From positions 4,755,001 through 4,819,000 of the forward strand of contig NZ_CP089979.1 of the NCBI RefSeq assembly GCF_021389935.1: 64,000 nt of DNA, in the 5' to 3' direction. The position numbers and the translations under genes were made by a program. Positions 1 to 64,000 of this stretch are shown piece by piece; position 1 is the first letter of the stretch; the number at the start of each line of letters is the position of its first letter. A model generated the notes under the pieces. That model was not told the DNA's origin and did not search any database. It worked only from the letters and a program-made list of their open reading frames with translations. The stretch comes from Fulvivirga ligni. Lineage in GTDB: Bacteria > Bacteroidota > Bacteroidia > Cytophagales > Cyclobacteriaceae.

Positions 1-26
1 TTAAAAATAACCTTAACTAAATAAAT

Positions 27-3000
27 ATGAAGAAAGCCACAACCTATGCCTTAAACCTAGCTCTAATTGCTGCCCTAATTTTCGTGCAGCTCCATGTAGC
101 TAAAGCATCTCCTGATAGCCAGGTGGAGAGCGTGAAAGATGTGTTTATCAATCTTAACCTGAACAATGCTTCTCTAAAAGAGACCTTCTCAAGAGTAGAA
201 GCTAAAACAAGTTTCAAATTTCATTATAGCGAATCTAACTTAAGCCATCATGCCAGATTCTCTAAGAAATACGTAAAAACATCTGTAGCAGAGATTCTTA
301 CTGACATTGCCAGAGAATCTAACCTGAAATTCAAGCAGGTAAATAATGTGATCAGTGTAAATAAAATGGAAAGCCTGCAAAAAGAGCCTGAACCAGTAGA
401 AGTAGAGCTTGTAGGTGCACCCGTTACTATCACAGTAAAAGATGAAAACGGTTCTCCACTAATTGGGGTTAACGTATTCATAAAAGGAACCAGCCAGGGT
501 GGTACTACTGGTGTCGACGGATCAGTAAACATCAACGTGCCTGAAGGATCTACCATAGTACTTAGTTATGTAGGTTATGTTACTGAAGAGATCGTTTATG
601 ACGGAAAATCATCAATAGCAGTAACCATGCAGCCAGATGTTGCCCGCTTAGATGACATTGTAGTAGTTGGTTCAAGAAATGCCCCAAGATCATCTACAGA
701 CACTCCCCTTCCTGTAGATATGTTAGCTGCTGATGAGCTTACCTCTACCGGACAGCCAACCTTTGACAAAGCCTTACAATACAGAGTACCGTCATTCAAC
801 ACCGTACAAACACCGGTAAACGATGCTACTTCATTATTAGATCCATACGAAATCAGAAACATGGGTCCTAGTCGTACACTCATCCTTATCAACGGTAAAA
901 GAAAAAATTTAAGTGCCTTACTTTACACTCAAACATCTCCAGGAAGAGGTGAAACTGGAGCTGATATCTCTGGAATACCAACTGATGCCATTAAGAGAGT
1001 GGAGATATTAAGAGATGGTGCTTCTGCACAATATGGTTCTGATGCCATCGCTGGTGTTATGAACATTGTATTAAAAGATGATTACGAGTTAGGAACAGCT
1101 ACCTTAAGAACAGGCATCACCTCTGAAGGTGACGGTGAAATGCTGGGAATAGCTGTAAACAACGGTAGCAAACTAGGCGAAAATGGTTTTATCAATTATA
1201 CCATTGACCTATCTAAAGTAAACCTGGCTAACAGACCTGGTACTGTAGATGCTGAGGGTGATGCAGCAGACTTTGGAGCTGACATCCAAGATGTTAGAGA
1301 CTTCCTTGAATTAAAGCCCGACGCAGGTAACATTAACGGTTCTCCTGAAACTACCGCAGCTAAATTCTTAGTAAATGGAGGAAAAGACCTGACTGAAGAA
1401 ACTTCAGTATATTTTAATGCTGCTTATGTTTACAAGAAAGTAAACAGCTTTGCTAACTATAGAACTCCTTACTGGAGAACTTTAGATGCCTACCCATACC
1501 TTGAAAACTTCTTCCCTAATGGACCTAACGGAGAGTATGTTGGTTATGTACCTACTTTCGATGGTAACTTAAATGACTACAATGCTACTTTAGGTTTCAA
1601 AACAAGAAAAAGTGGCTGGTTAGCTGATGTAAGTTTAACTACAGGTGGAAACAAGCAAACTTATAACGTAACTAACACTCATAACGGTAACTCTGTATTA
1701 TCGCCCCCTGTTTATTTGGGTGACGTAAATGACAATGGTGTAGTTGATTCTGATGAGCTTTCTCAAGGTGCTGAGCTTTACAGAGAAAATAGCCCGTTAG
1801 CTTTTGATCCAGGTGGTACTATGTTCTCTCACATTGTAGGAAACATTGACATCTCTAAGCCTCTTACTGATAAAATTGGTTTGGCTTTTGGTTCTGAGTT
1901 CAGATCTGAAACATTTACGATTATTGAAGGTGAACTTGCTTCTTATGACGGTGGTGGTTCTGACTCTTTTGCTGGTAACAGACCTGAAAACTCTGGTAGA
2001 TTTAACAGATATAACTTTGGTGGATATGTAGACTTAGCATTTGATATCACTAAAGACTTCCTTATCAATGGTACAGCACGTGTTGAAAATTACAGTGATT
2101 TTGGAAATGCTTTTGTATGGAAACTTAGCTCTCGTTATAAATTCTGGGATGATAAGATCACTTTAAGAGGATCTATCTCTACTGGATTCAGAGCTCCAAC
2201 CCTACACCAAATCTACACTCAAAAAGCGCAGTATAGTTTCGTACCAGGAGAAGGAATACAAGTGGGAGGTTTAGTAAATAACGTATCTCCACAAGCTAGA
2301 TTGCTTGATATCCCTCAGCTAGATGCTGAAGAGTCTACTAACTTCACAGTAGGTTTCGGATCAAGACTTAGCAAGAACTTCGACCTTACAGTAGATTACT
2401 ATAACATTCAGGTAGATGACAGAATAGTACTTAGTACTGAAGTAGCTCCACCTGCTATTGAAGAATTTAGCGGACTATCAGATATCAGCTTCTTTGCTAA
2501 CGCAATTGACACAAAAACTTCTGGTATTGATGTAGTAGCTAACTACAAAAATCTACCATTAGGTAGTGGACAGCTTTCTTTCAACTTATCAGGAAACTAT
2601 ACCATAGCCAATGAAAGAGTGGGGAATGTAAATAACCCTGAATTCGTAGAAACTAGTGGACAGTCTATTGTAAATGAGACACAAGAGGCTCTTTTCTTCA
2701 CATCAAGACCTAAAACCAAATGGATTTTCGGTATCAATTATGACATCAATAAATTCGGATTTGGTTTGTACAACACTTATTTCGGCAAGACCACTTTCCA
2801 TCAACAAGGTCTTCCTGATGGTTTAAATACTGAGTTTGATCCTAAGATCGTAACTGATTTATCAATCAACTACAGAGCTTCTGACAAACTAACTATAGCA
2901 TTTAATGCTAATAACATCTTGAACGTATTACCTGAGTGGCACTTTGTAGAAGGTGGTGCAGAAATTGACGCCGACGCTCCGGAATACAGAACAGAAAGAA

Positions 3001-3104
3001 ATCTCATTACATTTAATCAGAGATATTCTCAGATGACTTATGATGGTTATCACTTCAGCCAATTAGGAACTATGTTCAACCTGGCTATAGCTGTTACCTT
3101 CTAA
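27..3104 (+). CDS. TonB-dependent receptor with STN domain
   Basis: Outer-membrane receptor of 1025 residues for TonB-energised uptake of a large substrate (iron complex, glycan or other; the ligand cannot be read from sequence). A signal peptide covers about residues 1-27 (cleavage after AKA). An STN (secretin/TonB short N-terminal) domain follows at about 38-112, a carboxypeptidase-regulatory-like beta-sandwich at about 132-210, a plug at about 220-352 (V-V-V-G-S-R start, then R-V-E-I-L-R-D-G-A-S-A-Q-Y-G), and a barrel to the end, closing in an aromatic F (A-I-A-V-T-F). In the family, STN domains often signal to a FecR-type anti-sigma factor; such a partner would have to lie outside the window. 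No SusD-like gene follows, and a terminator comes directly after the stop, so on this side it is the last gene of its transcript. Family assignment is secure; substrate is unknown. Confidence 0.95.
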   Translation: MKKATTYALNLALIAALIFVQLHVAKASPDSQVESVKDVFINLNLNNASLKETFSRVEAKTSFKFHYSESNLSHHARFSKKYVKTSVAEILTDIARESNLKFKQVNNVISVNKMESLQKEPEPVEVELVGAPVTITVKDENGSPLIGVNVFIKGTSQGGTTGVDGSVNINVPEGSTIVLSYVGYVTEEIVYDGKSSIAVTMQPDVARLDDIVVVGSRNAPRSSTDTPLPVDMLAADELTSTGQPTFDKALQYRVPSFNTVQTPVNDATSLLDPYEIRNMGPSRTLILINGKRKNLSALLYTQTSPGRGETGADISGIPTDAIKRVEILRDGASAQYGSDAIAGVMNIVLKDDYELGTATLRTGITSEGDGEMLGIAVNNGSKLGENGFINYTIDLSKVNLANRPGTVDAEGDAADFGADIQDVRDFLELKPDAGNINGSPETTAAKFLVNGGKDLTEETSVYFNAAYVYKKVNSFANYRTPYWRTLDAYPYLENFFPNGPNGEYVGYVPTFDGNLNDYNATLGFKTRKSGWLADVSLTTGGNKQTYNVTNTHNGNSVLSPPVYLGDVNDNGVVDSDELSQGAELYRENSPLAFDPGGTMFSHIVGNIDISKPLTDKIGLAFGSEFRSETFTIIEGELASYDGGGSDSFAGNRPENSGRFNRYNFGGYVDLAFDITKDFLINGTARVENYSDFGNAFVWKLSSRYKFWDDKITLRGSISTGFRAPTLHQIYTQKAQYSFVPGEGIQVGGLVNNVSPQARLLDIPQLDAEESTNFTVGFGSRLSKNFDLTVDYYNIQVDDRIVLSTEVAPPAIEEFSGLSDISFFANAIDTKTSGIDVVANYKNLPLGSGQLSFNLSGNYTIANERVGNVNNPEFVETSGQSIVNETQEALFFTSRPKTKWIFGINYDINKFGFGLYNTYFGKTTFHQQGLPDGLNTEFDPKIVTDLSINYRASDKLTIAFNANNILNVLPEWHFVEGGAEIDADAPEYRTERNLITFNQRYSQMTYDGYHFSQLGTMFNLAIAVTF

Positions 3105-3130
3105 AAGTTAATCGCCTAAACCTAACCTAT

Positions 3131-3166
3131 AAAAAAGGGGTTTCTTTGTTAAGAAACCCCTTTTTT
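3131..3166 (+). terminator. Rho-independent terminator of the TonB receptor gene
   Basis: A perfect 16-bp inverted repeat (3131-3146 and 3151-3166) with a TGTT loop. The right arm ends in a T-run, and it starts 27 nt after the receptor stop codon. The A-run on the left arm could let it work in both directions. Confidence 0.9.
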
Positions 3167-3264
3167 ATTAAGTCGACATCTACTGCTAATGGGCGTACAA
3201 TATTTGCTGTTATTTTAATTGATTCGTTTGAATCAAACGTTCATCTTGAGGTTAAGCATCAAGG

Positions 3265-3320
3265 CACCAACAAAGGCAGGAAGGCAAGAATATGCATCAA
3301 CACAAATCTTGCTGCCCAGT
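3265..3320. repeat. 56-bp direct repeat, copy 1
   Basis: This 56-bp sequence recurs at 3636-3691 in the same orientation with one mismatch (C to T). It starts CACCAACAAAGGCAGGAAGG and ends in GCTGCCCAGT. Copy 1 has only the right arm of the hairpin that precedes copy 2. No credible gene overlaps it: the 75-codon open frame at 3146-3373 starts inside the terminator. Confidence 0.8.
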
Positions 3321-3560
3321 CGTGCGGTAAAAGAGTATTGAAAAACGTACTCAGCTCAAGTCCTTGGTGGTAGTTACGATGTATGAAATACTTCAGCTCG
3401 CGGAAGACCTTGCAGCAAGAAAGACTTTTTTGTTACTTTTTTGGTCGATTGCAAAAAAGTAAAGGAACTGAAGCTATGAAATGAATACCCCAGCAACAAT
3501 CGCATTACAAATGCTTGTCTCTACCAATCCTCGTTGGAAACAAGGATTAAGGAAAGTAGT

Positions 3561-3584
3561 TTCGTAGGTGGAGACACCTACGAA
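3561..3584. repeat. Palindromic hairpin with GAGA loop, intergenic repeat family
   Basis: Perfect 10-bp stem TTCGTAGGTG / CACCTACGAA closed by GAGA, followed by AGGCAAAG. It matches the hairpin at 3622-3645 in size, loop length and 3' flank, with paired base changes in the stem. It is either a REP-like DNA palindrome or a structured RNA element. Confidence 0.7.
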
Positions 3585-3621
3585 GGCAAAGAGTCAGTTC
3601 GCAGTTGGGCCGGTTCGCAGT

Positions 3622-3691
3622 TTTGTTGGTGATAACACCAACAAAGGCAGGAAGGTAAGAATATGCATCAACACAAATCTTGCTGCCCAGT
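3622..3691. repeat. Palindromic hairpin plus 56-bp direct repeat, copy 2
   Basis: A 10-bp stem TTTGTTGGTG / CACCAACAAA (3622-3631 and 3636-3645) with an ATAA loop runs into the second copy of the 56-bp repeat (3636-3691). Together with copy 1 and the hairpin at 3561 it makes the 3.2-3.76 kb gap a cluster of short repeats. Outside these repeats I see nothing coding in the gap; 3360-3530 carries only short interrupted frames. Confidence 0.75.
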
Positions 3692-3762
3692 TAAAAACAT
3701 GGATTAGGAAATCAGTTTGACTGGTATTAACGTCATTTTAATTTCCGCTCTTGAACCACATG

Positions 3763-4743
3763 TTAAACCTCGAAAGGATATTTTAATCCTATTTGATTTC
3801 TTACCTCATCCATTACTTTGATGAGTTTTAAACTCTGGGCCTCCCCCATTATCTTGCTACTAAGTCTACCATCCATGAGGCATTGATTTACTTCTTCTAT
3901 CTCATAGTTAAACCCTAATGGCTCTCTGGCATCCACGTATTCTTCCACATCATCACTATCATATTTATGTAGTTTAGCTTTGCGCGTCTGCCAGAAATCT
4001 GGCAATTCAATATAACCTTCAGTACCGTAGATATAGCCTTTATTCGGAAATTGATTGGTAACAGAACTAGACAGATGTGCAACAATCTTATTTTCAAATT
4101 CAATGGTTACTGAGTTTGCCTCATCCACACCAGTACTAGACTTCACAGCATGCGCATGAATGCTTTTAGTATTTGAATTAGCAAAAAGTAAAGCCAGTGC
4201 TATAGGGTAAATACCTACATCCAATAGAGCTCCTCCAGCCATTTCAGGGTTAAATAATCTATGATTGGGATCAAAAGTACCTTTAAAGCCAAAATCGGCC
4301 TTAATCATTTTCACTTCACCTATCTCTTCCTCCTTTACCCACTGCTGAGCAACCAAAATAGGTGGCAAAAAATAGGTCCACATGGCCTCCATGAGAAATG
4401 TGCGGTGAGCCTCTGCTTTCTCAAACATCTTTTTCACCATATCAGCATTTACTGACAATGGCTTCTCACAAAGCACTGCTTTACCAGCCTCTAAACATTG
4501 TAAGGTATTCTCATAATGCAAATGATGCGGAGTGCCGATATATATGACATCCACACTTTTATCAGCCATTAATTCTTCGTAGCTCCCATATGCTTTAGCA
4601 TTACCGTACTCCTCAGCCACCTCCTGCGCTCTGCTTAAATTCCGTGAGGCTACAGCCTCCAATTTACCGCCGCTGGCAAATTGGAAATCCTTTAGAAATT
4701 TATTTACAATTTTTCCGGTACCGAGTACGCCCCATTTGATCAT
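3763..4743 (-). CDS. Gfo/Idh/MocA family oxidoreductase
   Basis: Predicted cytoplasmic NAD(P)-dependent dehydrogenase of 326 residues, a typical family length. The N-terminal Rossmann fold begins W-G-V-L-G-T-G-K-I (GxGxxx nucleotide loop). The family's E-K-P motif is present (L-C-E-K-P-L-S-V near residue 95), as is the D-V-G-I-Y-P stretch near residue 177 that contributes to the active site in dihydrodiol-dehydrogenase-like members. The C-terminal alpha/beta domain follows. The substrate is probably a sugar, inositol or diol, but cannot be specified. It is monocistronic, ending against the intergenic repeat cluster, with about 120 nt to the next upstream gene on the same strand. Confidence 0.9.
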   Translation of the reverse strand: MIKWGVLGTGKIVNKFLKDFQFASGGKLEAVASRNLSRAQEVAEEYGNAKAYGSYEELMADKSVDVIYIGTPHHLHYENTLQCLEAGKAVLCEKPLSVNADMVKKMFEKAEAHRTFLMEAMWTYFLPPILVAQQWVKEEEIGEVKMIKADFGFKGTFDPNHRLFNPEMAGGALLDVGIYPIALALLFANSNTKSIHAHAVKSSTGVDEANSVTIEFENKIVAHLSSSVTNQFPNKGYIYGTEGYIELPDFWQTRKAKLHKYDSDDVEEYVDAREPLGFNYEIEEVNQCLMDGRLSSKIMGEAQSLKLIKVMDEVRNQIGLKYPFEV

Positions 4744-4867
4744 AATTCAATTCATTCTAATCCTGAAATAAAGATATAAGGATTTATTTAATATGAAGGG
4801 TGTTTGGGGTTAATTAACTCAATTGCAGTACAAATTGAAAGGCTCTAACAAGCAAACAGTTAATATT

Positions 4868-5533
4868 TCAAATTTGCCCAACTTTTAATTTAAGCATACT
4901 TACTAAATGTGCCAACAAAACAACAGGCACAACCACAGCAGGCAACCATACCAATGGAAAGTAAGTAACACCAATATTTGGCTGATCAAAGGCTAGTTGC
5001 TGAAAGGGAGTGGGTGCGCTAAGCACTGCGATAGTCACAATATTTACCAATAGAGCCAGGCATACCATATTCCACATGAATAATGCTTTGTATCCTAAAC
5101 TCTTCTTCACGAAAACCAGATAATAGATAATAGGAGCAGATATTCCTGAAATGATATCATAGTTATATCCGCTAAAGGTCATGATTTCAGGTATTAAACC
5201 AGCGGTATATACAGCGAACAGCACTATTTCTACGGGAATTCTCACCACATGGAGAAGTGTAAGCCATTTAACATCCCATGACCTGAAGAATTTCCTTCCT
5301 TTTGCGGTTGATGTCAAAATAATTACAACCAGAACTCCGGGCGCCAGTAAGAACAAGAACCTGGGTGGAAAGGCCTCAAAGTCGGTGTAAAAACCAGTGA
5401 GTGATAAAATGGCTGTTAAAACCATCCACGAAATTATGACTGCTAGAAGCTTCCAACTTTTAGATGCCATATACAAAAAGTACAAGGTGGCCATGGTTGT
5501 AACTACAAAAACTGCTTGAGTGCTAAAAGACAT
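4868..5533 (-). CDS. Multi-pass membrane protein of unknown function
   Basis: A 221-residue, strongly hydrophobic protein with about seven transmembrane helices spread along its length and short loops (for example K-S-W-K-L near residue 27 and S-T-A-K-G-R-K-F near residue 75). There is no signal peptide and no motif that I recognise as transporter, kinase or enzyme. It lies just downstream of the Crp-family regulator gene on the same strand with about 75 nt between them, so co-transcription is possible. I would call it a hypothetical inner-membrane protein of a type common in Bacteroidota. Confidence 0.75.
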   Translation of the reverse strand: MSFSTQAVFVVTTMATLYFLYMASKSWKLLAVIISWMVLTAILSLTGFYTDFEAFPPRFLFLLAPGVLVVIILTSTAKGRKFFRSWDVKWLTLLHVVRIPVEIVLFAVYTAGLIPEIMTFSGYNYDIISGISAPIIYYLVFVKKSLGYKALFMWNMVCLALLVNIVTIAVLSAPTPFQQLAFDQPNIGVTYFPLVWLPAVVVPVVLLAHLVSMLKLKVGQI

Positions 5534-5608
5534 ATCTATAATGATTTAAAATTATAGACGAATTTCACACCATCAGATTTAAAGCCACTTGACAAAAGGC
5601 AAGAAATG

Positions 5609-6184
5609 CTATTTATTCTTCCTCAGTCTGCTTAATGTACTGTCAGTAACACCTAGATATGAAGCTATATATTTCAAAGGCGAATACTGTAATATTTGTG
5701 GCCTATGATTAAGTAGGTGTTGATACCTCTCCTTGGCAGTTCGGTTAATCATTCCATAATTTCTCTTTTTAGAGGCAATAAACTCTTTCACCAAAATGGC
5801 TCTTCCGAAATCACGGAAAGCAGGCCTATCATGAAAGAGTGTGTTGAGTTCAGTATATGATAATCTAAATCCAGAACATGCTGTAAGTGCCTGAATATTA
5901 GATTCTGACCGCACTCTATTAAAGAAGGAAGTGACCTCAAACACCACATTGTTATCCGTGAAAAAGTCAATGGTAATTTCATTGCCTTTAAGGTCTAAAA
6001 GGAAGGTTCTCATCAAACCATTCGTCAGATAGATATAGTCATCACTGACCTGATTTTCTTTTAAAATGTAGTCATTCGTGCTAAACTCAATGGGATGAAA
6101 AGCACTGGCTATTTGCTCTGCTTCTACCTTTGGTATTTCTACAGTATCTAAAATGAAATTGACTAACGGTACTCTATCAGTCAT
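5609..6184 (-). CDS. Crp/Fnr family transcriptional regulator
   Basis: A 191-residue regulator. The N-terminal cyclic-nucleotide-binding-like beta-barrel (about residues 15-125) shows the Bacteroidota pattern K-E-N-Q-V-S-D-D-Y-I-Y-L-T-N-G. A short C-terminal part ends in a recognition helix Y-L-G-V-T-D-S-T-L-S-R-L-R-K. No Fe-S cysteine cluster is present, so it is not an oxygen-sensing FNR. I chose ATG at 6184 (M-T-D-R-V-P-L) over the start nine codons upstream because it leaves only an 8-nt overlap with the upstream serine hydrolase gene and matches family starts. The overlap suggests translational coupling with that gene. Confidence 0.85.
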   Translation of the reverse strand: MTDRVPLVNFILDTVEIPKVEAEQIASAFHPIEFSTNDYILKENQVSDDYIYLTNGLMRTFLLDLKGNEITIDFFTDNNVVFEVTSFFNRVRSESNIQALTACSGFRLSYTELNTLFHDRPAFRDFGRAILVKEFIASKKRNYGMINRTAKERYQHLLNHRPQILQYSPLKYIASYLGVTDSTLSRLRKNK

Positions 6185-7643
6185 TAACTTTTGTCCATTC
6201 AAAGATTCCACCTTGATTTACTATTAATTTGTTGATTTTATCATTTTCATCACTCGAAAAAGTTATTGTGGTTTTCGGCTTTATATGGTCGGCTACAAAT
6301 ACATTTTCCTGTAAAGGAGTTATCGGGGAGCTCCATTTCTTCTTTTCAGAAACCATCAATTTATCTTTCTTCAATTCTACTGTCATTTTCCTTTTACCTA
6401 ACGTGTAGGTACCAGTAAATCTTTTTAGTTCAGATGAAGTATAACTCAGTTCTTTTATGGCCTCAAATTTTAGAAAGCCTGGCCATTTGTAGGTGTAAGC
6501 TACACTTCGGATAATCTCATCAATAATATTTGTGTCAGTACCATTAATCATCACAACCACACCTTTACCGCTTTCCGGACTAAAGAAGAACTTACCTCTA
6601 AACCCTCTATTAGCTCCGGAGTGCTGCAAATAAAGTTCGTTTTCCTCCACTTCTATAAACATACCCAGCGCAGTGATACCATTCTCTAATACTGGCTTGG
6701 TCATATCAACTGCAGAACTTTGTAACAACAATTGCTTTGACTTGCCCTTATAACTCTGTTGAAATTGAATAATCAGCTTAGCCAGATCCGTGGGTGTAGT
6801 CCATAAACCTGCTGCCGCGGATTCAGGGTAAATATTATAACCATTTTTCAATGTTTTTCCTGATGGATCGTGGGCTAAAGCCACCTGTTCAGGATATTTT
6901 GAGGGTTGAATTGAATAGAATGAATTTCTCATATCTGCTGGCCCCAGGACATGATCAGCCAGATACTGCTCATAAGGTTGACCCGTTACATCTTCTAGTA
7001 GCAACTGAGCGATCATAGTGCCTCCGCCGGAGTATTTGAAACTGATTAAAGGTGCAATTGACATTTTCACAGGCTCTGAATTTGCAGGCTTATCTCCATT
7101 TAATACCTCAACAATGGTTGGCAATTTATCACCATCCTTATACCCTGGAAAGCCATGAGTTGAAAGACCAGAGGTATGACTCAAAAGCTGCCTAAGAGTG
7201 ATTGGGCTGGTGCTGATGGAACTGTCATAATTAAGATGCCACGAACTCAAAAAATCATTGACATCCTCATCTAAATCAACTTTACCCTCCTCCTTTAACT
7301 TCATTAGGGCTACTGCATTTACAAATTTACTCATGGAAGCTGCCTGAAAGGGTGTTTCAGGATCTATCAACTCACTCTCAGGCTCACCAACTACACCATA
7401 TCCCTTGGCCCAGTCAATTTGAAAGTTGTTAATGACAGCAATACTAAGCCCCTGAAGGTTGTATTTTTGCATCTGACTTTGCAAATTCCATAAGGCCTCT
7501 CCCTCCTTTTGAACCAAAGGACTCAGACTATTTTCTACCTGCTGTATTCTAGCAGTAACAGAATCTGACTTAATGCTTTCAGCATTTTGAGCAAAGACAT
7601 GAAAGCTGGCAAATATGATGATAAGAAAAGGTAAAGGTTTCAT
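6177..7643 (-). CDS. Serine hydrolase, beta-lactamase/class C PBP family (S12)
   Basis: An exported 488-residue serine hydrolase. The signal peptide (M-K-P-L-P-F ... H-V-F-A-Q) spans about residues 1-19. The catalytic S-x-x-K is S-M-S-K near residue 105. The second motif is Y-S-G in F-K-Y-S-G-G-G near residue 205, in place of the usual Y-x-N. A third motif H-S-G-A-N-R-G lies near residue 345. About 100 C-terminal residues beyond the catalytic domain form a DUF3471-like beta domain. Likely a periplasmic peptidase or esterase acting on peptidoglycan peptides or small esters; a drug-hydrolysing role is not indicated. It lies directly upstream of, and overlaps, the Crp-family regulator gene. Confidence 0.88.
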   Translation of the reverse strand: MKPLPFLIIIFASFHVFAQNAESIKSDSVTARIQQVENSLSPLVQKEGEALWNLQSQMQKYNLQGLSIAVINNFQIDWAKGYGVVGEPESELIDPETPFQAASMSKFVNAVALMKLKEEGKVDLDEDVNDFLSSWHLNYDSSISTSPITLRQLLSHTSGLSTHGFPGYKDGDKLPTIVEVLNGDKPANSEPVKMSIAPLISFKYSGGGTMIAQLLLEDVTGQPYEQYLADHVLGPADMRNSFYSIQPSKYPEQVALAHDPSGKTLKNGYNIYPESAAAGLWTTPTDLAKLIIQFQQSYKGKSKQLLLQSSAVDMTKPVLENGITALGMFIEVEENELYLQHSGANRGFRGKFFFSPESGKGVVVMINGTDTNIIDEIIRSVAYTYKWPGFLKFEAIKELSYTSSELKRFTGTYTLGKRKMTVELKKDKLMVSEKKKWSSPITPLQENVFVADHIKPKTTITFSSDENDKINKLIVNQGGIFEWTKVND

Positions 7644-7698
7644 AAGCAGTTTATGCTGGTGGCCTCAAAGATTATTCCATGAATTTTACAGAAAATTA

Positions 7699-8409
7699 TC
7701 AAAATCCAAAAAACAAATCATTACCCAGTTGATAATAATCTAATTTATCAAAATAGGCCAAAGTTATAAATAGACCATCCACTAAACTATGAAGAAGAAT
7801 AGTTGCCAAGAGGTTGAAGTTGGTTTTTACATACAAAGTGGCAAAGGCAAGACCAAAAATAAAGGTGATCATCACACCACCAGGACCTTGATACCAATGA
7901 GGTATACTAAACAAAATAGCGGAAAGAACGATGATCAATAAGATTTTACCTTTAAAATTCGGTAAAACAATGTTTATCTGCCTATAAACAAAACCTCTAA
8001 ACAAGATCTCCTCTCCAAATCCAGCACTGATGATGATGAAAAACAGGTATTTAAAGTATTGACTAAGATCATGCGCTATAAAATCAAAAACGCTATAGTC
8101 CACCACTTCGCCAGTAAGCTTATTGACCAATGGCTGTATTATAAAATCTACTATTGGTTCTATAATTATGAAAGCGATTAAGACTGTCTTTAGCGTGTCC
8201 AGAAAATTAGAACTCGCAGATAATCCAATGCCTTGCAAATTCCGATCCTGCAGATAGACAAGCGTGATTACAGCCGCAATAATTATTATAAAAGTATAGG
8301 GAAATGAAGTCCATGGATTATACAGAAACGCATAGGCCAATAGAAGCTGAATAAAAGCTGATATTCTGTTTTGAAGAGAAAAATCCTGATTTAAAATCTT
8401 AGTGGACAT
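7699..8409 (-). CDS. CPBP family intramembrane glutamic endopeptidase
   Basis: Membrane protease of about 236 residues, of the CAAX-protease/bacteriocin-processing (Abi) family. The diagnostic E-E-x-x-x-R motif is G-E-E-I-L-F-R-G-F-V-Y-R-Q. It is followed by the second motif with a membrane histidine (F-S-I-P-H-W-Y) and the third, H-S-L-V-D-G-L-F. Six or more hydrophobic segments are visible. I start at ATG 8409 (M-S-T-K-I-L-N-Q): the frame runs 28 codons further to a GTG at 8493, but that extension is polar and contains a GC-rich piece resembling the palindromic repeats seen elsewhere in the window. Targets in Bacteroidota are unknown. Confidence 0.85.
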   Translation of the reverse strand: MSTKILNQDFSLQNRISAFIQLLLAYAFLYNPWTSFPYTFIIIIAAVITLVYLQDRNLQGIGLSASSNFLDTLKTVLIAFIIIEPIVDFIIQPLVNKLTGEVVDYSVFDFIAHDLSQYFKYLFFIIISAGFGEEILFRGFVYRQINIVLPNFKGKILLIIVLSAILFSIPHWYQGPGGVMITFIFGLAFATLYVKTNFNLLATILLHSLVDGLFITLAYFDKLDYYQLGNDLFFGF

Positions 8410-8534
8410 GCGAATTTGGTCTGGTATGGATATTTGTTTAAGCCGCAAGTTATTGAAAGCAGCAGTCCCGTCATCTCCGCAGAGCACTTTCACAAAATTT
8501 ATTATCTGAGAGCAAGATTCTTCATTTCAACTTA

Positions 8535-9041
8535 TCATTTTCCCAGGTATTTCGCCGGAATTGGATAGCCCTCTGGCTCTACGCACCAAAGAAGACTGAC
8601 AATCCTCCACTGCCCCTGGTAATAAGTTAGCTGATAACTATTCATACCGCGTTCCTCCTGCCCTTCAGAGTCCTTACCATAAAAACTTTGAAAGACATGC
8701 GCCACACCTTTGTACTCATCAACGGTATTGTAGATTTCTCGCTCCGTGTAGCCCTCTTCATAATATGGATCCTTAAGCAGAACTAGAAAATCATTGAGAG
8801 ACACCGTTTCTGCGTTAGAAGAATCAGCCACAGTAAGAATTGCCGAAGGATGAAATAGAGACCTAATGGCTGCGGTATCCATTTTCTCTCCTGGTTCAAT
8901 AGTGATTTGGTCTAGTAATTCTTTGATAGTCCCATCAATTGTGGCAAGATCATTATCACTATCCTGCGTATAACCGGCACTGGCTATTAAGAATATCATC
9001 AAAAAAGATAGGTTGAATTTCATAGGCTTAGTATTTATCAT
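8535..9041 (-). CDS. Exported NTF2-like (SnoaL-fold) protein
   Basis: A 168-residue protein with a signal peptide (hydrophobic L-S-F-L-M-I-F-L-I-A-S-A-G-Y-T-Q, cleavage near residue 25). The rest fits the cone-shaped NTF2-like fold: an N-terminal helix, L-F-H-P-S-A-I-L-T, then V-A-H-V-F-Q-S-F-Y, then M-N-S-Y-Q-L and W-R-I-V-S-L-L-W. The protein at 21708-22169 shares this whole pattern (L-F-H-K-D-A-K-L, T-H-V-F-S-T-Y, I-N-S-I-Q-L, W-W-I-I-N-I-Y-W) and is a cytoplasmic paralogue. The start codon overlaps the stop of the upstream broken serine hydrolase as ATGA, so the two were probably translated together. Function unknown; ligand binding or a small-molecule reaction is plausible. Confidence 0.8.
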   Translation of the reverse strand: MINTKPMKFNLSFLMIFLIASAGYTQDSDNDLATIDGTIKELLDQITIEPGEKMDTAAIRSLFHPSAILTVADSSNAETVSLNDFLVLLKDPYYEEGYTEREIYNTVDEYKGVAHVFQSFYGKDSEGQEERGMNSYQLTYYQGQWRIVSLLWCVEPEGYPIPAKYLGK

Positions 9042-10187
9042 TTTAAAATTCCTTCATCTATGAGTATATCTGCAATGCTGTTAGCTTTTCGAAAGGCTTC
9101 ACCTGAACCCAGGTTAGAGAGAACTACGATAGCAATACCTTCGTCAGGAAATCTGAGCAGCTGAGCGCTAATACCCCAATCGCCACCATCCCACGCTACT
9201 ATCTTATGTCCTCTGAACTCGCTGATATACAGACCAAAAGCCTGGTTATCCCGATCATGATTAAACTTAATGGTCTGGTGCATTAGATCGTAAAATGGCT
9301 GTCCTCCAAACTCCAGAGTCGTCATATTAACGCTCCACTTTTAGAAGATCATCTATGGTGCTAATTACCCCGCTTCCACCATAATGAGGCGATATTCTTG
9401 GGTGCTGGATGTATTCTCCCTCCTCCTTTAGTTGGATTCCATATTCCTTATAGCCCTCTACATATCTCGCATTTCTAGGATTATATGGGGTCACTCTATT
9501 CTTCACTATCTGAGTGGCATCATCATTAATAATCGTATTGAGCATCCCTAGAGGCTCAAATAGTCGTTTTTTAGCAAATTCGCTGAATGGAAGACCACTA
9601 ATTTCCTCTACTACTTTGGTGAGCAACATGAAGTTTACATTACAATAATCCCATTGATCTCCCGGCTTAAACTGTAGAGTATCAACGGCTAATGAAGTAG
9701 CTATACATTCATCAGTATCAAAGTAATTGAAGGTGACCCATGACTTTCCTCCCGGTCTTTTTAGCTTATGATAGTCAGTAATACCACTTGTGTTATAGAT
9801 CAAGTGCTTAATCCGAATGGTATCCGCATACTTATTTAATTCGGGAACAAACTTAGAGACAGGAGTTTCTAATGTAAGCTTTCCATCCAATATCAAAAGA
9901 GCAATGCAAGCCGCTGTAAATTGCTTCGAAACTGAGGCAATACTAAAAGCTGAGTTCGTTTCAATAGCAATTTTATAATCCAAATTGGCTGAACCATAAC
10001 CTTTTTTATAAAGTGTCTTCGCACCCTTTGAGATTCCTATAGCGTAGCCCGGTGTATTTAAATGATCAAAAGATGCAAACAGCGAATCGACCTTCTTCTG
10101 TACAGGTAAGGGTAGCTCTCCGGTATTTTTCTGAGCGAAAATGTATTGAGATACAAAACAAATGAGAACCAGAATGATGTATTTCAT
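9038..10187 (-). pseudogene. Serine hydrolase (beta-lactamase family), broken by a single-base frameshift
   Basis: Two adjacent frames together make one S12-family hydrolase. The 5' part (9327-10187, 286 codons) has a signal peptide (F-V-S-Q-Y-I-F-A-Q), the catalytic S-V-S-K near residue 88 and Y-C-N near residue 185; it stops after D-L-L-K-V-E-R. The 3' part (9038-9325, 95 codons) carries the expected C-terminus (G-G-Q-P-F-Y-D-L-M, W-D-G-G-D-W-G, L-S-N-L-G). Removing one base at 9329-9330 restores V-E-R-N-M-T-T-L-E-F-G-G, the expected family continuity. This is either a real frameshift mutation or a sequencing error. The third motif is W-D-G instead of the usual H-x-G, so activity is uncertain even if intact. 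Confidence 0.85.
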
Positions 10188-10323
10188 GGAAATGTATGAT
10201 GAATCTAATTAAGGAAACGTCTCACCATCACTTCGCTCAACCCGCTATTTCCTGACTAAGGTAACGTCCAAATAATCAGAACAATATATAAACTTGATAC
10301 TTTTCAGGTAGTATAGTTATGCC

Positions 10324-10647
10324 CTACTCCTGATCAGGGTCAATATCATTTAATTTAAAAGCAACTGGCATAACTATCCGAACAGGATTTTCAGGCTTAT
10401 TCCAAGGTCCTTTTTCCTTCACTACTCTAATTGCTTCCTTCTCATAACTTTCCTTGGTGGCTTTGGAGCAACCTTCACAATCCATTTTCTTCACTTTGAA
10501 TTTGGATAAACTACCGTCTTTCTTTATTACAAAGGAAAGTACAAGATGAACAGAATCAGACTGATCAGCTTTAGTATTATTCTGTGCTAATGCGGAAACT
10601 GATAAACAAAAGCATATCGCTAAGAGCAAGAATTTGAATGATTTCAT
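10324..10647 (-). CDS. Exported stand-alone TonB C-terminal-like domain protein
   Basis: A 107-residue protein with a clear signal peptide (residues 1-22, ending S-A-L-A-Q). The mature part resembles the C-terminal domain of TonB-type energy transducers in Bacteroidota: V-L-S-F-V-I-K-K-D-G-S-L, then E-A-I-R-V-V near residue 77, G-P-W-N-K-P, and M-P-V-A-F-K-L near the end. Unlike a real TonB it has no membrane anchor and no proline-rich spacer, and it contains a C-x-x-C (D-C-E-G-C) in the middle. It probably does not energise receptors; a periplasmic binding or adaptor role is a guess. It stands alone, with at least 75 nt of non-coding DNA on each side. Confidence 0.6.
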   Translation of the reverse strand: MKSFKFLLLAICFCLSVSALAQNNTKADQSDSVHLVLSFVIKKDGSLSKFKVKKMDCEGCSKATKESYEKEAIRVVKEKGPWNKPENPVRIVMPVAFKLNDIDPDQE

Positions 10648-10726
10648 CGGATAAATTACAATTAGTAAAGGATAAATATAATTTAAAGATAAATGATATT
10701 CACTGCCTTTTCCAAACTCTTTATAC

Positions 10727-11683
10727 TTAAACCATAGTTAAGACTACATTACCCGTTTTCTGCCCCTTCATTACGTAATCATAAGCCTCAGCTATTTTTT
10801 CCAGATGGAACTCCCGATCAATAACGGGTTTGAATTTTCCAGCTCCCAGCAACTTTGTAATATATGGAATGGTCTTTTTCTTATTGTAAGGTACTGGGAA
10901 CACCACTTTATTCTTCATAAATGGAGAAACAAGAGCATAAAACACGTTCTCTGCATTTGGCCCTAGTTCAGAGGATATATAAATGCCTTTCTTTTTTAAT
11001 AGCGGCTTACACTTCTTTAATCTGCTTTTACCCACCGAATCAAAAATGAAATCGTATCTATCATCGTCTTTCGTGAAATCGGCCTTGGTGTAATCAATAA
11101 CCTTATCTGCTCCCAATGATTTCATAAGATCTATGTTCTTAGTATTGCAGGTGACAGTCACCTGCACATCATACTGTTTTACAAACTGCAGCAAGGCTGA
11201 TCCAATAGCTCCTGTAGCTCCGTTAATCAGTATCTTCTGACCTGGCTGAATATTTACTTTGTGAATGAAGGTGTAGGCATAATGTGCTCCCTCCAGACTT
11301 GCAGCGGCGTTTTTATAATCTAGTTGCTTTGGAATTAAAAATACGTCATCCTCATTTACCAATACTCCTTCTGCCTGAGATTGTGAACCTGTATCAGTAA
11401 AACCAAAAACACGATCCCCAACTTTTACTGAGGTGACATCCTCTCCAACTTTCATCACCTCTCCTGAAAAATCAGTTCCAATAACTATCTTTCTCGGCTT
11501 AGAAAAACCCAGGACGAAACGCATAATGAAAGGCTTAGCGGTAAGGTTGGCACAATCTGTACGGTTAACCGTGGTAGCATGAACCTTCACTAACACTTGA
11601 TTTGCTTTAGGGACTGGAATATTGATAGTTTCCAGATTAATCTGATCGGAATCTCCATATTCCCTTCTAACTGCCGCTTTCAT
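10727..11683 (-). CDS. Zinc-independent MDR alcohol dehydrogenase (quinone oxidoreductase-like)
   Basis: A 318-residue NADPH-dependent oxidoreductase. It begins M-K-A-A-V-R-R-E-Y-G, the standard opening of this family, which is why ATG 11683 is preferred over the ATG three codons upstream. The GroES-like N-terminal domain has V-H-A-T-T-V-N-R-T-D and V-G-D-R-V-F-G-F. The Rossmann domain has I-N-G-A-T-G-A-I-G-S-A, and V-I-D-Y-T follows. The structural-zinc cysteines of classical alcohol dehydrogenases are missing, which points to a quinone/enone reductase activity. There is no operon partner. Confidence 0.88.
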   Translation of the reverse strand: MKAAVRREYGDSDQINLETINIPVPKANQVLVKVHATTVNRTDCANLTAKPFIMRFVLGFSKPRKIVIGTDFSGEVMKVGEDVTSVKVGDRVFGFTDTGSQSQAEGVLVNEDDVFLIPKQLDYKNAAASLEGAHYAYTFIHKVNIQPGQKILINGATGAIGSALLQFVKQYDVQVTVTCNTKNIDLMKSLGADKVIDYTKADFTKDDDRYDFIFDSVGKSRLKKCKPLLKKKGIYISSELGPNAENVFYALVSPFMKNKVVFPVPYNKKKTIPYITKLLGAGKFKPVIDREFHLEKIAEAYDYVMKGQKTGNVVLTMV

Positions 11684-11821
11684 TTGTAGCATATGTAAAT
11701 CACCTTTATAGCACTGCTCCTTAAAGCAAATGCACGTCTATAACATTTTAATCTACAAATGAATACGAGCTAAACCAAGTATTGGTTCTATATCTAATAA
11801 GTGTTAATGGATTTTCGATGA

Positions 11822-12526
11822 TTAGAGTGTCACAATTTCTGTAGACTCAATTTTACTACCGACTATATTAATTATCCGATACCCAAAGGTTGAATTTGAC
11901 ACTGCTATTTCAGGGGCATCTTTCAAAATTTGGTAGGAACCAGCATGAGTAATCACCTGTTTAATATTACCCTTTTGTTGCTCGTCGTTCATGTGGTAAT
12001 GACCACAAAAAATGGTTATATCCGTTTCTGCAGCATTTAGAATAGCTTTCACTTCAGATCTATTATGTAACGGATACATTTCGTCGATCTTTGTCTTTAC
12101 TGGCAACACAGGATGGTGCACAAATAACAACACTGACTTGTTCGTTTCAACGGCAGTTTTCAGCCAATTGAGCTGTTCTTGGCTAATTTTCTCAGAAGAT
12201 GAATCCATAAAGAGGTATTTGAAGTGGTCATCTTCCATTTCATAATAGATTTCGTTGCTTTGGTTACAGGGATTATAATGCTTAGAAACCTCAGCAAATT
12301 CATCATGATTACCCAAAATAATATGAGTAGAAAAAGCCTTTAGAGAATCAAAAAAGAGTTCATGAGAACTGGCAGCACCAATATCTCCTCCAAAAACCAC
12401 TTCCTTAATTCCCTTACTATGAAGGCTTTCTAAAATCTTATCCCAATTTTGTTGAGCATTTACGCCCTGATCTATCGGAAATTGTTCATCAAAATGTATG
12501 TCGGAAACGAAAGCTATAGTTTTCAA
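11822..12526 (-). CDS. Calcineurin-like metallophosphoesterase
   Basis: A 234-residue cytoplasmic phosphoesterase with all five metal-binding motifs in order: S-D-I-H-F-D near residue 8, G-G-D-I-G near 46, G-N-H-D-E near 72, V-H-H-P near 138 and G-H-Y-H near 175. The compact length resembles the cyclic-nucleotide phosphodiesterase (CpdA)-like group, but the substrate cannot be fixed from sequence. No neighbour indicates a pathway. Confidence 0.88.
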   Translation of the reverse strand: MKTIAFVSDIHFDEQFPIDQGVNAQQNWDKILESLHSKGIKEVVFGGDIGAASSHELFFDSLKAFSTHIILGNHDEFAEVSKHYNPCNQSNEIYYEMEDDHFKYLFMDSSSEKISQEQLNWLKTAVETNKSVLLFVHHPVLPVKTKIDEMYPLHNRSEVKAILNAAETDITIFCGHYHMNDEQQKGNIKQVITHAGSYQILKDAPEIAVSNSTFGYRIINIVGSKIESTEIVTL

Positions 12527-12625
12527 AGGGATTTAGGTTATTAGTTTGAATTTCCTTCAAATATAAACAAGAAGCCGTTAGAAATACAGCTTCTCGTTTA
12601 GCTCTCATAACCTTCTCATTAAATG

Positions 12626-13144
12626 CTAATTAAGGTGCCATTTATCGGCTAGTTCTTTATTATATCCGTCACCTTCTTTCGGATTAGGCTCACCTTTTCC
12701 GGTGGTTATCAACTTATATAAGCTGTTTCCAACATAGTTATTCCAACCATCTCGGCACACATTAAAACATTCATTAAATGCTGTGAGTCCTTCCTGTGTA
12801 AAGGTAAGTTTAGTGCCATGCTCTAATGCTTCAATATTGAAGATCAGATGGTTTCCCACCCATTCATTTTCGTCATCTACAAATTGAAAACTATTTTCAA
12901 TCACTTCCCAAACCACTTTTTGGCCCGGCTGAAGGTCTACCACTTTCATCTTGCAAAGATGGATATCCTTATAATGGTAAAACCATTCCCTATTCAGCTC
13001 ATCCGTTGGTCCCTCAATTTCCTCTGACCACCAGGCACGTACATTATTAATAGCGTCATAAACCTCTTGAGGAGTTTGACTTACCTCTATACTTATGGTA
13101 TAATTATCTTTTTGCTTTTTATCCTTTACTATTGATTGTTCCAT
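12626..13144 (-). CDS. SRPBCC/AHSA1-like protein
   Basis: A 172-residue START-like (activator of Hsp90 ATPase homologue type) protein: I-S-I-E-V-S-Q-T-P-Q-E-V-Y-D-A-I at the N-terminus, V-R-A-W-W-S-E near residue 38, and a C-terminal helix D-G-W-N-N-Y-V-G-N-S-L. It is a paralogue of the next gene upstream (13184-13651); both share N-V-R-x-W-W, a two-cysteine E/F-C-x-x-x-C patch and W-x-x-Y. In Bacteroidota such proteins are often paired with stress-linked regulators. The pair is divergent from a GlxA-type regulator gene, which may control it. Confidence 0.85.
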   Translation of the reverse strand: MEQSIVKDKKQKDNYTISIEVSQTPQEVYDAINNVRAWWSEEIEGPTDELNREWFYHYKDIHLCKMKVVDLQPGQKVVWEVIENSFQFVDDENEWVGNHLIFNIEALEHGTKLTFTQEGLTAFNECFNVCRDGWNNYVGNSLYKLITTGKGEPNPKEGDGYNKELADKWHLN

Positions 13145-13183
13145 AGGATGTTAGTTTTTTAATTTATGAATTGTGAAGAAAGA

Positions 13184-13651
13184 TTAACTGAGCTTAGATT
13201 TTAGAGCATTTAAGTATTGAGTCCAGGCACCTGAACAGTTACCATAACATTCAAATTTTGGCACCAGACCATCATGGATAAATGTCACTTTTGTTTTCTC
13301 ACCCAAATCAGCTATCTCAAAGCCGAAATGAGTACCTATCCATTCATCCATTTTTGATAAAAAACTGAGCCTGCATTCAAGCACTTCCCACATCACTTTC
13401 TCATCTTGCTGCAGTAATGCCAGCTTTTGCTTGGTTTTATGCACACCATCTCCTGCCAGGAACTCAAATTCATCACCTAAATTCTGGCTATTACCCGTGA
13501 TGGTTTCATCAAAAATTCCTACCCACCAGTTCCTTACATTTCTTACAAACTCAAATACTTCATGAGCCGACTGAGGGCTTTCAAAACTATAGGTGAAACT
13601 GTCAGCCACGCGGGCTCCTTGTTTCTGTGTTTTTAGATCTTGTGTTTGCAT
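13184..13651 (-). CDS. SRPBCC/AHSA1-like protein (paralogue)
   Basis: A 155-residue START-like protein with T-Y-S-F-E-S-P-Q-S-A-H-E-V-F-E-F-V near the N-terminus, then V-R-N-W-W and a closing helix G-A-W-T-Q-Y-L-N-A-L. The frame extends upstream to 13708, but ATG 13651 fits the length and alignment of its neighbour 12626-13144. The two genes lie 39 nt apart and are probably co-transcribed. The ligand is unknown. Confidence 0.85.
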   Translation of the reverse strand: MQTQDLKTQKQGARVADSFTYSFESPQSAHEVFEFVRNVRNWWVGIFDETITGNSQNLGDEFEFLAGDGVHKTKQKLALLQQDEKVMWEVLECRLSFLSKMDEWIGTHFGFEIADLGEKTKVTFIHDGLVPKFECYGNCSGAWTQYLNALKSKLS

Positions 13652-13761
13652 ATCAGTTGATTTTTTAAAATGGTTCAATTTTATGCCTGGCAATTTCAAA
13701 TATGACAAATGTAGCGTCCTAATTCACCACTTAAAATGGTATATATAGACATCTTTGAGGG

Positions 13762-13792
13762 TTGAATCAGACAACACATTCTTTTATCTTTG
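13762..13792 (+). promoter_or_regulatory. Candidate Bacteroidota promoter for the GlxA-type regulator
   Basis: TATCTTTG at 13785-13792 fits the Bacteroidota -7 element TAnnTTTG, with TTG at 13762-13764 at a 20-nt spacing as a partial -33 element. The start site would fall only a few nucleotides before ATG 13805, giving a very short leader. Confidence 0.4.
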
Positions 13793-13804
13793 TTAAAAAA
13801 ATCT

Positions 13805-14797
13805 ATGAAGACGCTAGTTATACTTGTACCTAATGGGCAGAACAATCTGAGCAGCATTGTAGGTACTTATAAAATCTTTGACAGGGCAAACACCTGTATG
13901 GAAAAGCAAGGCCAGGAGCCTATGTTCAATATAATTCTGGCCGGCACAAGTAAACATGTAGATTTTCATGGTAGTCTTTTTACTGTTAATATTCAAAAAT
14001 ATATTAGCGAAATAGATCAGGCCGACCTTATCATTATACCTTCATTAAATCATAACTTCAAAAAGGCCCTTGAAGGAAATGATGAATTAATTGCCTGGGT
14101 AAGAACTCAATACAAAAAAGGATCTGAAATAGCGAGCATCTGCACAGGAGCCTTCATATTGGCGGCGACAGGTATTATGTCTGGCAAAAGTTGCTCCACC
14201 CACTGGTCCGTGGCCGAAGATTTTCGTCTTATGTTTCCGGCAATCAACTTGCAACCAGAAATGTTGATTACTGATGAAAATGGCATCTACACTAATGGTG
14301 GCGGCTTCTCATTTCTCAACCTGGCCTTGTATCTGATTGAGAAATTTTATGGAAGAGAAATCGCTTTATTCTGTGCTAAAGTTTTTCAAATTGATGTTTC
14401 AAGAAACACTCAATCTGAATTCTCCATATTCAATGGTCAGAAACTACATGATGACCTTGTGATACAGGAGGCACAACAATACCTGGAAGAAAACTACCAG
14501 GAAAAGTTTTCAATTGACTCTCTCGCATCGCGCTATAGTATAGGCAGGCGCAGCTTTGACCGCAGATTTAAAAAAGCTACTAGCTTCACCCCTCTGGAAT
14601 ATTTACAGCATGTAAAGGTGGAAGCAGCAAAAAAAGCCTTTGAAAACACAAGACAAAACATTAGCGAAGTCATGTATGAGGTCGGCTATAATGACACGAA
14701 GGCGTTTAGAGAGGTGTTCAGCAAAATAACCGGACTAAGTCCTATCGATTATCGAATGAAATACAATAAGGAAAAAGCTTTGATTGTAGGCGCTTAA
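13805..14797 (+). CDS. GlxA-type AraC transcriptional regulator with DJ-1/PfpI domain
   Basis: A 330-residue regulator. Residues about 1-180 form a DJ-1/PfpI-like (glutamine-amidotransferase-like) domain, with the nucleophile-elbow segment I-A-S-I-C-T-G-A-F-I-L-A holding the conserved cysteine. Residues about 220-325 hold two AraC helix-turn-helix motifs: S-I-D-S-L-A-S-R-Y-S-I-G-R-R-S-F-D-R-R-F and the closing I-S-E-V-M-Y-E-V-G-Y-N-D-T-K-A-F. ATG 13805 (M-K-T-L-V-I-L) is preferred over a TTG five codons upstream. The gene is divergent from two SRPBCC genes, which are its likely targets. Confidence 0.9.
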   Translation: MKTLVILVPNGQNNLSSIVGTYKIFDRANTCMEKQGQEPMFNIILAGTSKHVDFHGSLFTVNIQKYISEIDQADLIIIPSLNHNFKKALEGNDELIAWVRTQYKKGSEIASICTGAFILAATGIMSGKSCSTHWSVAEDFRLMFPAINLQPEMLITDENGIYTNGGGFSFLNLALYLIEKFYGREIALFCAKVFQIDVSRNTQSEFSIFNGQKLHDDLVIQEAQQYLEENYQEKFSIDSLASRYSIGRRSFDRRFKKATSFTPLEYLQHVKVEAAKKAFENTRQNISEVMYEVGYNDTKAFREVFSKITGLSPIDYRMKYNKEKALIVGA

Positions 14798-14810
14798 CCT
14801 ACTTAAGCTC

Positions 14811-15248
14811 TCAGTTTTCAACATTTTGATGGAATTTGATTCCGGCATGAATTGCTTCCTTCAATACCTCTAAGTCAATCACTTCCAGCGACTTAAAATG
14901 AATGCAATAGCCCGTAACCTTTGCTTTACCTATACTTTTACCGAAGTTATTGGCCAGATACTTTTTATCATCTAACCCCATAATATAAATAGATATTCCG
15001 GTGGTGTTAGCACTCATTCCTATTTGATAAAAATCTCGCGTTTTGCCATTAGCATAATGAATGGTGTAAGCACCATAGCCTATACTTGGATTAGAAACCA
15101 CCTTTCCTTCATCATTCTTACCATCTAGAAACCAAAGTGGAGCTCCTGGCATCATTTCCAGGATAATATCGTGCAGCTTCTGCATTTCACCAGCCGTTGA
15201 TTCAGGCTGTGATTTAAGGTATGCTGTGATTTGGGATTCTGTGTTCAT
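14811..15248 (-). CDS. DUF1801 domain protein
   Basis: A 145-residue small cytoplasmic protein of the YdhG-like/DUF1801 group: E-M-Q-K-L-H-D-I-I-L near the start, P-S-I-G-Y-G-A-Y-T-I-H-Y in the middle, and G-K-A-K-V-T-G-Y-C-I-H-F-K-S-L near the C-terminus. The frame is open for 52 more codons to 15404, but those run through a palindromic repeat and are not part of the protein, so I start at ATG 15248 (M-N-T-E-S-Q). It lies downstream of azoreductase and an ECF sigma factor gene and could be part of their regulon. Biochemical role unknown. Confidence 0.8.
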   Translation of the reverse strand: MNTESQITAYLKSQPESTAGEMQKLHDIILEMMPGAPLWFLDGKNDEGKVVSNPSIGYGAYTIHYANGKTRDFYQIGMSANTTGISIYIMGLDDKKYLANNFGKSIGKAKVTGYCIHFKSLEVIDLEVLKEAIHAGIKFHQNVEN

Positions 15249-15362
15249 AAGTCTGGTATAATTATTAAAACAAAGATAATAAGACATCCATGCTTCAAAC
15301 GTGCTTAATGCAGCAATCTGAAGGTCGATTGCGTCATTGGTTTGGAAGTACTGAATAGTAGA

Positions 15363-15399
15363 GACTCCGGCTCTTCGCTGCGCTACGGCCGGAGTGACG
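15363..15399. repeat. REP-like palindromic repeat, copy 1
   Basis: A 37-bp GC-rich element with inverted ends ACTCCGGC / GCCGGAGT around a CGCTGCGCT core. It matches 17060-17096 at 35 of 37 positions. It is far richer in GC than the flanking DNA and opens a false N-terminal extension on the DUF1801 frame. Confidence 0.8.
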
Positions 15400-15418
15400 C
15401 TCAATAAATCATGAATAG

Positions 15419-16048
15419 TTAGCCAGTTTGCAAAATTTGCCGTTGAAACAAAGCATCAATCTTGCCTTTGGTCACCAGTTCATTTTTCTTCAAAATATTG
15501 GCATCGGTAGTTCCCTCCAATGAAAAATGATTCTGCTCCACAATTCCCATATGCCTTAAAATTACCTGAAGATACTGTTCCTGAAAATCTAACTGTTCCA
15601 TGGGTGTGCCTCTATAAGCTCCACCTTTCACCGTTACAACATGAGCTGTTTTATCATTCAAAAGACCATAATAGCCTTTTTCGTTCATACCAAAAGTTCG
15701 CCCAATCCTCACCACCTGATCCAGGTAGGCTTTAAGGCAAGAAGGTACATTTAAATTATATAACGGACTGCTGATCAGCACTTCATCTGCGGTGACCAAC
15801 TCTTCTATCAATTCATCTGATAAGGCCAGGGCATCTCTTAGTTCAGCTGTCATGTACTCTTGTGGCGTGAAAAAGCCTTCAATGGTTTTGTTTTGGATAT
15901 GAGGCAAACTCTGCATAGCCAAATCCCGGTATTTCACCTTTGCCTCAGGATTAACCGCTCTCCAATTTTCCTCAAAATAATCGGCTAGCGACCGCGAATG
16001 TGAGCCCTCAGTTCGAGCACTGCAATCAATTCTTAGTAATGTTTTCAT
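15419..16048 (-). CDS. azoR: FMN-dependent NADH-azoreductase
   Basis: A 209-residue flavodoxin-fold reductase. It opens M-K-T-L-L-R-I-D-C-S-A-R, then S-H-S-R-S-L-A-D-Y-F (FMN phosphate binding), S-S-P-L-Y-N-L-N-V-P-S near residue 95, and V-T-V-K-G-G-A-Y near residue 140. These are AzoR/NQO-like signatures for two-electron reduction of quinones and azo compounds. ATG 16048 is chosen over the upstream ATG at 16090 because the family begins at this point. The upstream neighbour is an ECF41-like sigma factor (60-nt gap), a group whose genes sit beside small oxidoreductases, so regulation by that factor is likely. Confidence 0.88.
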   Translation of the reverse strand: MKTLLRIDCSARTEGSHSRSLADYFEENWRAVNPEAKVKYRDLAMQSLPHIQNKTIEGFFTPQEYMTAELRDALALSDELIEELVTADEVLISSPLYNLNVPSCLKAYLDQVVRIGRTFGMNEKGYYGLLNDKTAHVVTVKGGAYRGTPMEQLDFQEQYLQVILRHMGIVEQNHFSLEGTTDANILKKNELVTKGKIDALFQRQILQTG

Positions 16049-16107
16049 TCTATGATTTTTAAAAGTTCGATAGAATGACAAACACATCATAAAAAACGTG
16101 ACACTGG

Positions 16108-16947
16108 TTAAACCTCTTGCCCCAGCTTACTCGGGTCAATAATGGAATAAATGCCTTTAATCTTTCCGGCTTCCACTTCAAACACCTGACAGTTATATAA
16201 TCCACCATTTTGATAAAAGAAAATAGCGGGCTGGTGGTTTACTTGTCCTACCTTAAATTCCAATCCATTTAAAAACGCCTTGTACACATAAAGTAATAAT
16301 TTAGAAGCAGCCCTAACGCCGGTAGTCAGTTCTCTCACCACCTTAATGTCTTCACCACCATCGGCAGCCAATAATATATCTTCTGATAACAGTTTCTCTA
16401 GGGCGTCAATATCGGCCTCCTTCATAGCATATACATATTTTTCTATGAAGGAATTATCCACTGGCTTGTTGAATCGCCTCTCAGTTTTATAATCGGTCAG
16501 CTTACTTTTCGCACGGCTGAGTAGCTTTCGTGAGTTTTCCACCGAAAATCCAAAAGTCTCAGCCATTTCCTGATGAGAATAATCAAAGGCCTCTTTTAAT
16601 ACAAATACAGCCCGTTCCCTGGCCGTTAACTTCTCCAGCAGCACCAATAAAGAATAAGACAGAATCATCTCCCGATCAATGTTAAAGGCCATGTTTTCAG
16701 TAGAAACCGGCTCAGGAAGCCATACTTTATCCGCTATCATTTTGCTCTTCCTATTCTTCAGATTAATAGCATGATTCACCGTAAGTTTGATCAGAAACCC
16801 CTCTTCATTACGGATATCCTCCTTATCAAGAGCATGATATTTTATCAGCACATCCTGAATAGCATCCTTTGCATCTTCCGCAGAGCCTAATATGTTATAA
16901 GCGAATGGAAACAGCCTGTGGCGGTAGTTCTCGTAGTTCAAAATCAA
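16108..16947 (-). CDS. ECF41-like sigma factor with C-terminal NTF2-like domain
   Basis: A 279-residue extracytoplasmic-function sigma factor. Region 2 spans about residues 7-72, the ECF41-type linker motif W-L-P-E-P is at 76-80, and region 4 is at about 105-160 (L-T-A-R-E-R-A-V-F-V-L-K). A SnoaL/NTF2-like extension of about 110 residues contains D-G-G-E-D at 196-200, matching the ECF41 D-G-G-G-K signature except in its last two positions. In ECF41 factors this extension controls activity in place of a separate anti-sigma factor. No ATG lies near the start of region 2: the frame opens with TTG 16947 just after an in-frame stop, so a TTG start (16947 or 16941) is needed. It probably drives itself and azoR. 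Confidence 0.88.
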   Translation of the reverse strand: MILNYENYRHRLFPFAYNILGSAEDAKDAIQDVLIKYHALDKEDIRNEEGFLIKLTVNHAINLKNRKSKMIADKVWLPEPVSTENMAFNIDREMILSYSLLVLLEKLTARERAVFVLKEAFDYSHQEMAETFGFSVENSRKLLSRAKSKLTDYKTERRFNKPVDNSFIEKYVYAMKEADIDALEKLLSEDILLAADGGEDIKVVRELTTGVRAASKLLLYVYKAFLNGLEFKVGQVNHQPAIFFYQNGGLYNCQVFEVEAGKIKGIYSIIDPSKLGQEV

Positions 16948-17059
16948 GTTTTATGATAGTGACAATTTAGTGGGTAAAAACGTGACAAAGGTTGCGGGGG
17001 TTTTGTTGGTGGATGTTTGGATAATGGGTCTTGGTTAGGGTTGATGGGCTGAACGGTAA

Positions 17060-17096
17060 GACTCCGGCTCTACGCTGCGCTGCGGCCGGAGTGACG
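17060..17096. repeat. REP-like palindromic repeat, copy 2
   Basis: A 37-bp element identical to 15363-15399 except at two positions. The inverted ends are ACTCCGGC (17061-17068) and GCCGGAGT (17085-17092). The pair brackets the azoR/ECF41 genes in the same orientation. Confidence 0.8.
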
Positions 17097-17100
17097 AGAG

Positions 17101-17190
17101 GAAAAGGCTACGGCCGGAGTGACGAGGGAGAGAAGAGCTAGGGTCACAGTGACGAGAGAGAAGAAAGCTACAGCCAAAGTAATGATAAGC
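17101..17190. repeat. Degenerate tandem repeat, period 30, three units
   Basis: Three consecutive 30-nt units (17101-17130, 17131-17160, 17161-17190) share a GCTA ... AGTGACGAG pattern. Each unit keeps the right half of the REP-like element and decays with distance from the full copy at 17060. It appears to have grown out of that element by tandem duplication. An open frame through it encodes only repeats. Confidence 0.65.
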
Positions 17191-17319
17191 TATATACTCA
17201 TTACTCACTTCCAATTACTATATACTCAATCCTCCCATCTCATTACTAAAATCTCAATACTATTTACTAAAATCTATCTACTAAAATATACTCAATACTA
17301 CCTACTAATTACTATTTTT
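17190..17319. other. 130-nt stretch without any G on the plus strand
   Basis: From 17190 to 17319 the plus strand consists only of A, C and T, made of loosely repeated TACTAAAATCT and ATACTCAATACTA words. It lies directly upstream of dnaE. No coding or RNA structure is apparent. Confidence 0.85.
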
Positions 17320-17320
17320 G
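17313..17320 (+). promoter_or_regulatory. Possible -7 element for dnaE
   Basis: TATTTTTG fits TAnnTTTG and lies 55 nt before the dnaE start codon. The G-free DNA upstream rules out a TTTG -33 element, so support is weak. Confidence 0.3.
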
Positions 17321-17375
17321 TAATCCGCCCAGCCGCTATGGGCAACGATTGATAACCACTAGCTTCCTTTTTTGA

Positions 17376-20300
17376 ATGTATATAGTTTTTGATACCGAAA
17401 CCACAGGTTTACCGCATAGTTATAGTGCTCCCATCACTGATCTGGATAACTGGCCCAGGCTGGTGCAGCTCGCTTGGCAGCTACATGATGAGAAAGGTAA
17501 GCTCCTGTCTAATCATAACTATATTGTAAAGCCGGAAGGGTTCACCATTCCCTATAACTCTGAAAAAGTTCATGGTATTTCTACCAAAAGAGCTATGGAA
17601 GAGGGCCATGACCTAAAAGAGGTTCTGGATATTTTCTCTAAAGATCTCGATAGAGCTACCATAGTTGTCGGTCATAATATTGAGTTCGATAATAAAATTG
17701 TAGGTACTGAGTATGTTCGAAAAGATCAGTTACCTAAAGGAGAAGAACTTCAGGAAAAGGAAAAGATAGATACTTCTGAAGTATCTAAAGAGTTTTGTCA
17801 GCTGCAAGGTGGTATAGGTGGTAGGCTCAAGGCTCCAAAACTAATAGAGCTACACGAAAAGCTCTTTGGTGTTGGTTTTGGCGATGCTCACGATGCTGCA
17901 TATGACGTTGACGCTACCGCAAAATGTTTTTTCGGCCTAATCACCGAGAAAGTAGTACCTACCATCAATGACATTCCGGTAGAAGAAGTAATCTACGAAG
18001 CGCCGAAGCTGGACGAAGCCAACTTTTCTAAATCAGAAAAGAAAAAAACCGTTACCTATGGTGGTGATAAAGCGGCTGCCCAGAAAATAGATAAGCCGTT
18101 TGTACACATGCACGTGCATACGCAGTTCTCTGTACTACAGGCCGTTCCCGACATTAAAGGTCTGGTAGCCAAGGCGAAAGAATATAATATGCCGGCTGTA
18201 GCACTCACCGATTTGGGTAACATGTTCGGTGCCTTCAAGTTTGTGCGTGAGGCTATAGCCAATGAAATAAAGCCGATTGTTGGTTGTGAATTTTATGTAG
18301 CTGAAGAAAGAACCAAACTAAAATTTACTAAAGACAATCCCGATAAAAGATTTAATCAGGTACTCATTGCCAAAAACAAGAAGGGATACCATAACCTGGC
18401 CAAACTAAGCTCCTTAGCTTATATGGAAGGTCTTTATGGTATTTATCCGCGTATTGATAAAGACCTGATCAAGGAATATTCTGAAGATGTAATCGCCCTC
18501 ACCGGTGGGTTACAATGTGAAGTACCTAACCTGATTCTTAACGTAGGTGAGCACCAGGCTGAGGAAGCATTTCAGTGGTACCTGGAAGTATTTAAAGAAG
18601 ACTTCTACGTAGAGCTACTCCGTCATGGTGAGCGGGCAGGCCAGGGGCTGGAAGAAGAGAACCGTGTTAATGAAGTACTATTGGACTTCGCTAGAAAATA
18701 CCATGTAAAGGTAATAGCGGCCAATGATGTATACTACATCAACCAGAAAGACTCTGAAGCACATGACGTACTGCTTTGTGTAAAAGAAGGTGAAATGAAG
18801 TCCACCCCAATTGGGCGAGGACGAGGCTTCCGATTTGGTTTCCCAAATGACCAGTTCTACTTCAAATCTCAGGAAGAGATGAAGGTGATTTTCAGTGACA
18901 TGCCGGAAGCCATTGAAAACCTTTCTGAGCTCATCGATAAAATTGAAACCTTCAAACTAGACAGAGATGTACTTCTCCCGGCTTTCGACATACCAGAGCA
19001 GTTCAAGCATCCTGATGATGAAAAAGATGGTGGTAAAAGAGGTGAAAATGCCTTTTTAAGACATCTTACTTACGAAGGAGCGAACAAAAGATATGAAGAG
19101 ATCACCGATGAAATTCGCGAGCGTCTAGACTTTGAGCTGCAGACTATTGAAAACACCGGTTATCCTGGTTATTTCCTTATTGTACAGGATTTTACCAGTA
19201 AGGCCCGGGAGATTGGCGTTTCAGTAGGTCCCGGAAGGGGTTCAGCGGCTGGTTCGGCCGTAGCCTACTGTATCGGAATTACCAATGTCGATCCTATTGC
19301 ATACGACCTACTTTTTGAGAGATTCCTGAATCCAGACAGGGTATCACTTCCCGATATTGATATTGACTTTGATGATGAAGGTCGTGAAAGCGTCATTCAA
19401 TACGTAATTGATAAATATGGTCGAAATCAGGTAGCCCAGATCATTACATATGGTACCATGGCGGCCAAATCATCCATTAGAGATGCTGCCCGTGTAATGG
19501 AGCTTTCTTTGGCTGAAGCCAACGATCTGGCGAAATTGATACCTGAAAAGCCCGGAACATCGCTCGACAAAGCCTTTAAAGAAGTAAAGGAGTTGGAACA
19601 GATGCGCCATGGAAAAGACCTGAAAGCCAAGGTATTGAACCAGGCCAAAATTCTGGAAGGATCGGTAAGAAGTACTGGTACTCATGCCTGTGGTGTGATC
19701 ATTACGCCTGATGACCTTACTAAGTTCATCCCGGTATCTACGGCTAAGGACTCTCCTATGCTTATCACACAGTTTGATAACAGTGTAGTAGAGAATGCAG
19801 GTATGTTGAAGATGGACTTCTTGGGTCTAAAAACACTTACCATTATAAAATCGGCCATTGCCAATGTTAAAAAGCGCCATGGCATAGAGATAGATATTGA
19901 CACCATCTCCCTGGAAGACACCAAGACTTATGAGCTCTACCAGCGAGGAGAAACCAACGGTACATTCCAGTTTGAGTCTCCGGGTATGCAGAAGCACCTT
20001 CGCGCCCTGAAGCCCGATAAATTTGAAGACCTTATAGCCATGAACGCCCTGTATCGTCCGGGGCCGATGGAATATATTCCAAACTTTATCGCCAGAAAGC
20101 ATGGTGATGAAGAGATTACTTATGACATAGACGATATGTCAGAATATCTGGCTGAAACCTACGGAATTACGGTATATCAGGAGCAAGTAATGCTTCTGAG
20201 CCAGAAGCTGGCTGGCTTCTCCAAAGGTGATGCGGACGTTCTGCGTAAGGCCATGGGTAAGAAAATCTTTGCCTTACTGGAAAAGCTGAAACCTAAGTTT

Positions 20301-21623
20301 GTAGAAGGAGGTAAAGAAAAGGGCCACGATCCTAAAATACTTGAAAAAGTATGGAAAGACTGGGAAGCCTTTGCCGCTTACGCCTTTAACAAATCACACT
20401 CTACTTGTTACTCCCTTGTAGCCTATCAAACGGCTTACCTGAAAGCCCATTACCCGGCAGAATATATGGCAGCCGTGCTTACTCATAACCAGAGTAACAT
20501 AGAAAAGGTAACGTTCTTCATGGAAGAATGTAGAAATCAAAGTATCAAGGTATTAGGTCCACATATCAATCAGTCAGCGGTAAACTTTGCGGTGAACGAA
20601 GATGGCGAAATTCGCTTTGGACTAGGTGCCATCAAAGGTAGTGGTGAAGCAGCAGTAGAATCCATTATTCAGGAAAGAGAAGCCAATGGCCCTTTTAAAG
20701 ATATTTTTGATTTTGCTGAACGCATCAACCTGAGAACAGTAAACAAGAAAACCTTCGAATGCCTAGCCATGTCCGGTGCTTTCGACTGTTTTGAAGAGTT
20801 CCACAGACGCCAATACTTGCAAGCTCCTGAAGGCGACCAAACGCTGATTGAGAAGGTTATTAAGTATGCCAACAAAATGCAAATGGAGGCCGAGAGCTCT
20901 CAGGCCAGCCTATTTGGTGGCGATTCCGGTGTGGATACTCCTAAGCCGAAGATTCCTAACATGGAGCCTTTCGGCGAAATAGAGAAATTGAACATCGAAA
21001 AAGATGTGGTAGGACTCTATATCTCCGGCCACCCGTTAGATGATTTTGCTTTTGAAATAGAAAGCTTCTGCAACACAGAACTGAACCAGCTCAATGACTT
21101 GACACAACTCACTGGAAAAGAAGTGAGGATAGCTGGTGTGGTATCGTCTTTTGCACATAGAACAACTAAAGGTGGTAAACCGTTTGGTACATTAACCATG
21201 GAGGACTACAACGGTAATTTCACCTTCTTCCTCTTTGGTGATGATTACATCAAGTTCAAGGAGTATTTGATGCAAGGTTGGTTCTTATACATTCAAGGTA
21301 GCGCTACAGAGCGTCGCTGGGGTGATAAGAGTCTGGAATTCAAGATAAGAACTATAGAATTATTAAATGATCTTCGTGATAAAAAGACTAAAGGCGTAAT
21401 GATTAACGTTAAGCTGGAAGAGATCACAGAAGAGATCGTATTAAAATTAGAGAGTATTTGTGAGCAATATCGGGGAGAATGCACCTTCCATTTAAACCTG
21501 GTAGACACTCATGAAAATATCGGAGTTGAGCTTATGTCTAGGAAATACAAGGTAAATCCTAGTAATGAAATGATGAAGGAGATAAAGGACATACCAGAGC
21601 TTCAATGCAGAGTTATGGTATAA
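17376..21623 (+). CDS. dnaE: DNA polymerase III alpha subunit with fused N-terminal proofreading exonuclease
   Basis: Replicative DNA polymerase of 1415 residues, about 230-250 longer than the usual DnaE. The extra N-terminus is a DnaQ-like 3'-5' exonuclease: F-D-T-E-T-T-G-L-P at 5-13 (Exo I), G-H-N-I-E-F-D-N near 110 (Exo II) and A-H-D-A-A-Y-D-V-D-A-T near 172 (Exo III). The PHP domain begins near 243 (H-M-H-V-H-T-Q-F-S). Polymerase motifs include G-P-G-R-G-S-A-A-G-S near 618 and the catalytic P-D-I-D-I-D-F near 658. N-K-S-H-S near 1005 follows, and an OB domain lies near 1245-1330. It acts in the replisome with the clamp and clamp loader. It is a DnaE, not a PolC, because the exonuclease is at the N-terminus rather than inserted in the PHP domain. 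Confidence 0.95.
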   Translation: MYIVFDTETTGLPHSYSAPITDLDNWPRLVQLAWQLHDEKGKLLSNHNYIVKPEGFTIPYNSEKVHGISTKRAMEEGHDLKEVLDIFSKDLDRATIVVGHNIEFDNKIVGTEYVRKDQLPKGEELQEKEKIDTSEVSKEFCQLQGGIGGRLKAPKLIELHEKLFGVGFGDAHDAAYDVDATAKCFFGLITEKVVPTINDIPVEEVIYEAPKLDEANFSKSEKKKTVTYGGDKAAAQKIDKPFVHMHVHTQFSVLQAVPDIKGLVAKAKEYNMPAVALTDLGNMFGAFKFVREAIANEIKPIVGCEFYVAEERTKLKFTKDNPDKRFNQVLIAKNKKGYHNLAKLSSLAYMEGLYGIYPRIDKDLIKEYSEDVIALTGGLQCEVPNLILNVGEHQAEEAFQWYLEVFKEDFYVELLRHGERAGQGLEEENRVNEVLLDFARKYHVKVIAANDVYYINQKDSEAHDVLLCVKEGEMKSTPIGRGRGFRFGFPNDQFYFKSQEEMKVIFSDMPEAIENLSELIDKIETFKLDRDVLLPAFDIPEQFKHPDDEKDGGKRGENAFLRHLTYEGANKRYEEITDEIRERLDFELQTIENTGYPGYFLIVQDFTSKAREIGVSVGPGRGSAAGSAVAYCIGITNVDPIAYDLLFERFLNPDRVSLPDIDIDFDDEGRESVIQYVIDKYGRNQVAQIITYGTMAAKSSIRDAARVMELSLAEANDLAKLIPEKPGTSLDKAFKEVKELEQMRHGKDLKAKVLNQAKILEGSVRSTGTHACGVIITPDDLTKFIPVSTAKDSPMLITQFDNSVVENAGMLKMDFLGLKTLTIIKSAIANVKKRHGIEIDIDTISLEDTKTYELYQRGETNGTFQFESPGMQKHLRALKPDKFEDLIAMNALYRPGPMEYIPNFIARKHGDEEITYDIDDMSEYLAETYGITVYQEQVMLLSQKLAGFSKGDADVLRKAMGKKIFALLEKLKPKFVEGGKEKGHDPKILEKVWKDWEAFAAYAFNKSHSTCYSLVAYQTAYLKAHYPAEYMAAVLTHNQSNIEKVTFFMEECRNQSIKVLGPHINQSAVNFAVNEDGEIRFGLGAIKGSGEAAVESIIQEREANGPFKDIFDFAERINLRTVNKKTFECLAMSGAFDCFEEFHRRQYLQAPEGDQTLIEKVIKYANKMQMEAESSQASLFGGDSGVDTPKPKIPNMEPFGEIEKLNIEKDVVGLYISGHPLDDFAFEIESFCNTELNQLNDLTQLTGKEVRIAGVVSSFAHRTTKGGKPFGTLTMEDYNGNFTFFLFGDDYIKFKEYLMQGWFLYIQGSATERRWGDKSLEFKIRTIELLNDLRDKKTKGVMINVKLEEITEEIVLKLESICEQYRGECTFHLNLVDTHENIGVELMSRKYKVNPSNEMMKEIKDIPELQCRVMV

Positions 21624-21707
21624 AAGTAGTTACATATCTCCCGAAGTATGAATTAATCTATAACAACTCGTAAAAAGGTTGGGCTTTAAGAAACACCTAA
21701 AAACCAG

Positions 21708-22169
21708 ATGGAGGAAAAGTATACGAAATTTGTCGATTCGTTAGACAATATCATTGGTGCTGTTTATAATATTTTATCAGGCAACCAGGGTAAACCTATA
21801 GATTGGGATTTATTCAAGCATCTATTCCATAAAGATGCTAAACTCATCCCTTCAGGCAAAAGAGAAAATGGCGAGATCAGTTGTCGCTACCTCAGCCCTG
21901 AAGAGTACATATCTTCTTCAAGAGATTTCCTTGAAACCAACAGTTTCTTCGAAAAGGAGGTACACAGGATTACGGAAACTTTTGGTACACTAACTCATGT
22001 TTTCAGCACCTATGAATCCAGGAAACACCAAGACGATGATGTTCCATTCACAAGAGGAATAAACAGCATACAGCTGCTTTTTGATAGCAGAAGATGGTGG
22101 ATCATCAACATCTATTGGACAAATGAAAATGACATTAACGTGCTAACGGCAAGATATACCAGCTCATAA
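21708..22169 (+). CDS. NTF2-like (SnoaL-fold) protein
   Basis: A 153-residue protein without a signal peptide. Its motifs L-F-H-K-D-A-K-L, L-S-P-E-E-Y-I, T-H-V-F-S-T-Y, R-G-I-N-S-I-Q-L and W-W-I-I-N-I-Y-W parallel those of the exported protein at 8535-9041, so the two are paralogues in different compartments. It begins 85 nt after dnaE on the same strand and may share its transcript. It ends against a convergent AI-2E transporter gene with 1 nt between stops. No catalytic residue pattern that I can name. Confidence 0.78.
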   Translation: MEEKYTKFVDSLDNIIGAVYNILSGNQGKPIDWDLFKHLFHKDAKLIPSGKRENGEISCRYLSPEEYISSSRDFLETNSFFEKEVHRITETFGTLTHVFSTYESRKHQDDDVPFTRGINSIQLLFDSRRWWIINIYWTNENDINVLTARYTSS

Positions 22170-22170
22170 G

Positions 22171-23274
22171 TTAGTCCGCCTTTCGTTTAATCCAATTTTT
22201 CAGCATTTGCATGCGCCGGCCCAAGTCAGCCCCTTTGTTTTTGGACATAACAAAAGCGAGGGGCCTTAATGATTTATAGTGGTAACAAACTACCTTGAAC
22301 ATGCCTGCAAAAGGTACGCTCATGAACATGCCTGGCACGCCCCATATCATACCTCCGGCTATAATCACAAGAATAGTAAATAGAGGATTTATTGCTACCC
22401 TACCGCCGGTAATTCCTGGTGTGAGAATGTTATTCTCTAAAAACTGGATAATGATGAATAGGATAATGACACCGATGGCGTTGCCTGGCTCATCAGATAC
22501 CAATGTATAAGCCAATGGAATGGCAGCACCAATTAGAGTACCGAAATAAGGTATAAAATTCATCACAGCACTGAGAATACCAAACATGATGGCGTACTCT
22601 ACACCAATAATCATCAAGCCAATAGAATTCAGAAAACATAAGATAGTTACTACTATAAATACTCCGCCTATATAACTCTTGGTAATTTCTGATACCTCTA
22701 AGAGAATCTTACCCATTTTGTATTTGTGCTTTTTACCCGCCACCAGAAACATAAACTTGCGAAAACGATCACGGTAATAAAGCATAAAGAAAATGAATAC
22801 TGGCTGCAGTCCCATCTTCACCACGGTACCGGTGGTAGCATTGAATACTGTCTCCATCATATTACCGCTGTTGTTAAAGATGGCAGCAACTTTATCTCTC
22901 AGCCACCATCTCTGAGGCTCTCCTGACACTCCTGTCAGCTCATCTATCTGCAATTGCAAATGATTGATATTAACCAAGGCCTGATGCTTGAGTTTAGGAA
23001 AATCTTCCACAAAGACAATCGCTTGCTTATAAAGCAAGAACATTCCCGCTGCAAAAATCAAAATCCCTGAAATGATCGATAGCAAGGTTGCCGGCACTCT
23101 TGGCAGACCAGCCTTTTCAAGCAACCTGGCAAAGGGATAGATTAGAAATGAAAATAACATCCCCAGACAAATGGGATATAAAAAATCTCTGGCTACGACT
23201 AATAAACCAAGAGATAAACTGATCAACAATAGAATAACTGTAACCCTGTAAAGGAAGGAGTTGTCGCGTTTCAT
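22171..23274 (-). CDS. AI-2E family transporter (TqsA/PerM-like)
   Basis: Inner-membrane protein of 367 residues with about eight transmembrane helices. The family arrangement is visible: two helices at the N-terminus (Y-R-V-T-V-I-L-L-L and D-F-L-Y-P-I-C-L-G-M-L), a long amphipathic middle (residues about 85-150), then G-V-F-I-V-V-T-I-L, N-F-I-P-Y-F-G-T-L-I-G-A-A-I-P and a conserved G-G-M-I-W-G-V-P-G-M-F near the end. The frame extends three codons to a TTG at 23283; ATG 23274 (M-K-R-D-N) is preferred. Family members export signals or ions; the cargo here is unknown. Confidence 0.9.
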   Translation of the reverse strand: MKRDNSFLYRVTVILLLISLSLGLLVVARDFLYPICLGMLFSFLIYPFARLLEKAGLPRVPATLLSIISGILIFAAGMFLLYKQAIVFVEDFPKLKHQALVNINHLQLQIDELTGVSGEPQRWWLRDKVAAIFNNSGNMMETVFNATTGTVVKMGLQPVFIFFMLYYRDRFRKFMFLVAGKKHKYKMGKILLEVSEITKSYIGGVFIVVTILCFLNSIGLMIIGVEYAIMFGILSAVMNFIPYFGTLIGAAIPLAYTLVSDEPGNAIGVIILFIIIQFLENNILTPGITGGRVAINPLFTILVIIAGGMIWGVPGMFMSVPFAGMFKVVCYHYKSLRPLAFVMSKNKGADLGRRMQMLKNWIKRKAD

Positions 23275-23381
23275 AGCATACAAACACTGTTACGCTGTTA
23301 GTGTTTTATCTGATAAATGTATGCTATGAGACCATTGATAATAATTATGAGTATCAAACCATTAGCCTAAACAAAATGGCC

Positions 23382-23389
23382 TATATTTG
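23382..23389 (+). promoter_or_regulatory. Candidate -7 element of the trxA promoter
   Basis: TATATTTG matches TAnnTTTG of Bacteroidota housekeeping promoters. It lies 50 nt before the trxA start, which leaves a leader of about 40 nt. No clear TTTG -33 box is seen. Confidence 0.45.
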
Positions 23390-23438
23390 CGTTGTATTGA
23401 GATATAAAAAAGAATTCAAATTTTAAAAATATAAAGTA

Positions 23439-23762
23439 ATGAGCAAAGCAATAGAAATCACTGATTCTAATTTTGAAGAGATCATTGGCAGCGATAAGCC
23501 AGTATTAGTGGACTTCTGGGCTGAATGGTGCGGACCATGTAAAATGATCGGACCTGTTGTTGAAGAATTAGCTGGCGATTATGACGGCAAGGCAGTAGTA
23601 GGTAAAGTTAATGTAGACGAGAACCCTAACATTTCTGCTAAATTCGGAATCAGAAGCATTCCTACCCTTTTAGTTTTCAAAGGTGGTGAAGTTGTAGATA
23701 AGCAGGTAGGTGCTGTGCCTAAAGGTGTTTTAGCTCAAAAGCTAGATGCTCAAGTGGCATAA
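23439..23762 (+). CDS. trxA: Thioredoxin
   Basis: A 107-residue cytoplasmic disulfide reductase with the canonical active site W-C-G-P-C-K (residues about 31-36) inside V-D-F-W-A-E-W. It also has the cis-proline loop R-S-I-P-T-L-L-V-F and the conserved G-G-E-V-V-D-K. Length and motifs match thioredoxin 1. It has its own candidate promoter and a strong terminator, so it is probably monocistronic. It would supply reducing power to ribonucleotide reductase, peroxiredoxins and similar enzymes. Confidence 0.96.
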
Positions 23763-23780
23763 GTAAATCTTAAAATAAAC

Positions 23781-23816
23781 AAAAGAGCCGCTTCATATCA
23801 ATGAAGCGGCTCTTTT
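23781..23816. terminator. Bidirectional terminator between trxA and the NUDIX gene
   Basis: A perfect 16-bp inverted repeat (23781-23796 and 23801-23816) with ATCA loop, an A-run on the left and a T-run on the right. It lies between two convergent stop codons and can end both transcripts. Confidence 0.9.
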
Positions 23817-23819
23817 CAT

Positions 23820-24254
23820 TTATACCTTTAGCTTCTCTAAAGCTGCTCTAATAATATCAGCATGGTCAAAGGCGAGTTCGGGCAAATCATTCACTGGAAA
23901 CCATTCGGCTGCCTCAGCATCATCTGCACCTACTAGCTGATGCTCAGATGCAGTCATTTCTCCGGCAAACGCAACAGACACCGCTCTACCTCTAGGATCT
24001 CGTCCTGGTGTTCCAAAAGCCCCTAACTGCACTAAGCTAGTGTGATCTATGCCTACACTGGTTTCTTCCTCAAGTTCTCTCGCTGCAGCCACTGACAGGT
24101 CTTCATCATCTTCCACAAACCCTCCTGGCAGCGTCCAGAGTCCTTTGAAAGGATCGTTCTTGCGCTTCACCAGTACAACTGATCTATCATAGGCATCTGG
24201 TTCATTAAATATTACTGCATCTACTGTTAATAGTATATTTTGTTTAATCGGCAT
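23820..24254 (-). CDS. NUDIX hydrolase
   Basis: A 144-residue pyrophosphohydrolase. The NUDIX box starts at G-G-F-V-E-D-D-E-D (about residue 44) and continues R-E-L-E-E-E-T-S-V, matching G-x5-E-x7-R-E-U-x-E-E-x-G-U except that T-S replaces the usual x-G. The L-V-K-R-K-N-D-P-F-K-G-L-W-T-L-P-G-G lead-in resembles ADP-ribose pyrophosphatase/8-oxo-dGTPase-type members, but the substrate is not fixed. It lies 10 nt downstream of the AsmA-like gene and is probably co-transcribed with it. Confidence 0.9.
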   Translation of the reverse strand: MPIKQNILLTVDAVIFNEPDAYDRSVVLVKRKNDPFKGLWTLPGGFVEDDEDLSVAAARELEEETSVGIDHTSLVQLGAFGTPGRDPRGRAVSVAFAGEMTASEHQLVGADDAEAAEWFPVNDLPELAFDHADIIRAALEKLKV

Positions 24255-24264
24255 ATTGTTCTAA

Positions 24265-27200
24265 TCATTTATCAGGTTCACCACTCGTTACTTTCTCAAA
24301 TTCCTTTCTATTGTTATTTACACCAATGCTGGCCACAAGTCCGCTGAGGAAAGTCTTGGTCCAATAGTTAAATAAGCTCTTCTGCGGATTTCTCTCAAAG
24401 TAGATTTTTCCTTGTCTGAACTTAAAAAGGTGTGGGTTATTTCTATTGATCACAAAAGTATTGGCAAAGAAAGTGGCTATTGAAGTTCCCAGCTTAGCAT
24501 CTCCTGTCTCCTTGTTGAGAATTTTTACTTTCAAATCTTCATAGTAAAAATCCATTGTACCATAGGCCACTTCTTCATTACCTTTAACACTGAACATCAG
24601 GCTGTTAGCGAAGCCTTCCTTTACATCAATAAAAGCATTGTATTTAGTTATGCTGTTATAGACAGTAAGTGATGATGGCTGCAGCTTACCTCCCAAAGTA
24701 AATTCACCATCTTTTGAGTTTAAATCGAAAGTAATAGACAGATCTAGTGGAGCCTCTCCCATTACTTTGGTATGCACATCTACCACCATAGAACCATTTT
24801 TCCTCAGTAGGTCCTTTCTATTGGTTACGTTTTTAAAATCCGCATCTAAATCCATAAAGCTAATAGCACCTGGTTTTATAGCATCTTCCGCCCACTCTGT
24901 GTATATAATATCCACATTTCTTAGCCCTACCCCCTGAAGGTTGAGTGGCTTTTCGTAGTTCAAAAGAAGGGTCTGGTACATAGGTTTTTCTTCAGCCGGA
25001 GCATCTGGCATATTTTTATCCCTATATACATCAATGGTAGCATCTTTCACCAGCAAATATCGACAGTCTATAATCTGACGATTCAGGAATTTATCCAGGT
25101 CAATACCAGAAAGCTTCACCGTACCCACTTTGGTGCTGATATAGTCAGTTTCATACTTTTGCTTCTTAAAATAGTCATCTCTGGAAAAGAGAGGATTGTA
25201 TTCTAAATTTTGTACGGTAAGACTTGAGTCTTTGGAAGCGAATTTCAAATTACCCAGCACCCATTGATACAGACCGTCTTTACTTTTCAATGTTAGGTTA
25301 GGTGTATTCAAATGAATGTTATCAAAAACCAATAGATTTTCATTCAAATTAGTTTTGGCATCCAATTTCACCCCTTCCACCTCTACAGAAAAGTCTTTGA
25401 GGTCAAGATCGTCCTTTTCTCTTTTGATTAGTAAATCTCCACGGCTCAGCACCAGGCTTTTAATGACAATCTTATTGAGGGAAGAACCTTCTAAAAGTTT
25501 GTTTCTAGATTTTGATTTGGTGTTAATTTCAATCTTTGGCTTAGGTAGTTTTATCCTGTCTACCAGCAGATTATGATCCTCTACCAAAGCATATAAATCA
25601 GGAATACTTCCTTCGAAACGTGGGATTTCTATCGTGTTATTTTTTTCAGTCTGATTGTACAGCAGATGATTTACTTTGAGCGCATTATTGCGAGAATCAA
25701 CAATTACATTTTTCATTAAAAGACTGGTCTTTTGCTGCTTCAGGCTAACCTCTTTTATACTGGCTTCTACATTACGTACAAAAGGTATTTTATACTTCCA
25801 ATCTCGGGTTTCCGAAATATTTACATCTTGTAGGTCAGCATTTAGTTCACTAATTCTAAGGCCTTTTTCATTAGAGATGTTGGCACCTGCCAGGGAAACC
25901 TTCTTTACCCTTACATCAGGAAAAACATCATTAATCTGCTTTCTTAATTGCTCAAAAGACCAATCCTTTTGAGAATCATTTGCTGCGGCTTTAAGTCGTA
26001 AATCAGGTTTCAATAGTATGATATTCCTTACGTCTAACTGCTTATCATTGAAGAGTTTATCAATATTAGTCCCCAGCATGACGAGGCTATCAATAGATAC
26101 CTCCTGACTACCAGATAGCCTGAAGTTTTTAGCAGTAATCTTCTTATCAGCATCAGAAATAAATAGCTTTCTTAATGTGATGTTATTTTTCTCATCCTTT
26201 ATTGTAGTAGCATCAAGATTCGCCTTAAGACCAGCTATATCCACTCTCTCATTGAGTGAAAGACTATTAAAGGAAAGGCTTTTCACTTTGGATTTCAGCC
26301 ATTCTTTGCCGCTTTTGGTGATAGTCACATTTCCATATCCTAACTGAATCTTACCTAAATTGAGCTCGGCAGTTTTAGAAGATTCTGATGACTTCTTTAA
26401 CTGATCTGCATCCATTTTAAGATTAAAACCCCCAACATAAAGACCATTAATAGCCTTCAAAGGATCTTCAAAAATGATAGAGATACCTCCTACAGGCACT
26501 TTCACATCATTAAAGTCTAGTTCCACACCTTTATCATTTCTGATCTGAGCCGTTTGCATATAAGCATAATTAGCCTCGCCTTGTGTAAGCTTTACTTGGT
26601 GAAACTTCGCGTTAAGATGATCAGACGGGGAAACAGAAATATCTTTAGCGCTGAGATACATTCGGATGCTGTCCAAATAAAGATTCGATTTGCCTTCTTC
26701 GTTATAAACCCTTCCAATGGCCGTGTTCAAATCTTCGATATTCACCAAGGCTCTACCCTTTTTATGCAAAGTGATGGCCCCTTTTTCTACTTTTATACTA
26801 TCGGCCCGAAGCACATCGAAAACCGCCCCCACCTGGGTGGGTAGATCGAGCTCTTTGTTTTTGGATTTCTTATTTTCCTTGAGGTAAAACTGGATGTCTG
26901 GCTGGTATATCAATACATGGCTCATGATCATCTCATTGTTATCAATGAACTTCTCAAACTCAAAACCAGAGACTTCCATATGCGGAGCATTGATATTTAC
27001 CACTCCGCCTTGCTGTTGTTTCACTTTATCTGTGAGTCTGTCAAATACCTGCAGGGAGTCTACGGTGATGTATGACTTATCAGTAGTAGTAAAGAATAGA
27101 CTACCAAATTTGAGCACGTGAACACTGTCAGGCATGGTATACATATAGTTCTTCAACCCCACAGAAGCACTGTCATAAGCAATCTCACTGTAAGCCAAGG

Positions 27201-28374
27201 TATCTATCTTCACATTCTTTACTTGAGCAAAAATTTTATTGGCTTTGAATCGGGAAATGGATGCTTCTCTATCTCTGAGGATATTGATATCGCCATCCTC
27301 AATATTTACATTACTCACCTGAATTACATTGAAGAGCTGAGCAATAATCTTTATCAGTTGTTCGGTGGAAGGACTGAGTTTTCCCTTGTTATTCTTACCA
27401 TGAAAGTTATCCATGGCAAATTTGGGTGATATCAGGTCTATGCTATCAATATCAAGGATGTTTTCATCATAAGCTTTACCAAAATCCAGCCCCCGAATAG
27501 AAAGCTGAGGAATTTCAGCATAGTAGGCATTTTCACCTTCCAGATCAGGATTATTCAGTCGGTCGTAGCGTGGGTATAGGTGCACATTCTGCAGGCTCAC
27601 CCTCGACTCCTGGGTCGATAGCATGACAGAATCAAAGGTCACTTCATGGATAGAGTCCTTTAATTTTACGGTTTGATCCTTAAGAACCAGACGAATATGA
27701 TCTGTGAAAAATTTAGAATCAGTTTTCTTCTTAGCATCCCAGCCAAAGTTTTTGATTACGAACGAGATATTGCTCGCCACAAAGTCATAGTTGGAAGCAT
27801 TGATCTCTCTTTTGTAACTGATTTGAGCCTGATCAACCGTAAACTCACCCAAATTAAAGGCCTTAATTTGTTCAGTTACGGTATTATAGACGTCACCACT
27901 TTCCTTTGATATACCTATATTGCTGGTATCTGATCTGGGCTGAGCTATCCAAACCTCAGGCTCCCTTAAAGCCAGTGCCCTAATCTTCAGTTCATCTTTG
28001 AATATAATCTCAATTAGGTTAATGATATCGGCATCCAGACGAGGGACTTTGGCAGAAAACAGGGTTCTATCTTCAACCTCCTTGATCATGGAACTATCCA
28101 GTTTTACCTCAAAATCATAAAGCGTAGCTCTGCTATTAAAGAAGTCTACGTCTATACTATCATAGGTGATGCTATACAGACCATCGGTACGCAGTTCTAT
28201 GGTCTTTTGCATAGTTCTGCCCAGAAGGTCGTAAGCATAGTAGTTAATTAACTTTTCATAAGTCAACACTACCGCAAACACCAAAATAAATACAAATACA
28301 AGAATAGAAATAAAAAGGCTCCTGCGAGACCTTCTTAAAGACCTTAGATTAAAGTATTTATGTCTTAATCCCAT
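24265..28374 (-). CDS. Giant AsmA/DUF748-like envelope protein
   Basis: A 1369-residue protein anchored by one N-terminal helix (residues about 19-41, after the basic L-R-S-L-R-R-S-R-R-S). The remainder is a long run of repeated beta-rich segments with alternating L-x-L/I-x-V strands and phrases such as V-D-S-L-x-V, I-x-G-L-x-x and D-F-x-V-x-V. This is typical of AsmA-like/TamB-like proteins that form a hydrophobic groove for lipid transport between membranes. The C-terminal region (T-V-Y-N-S-I-T-K-Y-N-A-F-I-D-V) resembles the DUF748 end. In other bacteria the family affects outer-membrane lipid homeostasis; here that role is an inference. The downstream partner is a NUDIX hydrolase. Confidence 0.75.
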   Translation of the reverse strand: MGLRHKYFNLRSLRRSRRSLFISILVFVFILVFAVVLTYEKLINYYAYDLLGRTMQKTIELRTDGLYSITYDSIDVDFFNSRATLYDFEVKLDSSMIKEVEDRTLFSAKVPRLDADIINLIEIIFKDELKIRALALREPEVWIAQPRSDTSNIGISKESGDVYNTVTEQIKAFNLGEFTVDQAQISYKREINASNYDFVASNISFVIKNFGWDAKKKTDSKFFTDHIRLVLKDQTVKLKDSIHEVTFDSVMLSTQESRVSLQNVHLYPRYDRLNNPDLEGENAYYAEIPQLSIRGLDFGKAYDENILDIDSIDLISPKFAMDNFHGKNNKGKLSPSTEQLIKIIAQLFNVIQVSNVNIEDGDINILRDREASISRFKANKIFAQVKNVKIDTLAYSEIAYDSASVGLKNYMYTMPDSVHVLKFGSLFFTTTDKSYITVDSLQVFDRLTDKVKQQQGGVVNINAPHMEVSGFEFEKFIDNNEMIMSHVLIYQPDIQFYLKENKKSKNKELDLPTQVGAVFDVLRADSIKVEKGAITLHKKGRALVNIEDLNTAIGRVYNEEGKSNLYLDSIRMYLSAKDISVSPSDHLNAKFHQVKLTQGEANYAYMQTAQIRNDKGVELDFNDVKVPVGGISIIFEDPLKAINGLYVGGFNLKMDADQLKKSSESSKTAELNLGKIQLGYGNVTITKSGKEWLKSKVKSLSFNSLSLNERVDIAGLKANLDATTIKDEKNNITLRKLFISDADKKITAKNFRLSGSQEVSIDSLVMLGTNIDKLFNDKQLDVRNIILLKPDLRLKAAANDSQKDWSFEQLRKQINDVFPDVRVKKVSLAGANISNEKGLRISELNADLQDVNISETRDWKYKIPFVRNVEASIKEVSLKQQKTSLLMKNVIVDSRNNALKVNHLLYNQTEKNNTIEIPRFEGSIPDLYALVEDHNLLVDRIKLPKPKIEINTKSKSRNKLLEGSSLNKIVIKSLVLSRGDLLIKREKDDLDLKDFSVEVEGVKLDAKTNLNENLLVFDNIHLNTPNLTLKSKDGLYQWVLGNLKFASKDSSLTVQNLEYNPLFSRDDYFKKQKYETDYISTKVGTVKLSGIDLDKFLNRQIIDCRYLLVKDATIDVYRDKNMPDAPAEEKPMYQTLLLNYEKPLNLQGVGLRNVDIIYTEWAEDAIKPGAISFMDLDADFKNVTNRKDLLRKNGSMVVDVHTKVMGEAPLDLSITFDLNSKDGEFTLGGKLQPSSLTVYNSITKYNAFIDVKEGFANSLMFSVKGNEEVAYGTMDFYYEDLKVKILNKETGDAKLGTSIATFFANTFVINRNNPHLFKFRQGKIYFERNPQKSLFNYWTKTFLSGLVASIGVNNNRKEFEKVTSGEPDK

Positions 28375-28486
28375 ATATTTTTAAAATCCCCGGATCTATT
28401 AACATTTCAGGGATGAGTACAATACAAATTGAAATACTACTATAGGACACTTTATTGCTAAAAAGGTTTGCGGTAATGAGAAAATA

Positions 28487-30622
28487 TTATTCCATTTTGA
28501 AGTTTAAATCATCCTTCTTCCACTCAGAATACTGAATCTCACCATTCTCAACAATCCCAACTCTATAGGTGTGTTCCTTTTTCCAACTGCCATCTTTCAC
28601 CTCAGCTGCCAGCTGATATGCACCTGCATCAGTGGCTGTGACGGTAAACTCCATCAATTCAAATTCACCTGATTGATAACCATAGCCCTGCCCGGCATCA
28701 TTATAGAATTTACCAATCGCCTTATTATCATTATCTAAGTTTACAATTAATGTTAATGAGTCAGTTGAATACTGCTCGGTATTTTGCACCAATTTTGTAA
28801 TCGGCACAATGGCACCATCTTTCAACTTCACAATTGGCTGGTAGCCATCATCTTCTTTCTCAAATGGCACGTCTTGCCAATCGCCCTTAGGTAGGCTTGG
28901 AGACTCGGCCCAGCGAGGAACCACTAACAGATTTTCACCCAATAAGAAGGCCTGATCTTCTTTTCTTAAACTCACATCCTTAAAATCAGCAAAGAATACT
29001 GGTCTCATAATAGGCATACCGTTGGTAGAGGCTTCCTGAAATAAAGTATATAAATACGGCAATAGCCTATACCTTCTGTTTACCGCTGTTCTGGAAATAT
29101 CTTCTGTCTTCTTACCAAATGACCATGGTTCTTGTCTTACTACATCTATGGCTGAATGATTCCTACTGAATGGGTAGTATGCACCCAGCGCCATCCATTT
29201 AGCCAATAACTCAGGATTACTGTCACCTGTGAATCCACCTATATCAGGACCATTAAAAGGCTGACCTGAAAGACCAAGTGTGATAGTCATGGGTATAGAC
29301 ATTTTCATATGTTCATCTGTTGATACGTTATCCCCAGACCAGGTGGCGGCATATCGCTGACCACCTAAAAAATTAGCTCTACTTAATATAAAAGGTCTAA
29401 GATCAGGGTTAGCAGCCATTATACCTTCACGGCTAGCCTTCACCATGAGTAAGCCGTAAACATTATGATATCTGATATGAGCTCCTTCTGGCAAATCGCC
29501 ACCACCACGGTGAATATTGCTAAATGGCATACTACCTTCAGGGCCGTCAAATACAGCAGGCTCATTCATATCATTCCAGATTCCATCTATCTCAAGGCTC
29601 ATAAAATCCTTGTATAGCCCTGACCACCAGGTTCTTGTTTCCGGTCTTGTGAAATCAGGAAACGCACACTGACCTGGCCAAACCTCGCCGTTAAATTCGT
29701 TTCCAGCGGAATCCTGAACCCAATGATTCCCCTCAGAACCCTGCTGATAAAGCCAGTAAGCAGAATCTCTTTTCACCCCCGGATCAATCATGTATACAGA
29801 TTTAAAATCGAGAGCATGTAAGTCTTCATTCAATTTCTTAGGATCTGGAAAACCTTTAGGATCAAAAGTAAAAATTCTGAATCCATCCATATAATTGATG
29901 TCCATCCAGATAACATCACAAGGTATTTGTTTCTCCCTGAATGTTTGAGCAACTTCTCTCACCATCGTATCCGGGTAGTAAGAATATCTACTTTGCTGAT
30001 AGCCCAGCGCCCATAATGGTGGCAAGTTCATTTTCCCTGTGAGATCAGCCAATGCTTGCATTAACTCTGCCGGATTATTCTTTTCTATTACAATCACTCT
30101 GAATGAAGGTCCTTCTGATGTAATAGTGATCGGATTTTGAAGATCAAAAGTTTGTCTGTACGTATTGTCTGCTATGATACCGAAGCTGGTACCGTCAGGT
30201 CGCACGCCCATTACCCATGGATGCGATTGGTACAGCTGCTTGCCATCAAATTTGCCGAAGCCAAAATTATCTGTATTCCAAAGTTTAATTTTTGTCCCAT
30301 TTCTCCAAAGAGGACCGGTAACCTCTCCATTTCCATAAAGATCAGTACCTTCAGGATAAGCTATTTTAACTATGCTCACTGAGTCTCCTTTGGTAAACTC
30401 TGGCTTAATGCTCCATTCTTTTGGCAGTTCTTTTTCGTATGAAAGTTCTTTTATAATGGCCAGTGAAGGAAATGTATTTACAGAATCAAATTCATCTGGA
30501 TAGAATACAGCCACATCATCACTTACCAGGCCTGCTTTTAGCACTGTTTCCTCCTTTTTCTGATCGCAAGACCACAGAACGAAAAGGCAGAGGATGAAAA
30601 ACAGTTTGTAAGAGTTTCGCAT
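28487..30622 (-). CDS. GH31 alpha-glucosidase lipoprotein
   Basis: A 711-residue glycoside hydrolase family 31 enzyme. I start at ATG 30622, giving a lipoprotein signal peptide (N-S-Y-K-L-F-F-I-L-C-L-F-V-L-W-S-C) with lipidation at Cys19; the frame further upstream runs to 30700 with no signal. The GH31 signature D-G-I-W-N-D-M-N-E-P near residue 350 holds the catalytic nucleophile Asp. The acid/base region is W-S-G-D-N near residue 430. L-W-A-L-G-Y-Q-Q-S-R and D-V-I-W-M-D-I-N-Y-M are the substrate-proximal strands. It probably trims alpha-linked glucose (or xylose) oligosaccharides at the cell envelope. There is no adjacent SusC/SusD pair. Confidence 0.92.
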   Translation of the reverse strand: MRNSYKLFFILCLFVLWSCDQKKEETVLKAGLVSDDVAVFYPDEFDSVNTFPSLAIIKELSYEKELPKEWSIKPEFTKGDSVSIVKIAYPEGTDLYGNGEVTGPLWRNGTKIKLWNTDNFGFGKFDGKQLYQSHPWVMGVRPDGTSFGIIADNTYRQTFDLQNPITITSEGPSFRVIVIEKNNPAELMQALADLTGKMNLPPLWALGYQQSRYSYYPDTMVREVAQTFREKQIPCDVIWMDINYMDGFRIFTFDPKGFPDPKKLNEDLHALDFKSVYMIDPGVKRDSAYWLYQQGSEGNHWVQDSAGNEFNGEVWPGQCAFPDFTRPETRTWWSGLYKDFMSLEIDGIWNDMNEPAVFDGPEGSMPFSNIHRGGGDLPEGAHIRYHNVYGLLMVKASREGIMAANPDLRPFILSRANFLGGQRYAATWSGDNVSTDEHMKMSIPMTITLGLSGQPFNGPDIGGFTGDSNPELLAKWMALGAYYPFSRNHSAIDVVRQEPWSFGKKTEDISRTAVNRRYRLLPYLYTLFQEASTNGMPIMRPVFFADFKDVSLRKEDQAFLLGENLLVVPRWAESPSLPKGDWQDVPFEKEDDGYQPIVKLKDGAIVPITKLVQNTEQYSTDSLTLIVNLDNDNKAIGKFYNDAGQGYGYQSGEFELMEFTVTATDAGAYQLAAEVKDGSWKKEHTYRVGIVENGEIQYSEWKKDDLNFKME

Positions 30623-30704
30623 ATAATTTGAGTTTATTTGAAGTAAATTTAGCAGACAGGATTTTAAGCAATCACTCATCCGAGCTTCAAAAATATACAT
30701 TTTT

Positions 30705-31436
30705 ATGAAGGATAACTTTTCCAGCCAGTCAAAGCTTTACGCAAAATTTAGACCCCACTACCCTGCCGCACTCTATGATCATGTTTATAGCAAGGTAAAA
30801 TCCTTCCAAACTGCCTGGGACTGCGGTACTGGCAATGGGCAGGTAGCAAGCGTATTAAGTGATAAATTTGACCAGGTTATCGCCTCAGACATCAGTAAAA
30901 ACCAACTGGCTCAAGCTCAGCAAAAGTCCAATATCGAATATATTGTTTCTCCTGCCGAACACACCTCCATTGAGGGCAGCAGTGTAGACCTTATCACCGT
31001 AGCACAAGCTTTACACTGGTTTGATGTCCCTGCATTTATTAAAGAAACGCAAAGAGTTGCAAGTAAGGATGCTGTCTTGGCATATTGGGGGTATGGCCTG
31101 CTTTCTATCAGTGCTGAAGTAGATCCTATTATTAAAGAATTCCATGATGACGCTATGAATGGATATTGGGATCCTGAACGCTATATTCTGACAAATGAAT
31201 ACAAGGCCATTGATCTTGATTTAGCCGATTTAGAACTGAAGTACTTTAAGCATGAAGTAAAATGGAGCTTAGCTGATCTTGAAGGATATTTAAATACGTG
31301 GTCATCTGTAAGGAAATATATAGAAAGAAATAATACCAATCTTGTTAATGACATCATTGATAAGCTCAGAGACAAATGGCAAGGAGGAACCATTACATTT
31401 CCCTTATTTGTCTATACTGGCACAATCAAAAATTAA
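30705..31436 (+). CDS. Class I SAM-dependent methyltransferase
   Basis: A 243-residue cytoplasmic methyltransferase. The SAM-binding motif I is W-D-C-G-T-G-N-G-Q-V-A near residue 38, motif II is V-I-A-S-D-I-S near 60, and V-D-L-I-T-V-A-Q-A-L-H-W-F near 92 is the post-II strand of the type-11 group. The opening F-S-S-Q-S-K-L-Y-A-K-F-R-P-H-Y-P is characteristic of a eukaryote-like subfamily related to trans-aconitate methyltransferases. It is divergent from the GH31 gene (82 nt between starts). The acceptor is unknown. Confidence 0.88.
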   Translation: MKDNFSSQSKLYAKFRPHYPAALYDHVYSKVKSFQTAWDCGTGNGQVASVLSDKFDQVIASDISKNQLAQAQQKSNIEYIVSPAEHTSIEGSSVDLITVAQALHWFDVPAFIKETQRVASKDAVLAYWGYGLLSISAEVDPIIKEFHDDAMNGYWDPERYILTNEYKAIDLDLADLELKYFKHEVKWSLADLEGYLNTWSSVRKYIERNNTNLVNDIIDKLRDKWQGGTITFPLFVYTGTIKN

Positions 31437-31635
31437 AATTCAACACACCTCCAACACTCAATAAATCGATAAGAAAGTGCATCACTTATTAACCTCCCTT
31501 ATATAGTCTTTATTCTATAAGATAATTGAATTCCATGTGGGAACAAAAAACTCAATTTCTCCATTTAACTTACAATCAATAGCATTATTACAGCTATTAA
31601 TTTAATTTTCCCGGATCAGTATAAAACTGCTATAA

Positions 31636-32877
31636 ATGGATAATTCTAAAAATGGAGCAAAGAAATTCTCTTACAAAAAGGTACCTGCCGATTTTGTAAA
31701 GAGCCTCATGGAATTAGCCGAAAATTCTACTGATGAACGACTTAAGACACTCCTGGATGAACATGGAGAATACCTAAGCAGTTCTCTAAATGGCAATGAT
31801 GACTACGTAGACGACCTTAATGAGCAACTGGATAATCTAAAAATAGAAGCAGGTAGATTAAGAAAGAAAAACGAAATTGTCTCTTCTGATAATTTTCTAT
31901 TAGAGCATAAGAAAAAAGAGCTTTTGAAGCTGATGGATCAGCTTGAAGATGCGTATGAAGACATCTGGCGCAAAAATGAAGAGCTCAGTAAACAGAAGAA
32001 GAAAATTGAAAAACAGGCTGCCCTTCTTAAGGATGCCAATGATACTATTATTGAGAAAAATGAAGAGCTAAAAGATCAGGCGGACTATCTCTACACAGCC
32101 AATGAAACCATTAGCCGAATGCATGAGCACGCTCAAAAGCAGAAGGATGAGCTTATGCAAAAACATATTGAACTCATTACTTTGAACAATGAAAAAAACA
32201 GTCTGATAGGTATTGTTGCTCATGATCTTAAAAGTCCACTCAGTCAGATCACAGGGCTTGTCAGTGTAATAAAAATCTATGGAGACCAACTCGATACAGA
32301 CACCGTTAATTACCTCAATACCATAGAGTTTAGTGCTAGCAAACTCAATGACATGGTTACAAGAATTTTGGACGTAGAATCTCTAGAATCTAAAAACCTA
32401 AGCGTAAGGCCTAAGGAGATTATGCTTAATGAGCTAGTTGCTTCTATAGCCGAACCTTATAAAATAACAGCAGAAGAAAAAGCCATTGAATTAGGCTACA
32501 CAATCAGCGATGGGCTAGAGATAGAAACGGATGAAGATTTGACGAACCAGATTCTGGAAAACCTGATTTCCAATGCTATTAAATTTTCACCTCGAAGAAC
32601 AAAGGTAGAACTATTCCTAACCAGCGAAGGTGATCATACCCTTTTCGAAGTTCGAGACCAGGGTCCGGGAATAAGCGAGGAAGACCAGAAAAAGCTATTT
32701 GGCAAGTATCAAAAACTCTCTGCACGCCCCACGGGTAATGAAATCAGCACCGGTCTGGGTTTAAGTATCGTAAAAAAATATGCAGATGCCGTTCAAGCTG
32801 AAATCTGGTGCGAGAGTGAGTTGGGTAAAGGAGCAAGCTTTTTCGTTAAGTTTCCGAATAAGTTATCCGTAGATTGA
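31636..32877 (+). CDS. Soluble sensor histidine kinase with long coiled coil
   Basis: A 413-residue kinase with no transmembrane segment. Residues about 55-185 are a charged coiled coil (repeated E-E-L, K-K-K-I-E-K-Q-A-A-L-L-K). HisKA follows with I-V-A-H-D-L-K-S-P-L-S-Q, phospho-acceptor His196. The ATPase domain has N-Q-I-L-E-N-L-I-S-N-A-I-K-F-S (N box), D-Q-G-P-G-I-S (G1) and S-T-G-L-G-L-S-I-V (G2). With no sensory domain it probably takes its signal by protein contact through the coiled coil. No response regulator is adjacent, so it is an orphan kinase. It stops 1 nt before the convergent permease gene. Confidence 0.9.
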   Translation: MDNSKNGAKKFSYKKVPADFVKSLMELAENSTDERLKTLLDEHGEYLSSSLNGNDDYVDDLNEQLDNLKIEAGRLRKKNEIVSSDNFLLEHKKKELLKLMDQLEDAYEDIWRKNEELSKQKKKIEKQAALLKDANDTIIEKNEELKDQADYLYTANETISRMHEHAQKQKDELMQKHIELITLNNEKNSLIGIVAHDLKSPLSQITGLVSVIKIYGDQLDTDTVNYLNTIEFSASKLNDMVTRILDVESLESKNLSVRPKEIMLNELVASIAEPYKITAEEKAIELGYTISDGLEIETDEDLTNQILENLISNAIKFSPRRTKVELFLTSEGDHTLFEVRDQGPGISEEDQKKLFGKYQKLSARPTGNEISTGLGLSIVKKYADAVQAEIWCESELGKGASFFVKFPNKLSVD

Positions 32878-32878
32878 T

Positions 32879-35104
32879 TTACTGAATGGCCTTTTCTTTT
32901 GACGCATTCACAAAAAGCATATTCCCTACCTGATCATAACCTGTGAATACCTCAGCACCTTTCTGCTTGATGGCCTCAGCACGGAAGCCCACGATAGTTA
33001 GGTCAGCATCCTGAGATTTAGCATTGATGATATCTTTGCTACTTACATCAATTTTATGCTTAATTAGCTCAATATTCTTCGGTGAAATAGGCAAACGCCC
33101 GGCCTTAATCATAGAAACCAGCATTTCCTCCTGCTCTGACATCTCCTTTTCATGTACTACGGCAAAAATCTTGATTTCGGCAGTTTTCCATTCCTTGTGG
33201 CCCATGATGATATACCCCATAAGGATCATAAGGCTACTGTTTTTCAGGTCATTAGGGGTAAGCCATATATGAATGCTATTACTGAAGCCAAACTCTCTAT
33301 CAGAAGAGCCTAAAACACATATATCAAAATCCGCTGATTTTACCAGCGTGAAGTTTTCAATGATCTCTTTCAGCGTATCAGGTCTGTTTTTTGAGTACTC
33401 AAACAGAATCATGTTCACCTCTTTACCGGATACGCTGGGCAGCTGAATAGCCTGAGCTACGGCACTAGTGAAGGATGGAGAAATGAGGGTATCCACAAAA
33501 ACGTTATTACGTGTGGAGCCTGTAACTTTCAAAAGTCTTTTTATTTCATCCTGAGCTTTAGAATAGGACTCTTTTGAGAAATAGCCATTGATATAATGAA
33601 GATAGGTACCAAAGCCATAGCGATATGATATCCATTTCATAAACTGGAAAGCTGTAGGTCGCTTGAAGAAATCAGAAGAAATACATATTACAGAGGGTCT
33701 CCAGCTCTCCTCTCCCCTTTCAGCTTTCTGTAAGAATACCTGTAGCTGCCTACTCAGCTGGAATATCACACCTTGAAATATCTTCGCCAGCCCCTCTTTT
33801 GATTTGCTGGTGTGAGTTACAAAGAAATAGATCCCCGTCATGAATAGAAGTGAGATAATGGTATACTGAGCGTTCATCTTAAACATCAGGTACACACATA
33901 AAATGGCTCCCAATAGAGAGACAAACCACTTTGATTTAAACGAAGGCCGGTAAGAAGGATCAGCCGCAAAATGCTGTAAGAATGATATCAAACACAAAGA
34001 CCCATAAGTGATCATAAAGAACATGGAAATCACTTCAGCTACCGCGTTTACATCACCCAAGCTCACAAACACAATAGCTATAAGGCTTGTGATGATGGTA
34101 GCATTAATAGGATCATTAGTCTTAGGCTTTCCTTTTGCCAGGTATGCGTTTATTCTCATTACAGGAAACACCTGATCAGCTCCTAAAGCCTGCAAAGTAC
34201 GAGGTGCCACCATGATACTTCCCAAAGCTGAAGAAATGGTAGCTGCTGCCAACCCAATCGGAATTATTGGACCAAACACAGCAATATCCATCATAATCAA
34301 TGGGTTATCCACCAAATCGTCAGGAGCGGCAGAAACGGCCAGCTTATAAGCTATAAATACGTAAATGATCATTCCCACGATGGTGGCCGCCAGAGTTCCA
34401 AAAGGAATAGACTTCTTTGGATCTCTCAGATCACCCGAGAGCCCAACCCCGGCCGTCATACCCGTAAAGGCAGGGAAAACAATGGCAAAGACTGCAAAGA
34501 AAGTATCAGGATTATCAATATGATTAGTCCATTCCATAGAAAGCATGGACGACTGGTAATCGGTAGTTCCTACAAAGAACATAATGAGTGAAATAAACAG
34601 TAGACCCACTACCACATAAAGAGCTTTCATACCCAAATCGGCTCCTTTTTTTATCATTAATAAGCTCAGAAGAATAACAGCGGGCAAGCTGATTATCCTT
34701 TTATCGCTTAGCTGTAATCCAAATTCAGCATTGACATAGTCGAAAACAGGACCAAAAGCCTCAGCAAAAGCTATGGTATAAAAGGCCACACTAATAGCCT
34801 GAGACAGATAAAGTGCTATTCCTATAGCTGCACCTACGTTAATACCAAATGAACGGGAAATGATATAATACTCACCTCCTCCTTCCACCTTTTGATTGGT
34901 AGCTATCTCCGCTATGGCCATGGCTGTGGGAATGGTAACAAGATTTGCAAATACTATAATCCCTAACGTGCCTGCAAAGCCCACACTACCAACCGCGTAG
35001 CCAAACCTTAAGAACATAATCGCTCCTAAAATAGTAGAAATAGCCGTAAAGAATACTGGTGCTGTACCGAACCCTACCTTTTTATCTATGCCTTTTGTGC
35101 TCAT
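32879..35104 (-). CDS. APC-superfamily permease, SLC12 (cation-chloride cotransporter)-like
   Basis: A 741-residue membrane transporter. Residues about 10-440 hold some 12 helices with the opening G-F-G-T-A-P-V-F-F-T-A-I-S-T-I-L-G-A-I-M-F-L-R-F-G, resembling the first helices of SLC12 and other amino-acid/polyamine/cation transporters. G-G-G-E-Y-Y-I-I-S-R-S-F-G near residue 84 is the helix-3 signature. About 280 C-terminal residues are soluble and contain alternating beta/alpha segments (for example T-I-V-G-F-R-A near the end), like the cytosolic regulatory tail of SLC12 proteins. ATG 35104 (M-S-T-K-G-I-D) is chosen over the ATG at 35134. The cargo could be amino acid or Na/K/Cl; sequence alone does not decide. 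Confidence 0.85.
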   Translation of the reverse strand: MSTKGIDKKVGFGTAPVFFTAISTILGAIMFLRFGYAVGSVGFAGTLGIIVFANLVTIPTAMAIAEIATNQKVEGGGEYYIISRSFGINVGAAIGIALYLSQAISVAFYTIAFAEAFGPVFDYVNAEFGLQLSDKRIISLPAVILLSLLMIKKGADLGMKALYVVVGLLFISLIMFFVGTTDYQSSMLSMEWTNHIDNPDTFFAVFAIVFPAFTGMTAGVGLSGDLRDPKKSIPFGTLAATIVGMIIYVFIAYKLAVSAAPDDLVDNPLIMMDIAVFGPIIPIGLAAATISSALGSIMVAPRTLQALGADQVFPVMRINAYLAKGKPKTNDPINATIITSLIAIVFVSLGDVNAVAEVISMFFMITYGSLCLISFLQHFAADPSYRPSFKSKWFVSLLGAILCVYLMFKMNAQYTIISLLFMTGIYFFVTHTSKSKEGLAKIFQGVIFQLSRQLQVFLQKAERGEESWRPSVICISSDFFKRPTAFQFMKWISYRYGFGTYLHYINGYFSKESYSKAQDEIKRLLKVTGSTRNNVFVDTLISPSFTSAVAQAIQLPSVSGKEVNMILFEYSKNRPDTLKEIIENFTLVKSADFDICVLGSSDREFGFSNSIHIWLTPNDLKNSSLMILMGYIIMGHKEWKTAEIKIFAVVHEKEMSEQEEMLVSMIKAGRLPISPKNIELIKHKIDVSSKDIINAKSQDADLTIVGFRAEAIKQKGAEVFTGYDQVGNMLFVNASKEKAIQ

Positions 35105-35157
35105 ACTCGCCACCAAGATAACGGGTAAAAACAATTAAAAAAACTTATCTTCGAAGA

Positions 35158-35280
35158 ATGAAAGCGGTTAAGAAATTATACCAGAAGTATAAAGAATATG
35201 TGAGGGTGGATCTCCTGATGTATGCTACTATGATTCTGATGATCATAGGATACTTCATTTATGAAATGGTAAGTAAATAA
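35158..35280 (+). CDS. Small single-pass membrane protein, 40 residues
   Basis: A short frame starting ATG 35158: a basic, tyrosine-rich amphipathic N-terminus (M-K-A-V-K-K-L-Y-Q-K-Y-K-E-Y-V) followed by one hydrophobic helix (L-L-M-Y-A-T-M-I-L-M-I-I-G-Y-F-I-Y) and a stop, 1 nt before a terminator hairpin. Placement between a divergent permease gene and a terminator, and the codon pattern, argue that it is a real small gene. Function unknown. Confidence 0.6.
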   Translation: MKAVKKLYQKYKEYVRVDLLMYATMILMIIGYFIYEMVSK

Positions 35281-35281
35281 A

Positions 35282-35308
35282 AAAGCCCGAAACAATATTC
35301 CGGGCTTT
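35282..35308. terminator. Terminator hairpin between convergent small genes
   Basis: Inverted repeat AAAGCCCG (35282-35289) / CGGGCTTT (35301-35308) with an 11-nt loop. It lies directly after the 40-residue gene and just before the stop of the minus-strand cysteine-rich gene, so it may serve both. Confidence 0.7.
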
Positions 35309-35314
35309 CCTCAT

Positions 35315-35539
35315 TTATGCTGTAAACTGATTACAACCGAAGTTTGAACCAGTGATATATTCAATTCCTTTAGAATCTTTGGTGATAGGCTTACCATCGT
35401 GAAGTACTGGGATGATATAGTCAGGATCCATTTTAGATTCTATATGGCTTAATTTATTACACTCTCCATAATTTTCTTTATTTGCAACTACTGAAGCTTC
35501 AGGTGCCCAGTGGTTACAGTTTTTACATACATTTTCCAT
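35315..35539 (-). CDS. Small cysteine-rich protein, probably metal-binding
   Basis: A 74-residue protein. It starts at ATG 35539 (M-E-N-V-C-K-N-C), because the two extra codons upstream begin with TTG. Cysteines occur as C-K-N-C near residue 5, E-C-N-K near 27 and G-C-N-Q near 69, a four-cysteine set that could hold one zinc or iron. The N-terminal C-x-x-C-x-x-W resembles short zinc-ribbon-type knuckles. No family that I recognise; it stands alone. Confidence 0.65.
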   Translation of the reverse strand: MENVCKNCNHWAPEASVVANKENYGECNKLSHIESKMDPDYIIPVLHDGKPITKDSKGIEYITGSNFGCNQFTA

Positions 35540-35650
35540 AGTCAATTTTACTTTTAGTGTTCATGAATTTAATGAAATTACATGGAGAAATGTTCATTGT
35601 AAATTCAATTTATAATTAAACTAAATTAACACAAACGCCCTTTAAAGAGA

Positions 35651-36211
35651 CTACAGCGCGGATTTCTTAAACTGCTGAGCAGAGATGAAGCCTACAATGG
35701 CTCCTGCCAAATGAGACTCCCAGGAGATGCGGGCATCTACCGGCAGCACACCGTAGAAGATAGATCCATAAAAGATAAATATCAGTACGGATATAAACAG
35801 AGACTTAAAATCTCGCCTTAAAAAACCAAAGAAAATTAAGAAAGAAGCCAGGCCATAAACCAGACCACTGGCACCGATATGATTGTTAGGCCGAGCGAAA
35901 ATCCAGACTAACAGATTGGTAAAGAAATAGCAATTGAGAAAAACCTTATTGGCAATGCGCCGGTAGGAATAAAATAGCACTACCCCTAAGAATAAGAGCG
36001 GAACCGTATTAGAAATGATATGCACTATGCCGCCATGTAAAAGCGGCGCAGTAGCAATACCAATAAGTCCCAGAAGTGTTCTTGGATGAATGCCAAAGGC
36101 ACTCAACGGAAATCCGAATAAGAACTCCACACTGAAAACCAACCACATAAGGAACACTAATCTGATAGGCACTACGGCACTTCCGATAAGTGTTCTGTTA
36201 TTGGTTCCCAT
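35651..36211 (-). CDS. Rhomboid family intramembrane serine protease
   Basis: A 186-residue, six-helix membrane protease, close to the minimal rhomboid core. Visible motifs are H-I-I-S-N (helix 2, H-x-x-x-N) near residue 63, the catalytic serine in G-A-S-G-L-V-Y-G near 117, and the catalytic histidine in H-L-A-G-A-I-V-G-F near 168. Substrates are unknown. It lies 4 nt downstream of the hypothetical gene at 36216-36686 and is probably translated from the same message. Confidence 0.92.
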   Translation of the reverse strand: MGTNNRTLIGSAVVPIRLVFLMWLVFSVEFLFGFPLSAFGIHPRTLLGLIGIATAPLLHGGIVHIISNTVPLLFLGVVLFYSYRRIANKVFLNCYFFTNLLVWIFARPNNHIGASGLVYGLASFLIFFGFLRRDFKSLFISVLIFIFYGSIFYGVLPVDARISWESHLAGAIVGFISAQQFKKSAL

Positions 36212-36215
36212 AAAT

Positions 36216-36686
36216 TTAGTGGGTTACTGAGGGGTCTTTTATCATTGAAAGACCAATTAATTTAGACTCTTCATAACCTACAGCCATGTATCCTAAGATA
36301 CCTCCTGAAGCCTCAGCAATTTTCTTAGCCATGTCTCTAATGCTCTCATAAAACTCTAAAGCAAAACGAGTATCAAGCTTAGGAAGAATAGCATTTACCT
36401 TCTGTAGTTCTTTCACAATCTCAGCAGTACGTGATTCTACACCAGACGGCAACTGATTAATCATCACCTTCACTTTGTCTTCAAAGTCCTGCCCAACAAT
36501 TTTGTAGTAGCTAACCAGGTCTTCTCTGGCCTTCACTAACTTTATCTTTGAAAGATTTACAGCCTCTCTTATTTCAGATTTATCAATGTTATTGTCTGCA
36601 CCGGCAATAAGAATAGATACCAACACAGGCACTTTAAGCATTAAATCTGTCTCTTCCGCAGATAAGTTTTTAAATTCTTCTATCAT
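36216..36686 (-). CDS. Conserved hypothetical, TerB-like N-terminal segment
   Basis: A 156-residue soluble, mainly helical protein. The stretch I-A-G-A-D-N-N-I-D-K-S-E-I-R-E-A-V (residues about 27-43) resembles the acidic A-D-G-x-I-D-x-x-E loop of TerB-type (tellurite resistance/DUF533-like) domains, which may bind metal. The C-terminal part is a charged helix ending G-G-I-L-G-Y-M-A-V-G-Y-E-E-S-K. It is co-directional and 4 nt upstream of the rhomboid protease gene, and may be its partner or simply operon company. The family assignment is tentative. Confidence 0.65.
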   Translation of the reverse strand: MIEEFKNLSAEETDLMLKVPVLVSILIAGADNNIDKSEIREAVNLSKIKLVKAREDLVSYYKIVGQDFEDKVKVMINQLPSGVESRTAEIVKELQKVNAILPKLDTRFALEFYESIRDMAKKIAEASGGILGYMAVGYEESKLIGLSMIKDPSVTH

Positions 36687-36909
36687 TTTAAAACCAATTA
36701 CATGTTTAATTCTAAGTAGTCAGACATAAATAGGTTTTGGGGCTCTGGCTGTAACCCACACTATTCATGTAAAAGTCCAAAGTAAACTAATTAAGAAATA
36801 TATTAAACCATTGATTTAAAATTTCTGCCTATTTTTTTGGTGATCAGTAAAAAGAATTTTTGGTTTACCTTTATATTGCGATTGCGTTCTAAACCTTAAC
36901 TATTTTTTT

Positions 36910-38271
36910 ATGTACGAACAGGAACCGGTGAAAATATTTGTTGTAGAGGATGATCCTGCTTATACCAAATTTTTACAGTATGTACTTGGACTCAATCCTG
37001 ATTTTGAAGTTACCAGCTTTTCTACAGGAAAAGAATGCCTCGATAACCTATATCAAAAACCAGCCATTGTTACTCTGGATTACTCCTTACCAGATATTCC
37101 AGGAGAAAAAGTTTTACAAGATATTAAGTCTTATGACAATAGCATTCAGGTAGTAATCATTAGTGCTCAGGAGAAAATTGGCACTGCCGTAGAACTCCTT
37201 AAACTTGGCGCTTATGATTATATCACCAAAGATGAAGACACTAAAAACCGACTGCTAAACACTATTAACAATGCTCGTCAAAACCAATCATTAATTAAAG
37301 AGATAGATCACCTAAAGCAGGAAATCTCTGAGAAATATGAATTTGACAAGAGTATTATAGGAAACAGCAGTGCACTTAAAAAAGTATTCAGTCTGCTTGA
37401 GAAGGCCGTTAAAACCAACATTACTGTATCTGTAACAGGGGAAACTGGAACTGGTAAAGAATTGGTAGCCAAGGCTATACATTATAATTCTAAAAGAAAG
37501 AAAAAGCAGTTTGTGGCTGTAAACATAGCCGCCATTCCATCTGAACTGATGGAAAGTGAACTGTTTGGCCATGAAAAAGGTGCCTTTACAGGTGCTAATA
37601 CGCGTAGAATTGGAAAATTTGAAGAAGCTGAAGGTGGCACCATTTTCCTGGATGAAATAGGTGAAATGGACCTTAATCTTCAAGCCAAATTACTCCGTGT
37701 AATACAAGAGCGTGAAGTAACCAGAATTGGTGGTAACGAAGTAATTAAACTAGACATCAGGCTCATTGTAGCCACGCACAGAGATCTGGCAGAAGAAGTG
37801 AAGAAAGGAAACTTCAGAGAAGATTTGTACTACAGATTACTTGGGCTCCCTATTCAGCTGCCACCATTGAGAGATAGAGGTAAGGATGTAATCATTCTGG
37901 CCAAATACTTCTTACAGACATTTTCAAAGGACAATGGCCTGGCTTCACTAAAGCTTAGCTCAGCGGCACAGGAAAAGCTACTTAGCTATCCTTTCCCGGG
38001 TAACGTAAGAGAATTGCGTTCAATTATAGAGCTGGCAGCCGTAATGGCCAATGAAAATGAAGTGACCCCTGAAGACATCAATTTCAATAGCGTTTCTAAA
38101 GAGACTAACTTCCTTTTTGAAGAGATGAGCTTAAAAGATTACACTTTTAAAATCATCCGATACTATCTGGATAAGTATGACAATAATGTACTACAGGTAG
38201 CCGCCAAATTAGATATCGGAAAATCGACCATTTACAGATATCTAAAGGAAATGGAGGAAGAGGCGTATTAA
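36910..38271 (+). CDS. Sigma-54-dependent response regulator (NtrC family)
   Basis: A 453-residue enhancer-binding protein. The receiver (1-125) has V-E-D-D near residue 15 and phospho-acceptor Asp57 in T-L-D-Y-S-L-P-D. The AAA+ domain (about 150-385) has Walker A G-E-T-G-T-G-K-E near 177, an intact sigma-54-contacting G-A-F-T-G-A near 224, and Walker B T-I-F-L-D-E. The C-terminal Fis-type helix-turn-helix (about 425-448) reads [15 protein letters not shown]. It is followed after 3 nt by a hybrid kinase gene, its presumed partner. Its targets are not evident nearby. Confidence 0.94.
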
Positions 38272-38274
38272 TCT

Positions 38275-40200
38275 ATGGATTCTTTCAAATCATTAAAGCA
38301 GTATATAGAAAGCGGAGCCTTCTATAAAGCCGTGGTAGAAGATGGATCTGACATTATATTTATTGTAGACTATGATGGCCTGATCTTATACCACAACCCT
38401 TCTGTACAGGAAACATTAGGCCATGAACCCAATAGCCTAATAGGAGAAAATTTCTTTGATTACATAGAAACCCAAAATGTTGGTGCATTAAAAGCAGAGT
38501 TCAAGAAGAGTGTAACTAAACCTTATGACTCCAATATAGAATTCAGGTTTTTATGCAAAGACAAGAACTACAAGTATTTGGAATTCAACTCTATAAACCT
38601 TCATCATAAGGAAGGTTTAGAAGGGCTTATTCTAGATTGTAGAGATATCACTCAAAGGAAAAGAGATGCCGAGGAACTGCTTAGAGCTCAGAAAGCCAAA
38701 GAACAGTTCTTGGCCAATATGAGTCATGAAATCAGGACTCCTATTAACGGCATCGCGGGTATGGTAAACCTTCTTTTTGAAGCCAATAAAGAAGAAGACC
38801 GTGCTAAATACCTCAACGCCATAAAAAACTCTACTGAAAACCTTAAAGTCATCATTAATGACATTCTGGATTTATCAGTAATTGAGTCTGGCAAACTTCG
38901 CTTTGAGAAAATCGGATTTAACATTAAGTACCAGCTAGGTGCAGTGGTAGACACCTTCCTTTTTCAATCTAAAGAAAAGGGCATTGAGCTTAAATATGAG
39001 ATTCATGCTGATGCCGATACTGTGTTATTGGGTGACCCTGTTAGACTTAATCAGATATTGATCAACCTGATCAGTAATGCTATTAAGTTCACCCACATTG
39101 GCGAGATCAATATTAATGTATACCTCTTCGAAAAGAAAGGAAAAACTCATTCTATTCGCTTCGAAGTGGCCGATACTGGTGTGGGCATCTCCAAAGAGAA
39201 AATAAAAAACATATTTGAGAGTTTCACTCAGGCAGATGAGAGCGTAACCAGACGTTATGGTGGCACCGGCCTGGGGTTATCCATTGTAAAGCAGCTGATT
39301 GAATTACAAAACGGTTCGATCACTGTAGAAAGTGAAGAAAACAAGGGCACTAAATTTATATTCACCATTCCTTATGAGTCTGGAAAGATTCAAGATCTGG
39401 TACAGCCATCATCTAAGGTGAAAGCTACACCTAAGCATTCGTTTAAGAATTTAAAAATTCTACTGGTAGAAGATAATGATATTAACCGCCTCTACGCGCT
39501 TAATATCCTTAAGAAATGGGAATGTGATGTAGATGGTGCAGAAAACGGATACATAGCCTTAGAGAAGCTCAGGAGCAATGATTATCATATTATCCTGATG
39601 GATATTCAGATGCCAATTATGGATGGCTACGAGGCCACCAAGAGTATCCGTAAGAATATGCCCGCCCCGAAGAATCAGATACCTATTATCGCTTTAACAG
39701 CCAATGCTATTAAAGGAGATAATGAGAAGTGTTTGGAAGTAGGCATGAATGATTACTTACCTAAGCCTTTTCAGCCAGAAGATCTTTATAAAACAATTTC
39801 CAAATTTGCTCAGGAAAATGGGCAGAACAATAGCACACCGGTACCCGACGAGGATATTACAGACCTCACATACTTAACCAGTATTTGTGATGGTGACAAA
39901 ACCTTCATGAGGGATATGGTAGAAACATTTTTGCAGAACACCCCTCCTACCATTAATGAAATGCAAAAATGGATCAATAAAGCAGAGTGGTCTAAGGTCG
40001 GCAGCCTTGCACACAAAATTAAACCTTCCATCACCTTTATGGGCATTGAGAGCTTAAAGCCGCTCATTAAAAACATTGAAGAGTACGGTAAGGAAAATTA
40101 TAAAACAGATCTAATACCTACTATGGTAGATGAGCTCTCAGAGAAATGCCAAATGGCATATAAAGAGCTTAGAAAAAATCTGGACACGAACCTAAAATAA
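38275..40200 (+). CDS. Hybrid sensor histidine kinase (PAS-HisKA-HATPase-REC-Hpt)
   Basis: A 641-residue multi-domain kinase without transmembrane segments. A PAS domain spans about 15-130. HisKA has phospho-acceptor His150 in N-M-S-H-E-I-R-T-P. HATPase spans about 200-370 (D-T-G-V-G-I-S, G-G-T-G-L-G-L-S). The receiver at about 395-515 has Asp442 in L-M-D-I-Q-M-P. An Hpt domain follows with His near 579 (L-A-H-K-I-K-P). This is a complete internal phosphorelay from cytoplasmic PAS sensing to Hpt, which could pass phosphate to the sigma-54 regulator encoded 3 nt upstream. A terminator follows. Confidence 0.94.
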   Translation: MDSFKSLKQYIESGAFYKAVVEDGSDIIFIVDYDGLILYHNPSVQETLGHEPNSLIGENFFDYIETQNVGALKAEFKKSVTKPYDSNIEFRFLCKDKNYKYLEFNSINLHHKEGLEGLILDCRDITQRKRDAEELLRAQKAKEQFLANMSHEIRTPINGIAGMVNLLFEANKEEDRAKYLNAIKNSTENLKVIINDILDLSVIESGKLRFEKIGFNIKYQLGAVVDTFLFQSKEKGIELKYEIHADADTVLLGDPVRLNQILINLISNAIKFTHIGEININVYLFEKKGKTHSIRFEVADTGVGISKEKIKNIFESFTQADESVTRRYGGTGLGLSIVKQLIELQNGSITVESEENKGTKFIFTIPYESGKIQDLVQPSSKVKATPKHSFKNLKILLVEDNDINRLYALNILKKWECDVDGAENGYIALEKLRSNDYHIILMDIQMPIMDGYEATKSIRKNMPAPKNQIPIIALTANAIKGDNEKCLEVGMNDYLPKPFQPEDLYKTISKFAQENGQNNSTPVPDEDITDLTYLTSICDGDKTFMRDMVETFLQNTPPTINEMQKWINKAEWSKVGSLAHKIKPSITFMGIESLKPLIKNIEEYGKENYKTDLIPTMVDELSEKCQMAYKELRKNLDTNLK

Positions 40201-40213
40201 TCCCAAATTCATT

Positions 40214-40238
40214 ACAAAATCCCAATTTGGGATTTTGT
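40214..40238 (+). terminator. Terminator after the hybrid kinase gene
   Basis: A 12-bp inverted repeat ACAAAATCCCAA (40214-40225) / TTGGGATTTTGT (40227-40238), beginning 14 nt after the kinase stop and followed by TT. The A/T outer parts allow end-of-transcript function. Confidence 0.6.
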
Positions 40239-40327
40239 TTCATATTCAAAGCGACTTAAAATCAATTTTAAGCCGCTTTTTCTATTGGCACAACTTTGGG
40301 AACATATCAGGAAAATGGTTATCACTT

Positions 40328-40642
40328 ATGAAAAAGAAAGATGACATAATATTTCTGATAGACTCCCAGAGTTACGACCGAAACATATTCGGACTTACTC
40401 TTGAGAAGGTGACTAATTGCAGGGTTTTTAACTTCTTTAGTTTCGAAGAATCCAAGCTTTACAGCGACTTGAAGCCAAGTTTGATTCTTCATGATTCTAA
40501 TGAGTTACTACCTAATTGTTTCGAAGGAGTAGATTTCCTTCATATATCAAAAGACTTAATTAAGAATAGCTTTGCGCCTATTCATTTCAATAACACTACC
40601 ATGCAAGAAGTTGCGCAGGCAGTGACGAAGATATTAAACTGA
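40328..40642 (+). CDS. Small receiver-like protein
   Basis: A 104-residue protein that I start at ATG 40328 (M-K-K-K-D-D-I-I-F-L-I-D-S); the frame upstream to 40235 runs through the preceding terminator. It has an alternating beta/alpha pattern like a receiver domain: I-I-F-L-I-D-S (strand 1, with a single acidic residue), then P-S-L-I-L-H-D-S-N near residue 56 at the phospho-acceptor strand. The usual strand-5 lysine is not clear. It could be a degenerate response regulator linked to the kinase operon upstream. The domain call is tentative. Confidence 0.5.
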   Translation: MKKKDDIIFLIDSQSYDRNIFGLTLEKVTNCRVFNFFSFEESKLYSDLKPSLILHDSNELLPNCFEGVDFLHISKDLIKNSFAPIHFNNTTMQEVAQAVTKILN

Positions 40643-40669
40643 TCACGTTGGCTAATTAAATATAGAAGA

Positions 40670-40695
40670 GCACCCTGAGTAAGGGTGCCTTTTTA
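40670..40695 (+). terminator. Terminator after the receiver-like gene
   Basis: Stem GCACCCT (40670-40676) / AGGGTGC (40682-40688) with a 5-nt loop, followed by CTTTTTATTTT, starting 27 nt downstream of the stop codon. Confidence 0.8.
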
Positions 40696-40779
40696 TTTTG
40701 TAGACATTTTCAATCCACCTCATTTTTAGTTATATTTTATCACAAATAATCTATATTAATTGCATCAATATTTTATTGA

Positions 40780-41043
40780 ATGGATATTACATATTTTGGC
40801 CTAGCATGGATCGTTCTAGCTTTTTTCTGTGGTTATATAGCCAAGAGCTCTTATGGCAGACCCGCTATGCCATACGCCATATTCGCTTTGGTATTCAGTC
40901 CACTATTCGCATTCCTTATTCTCTTTATAGTTGGAAAGACCGATCAAAAGATCATGGAAGATAAAGAGCGCCTTGATGAACAACTAAAACAACAAGAAAA
41001 ACAAGAATTTGACGATTGGATGAATAGCAGGTGGAGTGAGTGA
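40780..41043 (+). CDS. Small two-helix membrane protein of unknown function
   Basis: An 87-residue protein with two hydrophobic helices (residues about 6-22 and 32-52) and a charged C-terminal tail rich in K, E and Q (D-E-Q-L-K-Q-Q-E-K-Q-E-F) that probably forms a cytosolic helix. A competing frame at 40776-40964 is shorter and less protein-like. It starts about 85 nt after a terminator, so it has its own promoter. No family recognised. Confidence 0.65.
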   Translation: MDITYFGLAWIVLAFFCGYIAKSSYGRPAMPYAIFALVFSPLFAFLILFIVGKTDQKIMEDKERLDEQLKQQEKQEFDDWMNSRWSE

Positions 41044-41400
41044 GGGGAGTTTTATTATATGATTCAGAATTTACAATCCTTCCTAAACCTCTTTAAGTAC
41101 AGGGAAGAAATCCTTAATTCCAAACACCCGTTCGGGCGCGTTTGAGCGCAGCGGTAACGCGTCCGATTCACCTTTCTTGTTATTTAATTATTAGAAAAAC
41201 ACTCATACTTTCAATATCAGGAAAGTCAATGGATTTTTGTGGTAAAAAGGGCTTGTTGCAGGTTGAGTTAATAGGTTAACCTGCAGTAGTATGCACGCGT
41301 TGAAAACAGTGAGCTAGCGGCTGATGACATACGCGGAACAAGGAGCGCCATAAAAATTATCAGCAAAAAAATAGAAGGTAAAATATTAATAAAATAAAAA
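41044..41400. other. Gene-free region with inverted repeats
   Basis: No credible gene. Near 41130-41165 a GC-rich patch contains GAGCGCAGCGG, the reverse complement of the CGCTGCGCT core of the REP-like repeats at 15363 and 17060. At 41257-41285 there is an inverted repeat TGCAGGTT / AACCTGCA with a 13-nt loop. The patch may be a decayed member of the same repeat family. Confidence 0.5.
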
Positions 41401-41432
41401 AGCCACTTACAACTAAAATGTTGTAAGTGGCT
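41401..41432 (-). terminator. Terminator of the tRNA-Arg transcript
   Basis: A 13-bp inverted repeat AGCCACTTACAAC (41401-41413) / GTTGTAAGTGGCT (41420-41432). Read on the minus strand it is followed by a T-rich tract, and it starts 11 nt downstream of the tRNA 3' end. Confidence 0.88.
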
Positions 41433-41442
41433 CATTATCAAG

Positions 41443-41516
41443 TGATCCCGCAGGGACTCGAACCCCGAACCTACTGCTTAGAAGGCAGTTGCTCTATCCA
41501 GTTGAGCTACGGAACC
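41443..41516 (-). tRNA. tRNA-Arg (anticodon UCU)
   Basis: A 74-nt cloverleaf on the minus strand. The acceptor arm GGTTCCG pairs with CGGGATC (two G-U wobbles) and the discriminator is A. The D-arm has GCTC...GAGC; the anticodon stem ACTGC/GCAGT encloses C-TTCTAA, giving anticodon TCT for AGA/AGG codons. The T-loop is TTCGAGT. CCA is not encoded. It has its own terminator. Confidence 0.95.
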
Positions 41517-41652
41517 ATCACAATCTAACAAGGATTTTTAACTGGGTTACTTCCCCTTGTCAGCCCCTTATCGTTTAAGGTGGTGCAAAGGTAATATTCA
41601 AATTAAAAAATGCAAACTATACCGCGCTAATTTTTAAAATTATTTCAAAAAA

Positions 41653-42225
41653 TTAATCCTTGTCTATTCTGACTGTAATATCGTGGGGAGCAACTTCATC
41701 TCCCCCGAAGTAAGGAAACAACATGTAATTAGATCCTGATTCACATACATATACTTTTGGAATCACAATTTCATTAGCATTATCTACAGTAAACACATAT
41801 TTATCATCTACACTTACCAGCTTATATTCATGAGTTGAATTTAAATTTACGCTGGTGATATATTCGTAGCTTCTTTGACCATTGATATAGCAATAAGCAA
41901 GAATTTCTAATTGATCATTATACCATCTCCATCCAAACCTGGCGCTGTTTTCATGATGATGACTAGCACAATCTGAAAAGCCCATCAATTTATTAATGTC
42001 TGCCTGATTGGATGACTGTATCGTCTGATACACAGCAGAACTATCAAAAGTGGCCGTGAAAGAAAGTTCATTCCCTTCAAATGATTCAGGCAATCTGTTA
42101 GAACTATGAGTGCCCTCCTTTATTTTAAAAATCGAATCCCCCTGACTTGATACGGGATTATCCAGTTCAACTTCACATGCACCGAAAACTAATACCATTA
42201 AAGCACTATAAAATAGACCTCTCAT
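41653..42225 (-). CDS. Putative lipoprotein of unknown function
   Basis: A 190-residue protein with a lipoprotein signal peptide (L-M-V-L-V-F-G-A-C, lipidated Cys near residue 16). The mature part is predicted to be beta-rich, with a histidine/cysteine-containing stretch D-C-A-S-H-H-H-E-N-S-A-R-F-G-W near residue 93 and a concluding D-I-T-V-R-I-D-K. No family recognised. It lies 6 nt downstream of the outer-membrane-protein-like gene at 42232-42963, so both are likely co-expressed. They sit just beyond the terminator of the first permease operon. Confidence 0.7.
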   Translation of the reverse strand: MRGLFYSALMVLVFGACEVELDNPVSSQGDSIFKIKEGTHSSNRLPESFEGNELSFTATFDSSAVYQTIQSSNQADINKLMGFSDCASHHHENSARFGWRWYNDQLEILAYCYINGQRSYEYITSVNLNSTHEYKLVSVDDKYVFTVDNANEIVIPKVYVCESGSNYMLFPYFGGDEVAPHDITVRIDKD

Positions 42226-42231
42226 ATATTC

Positions 42232-42963
42232 TTATCTTAAAATTTTAAAATTTGATTTTTTTCTACCGAAGCGGACACCAACTCTTATGGAATACAGATT
42301 TCTGATGTTAGTTCCTTTAAAAGCCTCATCACGAGTAGTGGCCATCAGCCCTAAATTGCTGTCGCCCTCCACGTAAAAGTGGATAAATTCAAGCTCTGAC
42401 TGTAATTGAAATTCCATGCCCAGTCCCAAAGACAAGTCTGTGACCTTTACAGCCCCCAGATACGGCTCCTGGCCTTTGGCCTGCTTTCTAGTACTGCGCT
42501 GACTCTCATCTATATAATGGCCATAAAACCTATAGTATCTTAAAGCAATACCTGTAGACACATAAGGCGAGAAGCCCGTTGGCTTTACACCAAAAGCCCT
42601 CAAAAAATATAGGTTGTTAGTAACGCCAAATGAATTCAAATTGACGGTTCGGGAGGTCTGAGCATTAGAATAATAGAGGCCCAGCATACTAACGGTTATT
42701 TGGTCAAAATCATTACCAAACATGAATGAGATGTCGCCTCCTTCTTCAAAGGCATCATAATTATGTAGTTCCTTAATGTTGCTCGTTATGTCTAAAGATC
42801 GCACACCGAACGAAAAGCCTATGCCCTTATACTTCAGTAATGACTGCGTACCTATATCTTCTTTTACATCCCAATAGATATCTTGCTGAGCTTGGGCAGA
42901 AAGCACCAAACCAAAAAAAATACCTAGAGCGCAAACACCTTTCATAAACCTTCTACCAGCCAT
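42232..42963 (-). CDS. Exported outer-membrane beta-barrel-like protein
   Basis: A 243-residue protein with a signal peptide (G-I-F-F-G-L-V-L-S-A-Q-A-Q, cleavage near residue 26). Amphipathic strands follow (S-F-G-V-R-S-L-D-I, G-V-T-N-N-L-Y-F-L, I-A-L-R-Y-Y-R-F-Y, Y-S-I-R-V-G-V-R-F), typical of a small 8- to 10-stranded outer-membrane barrel. The chain runs on past the last strand (G-R-K-K-S-N-F-K-I-L-R). It is the upstream partner of the lipoprotein gene 41653-42225. It is not part of the permease operon, since a terminator intervenes at 43136-43164. Confidence 0.65.
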   Translation of the reverse strand: MAGRRFMKGVCALGIFFGLVLSAQAQQDIYWDVKEDIGTQSLLKYKGIGFSFGVRSLDITSNIKELHNYDAFEEGGDISFMFGNDFDQITVSMLGLYYSNAQTSRTVNLNSFGVTNNLYFLRAFGVKPTGFSPYVSTGIALRYYRFYGHYIDESQRSTRKQAKGQEPYLGAVKVTDLSLGLGMEFQLQSELEFIHFYVEGDSNLGLMATTRDEAFKGTNIRNLYSIRVGVRFGRKKSNFKILR

Positions 42964-43135
42964 ATTTTCCTTGTTTTAACCTTTACAAAGGTGGCGATAT
43001 AGGGGCGGCATTTTCTGAGGGCAGACCCTGAATAAAAAAAATCGGAAAATCCAGCAAATTGGCACTATGCCATTCTTGATTCCGTAATGGAGGGGCATTT
43101 TTCATTCCACCAAATGGAACAGCTTATAAAAAATT

Positions 43136-43164
43136 ATGCCCTTAAACCAAAAGTCTAAGGGCAT
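43136..43164 (-). terminator. Terminator of permease operon A
   Basis: Inverted repeat ATGCCCTTA (43136-43144) / TAAGGGCAT (43156-43164). On the minus strand it is followed by AATTTTTTAT, about 40 nt beyond the stop of the permease gene 43206-45602. Confidence 0.75.
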
Positions 43165-43205
43165 ACCCTGAGCAGCACTACGGCTGCATCACGATCTTTT
43201 ACTGA

Positions 43206-45602
43206 TCATTCATCCTTTAAGCTTATGACAGGATTTGCCATGGCTGCACGCAATGATTTGTACCCCACAGTTACGATGGCGATAAGAAGCGTGAGTATGA
43301 GTGCTCCCACAAATAGCATTGGACCTAAATCGACCTGATATTGAAAGTTTTCCAGCCATGAATCCATCACATACCATGATACAGGCACGGACATCAAAAA
43401 GGCCAATAGGATTAGTTTGAAGAAAGACCAGGAGAACATGCCAATAATATTAAACACTGAGGCTCCCAAAACCTTCCTTACTCCTATTTCCTTTACTTTC
43501 TGATTCACCATAAACGAGGCTAAGGCAAACAAGCCCATACAACTTATAATGATAGCTATGGATGAAAAGAAACTGAAGATCTTCGCCATCTTACGTTCTC
43601 CTTCATAAAACTGAGCAATATATTCATCTAAGAAACTGCTAGAATAATCGTATTCAGGATAAAGTCCCTTCCAGATTCGTTCAATCTCCGGATTAACCTG
43701 CTGGAAATTAGCAACATTCACCTTTACAGTAAGCTGCCTGTAACTATTCATAGAGCTGTGAAGAACCACGGGAGTAACACCATCATGCAATGAAGTGGAG
43801 TTGAAATCGTCAATTACACCAACTACTGGCACATGGACACCGTGAACCTTCATCATCTTACCCAAAAACTCTTCAGCTCGGTCTTTATAACCTACATATT
43901 CCAAAAGCTTTTTCGTTACCAAAACTTCACTCACTGTGTCTGATGGATTCAAGTTTCTGCCTGCGATCAATTTTAGCTGATAAGTATCCAGATAATCTTC
44001 GTCTCCATATTTCATGGACGAGTAATATTCTTCCGGATCATCTCCAATGGTAAAGTCGCTTACGGAAATCGAACTTGAGCTGGGATTAGTATAGATTAGG
44101 CTAACAGCTTGAATATTAGCCAATTTTGCCACCTCTGCCTTCAGCGTTTTCTTTTTTGAAATGTCTCTTTCCGGTATTCTGATATTAACGAGTGCCTCTG
44201 TACTAAAACCTAAGTCCGTGCTACTCAAAAGCTCCATCTGACTCACGACCACTATGGTACCCACAATAAAAACTTGAGAAACAAAGAATTGAAAAACTAC
44301 CAGACCTTTACGTAACGAGAATGCTCCACTGTGCTTGCTTGTTATCATATTTTTAAGTGCAAGGGCTGGTCTGAAATTAGACAGAACCAGCGCTGGGTAA
44401 AATCCAGCCAGCACCGTAATAAGTACAGAAGCAGTCAACATTTCAGCTATAAAAATGGGCTCACCCCATGGAACGTCAAGCTGTACTTGCATGAAGGGAT
44501 TTACATACAATACCATTAACTCTGTAAGGCCTAGTGCTACAATCACTGCAACTATTACTAAGGCTAAGGACTCGCCCAAGAACTGTAAAACCAGCTGCGT
44601 TCGGGTTCCTCCCAAAACCTTCCTCACTCCTACTTCTCTAGATCGCTTCACCGCCACTGCTGTGGATAGATTAATAAAGTTAACGCAGGCAGTAAGGAGT
44701 AAGAAAACAGCGATAATAACCATTACCAATATCTCATTCTTACTGGTAGTAGAGTAGTTATAATTACTGTATCTATCATCAAAATGAATATCTGACATTG
44801 GCTGCAAATCATGTCTTTCCGTATTATTTTCATCATCTCCATAATATTTGATAGCGAACTGATCCAGCCTTGACCGATATTTATCAGGATTATCCTTTTC
44901 ACCCAGAAGAACATAGCACTGGTCATCACTAGAAACACTGCCCCAACCATCTGCTAAAACGTCTTTTTTAATAGTGATGAGTGAAATAAATATATCAAAA
45001 GGCATATCGCTATGAGCAGGTGGGTCTGCCATAATACCGGTGATCGTCAGTGGTATTTCTTTTTTATAGACTACAGTCTGCCCCAGTGCCTCTTCATCAG
45101 GGAATAGCTTAGAAGCAGCTGATTCAGCAAGCACTACGCTGTTAGGTTTACTCAGGGCACTCTTCACATCACCTTTTTTCCAGTCCACCGTGAACAAATC
45201 AAAATACTCGGGTTCGGTATAAGCGACCCTCTCGTCTCTCAATTCGAAACTAACCGCATTGGACTCATCCGGATGAACCTTAAACAGGTCTACGCCATAA
45301 TTACTTCTAACGAATACCACTTTCTCGAATTCTTGAAAATCTTCTCTAATGGCATCAGGCAGTGGACCTGGCACGCCTGGAGTATAGTCCATCTCACCCC
45401 CTGCCCCTTCAGACCTGTTGACTATGCGATAGATTCTATCTTTATTTTCCTGGAAATCATCATAGGTATTTGAATAATCTGCCAACATGAGTAGAACCAG
45501 GCAGCAGGTGATGCCTAAAGAGAGCCCCAGCACGTTGACGATAGTATAGAGCTTATTCCTAAACAGGTTACGAATAGCCGTTTTTAAATAGTTTCTGACC
45601 AT
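43206..45602 (-). CDS. FtsX/MacB-type ABC transporter permease (operon A, second)
   Basis: A 798-residue permease. It has one N-terminal helix (V-N-V-L-G-L-S-L-G-I-T-C-C-L-V-L), a large periplasmic MacB_PCD domain (about 45-270) and a first FtsX block (about 285-430) with R-S-R-E-V-G-V-R-K-V-L-G-G. A second helix pair and periplasmic domain follow, then a C-terminal FtsX block (about 670-790) with K-E-I-G-V-R-K-V-L-G-A-S and the ending V-I-S-L-K-D-E. There is no ATPase domain, unlike MacB itself. Such permeases pull lipoproteins, peptides or other envelope substrates using a separate ATPase, which is not in this window. It lies 18 nt downstream of its paralogue at 45621-48002. Confidence 0.92.
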   Translation of the reverse strand: MVRNYLKTAIRNLFRNKLYTIVNVLGLSLGITCCLVLLMLADYSNTYDDFQENKDRIYRIVNRSEGAGGEMDYTPGVPGPLPDAIREDFQEFEKVVFVRSNYGVDLFKVHPDESNAVSFELRDERVAYTEPEYFDLFTVDWKKGDVKSALSKPNSVVLAESAASKLFPDEEALGQTVVYKKEIPLTITGIMADPPAHSDMPFDIFISLITIKKDVLADGWGSVSSDDQCYVLLGEKDNPDKYRSRLDQFAIKYYGDDENNTERHDLQPMSDIHFDDRYSNYNYSTTSKNEILVMVIIAVFLLLTACVNFINLSTAVAVKRSREVGVRKVLGGTRTQLVLQFLGESLALVIVAVIVALGLTELMVLYVNPFMQVQLDVPWGEPIFIAEMLTASVLITVLAGFYPALVLSNFRPALALKNMITSKHSGAFSLRKGLVVFQFFVSQVFIVGTIVVVSQMELLSSTDLGFSTEALVNIRIPERDISKKKTLKAEVAKLANIQAVSLIYTNPSSSSISVSDFTIGDDPEEYYSSMKYGDEDYLDTYQLKLIAGRNLNPSDTVSEVLVTKKLLEYVGYKDRAEEFLGKMMKVHGVHVPVVGVIDDFNSTSLHDGVTPVVLHSSMNSYRQLTVKVNVANFQQVNPEIERIWKGLYPEYDYSSSFLDEYIAQFYEGERKMAKIFSFFSSIAIIISCMGLFALASFMVNQKVKEIGVRKVLGASVFNIIGMFSWSFFKLILLAFLMSVPVSWYVMDSWLENFQYQVDLGPMLFVGALILTLLIAIVTVGYKSLRAAMANPVISLKDE

Positions 45603-45620
45603 GTTAATAAATATATGTTG

Positions 45621-48002
45621 TTATTCGTTTTTGAGTATTTCAACTGGATTATAAAGAGCAGCTTTTACTGCATTAAATAGAATAGTGACCTGTGTGATCA
45701 CCAGGCAAACAACCAGAGTAATCACAAAATATTGCACACCTATACTGATTCTAACACTATAATCACTGAGCCAATTATCTAGAAAGAAATAGGAAATCGG
45801 CGCGGCAATAGCAAATGAGATCAATACCATCACTATGAAATTTCTGGAGAGCAATGTTACGATTTGAACAGCTTTTGCACCCAATACTTTTCTTATTCCT
45901 ATTTCCTTTAAGCGCGTGTTCACCATGTAAGACATAAGACCCAGCAACCCAATAACACCTGTGAAAAGAGCCACAAAGGTGAATAGCATAAAAGTATTGG
46001 CCGTCTGTCTTTCTGCTTTGTAGAAGTTTGCAATCTTATCGTCAAGGAATTTATATGAGAATATGTACTCAGGGAATTGTTCCTCCCATAAGCTTTTTAC
46101 TGAAGCCATGGTTTCATCCATCTGGGAGGAATTGACCTTTGCAGTACCTAAATTAAAATGCTGCTTTTGACTCCACATGGCCAATGGCTTCTGATCATAT
46201 TGAAGCGGCATAGCACTAAAATCTTCAACTACCCCAACCACAGGGCCTTTAGCTCCCCATACTTCTATTTCTTTCCCCAAGAAATCACGAGGATCATCGA
46301 ACCCAAAAGACTTTGCTAAGCTTTTTGAAACTAAATACTTACGAACAGAATCTTGGACAGATAGATTATGCCCTGCTATTAGTTCAATATCATACGTCTG
46401 CAAATAATCATCATCTATAGATTTTATTTGCACATCATGATTTTCAGCGTCCATAACGGCAACACCACCCCAGGTATTCTCTGATGCTGCTCCTGTATTT
46501 GAGAAGGTAATATTCTGAACACCAGTCAATTGACTCAACTTAGCTTTAAACTCACTATATCTCATCAGATCAGAGTTGGGTATACTAAATTCAACTAGGG
46601 CCTCTGAATCAATACCAATGGGAGTAGAAATGAAATGCCTGACCTGACTAGTAATTACCACCACAGCCATGATCAACGCTTGAGTTATGCATAATTGCAC
46701 AACGATTAGCGATTGCCTAAAAACAACACTTCCTGTGTGACCCACTAAGGAATTTTTCAACGCCTTTATTGGTGTAAATTTTGAGAGCACCAGTGACGGA
46801 TATACGCCTGCTGTTAAGGTAATAAGCATTAAAAATATGAACAGCGTTAAAATCAACTGCCATGAAAAAACCAACTCTGGAATCTCATAACCTATTATCT
46901 CATTGATCTTAAAAGACAGCAACTCTATCACTCCCAAAGCTATAATCATGGCAGTGAGGGTAATGAAAAATGTTTCAAAAATAAATTGAATAAAAAGAGA
47001 GCCTCTACTCCCACCTAAAACTTTACGTACTCCCACCTCTTTGCTACGCTTTACAGCTATGGCCGTATTTAGATTAACGAAATTAATACACGCGGCTATC
47101 AACAGTAAGCACCCTACAGATAATAAGGTATAGATACTTTTTTTGGAGGTACCAAGACCAGTGAAGTTATAGTAGTCTTGATTATAATGAACGTCATTCA
47201 AAGCCTGAATATCCAGAGTTATCTCTTTGGGATCATCCTTGACATGCTTAGCAATGTAGTCAGATATTTTATTTGAAAAAGCTGCTGCATCAACGTTAGG
47301 CTTTAATTTAAGAAAGCATTGTGTACTAGACGAAGTGGCAGTCCAGTTTCCCTCCCATATTCTAAAGTCTGCCCCTACATCAAAAGAAATGAACATCTCA
47401 AAAGGCAGATCAGAATTCATGGGCGGATCCTGAATTATACCTGTAACGGTAACATCAAAATAGTTCTCTATATTTAGAACCTTACCCATTGCCTGCGTGT
47501 AATCACCGAAGTACTTATTGGCCATACTTCTAGATAATACCACAGAGTTTTTACCAATCACCACTTTTGACGGTTCGCCATAAAGGAATGTGTAATCAAA
47601 GATTTCAAAATAGTCAGGATAAACGAATGCCTGCTTTACAGGATCTTCCTTATATTTTATCTTTTGTCCATCCTGCATAACGTTAATGAGACCAGAAACC
47701 TGATTGTTATCCACCATAGACATCAATTCGATCTCGGGAAAATCCTCCTTAAAAGTGAGCCTCAATGGAAAAGGAATGCCGCTGTCCTTGTCCATTTCAT
47801 CACCAATGCGCTCCTCAGTAACCAATCGATAGATGCGATCCGAATCCTTATGAAAGTTATCATAACTCAGGTGAAATGAGGTAATCATGAAAATCATGAG
47901 GGAAGCACTAATGCCTATTGCCAGCCCTACGATATTAATAAGAGCATGACTCTTATTTCTCAGCAGCGTTCTGAGAGCAGTTTTGAGAATATTATTGAGC
48001 AT
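45621..48002 (-). CDS. FtsX/MacB-type ABC transporter permease (operon A, first)
   Basis: A 793-residue paralogue with the same double-FtsX layout: the opening L-R-N-K-S-H-A-L-I-N-I-V-G-L-A-I-G, two copies of the coupling motif (R-S-K-E-V-G-V-R-K-V-L-G-G near 318 and K-E-I-G-I-R-K-V-L-G-A near 700), and the end P-V-E-I-L-K-N-E. It is the first gene of operon A, with the sigma-54-like element 42 nt before its start codon and the TGTATC-N6-GATACA inverted repeat further up. The ATPase partner is missing from the window. It is probably controlled by the response regulator at 54800. Confidence 0.92.
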   Translation of the reverse strand: MLNNILKTALRTLLRNKSHALINIVGLAIGISASLMIFMITSFHLSYDNFHKDSDRIYRLVTEERIGDEMDKDSGIPFPLRLTFKEDFPEIELMSMVDNNQVSGLINVMQDGQKIKYKEDPVKQAFVYPDYFEIFDYTFLYGEPSKVVIGKNSVVLSRSMANKYFGDYTQAMGKVLNIENYFDVTVTGIIQDPPMNSDLPFEMFISFDVGADFRIWEGNWTATSSSTQCFLKLKPNVDAAAFSNKISDYIAKHVKDDPKEITLDIQALNDVHYNQDYYNFTGLGTSKKSIYTLLSVGCLLLIAACINFVNLNTAIAVKRSKEVGVRKVLGGSRGSLFIQFIFETFFITLTAMIIALGVIELLSFKINEIIGYEIPELVFSWQLILTLFIFLMLITLTAGVYPSLVLSKFTPIKALKNSLVGHTGSVVFRQSLIVVQLCITQALIMAVVVITSQVRHFISTPIGIDSEALVEFSIPNSDLMRYSEFKAKLSQLTGVQNITFSNTGAASENTWGGVAVMDAENHDVQIKSIDDDYLQTYDIELIAGHNLSVQDSVRKYLVSKSLAKSFGFDDPRDFLGKEIEVWGAKGPVVGVVEDFSAMPLQYDQKPLAMWSQKQHFNLGTAKVNSSQMDETMASVKSLWEEQFPEYIFSYKFLDDKIANFYKAERQTANTFMLFTFVALFTGVIGLLGLMSYMVNTRLKEIGIRKVLGAKAVQIVTLLSRNFIVMVLISFAIAAPISYFFLDNWLSDYSVRISIGVQYFVITLVVCLVITQVTILFNAVKAALYNPVEILKNE

Positions 48003-48043
48003 AAGGAAATGGATCTGGTAGAATTCAATATACCTAAAAACAT

Positions 48044-48059
48044 TTCAAAGCTGGTGCCA
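48044..48059 (-). promoter_or_regulatory. Candidate sigma-54 promoter of permease operon A
   Basis: On the minus strand TGGCAC-CAGCT-TTGAA fits the -24/-12 consensus TGGCAC-N5-TTGCW except that GC at -12 is GA. It ends 42 nt before ATG 48002. The element before operon B has the same form and spacing. Confidence 0.6.
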
Positions 48060-48134
48060 CAAGAAAAAATAGCTTATAAATGCCATTTTAAGCAACATTC
48101 AAGCTATAACCGTATTATTTTCGTTACATTCAAC

Positions 48135-48152
48135 TGTATCGATATTGATACA
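48135..48152. promoter_or_regulatory. Operator-like inverted repeat TGTATC-N6-GATACA (operon A)
   Basis: TGTATC at 48135-48140 and GATACA at 48147-48152, spacer GATATT. The same arms and spacing occur at 54725-54742. It lies about 97 nt upstream of the -12 element, a usual place for an activator site of a sigma-54 enhancer-binding protein. Confidence 0.6.
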
Positions 48153-48153
48153 A

Positions 48154-48182
48154 AAAAAGGCTACCAAGATGGTAGCCTTTTT
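48154..48182 (-). terminator. Terminator of the lipoprotein pair
   Basis: A 12-bp inverted repeat AAAAAGGCTACC (48154-48165) / GGTAGCCTTTTT (48171-48182). The minus strand ends in a T-run. It lies 20 nt after the stop of 48202-48849 and directly next to the operator of operon A. Confidence 0.88.
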
Positions 48183-48201
48183 AATAAAGAGTCTGATATT
48201 A

Positions 48202-48849
48202 TCAGTCATCAATATCAATAGAAATATTTTTATCGTCTGCCCTGTCAACTTGATAGTAATAATAATAGTTTCCATCCTCAGAAGACGTATAGAAATAAAT
48301 ATCAAAATAGATTTCAGATGGCATAGTCACAGAAGCTCTACCATCTTCGTCTGTTGTTGCCTTAACCCCAGCTTCTAACTTTTCAGAAAAATTATCTAAA
48401 TTATTATTTTCCTCTGTTCGCTGAAGGAACAACAATTTGACATTGCCTTCAATATCTGAGCCGCTATAAGTAGTTACATTTAAAGTACCCATATAATCTT
48501 CTGTATCAAGAGTAACATTCTTATCACTACCAGAGAGAACCTGCAAAACTTGAGAGATTCTATACTTTAAACCACCTTGAGTGGTTTCTGCTTCAATAAG
48601 GTATGAACCCGAGTTTAATAAACCAAAGTCCACCATACCGTTTTCATCAGATACAGCTTCATCCAAAACTGCATCTTCACCCAGCATTGGATATAGTTTG
48701 AAACGTACATCTGACACTGCTGCACCTTGGTGGTTTAATGTGATAGCTAATGTTCCACTATCTCTGAGATTAACTTTAATGTCCTTGGAATCATCATTAC
48801 AAGCTATGATAGATATAGCTAACAGTATTATTATATATAATTTTCTCAT
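48202..48849 (-). CDS. Lipoprotein with carboxypeptidase-regulatory-like beta domain
   Basis: A 215-residue lipoprotein (Y-I-I-I-L-L-A-I-S-I-I-A-C, lipidated Cys17). Residues about 28-110 form a beta-sandwich like the carboxypeptidase-regulatory/Cna-B type (G-A-A-V-S-D-V-R-F-K-L-Y-P, then D-E-N-G-M-V-D-F-G-L-L-N-S-G-S-Y). A second similar repeat comprises about 120-210 (T-L-N-V-T, D-E-D-G-R-A-S-V). It is a clear paralogue of the adjacent 48858-49550 protein. The gene pair lies between the two permease operons, and the proteins may be surface or periplasmic partners or substrates of the permeases. Binding partner unknown. Confidence 0.75.
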   Translation of the reverse strand: MRKLYIIILLAISIIACNDDSKDIKVNLRDSGTLAITLNHQGAAVSDVRFKLYPMLGEDAVLDEAVSDENGMVDFGLLNSGSYLIEAETTQGGLKYRISQVLQVLSGSDKNVTLDTEDYMGTLNVTTYSGSDIEGNVKLLFLQRTEENNNLDNFSEKLEAGVKATTDEDGRASVTMPSEIYFDIYFYTSSEDGNYYYYYQVDRADDKNISIDIDD

Positions 48850-48857
48850 TGCTAATT

Positions 48858-49550
48858 TTAAATTGAGTCTACGTAAACAGTTTTATAAGTGATATAATCA
48901 GGATAAAGGAAATAAGAATTTAAGTATTCAGAATCACCATTATCGTTATAATAGTAAATATCATATGAATAACCCCCTGGCAGATTTTCCACCAATAGTT
49001 TACCATCAACATCGCTTACACCCTTAATTCCACGCTCTAAAAGCTCTGAGAAGTCCTTAGTGGTAGAACCATTCACTCTCTGAACTACTAAGATTTTAGC
49101 ATCTGCAATGATGTCTGCAATAAAATCATCTGAACGCACTGTTAAATTTAAAGTCCCATTATAGAGTCTACTGTTAATGTTAACATCCAAATCCCTATCC
49201 ACACCAGCGACAACCTGAACCGCCATCAGATGATCATAAGTCTTGTATTTCAAATTACCTGAAGTAAGCTCCCACATGGCATAATATGAGCCAGACTTCA
49301 ATTCGCCAAAGTCAACTAGCCCTTCCTCATTAATAGATTGGACATCAAGCAATGGCACATCGTCGAAATCGTTCTCCAGATCAGCTGGATAAAGCTTCAC
49401 TACTCCATCTGTTACTGGAGTTCCATCCTTATCAGCAAAGTGTACTCTCAAATTACCACTATCCCTAACAGTAACATCAAACTCTTCATCCTCTTTACAT
49501 GACCATGCGAAGATGACCAAGACAAGGAATAAAATCATTTTTCTCATCAT
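48858..49550 (-). CDS. Lipoprotein with carboxypeptidase-regulatory-like beta domain (paralogue)
   Basis: A 230-residue lipoprotein starting at ATG 49550 (M-M-R-K-M-I-L-F-L-V-L-V-I-F-A-W-S-C); the frame extends 13 codons upstream but without a better signal. Shared features with its neighbour are V-R-D-S-G-N-L-R-V, V-K-L-Y-P, E-E-G-L-V-D-F-G-E-L-K-S-G-S-Y, a second T-L-N-L-T-V repeat and a tyrosine-rich C-terminus (S-Y-D-I-Y-Y-Y-N). The two genes are 8 nt apart and end in one terminator, so they form a duplicated two-gene operon. No recognisable sigma-54 element precedes it. Confidence 0.75.
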   Translation of the reverse strand: MMRKMILFLVLVIFAWSCKEDEEFDVTVRDSGNLRVHFADKDGTPVTDGVVKLYPADLENDFDDVPLLDVQSINEEGLVDFGELKSGSYYAMWELTSGNLKYKTYDHLMAVQVVAGVDRDLDVNINSRLYNGTLNLTVRSDDFIADIIADAKILVVQRVNGSTTKDFSELLERGIKGVSDVDGKLLVENLPGGYSYDIYYYNDNGDSEYLNSYFLYPDYITYKTVYVDSI

Positions 49551-49694
49551 AATAGTTAAAATTTCTATAGATTTTTTATAAGTCTGCAATGATAGTAGAA
49601 AAGTTATTAAATTAAAAACACTTATTTTATATTTTGGATTTAAAAAATAAACAGGTGTTTTCCAATAATTGACTCTTAGAGCTAACCCAACAAA

Positions 49695-49720
49695 AAAGGG
49701 GCGTCAATTGACGCCCCTTT
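49695..49720 (-). terminator. Terminator of permease operon B
   Basis: A perfect 26-bp palindrome, AAAGGGGCGTCAA / TTGACGCCCCTTT, with TTTG beyond it on the minus strand, 44 nt after the stop of 49764-52199. A hairpin with no unpaired loop bases will open to about 4 nt. Confidence 0.85.
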
Positions 49721-49763
49721 AAAAACTTGTCTATAATTCAAATGAATTCAATGCAGTTCTACA

Positions 49764-52199
49764 TCACTCTTCCTTCAAACTCTTCACAGGGTCTACCACA
49801 GCTGCTTTGATAGATTGATAACTCACCGTAAGCCATGCTATGGAGAGAGCTGATAGACCGGCAATGGCAAACACCTCCCAGCCAATTTCGATTCTCATTA
49901 CAAACTGCTCCAACCATTTACTCATGAGCCACCACACTAAAGGGATAGAGATGAAAAGTGATATTAGTATAAGCTTGGAGAAATTGCTATTTAGCAGAAT
50001 TACTATCTGTGCAATGGATGCACCCAGTACTTTCCTCACCCCTATTTCTTTGTTTCTTTGGGCAGCCATAAACGATGCTAATCCAAATAATCCAAGACAA
50101 GCAATTAATAGGGCTAACACTGCAAATACACTGAACAGTAAGCCCAGTTTCTGCTCACTTTGATATTGTTCTGAGATGCTTTCATCCAGGTATACATAAT
50201 CCAATGGCACTGATTCAGAAAGCATGTTCCAGTTATTTTCCAACGAAGCAATCACCTGCGGTAGACTTTTAGGATCATATTTCAGGGCCATTAGTCTATT
50301 GTCATTAAATAGATTTGCATCATTATGGAATATGGCTAATGGTGCAATTTGAAATTTCACCGAGGCCATATTAAAATCAGACACTACACCTATCACATGA
50401 AACTCCACGGATTCAAAATACTCCACTTTTTGTCCAAGAACATTCTCAAGATTCCAGCCAAAAGCCTTCATAGCCTTCTCATTGATAACGATTCCTGACT
50501 TATCTGATGGGTTAGATTTTACGAAATTTCTACCGGCTAACAGTTTCATATCAAAGAGTGGCATATAATCTTCATCGCCCTTTACAGTAGCTAAAGACAT
50601 CTTTTTATCTGGCTCCCCCTCTTTATAGAAAAGATCTTCAAGCGCATAGGAACTATTCCCGCCCATTACACTGCCAATAGAAACCTCCTTTATTCCGGCT
50701 ACTTTTCTCATTTCCTGCTTAAAAGCGTTCATTTGATCGTGTAGCTTGTCCACCTCTTTTACTACTATTATATGGTCTTTATTCAAGCCTAAATCAGTAT
50801 CCTCACAATATTTTAATTGCTTATAGATTACAGCCGTACTAGCCACCAGAATTATAGCAATACTAAACTGACAGATAACCAATATATTACGCAACAATGA
50901 ACTCTTAGCTCCACTGGCCACGCTTCCTTTTAATACTCTGGCTGGCTGAAAAGAAGTAAGGTAAAATGCCGGGTACAGACCTGCCAATAAGCCAAGTACA
51001 AGAGGAAGCAGCATCACCATGGTTAAAATCCGTGGATCTGTAAATATGCTGGTGCTCATATTGATTCCCAGATAGTCTACCACTGAAAATCTTAATAGCT
51101 CAGCCAGACCTAAACCGATGATGGTGGCAATTGTACTTAACATCACTGATTCCAATAGAAACTGCCTTACCAGGTGGGCTTTACCTGATCCTAACACCTT
51201 TTTCACGCCAATTTCTTTGGCTCGATTTGCGGCACGAGCGGTAGTAAGGTTTACGAAATTGATTCCCGCTAAAAACATAATGAAAATGGCAACTGTACCA
51301 AAGATATATACATAAGTGACGTCACTTACCGGCTCTATATTACCACCTACTGATGAGTTTAAATGGATATCTTCTACCGGCTGCAATACGAAATCTAACT
51401 TCCCTTTTTGGCTTTCAAAATCAGCCATTGAAATACCTAGTCTATTAAAGGCATCCATAGCATATTTATGAGCCAGGCCATGCATTCCTTCCTCTACCTT
51501 TGGAACATTATTTTTGATTCTAACATAAGTATGCATCTGTGTCCAAATCCAGCTCCACTCAAATCTTTTCACGGCAGGGTTAGTAGGCATTGACAAGAGT
51601 AAGTCGAAATGAAAATGGGCATTTGTAGGTTGCTTCTCTGTAACACCTGTTACTTCCACCGGCATCTTCTCATCGCCTAGCAGAATGGTTTTACCTACTG
51701 CTGACTGCTCACCAAAATACCTTTGCGCTGCTTCTTTGGATAGCACTACAGAATTGACCTGACTCAATGCCTTATCACGACTACCCTCTAATAGCTGAAA
51801 ACCGAAGAAATCAAAGAAATTAGAATCGGCAGCCAATATATTATCTTCTCTAAATGAACTGTAAGTGCCTCCCTGCTCAACATTAACTATGGTTGCTGTG
51901 GGTGTATTGATTCGTACAGCAGCCTCTACTTCAGGAAATTCAGATAACATGGCATCAGCCACGGGAGGTGGAGTACGACTCATCCAGCCGCCTTCAGGAT
52001 CCCAGATGTTAGTTTGATTTACCCTATATATCTCATTCCCATTAGGATGGAAGTTATCATAACTCAACTCATGCAGCAGGTAAATGCTGATAAGCAAAGA
52101 CACCGCCACACCCACGGATAACCCCAGTATATTCAGACCAGCGTAAAACTTATGTCTTAAAAAGTTTCTTATGGCTATTTTGAAATAATTCTTAATCAT
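49764..52199 (-). CDS. FtsX/MacB-type ABC transporter permease (operon B, second)
   Basis: An 811-residue double-FtsX permease. It opens L-R-H-K-F-Y-A-G-L-N-I-L-G-L-S-V-G and has a periplasmic MacB_PCD domain of about 230 residues. The coupling motifs are R-A-K-E-I-G-V-K-K-V-L-G-S near 325 and R-N-K-E-I-G-V-R-K-V-L-G-A near 715, and the end is P-V-K-S-L-K-E-E. It starts 24 nt after the stop of its paralogue 52224-54617, hence one operon. Like the others it lacks an ATPase domain. Within the group it is the most diverged of the four (V-K-K in place of V-R-K). Confidence 0.92.
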   Translation of the reverse strand: MIKNYFKIAIRNFLRHKFYAGLNILGLSVGVAVSLLISIYLLHELSYDNFHPNGNEIYRVNQTNIWDPEGGWMSRTPPPVADAMLSEFPEVEAAVRINTPTATIVNVEQGGTYSSFREDNILAADSNFFDFFGFQLLEGSRDKALSQVNSVVLSKEAAQRYFGEQSAVGKTILLGDEKMPVEVTGVTEKQPTNAHFHFDLLLSMPTNPAVKRFEWSWIWTQMHTYVRIKNNVPKVEEGMHGLAHKYAMDAFNRLGISMADFESQKGKLDFVLQPVEDIHLNSSVGGNIEPVSDVTYVYIFGTVAIFIMFLAGINFVNLTTARAANRAKEIGVKKVLGSGKAHLVRQFLLESVMLSTIATIIGLGLAELLRFSVVDYLGINMSTSIFTDPRILTMVMLLPLVLGLLAGLYPAFYLTSFQPARVLKGSVASGAKSSLLRNILVICQFSIAIILVASTAVIYKQLKYCEDTDLGLNKDHIIVVKEVDKLHDQMNAFKQEMRKVAGIKEVSIGSVMGGNSSYALEDLFYKEGEPDKKMSLATVKGDEDYMPLFDMKLLAGRNFVKSNPSDKSGIVINEKAMKAFGWNLENVLGQKVEYFESVEFHVIGVVSDFNMASVKFQIAPLAIFHNDANLFNDNRLMALKYDPKSLPQVIASLENNWNMLSESVPLDYVYLDESISEQYQSEQKLGLLFSVFAVLALLIACLGLFGLASFMAAQRNKEIGVRKVLGASIAQIVILLNSNFSKLILISLFISIPLVWWLMSKWLEQFVMRIEIGWEVFAIAGLSALSIAWLTVSYQSIKAAVVDPVKSLKEE

Positions 52200-52223
52200 T
52201 GTTGATAGAGTTTAGTTGGGACC

Positions 52224-54617
52224 TTATTCGTCTTTTAGCGCTACTACAGGGTTAGCCACAGCCGCTTTTATGGACTGAAAACCTACGGTGAGAATGGCTA
52301 TTACACCATTTATTAAAATGCCGGCCACAAAATATAGCGGTGATAATTCAATTTTATAAGCAAAGGATGAAAGCCAGCTATTCATAGCCCACCAACTTAT
52401 AGGTGCAGCAATGAGAAAAGCTATTAACAACAAGATGATATACCCTTTACCGAACAGTAAGAATATGCTTGAAACAGAAGCACCCAATACTTTTCTCACC
52501 CCGACCTCTTTAGACTTCTGGTTCACTAAAAAGGACACCAAGCCAATTAATCCTAAACACCCGATGGCTATAGCTATACCTGAAAGAATTTTAAAGAGAT
52601 TATAAATAGTTTGTTCTGACTCATAGTTTTTACTGAGCATATCATCTAAAAATTCATAGTCATACACATACTCTGGGAATACTACCTCCCAGCTTTTCTC
52701 AATGTGTGCCATAGCAGCAGGTAAATTATCTCCGCTAATCCTAATCCCTCCCTCAAAGTAAAATGGAGGAAACTGACACATAATTAACGGCTCTATTCCT
52801 GCTTCTAGGGAAGCCATATGAAAGTCCTTTACTACCCCCACTACGGGAGCATTGATGCCATTTATTCCAAACTGGATTTTCTTTCCGATGGCCTCTTCAG
52901 GACTAGTGAAGCCTATTTTCCTGGTCATACTTTCATTTACTATCAGCTCATACCCTTCCTTGCCTTTTTGAATATGGGTAAACCAATTTCCGGCCACTAG
53001 ATCCAAACCGTAAGTATCTTTGTAATCTATATCCACTGCTTTTATCTGAGCATTCATATTTGAATCATCACCCTCTGCCTGAAAGTTAGAACTCAAACCG
53101 TTGTTAGAAGTGGGTGCTCCAAGAGCAAATGACACACTGCTAATCATATTATCTTTAAGCAATTCACTTTTGAATGTCTCCAGCTTTCCTTCATCTCTAA
53201 CTGGCAATGAAAGTGTTACTATCTGATCTTTCTTAAAACCCAATGGCTTGCTATGGAAATAATCCATCTGACTGGCAATGACCAGGGTAGCGATAATCAG
53301 CACTTGAGAAACCACAAACTGGAATCCCACCAGGCCTTTTCTTAAGAACAAAGAGGTGCTATTCACATCAGTGATTTTGGTTTTTAATGCTTTAGCTGGC
53401 TGATATGAGGCCAATATCATTGATGGGTACAGGCCAGATAACAATGTTACTACTAGTACTAACCCTATATAAAACACTATAAACTCAAACTGTGTAACAG
53501 CACTGATACTCAGAGAAATATCCATATAATGATTTATAAATGGCAAAGTTCTCTCTACAATACCCAAAGACAACAGGGCGCTGGTAAGAGTAATTAAAAA
53601 TGCCTCTGATAAATACTGTAGGGAAAGCTGACTTTTATTGGCACCAAGCACTTTTCTCATCCCTACTTCCTTAGCTCGCTTAATGGCCAGCGCCGTAGAA
53701 AGATTAATAAAATTGACACAGGCAATAACCAAGATAAAAATACCAATAGATCCTAGTACCCATATATAAGTACTGTCCATAGTGTAAGTAATATTATCCT
53801 CGACAAAGCGCTGATTAAAGTGAATGTCTTTCAAAGGCTGCAAAAAATATGTAGTTTCATTATTTTTCGAAATAGGCTTATACTTATCTCTTAAAGCTAT
53901 TAACCCCTCATTGATTCGGCTTTCAGATACATTTTCAGGGAGAACTACATAGTTATAAATGCCACCATTAAAGTCCCAACTAAAAATATCCAACCCTACA
54001 AACTCCGCTGACAGCGTAGGAAATGACACAAGCATTTCAAATTGGATATGAGAATTAACCGGCAAATCCTTCATAATTCCCACCACTTCTACATCTTCGG
54101 TTTGATTCAATCTGAAGACTTTGCCTAATGCATTTTCACCATTAAAATGGTCTTTTGCTAAGGATTCTGTTAAAATTACTTCACCTGCAGTGCCAAGTAA
54201 AGTTGCTTTACTAGAGGCGATTATTTCAAAATCAAATACATTAAAAAATGCAGAGTCTGCAAAAGCGATATCACTTTGAGTCCACTTATCTCCATTATAT
54301 AATATCTGATAATCAGTGGGTTGAAAAAGTTGTGTAACGTGCTTCAGCTCAGGCAAATCATTTCGAATAGCTTCCGCCATTGGTGATGGTACAGAGCCTT
54401 CATAATCCAGCCCTGAAGAATTTTTACCCTTTGTAACTACACGATAAATTCTGTCTGCCTTTGTGTTGAAATCATCAAAGCTCAACTCATTACTGATAAA
54501 TAAGAATATGACGATGCAAGTGCTGATACCTACAGTGAGCCCCACAAGGTTTATCAGGGCAGATAAACGATTTTTTAAGAGACTTCTGAAGGTGATTTTG
54601 AAATAGCTTTTAAACAT
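52224..54617 (-). CDS. FtsX/MacB-type ABC transporter permease (operon B, first)
   Basis: A 797-residue paralogue with the same layout: L-L-K-N-R-L-S-A-L-I-N-L-V-G-L-T-V-G at the start, R-A-K-E-V-G-M-R-K-V-L-G-A near 315, K-S-K-E-V-G-V-R-K-V-L-G-A near 705, and the ending P-V-V-A-L-K-D-E. It is divergent from the response regulator gene (182 nt between start codons). That region contains the operator-like palindrome and a sigma-54-like element, so the regulator probably activates this operon. ATPase partner not in window. Confidence 0.92.
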   Translation of the reverse strand: MFKSYFKITFRSLLKNRLSALINLVGLTVGISTCIVIFLFISNELSFDDFNTKADRIYRVVTKGKNSSGLDYEGSVPSPMAEAIRNDLPELKHVTQLFQPTDYQILYNGDKWTQSDIAFADSAFFNVFDFEIIASSKATLLGTAGEVILTESLAKDHFNGENALGKVFRLNQTEDVEVVGIMKDLPVNSHIQFEMLVSFPTLSAEFVGLDIFSWDFNGGIYNYVVLPENVSESRINEGLIALRDKYKPISKNNETTYFLQPLKDIHFNQRFVEDNITYTMDSTYIWVLGSIGIFILVIACVNFINLSTALAIKRAKEVGMRKVLGANKSQLSLQYLSEAFLITLTSALLSLGIVERTLPFINHYMDISLSISAVTQFEFIVFYIGLVLVVTLLSGLYPSMILASYQPAKALKTKITDVNSTSLFLRKGLVGFQFVVSQVLIIATLVIASQMDYFHSKPLGFKKDQIVTLSLPVRDEGKLETFKSELLKDNMISSVSFALGAPTSNNGLSSNFQAEGDDSNMNAQIKAVDIDYKDTYGLDLVAGNWFTHIQKGKEGYELIVNESMTRKIGFTSPEEAIGKKIQFGINGINAPVVGVVKDFHMASLEAGIEPLIMCQFPPFYFEGGIRISGDNLPAAMAHIEKSWEVVFPEYVYDYEFLDDMLSKNYESEQTIYNLFKILSGIAIAIGCLGLIGLVSFLVNQKSKEVGVRKVLGASVSSIFLLFGKGYIILLLIAFLIAAPISWWAMNSWLSSFAYKIELSPLYFVAGILINGVIAILTVGFQSIKAAVANPVVALKDE

Positions 54618-54657
54618 GCTGATGTAGTTTAATTCTGTTAATGACCACCATTATCTT

Positions 54658-54673
54658 TTCAATACAAATACCA
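54658..54673 (-). promoter_or_regulatory. Candidate sigma-54 promoter of permease operon B
   Basis: On the minus strand TGGTAT-TTGTA-TTGAA, ending 41 nt before ATG 54617. It shares TGGyAy-N5-TTGAA and spacing with the element before operon A, but is further from the sigma-54 consensus (TAT for CAC). Confidence 0.45.
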
Positions 54674-54724
54674 TAATTTTAAATCATTGATTATCAATTA
54701 GTTAATAATCAAATTTAAATTTAG

Positions 54725-54742
54725 TGTATCATAATTGATACA
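54725..54742. promoter_or_regulatory. Operator-like inverted repeat TGTATC-N6-GATACA (operon B/response regulator)
   Basis: TGTATC (54725-54730) and GATACA (54737-54742), part of a perfect 20-bp palindrome GTGTATCATAATTGATACAC at 54724-54743. A further half site TGATACAC lies at 54759-54766, closer to the regulator start at 54800. This suggests activation of operon B and autoregulation from one site cluster. Confidence 0.65.
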
Positions 54743-54799
54743 CTTCATTGTTTGTTTATGATACACTTTACTAAGTTTATAAAACAAAAGCCATTAGCC

Positions 54800-56167
54800 A
54801 TGAAAGCACAAGGTAACATTTTGATAGTAGATGACGATATTGATGTTTTAGAAACTGCAAGAATGTTTTTAAAGCAGGAATTCTCATCTGTAGACATTGA
54901 ACAAAATCCTGAAAAGATTTCAGGACATTTTGAGCGCAAGGACTATGATGTGGTGCTTCTAGATATGAATTTCAAAAAAGGCATGAATGACGGTGCTGAG
55001 GGATTCTTCTGGCTCAATGAAATCCTAAAAATGGACAATGATGCCAGTGTGATCCTGATCACGGCCTACGGCGAGGTAGATCTGGCAGTAAAAGCCATGA
55101 AAGAAGGAGCTACTGATTTTGTGCTTAAGCCATGGAAAAACCAGAAACTACTGGCCACCATCATGTCAGCCTTGAAACTGCGGGAATCGAGAAAAGAAGT
55201 GGTACGCCTTAAAGAGTCACAGCAATCCAGCACACGATCATCGGGCGAATTTGAGAATTTAACAGGTGAGTCTGCTGCTCTTCAACGAGTGAAAGACCTG
55301 ATTAAAAAAGTAGCAGCCACTGATGCCGACGTTCTTATCCTTGGTGAAAACGGCACCGGTAAAGAAGTGGTAGCCAGAAACATACATCAACACTCGAATA
55401 GAAAAGATGAAGTGTTTGTGCATGTAGACTTAGGTGCTATAAGTGAGACTTTATTTGAAAGTGAGCTGTTCGGCCATGTAAAAGGAGCTTTTACTGATGC
55501 TCGTCAGGATAAGCCTGGCAGGTTTGAGGTAGCGCAAAAAGGCACCATCTTTTTAGATGAAATTGGCAACCTGTCTCTTCCTCTTCAAGCCAAACTACTC
55601 ACCGTACTACAAAGCAGAAAAGTAAAGAGAGTTGGTTCTAATAAAGACATAAATCTAGATGTGAGACTCATCTGCGCTACCAATATGCCTCTTAATGAAA
55701 TGGTGGCAGAACAGACCTTTAGACAGGATTTGCTCTATCGTATCAATACAGTTGAAATAAGAGTGCCGTCATTAAGAGAAAGAAGGGAGGATATCTCTTT
55801 GCTCGCAGATCATTTTCTTAAAATCTTCAGCCATAAATACCACAAAAAGGGCATTAAAATAGCCACCAGTACTCTGGAAAAACTTAAAAGTTATCCCTGG
55901 CCGGGGAATATTAGAGAGCTACAACATGCGGTAGAGAGAGCGGTCATCCTTAGCGAAACTGATAGCATAGATAGTATTGAATCATTTATATCGGTACCGC
56001 ATCATCCCAGCAGCCTGCTGGCAGAGGATAAAACACTGGATGAAATGGAGAGGGATTTCATTCTTCAAACACTGGAGCGCAATAATGGCCATGTCACTAA
56101 AACAGCAAAAGTGCTGGGCTTAACGCGCACAGCACTTTATAGAAGAATGAATAAACATGGCATTTAA
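54800..56167 (+). CDS. Sigma-54-type response regulator (NtrC family, GAFTDA variant)
   Basis: A 455-residue enhancer-binding protein. ATG 54800 (M-K-A-Q-G-N-I-L-I-V-D-D-D) is the start; the open frame before it begins with TTG and includes operator DNA. The receiver has phospho-acceptor Asp55 in L-L-D-M-N-F. The AAA+ domain has G-E-N-G-T-G-K-E near 183 and Walker B T-I-F-L-D-E. The sigma-54 contact loop is G-A-F-T-D-A near 229 instead of G-A-F-T-G-A. The C-terminal Fis-type helix-turn-helix is T-K-T-A-K-V-L-G-L-T-R-T-A-L-Y-R-R. The likely partner is the kinase at 57500, one gene away on the same strand. It overlaps the convergent lactonase gene by 4 nt. Confidence 0.93.
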   Translation: MKAQGNILIVDDDIDVLETARMFLKQEFSSVDIEQNPEKISGHFERKDYDVVLLDMNFKKGMNDGAEGFFWLNEILKMDNDASVILITAYGEVDLAVKAMKEGATDFVLKPWKNQKLLATIMSALKLRESRKEVVRLKESQQSSTRSSGEFENLTGESAALQRVKDLIKKVAATDADVLILGENGTGKEVVARNIHQHSNRKDEVFVHVDLGAISETLFESELFGHVKGAFTDARQDKPGRFEVAQKGTIFLDEIGNLSLPLQAKLLTVLQSRKVKRVGSNKDINLDVRLICATNMPLNEMVAEQTFRQDLLYRINTVEIRVPSLRERREDISLLADHFLKIFSHKYHKKGIKIATSTLEKLKSYPWPGNIRELQHAVERAVILSETDSIDSIESFISVPHHPSSLLAEDKTLDEMERDFILQTLERNNGHVTKTAKVLGLTRTALYRRMNKHGI

Positions 56168-57360
56168 GGCATAAACTGAAGACATACCGGTGTTGGAATT
56201 TCTGTTTCCACACCTATATCTATCAGCTCACCTGTTTCTTTATCTATCTCAAAAGTTACCACGTTGCTAGAATTTTGATTCGCTACTAGCAAGAATTTAC
56301 CAGTTGGGTCTATCACAAAATTTCTTGGTGCATCACCTTTAGTAGGTTGGTGACCCACCAGGCTTAATTCACCAGTTTCCTCGTTTATCTTAAATATGGC
56401 GATATTATTAAACTTACCTCTGTTGCTGGCATAAAGAAATCTACCATCAGGAGTAATGTGAATATCGGCAGAACCTGCATCTACACCTGTAGTGTCCTCC
56501 ACGGCAGGTAAGGTCTGGAATGATCTTAATTCACCATTATCTGCAATATCAAATGAGGTCACTGTTCCTTTAAGCTCATTGATAGAATAAGCTATCTTTT
56601 TAGTAGGATGAAATGCCAAATGCCTTGGTCCTGATCCGGCTGGCAGTTTCGTTACAAATGAGCTAGCTTCAAGGCTATCTTTGCCTTCATCCAGTCTGTA
56701 GGGTATAATCTGGTCGATGCCCAGATCAACCGCATAAACAAATCCATTTTTTATAGGCCACACACTGTGTGCATGAGCTGATTCCTGACGGGCAGTTGTA
56801 CCTGAACCTTCATGCTGTACATGCATTTTACTTTCCAGGCTACCATCACCAGCAATAGTATATAAAGCCACCACACCATCTACATAGTTAGCAACTAAAA
56901 CATATTTACCTGATGGGTCTGTGGTAATAAAACAAGGTGCTTTACCTTCCGAAGACACGTGATTTAATTCCCTTAAAGTACTGTCTGCCTCCACTTTATA
57001 CGCATATACTGAGCCTGTAGGAACACTATCATTACCTACAGTTTCACTCACTGCATACACATAATCTCCACTACTGTGGATAGTTAAGTATGAAGGATTC
57101 ACTATGCCACGGGTGGTAGATATTTTTTCTAATTTACCTGTGTGCATATCTAATTCATAGAGATAAATGCCCTCTGCTTTGCCGTCTACATGTCCCTCTT
57201 TTCGGGTATATGTACCTACATAAAGCAATTTTTTATCGGGTTTACTTCTCATGGTTGACAGGCTATCTTCCTCTATTTCGTTTTCATCTTTACTTGCTGG
57301 CTTCTGACAGCTCACAATTAAAAACAAAAGAATTAATGAGTATATGGTTGGTTTTAACAT
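56164..57360 (-). CDS. Lactonase-family beta-propeller lipoprotein
   Basis: A 398-residue protein with a lipoprotein signal (S-L-I-L-L-F-L-I-V-S-C, Cys18), then a seven-bladed propeller of the 6-phosphogluconolactonase (PF10282) type. Repeated blades carry H-x-S-G-D-Y-V-Y-A-V, D-P-S-G-K-Y-V-L-V-A-N-Y, H-P-T-K-K-I-A-Y-S-I-N-E, T-P-D-G-R-F-L-Y-A-S-N-R and D-P-T-G-K-F-L-L-V-A-N-Q. Being lipid-anchored it acts in the envelope, so a role in the cytosolic pentose phosphate pathway is unlikely. It lies between the response regulator and the kinase genes but on the opposite strand; a role as ligand sensor for the kinase is only a guess. Confidence 0.88.
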   Translation of the reverse strand: MLKPTIYSLILLFLIVSCQKPASKDENEIEEDSLSTMRSKPDKKLLYVGTYTRKEGHVDGKAEGIYLYELDMHTGKLEKISTTRGIVNPSYLTIHSSGDYVYAVSETVGNDSVPTGSVYAYKVEADSTLRELNHVSSEGKAPCFITTDPSGKYVLVANYVDGVVALYTIAGDGSLESKMHVQHEGSGTTARQESAHAHSVWPIKNGFVYAVDLGIDQIIPYRLDEGKDSLEASSFVTKLPAGSGPRHLAFHPTKKIAYSINELKGTVTSFDIADNGELRSFQTLPAVEDTTGVDAGSADIHITPDGRFLYASNRGKFNNIAIFKINEETGELSLVGHQPTKGDAPRNFVIDPTGKFLLVANQNSSNVVTFEIDKETGELIDIGVETEIPTPVCLQFMP

Positions 57361-57391
57361 TTTTGTTAAACTAATTTTAATTCCGGTCTAA

Positions 57392-57465
57392 ATATAACTA
57401 TTCCTCTTAGATTTCCTTGTAAAAATACAAGGTGAACTGTCTAACCATTATTTGAATAGTTATAT
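57392..57465. promoter_or_regulatory. Inverted repeats in the lactonase/kinase divergent promoter region
   Basis: A 12-bp perfect inverted repeat, ATATAACTATTC (57392-57403) and GAATAGTTATAT (57454-57465), encloses a smaller palindrome CCTTGTA-AAAA-TACAAGG (57415-57432). They lie between the start codons of 57360(-) and 57500(+). They do not match TGTATC-N6-GATACA, so a different regulator may bind. Confidence 0.5.
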
Positions 57466-57499
57466 AAGACACAGTTATTGGGTACAGTTTATTAATTAG

Positions 57500-58849
57500 A
57501 TGCAATTTTATAAAACCTTCAGTTTCAAAGTCATTATTCGGCTGATTTTATTATTAGTGGTAATGGTTGCCTTTGCAAAGATCTTTGGCGATAAGCGATT
57601 ATTCTTCAATCACATCATTCTCGCTTGCGTGCTAATAATTCAAATATTTGAACTACTTCGCTTTCTCAACCAAACCAATAAAGAGCTGGCAAAGTTTATT
57701 TTATCTATAAAACATCAAGATTTCAGTGCATCTTTTAATCGATCTCCGGCCACACACTCTTTTCAGCAGCTTAACCATGCTTTTAATGAGATCATTTTAA
57801 GCTTTAAAGACACCAAAATGGAGAAAGAAGGCCAGTATCATTATCTCCAAACCGTGGTGAGTCATATCAATGTTGGCATTCTCTCCTTAGAAAATGACAC
57901 CAGCATTACCCTGATGAATAAAACCGCAGAAGATCTACTGCAAGCTACAGGCATTAAAAACTGGAAGATACTGAAAGAAAAGCACCCAGAATTTGTGAGA
58001 GAAATAGATCAAATGCACATATCAGGAAGAAAGCTGATCAGTTTGGAGGGTGAGAATAACAGAACCTTATCTGTAGAAGTGAACACCATGCAGCTCCTCG
58101 ATAAAACCTACAAGCTCATCACTTTTCAGGATATTAAAAATGAAATAGAACAGACTGAGATTGAAGCATGGCACAAACTTATCAGGATTTTGACCCACGA
58201 AATCATGAATAGTGCTACACCTATTTCCTCACTTACCGAAACCATGCTAGGCATGCTCACTTCCGACGGAGAGCAGAAAAAGCTTGAAGACATTGACGAA
58301 GAAACCATTGGCGACCTTCGCTTTTCATTAAACACCATCCAAAAAAGAAGTGACGGCATGCTTTCTTTCATAGATGATTATCGGAAGCTCACTAAGGTGT
58401 CTAACCCCAGGTTGGAAGAAGTGCATATTCAGGAGCTATTTCAGGATATTCATCTGCTCATGAAAAAGCAGATGGAAGATAACCACATCGCATTACATAT
58501 TAGTTGTGAGGTAAGTACGATCAATCTTGATAGGCATTTGATGGAGCAGGTGCTGATCAACCTGATCACCAATAGCAAACATGCACTGGAAGGAATAGAA
58601 AATGCAGAGATTCATCTCACGGCTCAATATAAAATGGGAAAAGCCTGCATCGAAGTTACTGATAATGGTAGCGGCATACCTAAAGTGGAGCTTTCACAGA
58701 TATTTGTGCCATTCTATTCCACTAAAAAGCAAGGCTCAGGCATTGGCCTTAGCCTTTCTAAGCAGATTATGCATTTGCATGGAGGTTATATAAAAGTGGC
58801 CTCTGAAGAAGGTAGAGGCACTTGCATCAGCTTATACTTTAAGGGTTAG
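57500..58849 (+). CDS. Membrane sensor histidine kinase, NtrY-like
   Basis: A 449-residue kinase. Two N-terminal helices (about 11-25 and 33-50) have almost no periplasmic loop between them, so it likely senses within the membrane or cytoplasm. A PAS-like domain spans about 110-210 and HisKA has His233 in L-T-H-E-I-M-N-S-A-T-P. HATPase shows Q-V-L-I-N-L-I-T-N-S-K-H-A-L-E, D-N-G-S-G-I-P and G-S-G-I-G-L-S-L. The H-E-I-M-N sequence and lack of a receiver match the NtrY/NtrB-type partners of NtrC-like regulators. Its partner is presumably the regulator at 54800, separated by the lactonase gene. Confidence 0.93.
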   Translation: MQFYKTFSFKVIIRLILLLVVMVAFAKIFGDKRLFFNHIILACVLIIQIFELLRFLNQTNKELAKFILSIKHQDFSASFNRSPATHSFQQLNHAFNEIILSFKDTKMEKEGQYHYLQTVVSHINVGILSLENDTSITLMNKTAEDLLQATGIKNWKILKEKHPEFVREIDQMHISGRKLISLEGENNRTLSVEVNTMQLLDKTYKLITFQDIKNEIEQTEIEAWHKLIRILTHEIMNSATPISSLTETMLGMLTSDGEQKKLEDIDEETIGDLRFSLNTIQKRSDGMLSFIDDYRKLTKVSNPRLEEVHIQELFQDIHLLMKKQMEDNHIALHISCEVSTINLDRHLMEQVLINLITNSKHALEGIENAEIHLTAQYKMGKACIEVTDNGSGIPKVELSQIFVPFYSTKKQGSGIGLSLSKQIMHLHGGYIKVASEEGRGTCISLYFKG

Positions 58850-59211
58850 TCAGTCAGCTGTTGATCAATAGATTTGGTAACGGCTGATTGAACATCGCCA
58901 GTATGTGCGGTACTTTTATTTTCAATGAGCATAATCTTACACTCTTCCTCAGCAGAAACACGATGATTCACGCCCTTCTTCACAATATACATATCTCCTT
59001 CCTTCATGGTGAAACTCTCCTCTCCCTCTACTTCAAAAAGAAGGCTTCCTTCTATAACATAGAACATCTCATCTTCATCCTTATGATTATGCCATGGAAT
59101 GTCTTCACCCTTGATTTTGGCTAATTTCACATAAACATCATTTATTTCTCCCACCACTTTGGGAGAGAAGTAATCATGAATGCTTTCAAATTTCTGTTTA
59201 AGGTTTATCAT
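58846..59211 (-). CDS. Small cupin-domain protein
   Basis: A 121-residue single-cupin protein. Motif 1 is W-H-N-H-K-D-E-D-E-M-F-Y-V-I-E-G near residue 40, with two His and one Glu for metal binding; motif 2 is G-D-M-Y-I-V-K-K-G-V-N-H-R near residue 72 with the third His. The metal set is complete. It ends with a 4-nt overlap with the convergent kinase gene, and lies 8 nt downstream of the exported protein gene 59220-59822. Substrate not known. Confidence 0.88.
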   Translation of the reverse strand: MINLKQKFESIHDYFSPKVVGEINDVYVKLAKIKGEDIPWHNHKDEDEMFYVIEGSLLFEVEGEESFTMKEGDMYIVKKGVNHRVSAEEECKIMLIENKSTAHTGDVQSAVTKSIDQQLTD

Positions 59212-59219
59212 TTGTTCAC

Positions 59220-59822
59220 CTAAAAATTATCTCTATTCTTTTTAAACCAGCTTCTGTATTGATTCAGCAGACCTTTCAATCCCACAGCCCAGTAATTAAC
59301 CATACCGTAACCATCTGCCTCTTTGCTAGACATGTAGTTAGCATTTAAAATCTCTCTGGTATCAATATCAAACCATACGAAATAGGCCGACGGATGTTTG
59401 GTGTGCTTATTAAAACATTCTGCAATAATTACGAAGCCCAGTCCTTCCTCTTGTTTTAAATCATAACATTGCACAATGGCCTGAACAGAATCTCTTGGTA
59501 GTACATGTTTGGAATCCACAACCAAATTATCCTTATCAAGACCTGGAATTAAACCCAAGGTGTATTCAAAATCGAAATGAAACTCCTTTTTAAATGAGCT
59601 TTCATAATATTCTTTTTCTCTGGTACTTTTTTCGACCCATTGAGGCATCCATTCTTTCACCAGATAAGGCTGATCTAAATACTTAGGATCGGCGAGTTTA
59701 AAATGGCTAAAATCAATGCCATAAAAGGTGACGGAATTATTATCAAAAACGGATTGAGCTTTTAGACAATTGGTAAAGCCGACCACAAGAAAAAGAAACA
59801 CAACTAAAGACTGTTTATACAT
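59220..59822 (-). CDS. Exported protein of unknown function
   Basis: A 200-residue protein with a signal peptide (Q-S-L-V-V-F-L-F-L-V-V-G-F, cleavage after about residue 23, L-K-A-Q). I start at ATG 59822 (M-Y-K-Q-S); four further in-frame codons upstream add little. The mature part starts S-V-F-D-N-N-S-V-T-F-Y-G-I-D-F-S-H-F-K and has V-W-F-D-I-D-T-R-E near residue 160. I know this only as a Bacteroidota-type hypothetical. It is followed by the cupin gene in the same orientation. Confidence 0.7.
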   Translation of the reverse strand: MYKQSLVVFLFLVVGFTNCLKAQSVFDNNSVTFYGIDFSHFKLADPKYLDQPYLVKEWMPQWVEKSTREKEYYESSFKKEFHFDFEYTLGLIPGLDKDNLVVDSKHVLPRDSVQAIVQCYDLKQEEGLGFVIIAECFNKHTKHPSAYFVWFDIDTREILNANYMSSKEADGYGMVNYWAVGLKGLLNQYRSWFKKNRDNF

Positions 59823-59914
59823 AATTATTAACATTTAAAATATCAATCTTAAGCACTAGACCTCTAAATCAAAAATTTATTGAAGATTAGTTGCTTATCC
59901 ATGGAAATAAAAAA

Positions 59915-59934
59915 AGCCAGTCTCACGACTGGCT
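59915..59934 (-). terminator. Terminator downstream of the beta-barrel gene 59965-60576
   Basis: Stem AGCCAGTC (59915-59922) / GACTGGCT (59927-59934) with a TCAC loop, and a T-run on the minus strand beyond. The hairpin at 61248-61273 has nearly the same sequence. Confidence 0.8.
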
Positions 59935-59964
59935 AATAACTTTAAACCATTATTTCAATCTAAC

Positions 59965-60576
59965 TTAAAGATAGATTTGAAACCCTATGTTCATTGAAAG
60001 GTTGGATCTTTTATATTCTTCTATATAATAAACAAAGCTCGTCTCCTCTTTGTCAAGATTGTATTTAGAATATGAAAGCAAAATCTCCACTGCTATATTA
60101 TCCTTGAAAAAGTATGAAAGCCCCCCTCCCACATTCAAATCAGTGATATTATATTTGATATCATCATATGGATCCAATATTTCATCGTCTGGATCTATGG
60201 GCGCATAGTTTTCAGTGTTTATTTTCACCTTACCCTTTCCTGCAAGGAACTTTACATAAGGGAAAAATTTAAACTTTGAATTTCCAAAATAATATCTGAT
60301 TTCAGGGCCAGCCACTAAGTACTTATCCAAAATTTTAGCACCCAGCTCTCTATATATATAATTATCTGATATTGAGATTCCAGTCATTAACTTATCTACA
60401 AAAAAATAGCCAACGTTGGGATTAACCTGTACTTCCAGTTCCTTCCTGTATTCATCAGGGTCATATGCTCCCGAGACATTGCCTCCTACCATCCAACTAC
60501 CTTTTTCAGTCTGAGCATTAGCTAGATTAAAGCAATGGACTGAAATAATTATGAGTATAAACGCCTTTAAATTCAT
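59965..60576 (-). CDS. Outer-membrane beta-barrel protein (small porin-like)
   Basis: A 203-residue protein with a signal peptide (I-I-I-S-V-H-C-F-N-L-A-N-A-Q, cleavage near residue 21) and a mature chain of amphipathic strands: G-S-W-M-V-G-G-N-V-S-G, N-P-N-V-G-Y-F-F-V, G-P-E-I-R-Y-Y-F-G, L-N-V-G-G-G-L-S-Y-F-F and the closing N-I-G-F-Q-I-Y-L, a beta-signal-like end. It is a paralogue of the next gene upstream, 60589-61173, which lies 12 nt away, so a duplicated pair in one operon. The family is the OmpA-like/outer-membrane beta-barrel group without a known ligand. Confidence 0.8.
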   Translation of the reverse strand: MNLKAFILIIISVHCFNLANAQTEKGSWMVGGNVSGAYDPDEYRKELEVQVNPNVGYFFVDKLMTGISISDNYIYRELGAKILDKYLVAGPEIRYYFGNSKFKFFPYVKFLAGKGKVKINTENYAPIDPDDEILDPYDDIKYNITDLNVGGGLSYFFKDNIAVEILLSYSKYNLDKEETSFVYYIEEYKRSNLSMNIGFQIYL

Positions 60577-60588
60577 TTTTTGATAAGC

Positions 60589-61173
60589 TTATAGAAAAAT
60601 TTGAAACCCAAAATTTAATGAGATTTGTTTTTGACCTCTACTGTACCCATTCTCAGTCAGATTTTTATGGTAAGCAAGAATAGCATCTATGCTTACATGA
60701 TCATTTAAAAAAAAGCTACAGCCTACTCCCAAATCCAGATGGCTATAAGAGTATTGCTCCCGGTTCTCATCTTGCCCGGTATAGCTTATAAGCACAAAAT
60801 CTTCCGCAGGTCCTACCACTAAAGATTCGTGTAGGTAGCCTGCTTCGGCAAATACAGAAAATTTATTTTCATTGAAATAGAATCGAGCCAAAGGACCAAT
60901 GGCTAAGGTCGAAAACTGCCTAGCATCTGCAGAGCCTCTATCATACACCGTGGCTCCAAGTGATCCTTGTAGCCCAAGGGCCAATCTATTCACCAGGAAG
61001 TAGGCGACCGTTGGATTTATGGCAGTCTTAGAATACTTAACTCCATCACTTTTACCGAAATCAAAAGTAGCATCTCCACCTACCATAAAATTTCCCTTCT
61101 GAATCTGAGCATAGCCACTTTGAACGGTCATTACACTAACCATAAGCACTGCTATGAGTAACGCTTTTTTCAT
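60589..61173 (-). CDS. Outer-membrane beta-barrel protein (paralogue)
   Basis: A 194-residue protein: signal peptide (L-I-A-V-L-M-V-S-V-M-T-V-Q-S-G-Y-A-Q), then G-N-F-M-V-G-G-D-A-T-F-D-F, N-P-T-V-A-Y-F-L-V, G-P-L-A-R-F-Y-F-N, L-D-L-G-V-G-C-S-F-F and the closing N-F-G-F-Q-I-F-L. Strand for strand it parallels 59965-60576. It is the first gene of the pair, with the terminator of the large receptor gene immediately upstream. Confidence 0.8.
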   Translation of the reverse strand: MKKALLIAVLMVSVMTVQSGYAQIQKGNFMVGGDATFDFGKSDGVKYSKTAINPTVAYFLVNRLALGLQGSLGATVYDRGSADARQFSTLAIGPLARFYFNENKFSVFAEAGYLHESLVVGPAEDFVLISYTGQDENREQYSYSHLDLGVGCSFFLNDHVSIDAILAYHKNLTENGYSRGQKQISLNFGFQIFL

Positions 61174-61247
61174 TATTTTCTAAAAATTTTTTATTAAACC
61201 AGCGCGAATCTAATATTATCATTTAAACTATAACAGGAAAAAATAAA

Positions 61248-61273
61248 AAAAGCCAGTCTCTCAACTGGCTTTT
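61248..61273 (-). terminator. Terminator of the large receptor-like gene
   Basis: Stem AAAAGCCAGT (61248-61257) / ACTGGCTTTT (61264-61273) with a 6-nt loop, and an A-rich left flank that gives a T-run on the minus strand. It lies 22 nt after the stop codon of 61296-63743. Confidence 0.85.
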
Positions 61274-61295
61274 AAACTACATGCACAAAACAAAA

Positions 61296-63743
61296 TTAAA
61301 AGTCTGCATCATCACCACCATAGCCATCGCCACCGCGTTCTTCACGGTTAGGTTTGTTTCTCTGGTTTAAGCGGTAGGTGAAAGAGAGCAAAATTTGGCG
61401 AGCTCTCCATTGAAACTCAGACTCTTCATAAAAATTATTACCGAAGGTCTCTCCTCTCCACTTTCGTGAATTGAGAATGTCTCTTACGTTAAGGGTTATG
61501 GTTCCTTTTTTATCTAATATCTCCTTGCTAAGTCCCATATCTATGGTATAAAAGGCCTTTCTTTTACTCTGCGGGCTAGTCTGCGGCGCACTGTACCTAC
61601 CACTTAGCTGGTAATCAAAGGCATTGAATAAAGTCATTTTAGAAGTTACTCTGGCGGACATGGTATAGGTATCACTAGAAAGGTCCTGCTCACCATATTG
61701 GCCCTCAGTCATCTGACGATAGAAGTTAACGTTACCGTTCAGCTTCCACCACTCACCAATGTCTTGAGATACAGTGAATTCCACACCATATGAATCTCTA
61801 TAGCTCAGGTTTTGTGGGATAGCAAAAAGCACCGTATCACCATTCACTACATCTTGATACCTGATGCGGTCTATCACATCTGTGGTATGTCTATAATATA
61901 CACTTGAGAATACAGAACCAGCATTCCAGTTTTTCAAATAGCCTAACTCAAAGGAGTTGGTATATTCTGGATTCAGATCAGGATTACCTGCTCTAATACT
62001 TCTTGGGTCAGTGTAATTACTAAACGGATTCAGGTTCCAGAAATTTGGTCTATCTAGTCTGCGGCTATAGCTGGCCTGCACTGAGTTTTCATTCCCCAAC
62101 TCATAAGTAACATGAGCACTTGGGAAAAAGCCTATGTAGTTCTTATCTGTTTTTTCTCCGGTGGTCACCAGCTCAGTAGTGATGTCTGTAAGCTCTGATC
62201 TTAAGCCTAATTGAAAAGAAAAATCGCTCCATTTATTACCATAAATGGCATAAGCAGCATAGATATTTTCTTCGTATTTGAAGTTATTAGAAAAACCAGG
62301 CAGCTGCTCAAAAACACCTTCATTGTTCCTCTCCTCAACAATATAATTGTTATCTATTCTTCTCAGGTTTCCTCTAAGCCCCGCTTCAATCTTCCCTTGC
62401 TTGGAGAAAGGGTAAACATAATCAGTCTGTAAAAGCAAATTCTTTTCTGACTCTTCATTGAGCGACTGCTGAAACAAGTTAGGCGTGAAATTTTCATTGG
62501 CACCAGGTCTTGCTCCTTGTTTTTGCTCAGAATCTTCCACTTCGTCACTTTCTCTATACTGAACATCAGCCGTTAACTTATGTCCTTCTTTAGCGAAATC
62601 ATGGGTGAAGTTAAGAGCGTATTCCATATTTTCTTCGTCCTCTGCCTCATCATCCGTTCTTAACGAATCAGCAATTAACATACGATTGCGGTCATAATTT
62701 CTATAGATCAGCTCGGTCTCATTATCTTCATCAGATATTCTATAAAGACCCGACAAGGTGAGGATACTCTTCTCACTCAGGTAAAAATCTGATCCTACTC
62801 TAAAATTATGTGAAATACCTCCTCTGGTTCTATCTCTGTCTGTTCTACGGCTAGTGGTGTAACCATCATTATAAAACTCCTGATTAGAATAACCAGATCC
62901 TGGGCTGTTGCGATAGTTTGTACCATAATTCGCAAACATGTTGAGCCATTTCTTTCTATAATTAACATTAAAAGAAAGCCCATAATTAGCAGGGTAACCC
63001 AAATTGGCCGTAAATGAACCGTTTACTCCTTCGTTAGAATCTTTCTTTAGGATGATATTGATAATACCAGCATTTCCTTCTGCCTGATACCTTGCAGATG
63101 GGTTAGTAACCACCTCAATTCTCTCGATTAAGTTACCCTGAAGCTGTCTCAAAGCATCGGTACTACTGATACCAATAAGGCCTGAAGGCTTTCCATTGAC
63201 CAAAATCTTCACATTGGAGCTACCTCTTAGACTCACATTTCCATCTATATCAACATTAACAGAAGGTACATTATCCAAAATATCAGCTGCGTTAGCACCT
63301 ATGTTACTTAAATCCTGTCCTACGTTAAAAACTCTCTTATCCAGCTCCATTACCATTTGGCTTTTCTGAGCCGTAACTACTACTTCCTTTAAAGTTTCAG
63401 TATCTGGACTAAGTGTGATGTTTCCAAGGTCTACTACCTTGTTGTCTGAATTTACTTCTGCTCTGAAGTATTTGGCTTTATAAGAAATGAATTCTGTTTT
63501 AACGATATATTTTCCCTTGGCCACCTCAATAGAGAATACGCCATTCATGTCAGTAACACCTCCTGTAACCAGGGCACTATCTACCGCAGCCAAAATACTT
63601 ACAGAAGCATACTCTAATCCCTTGCCCGTCTCTGCATCTACCAGTTTTCCTTTAATAGTAAAAGGCTTAGCCGGCGATGGTGAATTTTCTGCCTTTAAGG
63701 TGACAGCACCCAATAATAAAAAAATAGATATTAGTAATCTCAT
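61296..63743 (-). CDS. TonB-dependent-receptor-like outer-membrane protein (OMP_b-brl_3 type)
   Basis: An 815-residue protein. The signal peptide covers about residues 1-18, a carboxypeptidase-regulatory-like domain lies at about 28-108 (K-G-K-L-V-D-A-E-T-G-K-G-L-E-Y-A), and a plug at about 115-235 (L-K-E-V-V-V-T-A, V-S-L-R-G-S-S-N-V-K-I-L-V-N-G-K-P). A barrel of the outer-membrane-beta-barrel-3 type fills the rest, including S-Y-S-R-R-L-D-R-P-N-F-W-N-L-N-P-F. The last strand (I-L-L-S-F-T-Y-R-L) is followed by about 20 residues of acidic, glycine-rich tail (G-G-D-G-Y-G-G-D-D-A-D-F), so the barrel end is internal. Members of this subgroup often have no SusD partner, as here. Ligand unknown. 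Confidence 0.9.
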   Translation of the reverse strand: MRLLISIFLLLGAVTLKAENSPSPAKPFTIKGKLVDAETGKGLEYASVSILAAVDSALVTGGVTDMNGVFSIEVAKGKYIVKTEFISYKAKYFRAEVNSDNKVVDLGNITLSPDTETLKEVVVTAQKSQMVMELDKRVFNVGQDLSNIGANAADILDNVPSVNVDIDGNVSLRGSSNVKILVNGKPSGLIGISSTDALRQLQGNLIERIEVVTNPSARYQAEGNAGIINIILKKDSNEGVNGSFTANLGYPANYGLSFNVNYRKKWLNMFANYGTNYRNSPGSGYSNQEFYNDGYTTSRRTDRDRTRGGISHNFRVGSDFYLSEKSILTLSGLYRISDEDNETELIYRNYDRNRMLIADSLRTDDEAEDEENMEYALNFTHDFAKEGHKLTADVQYRESDEVEDSEQKQGARPGANENFTPNLFQQSLNEESEKNLLLQTDYVYPFSKQGKIEAGLRGNLRRIDNNYIVEERNNEGVFEQLPGFSNNFKYEENIYAAYAIYGNKWSDFSFQLGLRSELTDITTELVTTGEKTDKNYIGFFPSAHVTYELGNENSVQASYSRRLDRPNFWNLNPFSNYTDPRSIRAGNPDLNPEYTNSFELGYLKNWNAGSVFSSVYYRHTTDVIDRIRYQDVVNGDTVLFAIPQNLSYRDSYGVEFTVSQDIGEWWKLNGNVNFYRQMTEGQYGEQDLSSDTYTMSARVTSKMTLFNAFDYQLSGRYSAPQTSPQSKRKAFYTIDMGLSKEILDKKGTITLNVRDILNSRKWRGETFGNNFYEESEFQWRARQILLSFTYRLNQRNKPNREERGGDGYGGDDADF

Positions 63744-63763
63744 AAAAACATTGTTATCAACTG

Positions 63764-63781
63764 AGGTGTAAAGCTACACCT
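63764..63781. promoter_or_regulatory. Palindrome in the leader of the receptor-like gene
   Basis: AGGTGTA (63764-63770) / TACACCT (63775-63781) with an AAGC spacer, 20 nt upstream of ATG 63743. It could be an operator or an RNA hairpin in the leader. Further GTGTA words occur at about 63851 and 63872. Confidence 0.4.
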
Positions 63782-63915
63782 ATGGTCTGATCTAAATTTG
63801 ATTAAAATTTGAAGAAAATCTGAAGTTTTAATTAAGTGCGATTTCTTCGTGTAAAAGGTTGAAAATTAGTGTAAGCGCACACCAATAGAACAGTAAGAAC
63901 TAACACATGTTTAAG

Positions 63916-64000
63916 TTAAAATTTCACACTTACTATGTGTTCGCCATCTTTAAACTCATAAAGAAGACCCAGCTGGTTCACCTCACATATTTTATGAACT
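63916..64000 (-). CDS. C-terminal fragment of a gene cut by the right window edge
   Basis: An open minus-strand frame enters at the right edge and stops at 63916-63918, giving about 27 residues: I-C-E-V-N-Q-L-G-L-L-Y-E-F-K-D-G-E-H and a short beta end S-V-K-F. This could be the tail of a histidine-kinase ATPase domain, but the fragment is too short to be sure. Confidence 0.35.
   Translation of the reverse strand, partial: VHKICEVNQLGLLYEFKDGEHIVSVKF

Follow-up and report, generated by a model that had tools for sequence, protein, structure and literature searches.

A TGTATC-N6-GATACA dyad is the probable operator of an NtrC-family response regulator at two FtsX permease operons of Fulvivirga ligni

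We propose, with a probability of about 0.9 judged from sequence comparison, that the NtrC-family response regulator encoded at 54800-56167 has the inverted repeat TGTATC-N6-GATACA as its specific operator and would activate two permease operons via sigma-54. In the window, i.e., the whole 64,000-nucleotide stretch of DNA analysed here, one dyad stands upstream of each operon (dyads A and B, Table 1). The sequence check returned the positions, equal 6-bp arms and 6-bp spacers exactly as the earlier note had given them, and a pattern search gave these two exact copies in the window, in agreement with its remark that no further copy was noticed. The palindromic extension that it described for dyad B is also present, although it is longer than the 20 bp claimed: AGTGTATCA-TAAT-TGATACACT covers 54723-54744 with 9-bp arms (direct reading, with the inner parts in the inverted-repeat listing). 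In the whole 6,523,894-bp genome the exact pattern likewise occurs twice, compared with one occurrence of the reversed pattern, and both copies precede permease operons of a single cluster.

Table 1. Positions in the window of the dyads, promoter-like elements and genes discussed in the text.
Feature	Position	Strand	Sequence or basis
Dyad A	48135..48152	.	TGTATC-GATATT-GATACA
Dyad B	54725..54742 (extended 54723-54744)	.	TGTATC-ATAATT-GATACA; kept in relatives
Second, weaker dyad	54749..54765	.	TGTTTG-TTTAT-GATACA; right half is the half site 54759-54766
Sigma-54-like promoter of operon B	54658..54673	-	TGGTATTTGTATTGAA; gap to dyad B 51 nt
Sigma-54-like promoter of operon A	48044..48059	-	TGGCACCAGCTTTGAA; gap to dyad A 75 nt
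Possible primary-sigma promoter of regulator gene	54751..54779	+	TTTG 54751-54754, TAAGTTTA 54772-54779
NtrC-family response regulator	54800..56167	+	receiver residues 7-121, sigma-54 activation domain 155-320, Fis-type HTH 412-452
Histidine kinase that probably partners the regulator	57500..58849	+	domain matches, relatives' loci
Operon B gene 1, MacB_PCD/FtsX permease	52224..54617	-	ORF list, domain match
Operon B gene 2, MacB_PCD/FtsX permease	49764..52199	-	ORF list, domain match
Operon A gene 1, MacB_PCD/FtsX permease	45621..48002	-	ORF list, domain match
Operon A gene 2, MacB_PCD/FtsX permease	43206..45602	-	ORF list, domain match
Hairpin and T-run, probable terminator	48159..48182	-	between lipoprotein genes and dyad A; direct reading and inverted-repeat listing

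The regulator combines, in this order and in one protein, a receiver (PF00072), an AAA sigma-54 activation domain (PF00158) and a Fis-type helix-turn-helix (PF02954). None of the best 25 of its 86 NCBIfam matches, to named equivalogs such as NtrC, AtoC, ZraR and NtrX, reaches the cut-off, and therefore we regard it as a general family member and none of those equivalogs. The sigma-54-contact loop of NtrC-family activators is GAFTGA. In the 54800 regulator this loop reads GAFTDA, as it does in 84 of the 90 distinct regulators compared (GAYTDA in two, GAFTGA in four), a one-residue variant that is common within this set. In seven of eight relatives' loci, a homologue of the kinase comes one or two genes after the regulator. 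The genome contains rpoN (one Sigma54_DBD match, E 1.1e-54) and 53 MacB_PCD matches, often two per protein.

Dozens of related Fulvivirga-like bacteria show the same dyad, with the same spacing and gene partners. Among 42 loci fetched with the regulator, in a search steered by peptides of the 54800 regulator, the dyad stands beside the regulator or an FtsX/MacB-type permease operon with no more than one mismatch in 33 (27 exact), L107 carries it with two mismatches, and the remaining eight regulators are at most 57% identical. Sorted by regulator identity, the dyad is found in 34 of 34 loci at 59% or more and in 31 of 31 at 65% or more, two of these with two mismatches beside the regulator. 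In a second set of 29 loci from other genomes, five have the dyad (61-69% identical) and 24 homologues, 57-62% identical and with other recognition helices, are without it. The relatives are not independent, so that p-values derived from them are too small. When the relatives' sites are aligned, the arms are constant and the spacers variable; the rows were picked for having the site, and only this contrast of arms with spacer and flanks is informative.

Several of these sites are separated from the regulator gene. Comparable to dyad A are permease-facing sites in L088, where the dyad that faces a permease operon, 4.4 kb away from the regulator, has one mismatch and the copy beside the regulator has two, and in G036, where regulator and permease genes lie 7.5 kb apart with a dyad copy at each, an arrangement also seen over 1.85 kb in L090. 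Permeases on other contigs or at a distance have both dyad and promoter-like element in G011, G088 (two), G092 (two), G080 (12 kb) and G025 (27 kb). In G002 (L061), an exact dyad lies 88 nt before a regulator, but its nearest permease is 794 nt away and a good sigma-54 element is missing. The exact pattern was also searched for in 78 and 27 unannotated genomes (the two sets may overlap) and gave 74 copies, 34 of which are background-like and not adjacent to regulator or permease genes, in a tally with manually assigned labels for spacer and adjacency.

A -24/-12 sigma-54-like element accompanies all 37 permease-facing sites, at gaps of 51-52 nt (nine sites), 62-65 nt (26), 75 nt (one) and 85 nt (one), and six additional sites with such an element have gaps of 51, 51, 53, 63, 65 and 76 nt. 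L097 is outside the 37-site count because no permease gene start lies near its site. In Markov-resampled stretches, 3.7% of 1110 reach at least 8 bits, vs. 37 of 37 observed sites, from which the matrix was itself built; weak elements among the permease-facing sites are those of L117 (5.5 bits) and L104 (7.7 bits). The gaps are stepped, and a period of 11.5 bp fits them better than 10.5. The gaps in Table 1 run from the site edge to the T of the -24 element, and the 97 and 73 nt to the -12 elements of operons A and B given by the earlier note hold if measured from the site centre.

The half site TGATACAC, which had been noticed at 54759-54766 in front of the regulator gene, is located there, as the right half of a second dyad whose start lies 24 bp beyond that of dyad B. 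It is kept in 28 of 35 regulator-proximal sites; a second half site was looked for at the operon A site and is absent. It is not confined to the regulator gene, since 7 of 11 permease sites without an adjacent regulator gene share it, which weakens the idea that it is just part of the regulator promoter and makes it a second, conserved part of the enhancer. The primary-sigma consensus of Bacteroidota has -33/-7 elements. The possible promoter of the regulator gene matches this consensus at five of six positions of its -7 element, and the second half site falls between its TTTG and TAAGTTTA elements. This placement, together with the regulators of G036 and L090 that hold their own dyad though the permease operon lies elsewhere, would fit a dyad that serves chiefly to autorepress the regulator gene and stands before permease promoters as a by-product of the divergent layout. 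However, dyad A and the sites in G011, G088, G092, G080 and G025 have no adjacent regulator, yet each has its sigma-54-like element at one of the usual gaps, and the half site recurs at regulator-free permease sites; we consider this very improbable as the chief role of the dyad.

Regulator identity was tried as a rule for the dyad and set aside: the 57-62% identical homologues without the dyad are accounted for because their recognition-helix class differs, and this class fits better. From 142 loci, 95 regulators were parsed, 90 of them distinct (dropped were, e.g., 9 of 29 of L024-L052). The dyad (at most one mismatch) lies upstream of 29 of 38 regulators with a TRTA helix, compared with 3 of 52 with other helices, and the same arms occur with N5 in one and with N7 in none of the 38. 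Nine TRTA regulators are without such a dyad before their own gene: three hold 2-mismatch dyads (L088, L107, L168), two have the helix LGISRTALHRR (L121, L123), and four (L124, L126, L157, L159) are among the five with LGITRTALYRR; for only one of these four (G025) was a site found elsewhere. As for the three carriers with other helices, L118 is a TRTALYRR missed by the search expression, L111 has TRTSLYRR, and the last residues of L125 were misread where record letters are masked or broken. The suggestion that a Fis-type helix-turn-helix dimer would suit the dyad is thus supported at the sequence level by the regulator's own Fis-type domain, by the dyad's presence with its closest homologues, by helix class and by sigma-54-like promoters at set distances.

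Two paralogues in the same genome, L006 and L003, have TGTATC-N5-GATACA-like and TGTTCC-N5-GGAACA dyads, respectively. As at the 54800 locus, the regulator of each is divergently oriented to FtsX permeases and the sites come in pairs, 23-24 bp apart, whereas their spacer is 5 bp or their arms differ. A degenerate N5 dyad also precedes a second, unlinked permease gene (genome position 78102, gene start about 78217). It might be that a DNA-binding protein other than the neighbouring regulator reads the dyad, given 13 strong sigma-54 activator matches in the genome and a regulator-dyad binding that is predicted. However, the dyad tracks the 54800-type regulator and its helix class across genera, and close paralogues have different dyads before their own permease operons, making another reader very improbable. 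We tentatively suggest, as a possibility somewhat short of even odds, that each FtsX permease module of these bacteria has a private activator-enhancer pair, that two paralogous activators in one cell (N6 for the 54800 regulator, N5-like for the paralogue at genome position 3896691, with the degenerate N5 site at 78102) discriminate mainly by one bp of dyad spacing, and that enhancer-promoter distances shift only in about whole helical turns. A simple helix-to-half-site code is not claimed, because helix classes largely follow ancestry; a GRSTLYRK paralogue also uses TGTATC arms.

The case is carried by position and conservation, not by frequency. With up to two mismatches, the window has 5 matches vs. 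2.94 expected (a count of at least 5 in 15 of 100 shuffles), and the genome-wide count that the earlier note had proposed gives, at this relaxed match, 223 vs. 270 for the reversed control; neither is enriched, so that a frequency test alone would have looked negative, and the count was dropped as a positive argument. By eye, none of nine 1-mismatch genome copies lies at a MacB_PCD permease gene of the genome-wide profile listing, and none has a spacer with a purine first and a pyrimidine last. That the dyad is a chance similarity, terminator hairpin or repeated element, as its two copies, the lack of enrichment at two mismatches and the terminator-like hairpin touched by dyad A might suggest, is contradicted by position and arms kept at dozens of loci whose spacers differ, by the hairpin being a separate inverted repeat and by the lack of a T-run beside dyad B, leaving it a negligible chance. 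This hairpin probably shields operon A from upstream transcription.

Under the operator reading, we infer phosphorylation, binding, looping, activation and autoregulation, as well as a role of the permeases, in the following form. The regulator would be phosphorylated, probably by the kinase encoded at 57500-58849, and one dimer would occupy the strong dyad while a second occupies the weaker element, whose centre lies about 23.5 bp farther from the promoter. The resulting oligomer would touch sigma-54 polymerase at -24/-12, at a distance of 51 nt for operon B and 75 nt for operon A, leading to transcription of both FtsX/MacB-type permease operons. The regulon would then comprise operons A and B and perhaps the regulator gene, which could be repressed because the second element sits within its likely promoter.

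Comparable systems are known, although no description of a TGTATC-N6-GATACA operator was found among the literature matches listed. For sigma-54 activators of Desulfovibrio vulgaris, the consulted part of the source reports regulator-specific motifs from orthologue comparison, with most regulators controlling one to four operons, and three motif groups whose TGT and ACA halves are 9, 11 or 12 bp apart (PMC4641369). The dyad described here shares these halves, at 12 bp, but differs in phylum and in its FtsX permease target; its site-promoter gaps are stepped by about one helical turn. NmpR of Myxococcus xanthus, an NtrC-like response regulator with GCGCA-N5-TGCGC sites for which binding and expression were shown, is similar in its inverted-repeat sites, more than one per promoter, and its own operon among targets; by contrast, its spacer is N5 rather than N6, 14-15 nt rather than 6 nt are preferred between sites, and a permease regulon is absent from its description in the sections consulted (PMC11841059). 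Sigma-54 control was predicted for FtsX-like permeases (COG0577), enriched in class Bacteroidia among others, in a study that, in the portion consulted, treats activators in general only, the terms "bEBP" and "upstream activat" being absent from its main text (PMC12316311). To that prediction, our analysis adds an activator, its putative operator and their geometry in Fulvivirga-like bacteria.

Taken together, these results give the FtsX/MacB-type permeases, which are abundant in Bacteroidota but poorly understood, a concrete and testable predicted set of regulator, operator and targets, and so a way to find the signal to which each group of permeases responds. The sites also form a large natural series, with N4, N5 or N6 spacers and promoter gaps stepped by about one turn, that provides good material on how paralogous sigma-54 activators avoid cross-talk.

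Both FtsX/MacB-type permease operons are preceded by the dyad TGTATC-N6-GATACA, the predicted operator of the NtrC-family response regulator encoded beside operon B (the 54800 regulator). The two 18-bp copies lie where an earlier note had placed them, and no further exact copy, of which the note had noticed none in the window, occurs there or in the whole 6,523,894-bp genome, in which the reversed pattern, taken as a control, occurs once. A genome-wide count of the kind proposed in that note gave no excess at up to two mismatches (223 copies vs. 270 for the reversed control). The arms of dyad B extend to 9 bp, and dyad A, 6.6 kb away, belongs to operon A.

Features around the two dyads (window coordinates)
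Feature	Position	Strand	Description
Activator gene	36910-40200		second, different sigma-54 activator and the kinase/receiver gene directly behind it
Operon A	45621-48002, 43206-45602	-	two MacB_PCD/FtsX permeases, each about 800 aa
Dyad A	48135-48152		TGTATC-N6-GATACA
Lipoprotein gene pair	48202-49556		putative
Operon B	52224-54617, 49764-52199	-	two MacB_PCD/FtsX permeases, each about 800 aa
Dyad B	54725-54742		TGTATC-N6-GATACA; extended arms 54723-54744
Second element	54749-54765		weaker dyad; right half site 54759-54766
54800 regulator	54800-56167	+	receiver, sigma-54 activation and Fis-type HTH domains
Beta-propeller gene	56164-57360	opposite to regulator	lactonase-type
Histidine kinase	57500-58849

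Homologues of the regulator were sought in 78 genomes of the family and in contigs of named genomes (42 loci from Fulvivirga, Chryseolinea, Ohtaekwangia, Dawidia and others, the search being guided by peptides taken from the regulator in the window). In 33 of the 42 loci a dyad with no more than one mismatch lies near the regulator or a permease operon; in 27 it is exact. L088 (regulator 85% identical) counts among the 33: its one-mismatch copy precedes a permease operon situated about 4.4 kb away from the regulator, whereas the regulator-side copy has two mismatches. L107 (66% identical) has a dyad with two mismatches, and the regulators of the remaining eight loci are 27–57% identical. Spacers vary between species (no spacer column above 0.58 in 33 aligned rows) and the arms are constant, which is itself no test, because the rows were chosen for having the dyad. 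The 29 loci of other genomes from the 78-genome search represent the broader family more fairly: the dyad was found in five (four exact, one with one mismatch; regulators 61–69% identical) and was absent even at two mismatches from 24 (57–62% identical). Where the recognition helix of the dyad-less loci was read, it was mostly TRAS, TRSS or other instead of TRTA.

Among the 90 distinct regulators with upstream DNA parsed out of 142 loci, the N6 dyad with at most one mismatch stands upstream of 29 of the 38 with a TRTA helix, compared with 3 of the 52 others. The nine TRTA exceptions comprise three two-mismatch cases, two regulators with LGISRTALHRR and four of five with LGITRTALYRR (L124, L126, L157 and L159, whose own genes are not preceded by the dyad). 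In G025, the genome of L157, a permease gene about 27 kb from a regulator of this last subgroup has an exact dyad upstream, together with a sigma-54-like element. One paralogue in the window's genome has two TGTTCC-N5-GGAACA dyads at a distance of 23 bp; the genome contains no other exact copy. The regulator at genome position 3896691 is preceded by TGTATC-N5-GATACA-like dyads, paired 24 bp apart, and a degenerate pair of this kind, with its own sigma-54-like element, precedes an unlinked permease gene near genome position 78217. From these N6 and N5 dyads comes the idea that a 1-bp difference in spacer may keep two paralogous regulators apart. Locus L006 (genome 3884000-3901000) contains five consecutive FtsX permease genes, and the paralogous regulator transcribed divergently from them has N5 dyads in a pair.

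A TGGCAY-N5-TTG-like element lies downstream of all 37 permease-facing sites (L097, near whose site no permease gene starts, falls outside this count), with TGG in 37/37 and the -12 G in 36/37. All 37 real stretches scored at least 8 bits, compared with 3.7% of 1110 Markov-resampled ones, on a matrix built from the same 37 sites; with each site's own sequence discounted, the operon B element scored 8.2 bits, and the lowest values were 5.5 bits (L117) and 7.7 bits (L104). The gap between the edge of the site and the T at -24 was 51 (7 sites), 52 (2), 62 (6), 63 (16), 64 (3), 65 (1), 75 (1) or 85 nt (1), and six extra sites had gaps of 51, 51, 53, 63 (8.9 bits), 65 and 76 nt (10.7 bits). These steps of 10–12 bp suggest helical phasing of enhancer and promoter, with indels between them retained only in about whole helical turns. 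The best-fitting period was 11.5 (resultant 0.94, vs. 0.87 for 10.5), the related species not being independent.

The dyad also lies before separated putative targets. In G036 (same genus) the regulator and the permease operon, 7.5 kb apart, are each preceded by an exact copy, an arrangement repeated over 1.85 kb in L090. Permease genes with an exact dyad and a sigma-54-like element occur on a different contig or at a distance of 2 Mb in G011 (L085), G088 (L214, L215) and G092 (L216, L217), and a second such gene lies 12 kb away in G080 (L221). G002 (L061) is a counter-case, however, its exact site preceding a regulator without a good sigma-54 element and with the nearest permease 794 nt off. 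Searches of 78 and 27 genomes gave 74 exact copies, of which, by labels assigned by hand, 40 adjoin regulator or permease genes and 34 do not. The latter are at about chance level, since the reversed control gave 13 and 10 copies. The spacer begins with a purine and ends with a pyrimidine in 40/40 gene-adjacent copies vs. 11/34 others.

A further GATACA half, offset by 35 bp from the strong dyad's first base on the side away from the promoter, contributes to a weak dyad, TGTTTG-N5-GATACA. The extra half site noted earlier before the regulator gene recurs (at least 5/6 letters, +34 to +36) in 28/35 regulator-proximal sites (shuffled mean 0.65, never more than 4 in 500 shuffles). In 22/35 loci the best-scoring TAnnTTTG-like element ahead of the regulator falls at +46 to +49, so that the half site would fall inside the regulator's likely promoter, which suggests autorepression. 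It is not confined to the regulator gene, however: 7/11 permease-facing sites without an adjacent regulator gene have it (mean 0.18, maximum 3 in 2000 shuffles), and the second element is thus part of the enhancer, where it most likely accommodates a second regulator dimer. Dyad A in the window is without it.

Regarding the neighboring genes, the permeases at 52224-54617 and 45621-48002 gave almost full-length matches, both below cut-off, to the NCBIfam models ADOP and DarB, the latter modeling a darobactin export permease. The beta-propeller gene separates regulator from kinase; in seven of eight relatives' loci (L079-L084, L086, L087) a kinase homologue lies one or two genes behind the regulator homologue (directly after it in five, with one intervening gene in two), and none was seen there in L087. 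The two adjacent lipoprotein genes between operons B and A, of similar layout, look by eye like diverged copies of each other, and a weak SpaA match was found in only one. The different activator gene is directly followed by a kinase/receiver gene. In the set of 90 regulators, the sigma-54-contact motif reads GAFTDA in 84, GAYTDA in 2 and GAFTGA in 4; GAFTDA is a common variant, within this set, of GAFTGA in the loop that touches sigma-54.

Regulator-specific motifs of the dyad's shape are already known from Desulfovibrio vulgaris: passages of one study describe three motif groups of sigma-54 regulators with TGT and ACA halves 9, 11 or 12 bp apart, most regulons comprising one to four operons (PMC4641369). 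Paired sites are likewise described, and were experimentally tested, for NmpR (PMC11841059), and a 2025 study predicted sigma-54 promoters ahead of FtsX-like permeases (PMC12316311). What the sequence comparisons add is the activator, its predicted operator, and the conservation and geometry of one putative FtsX-permease regulon.
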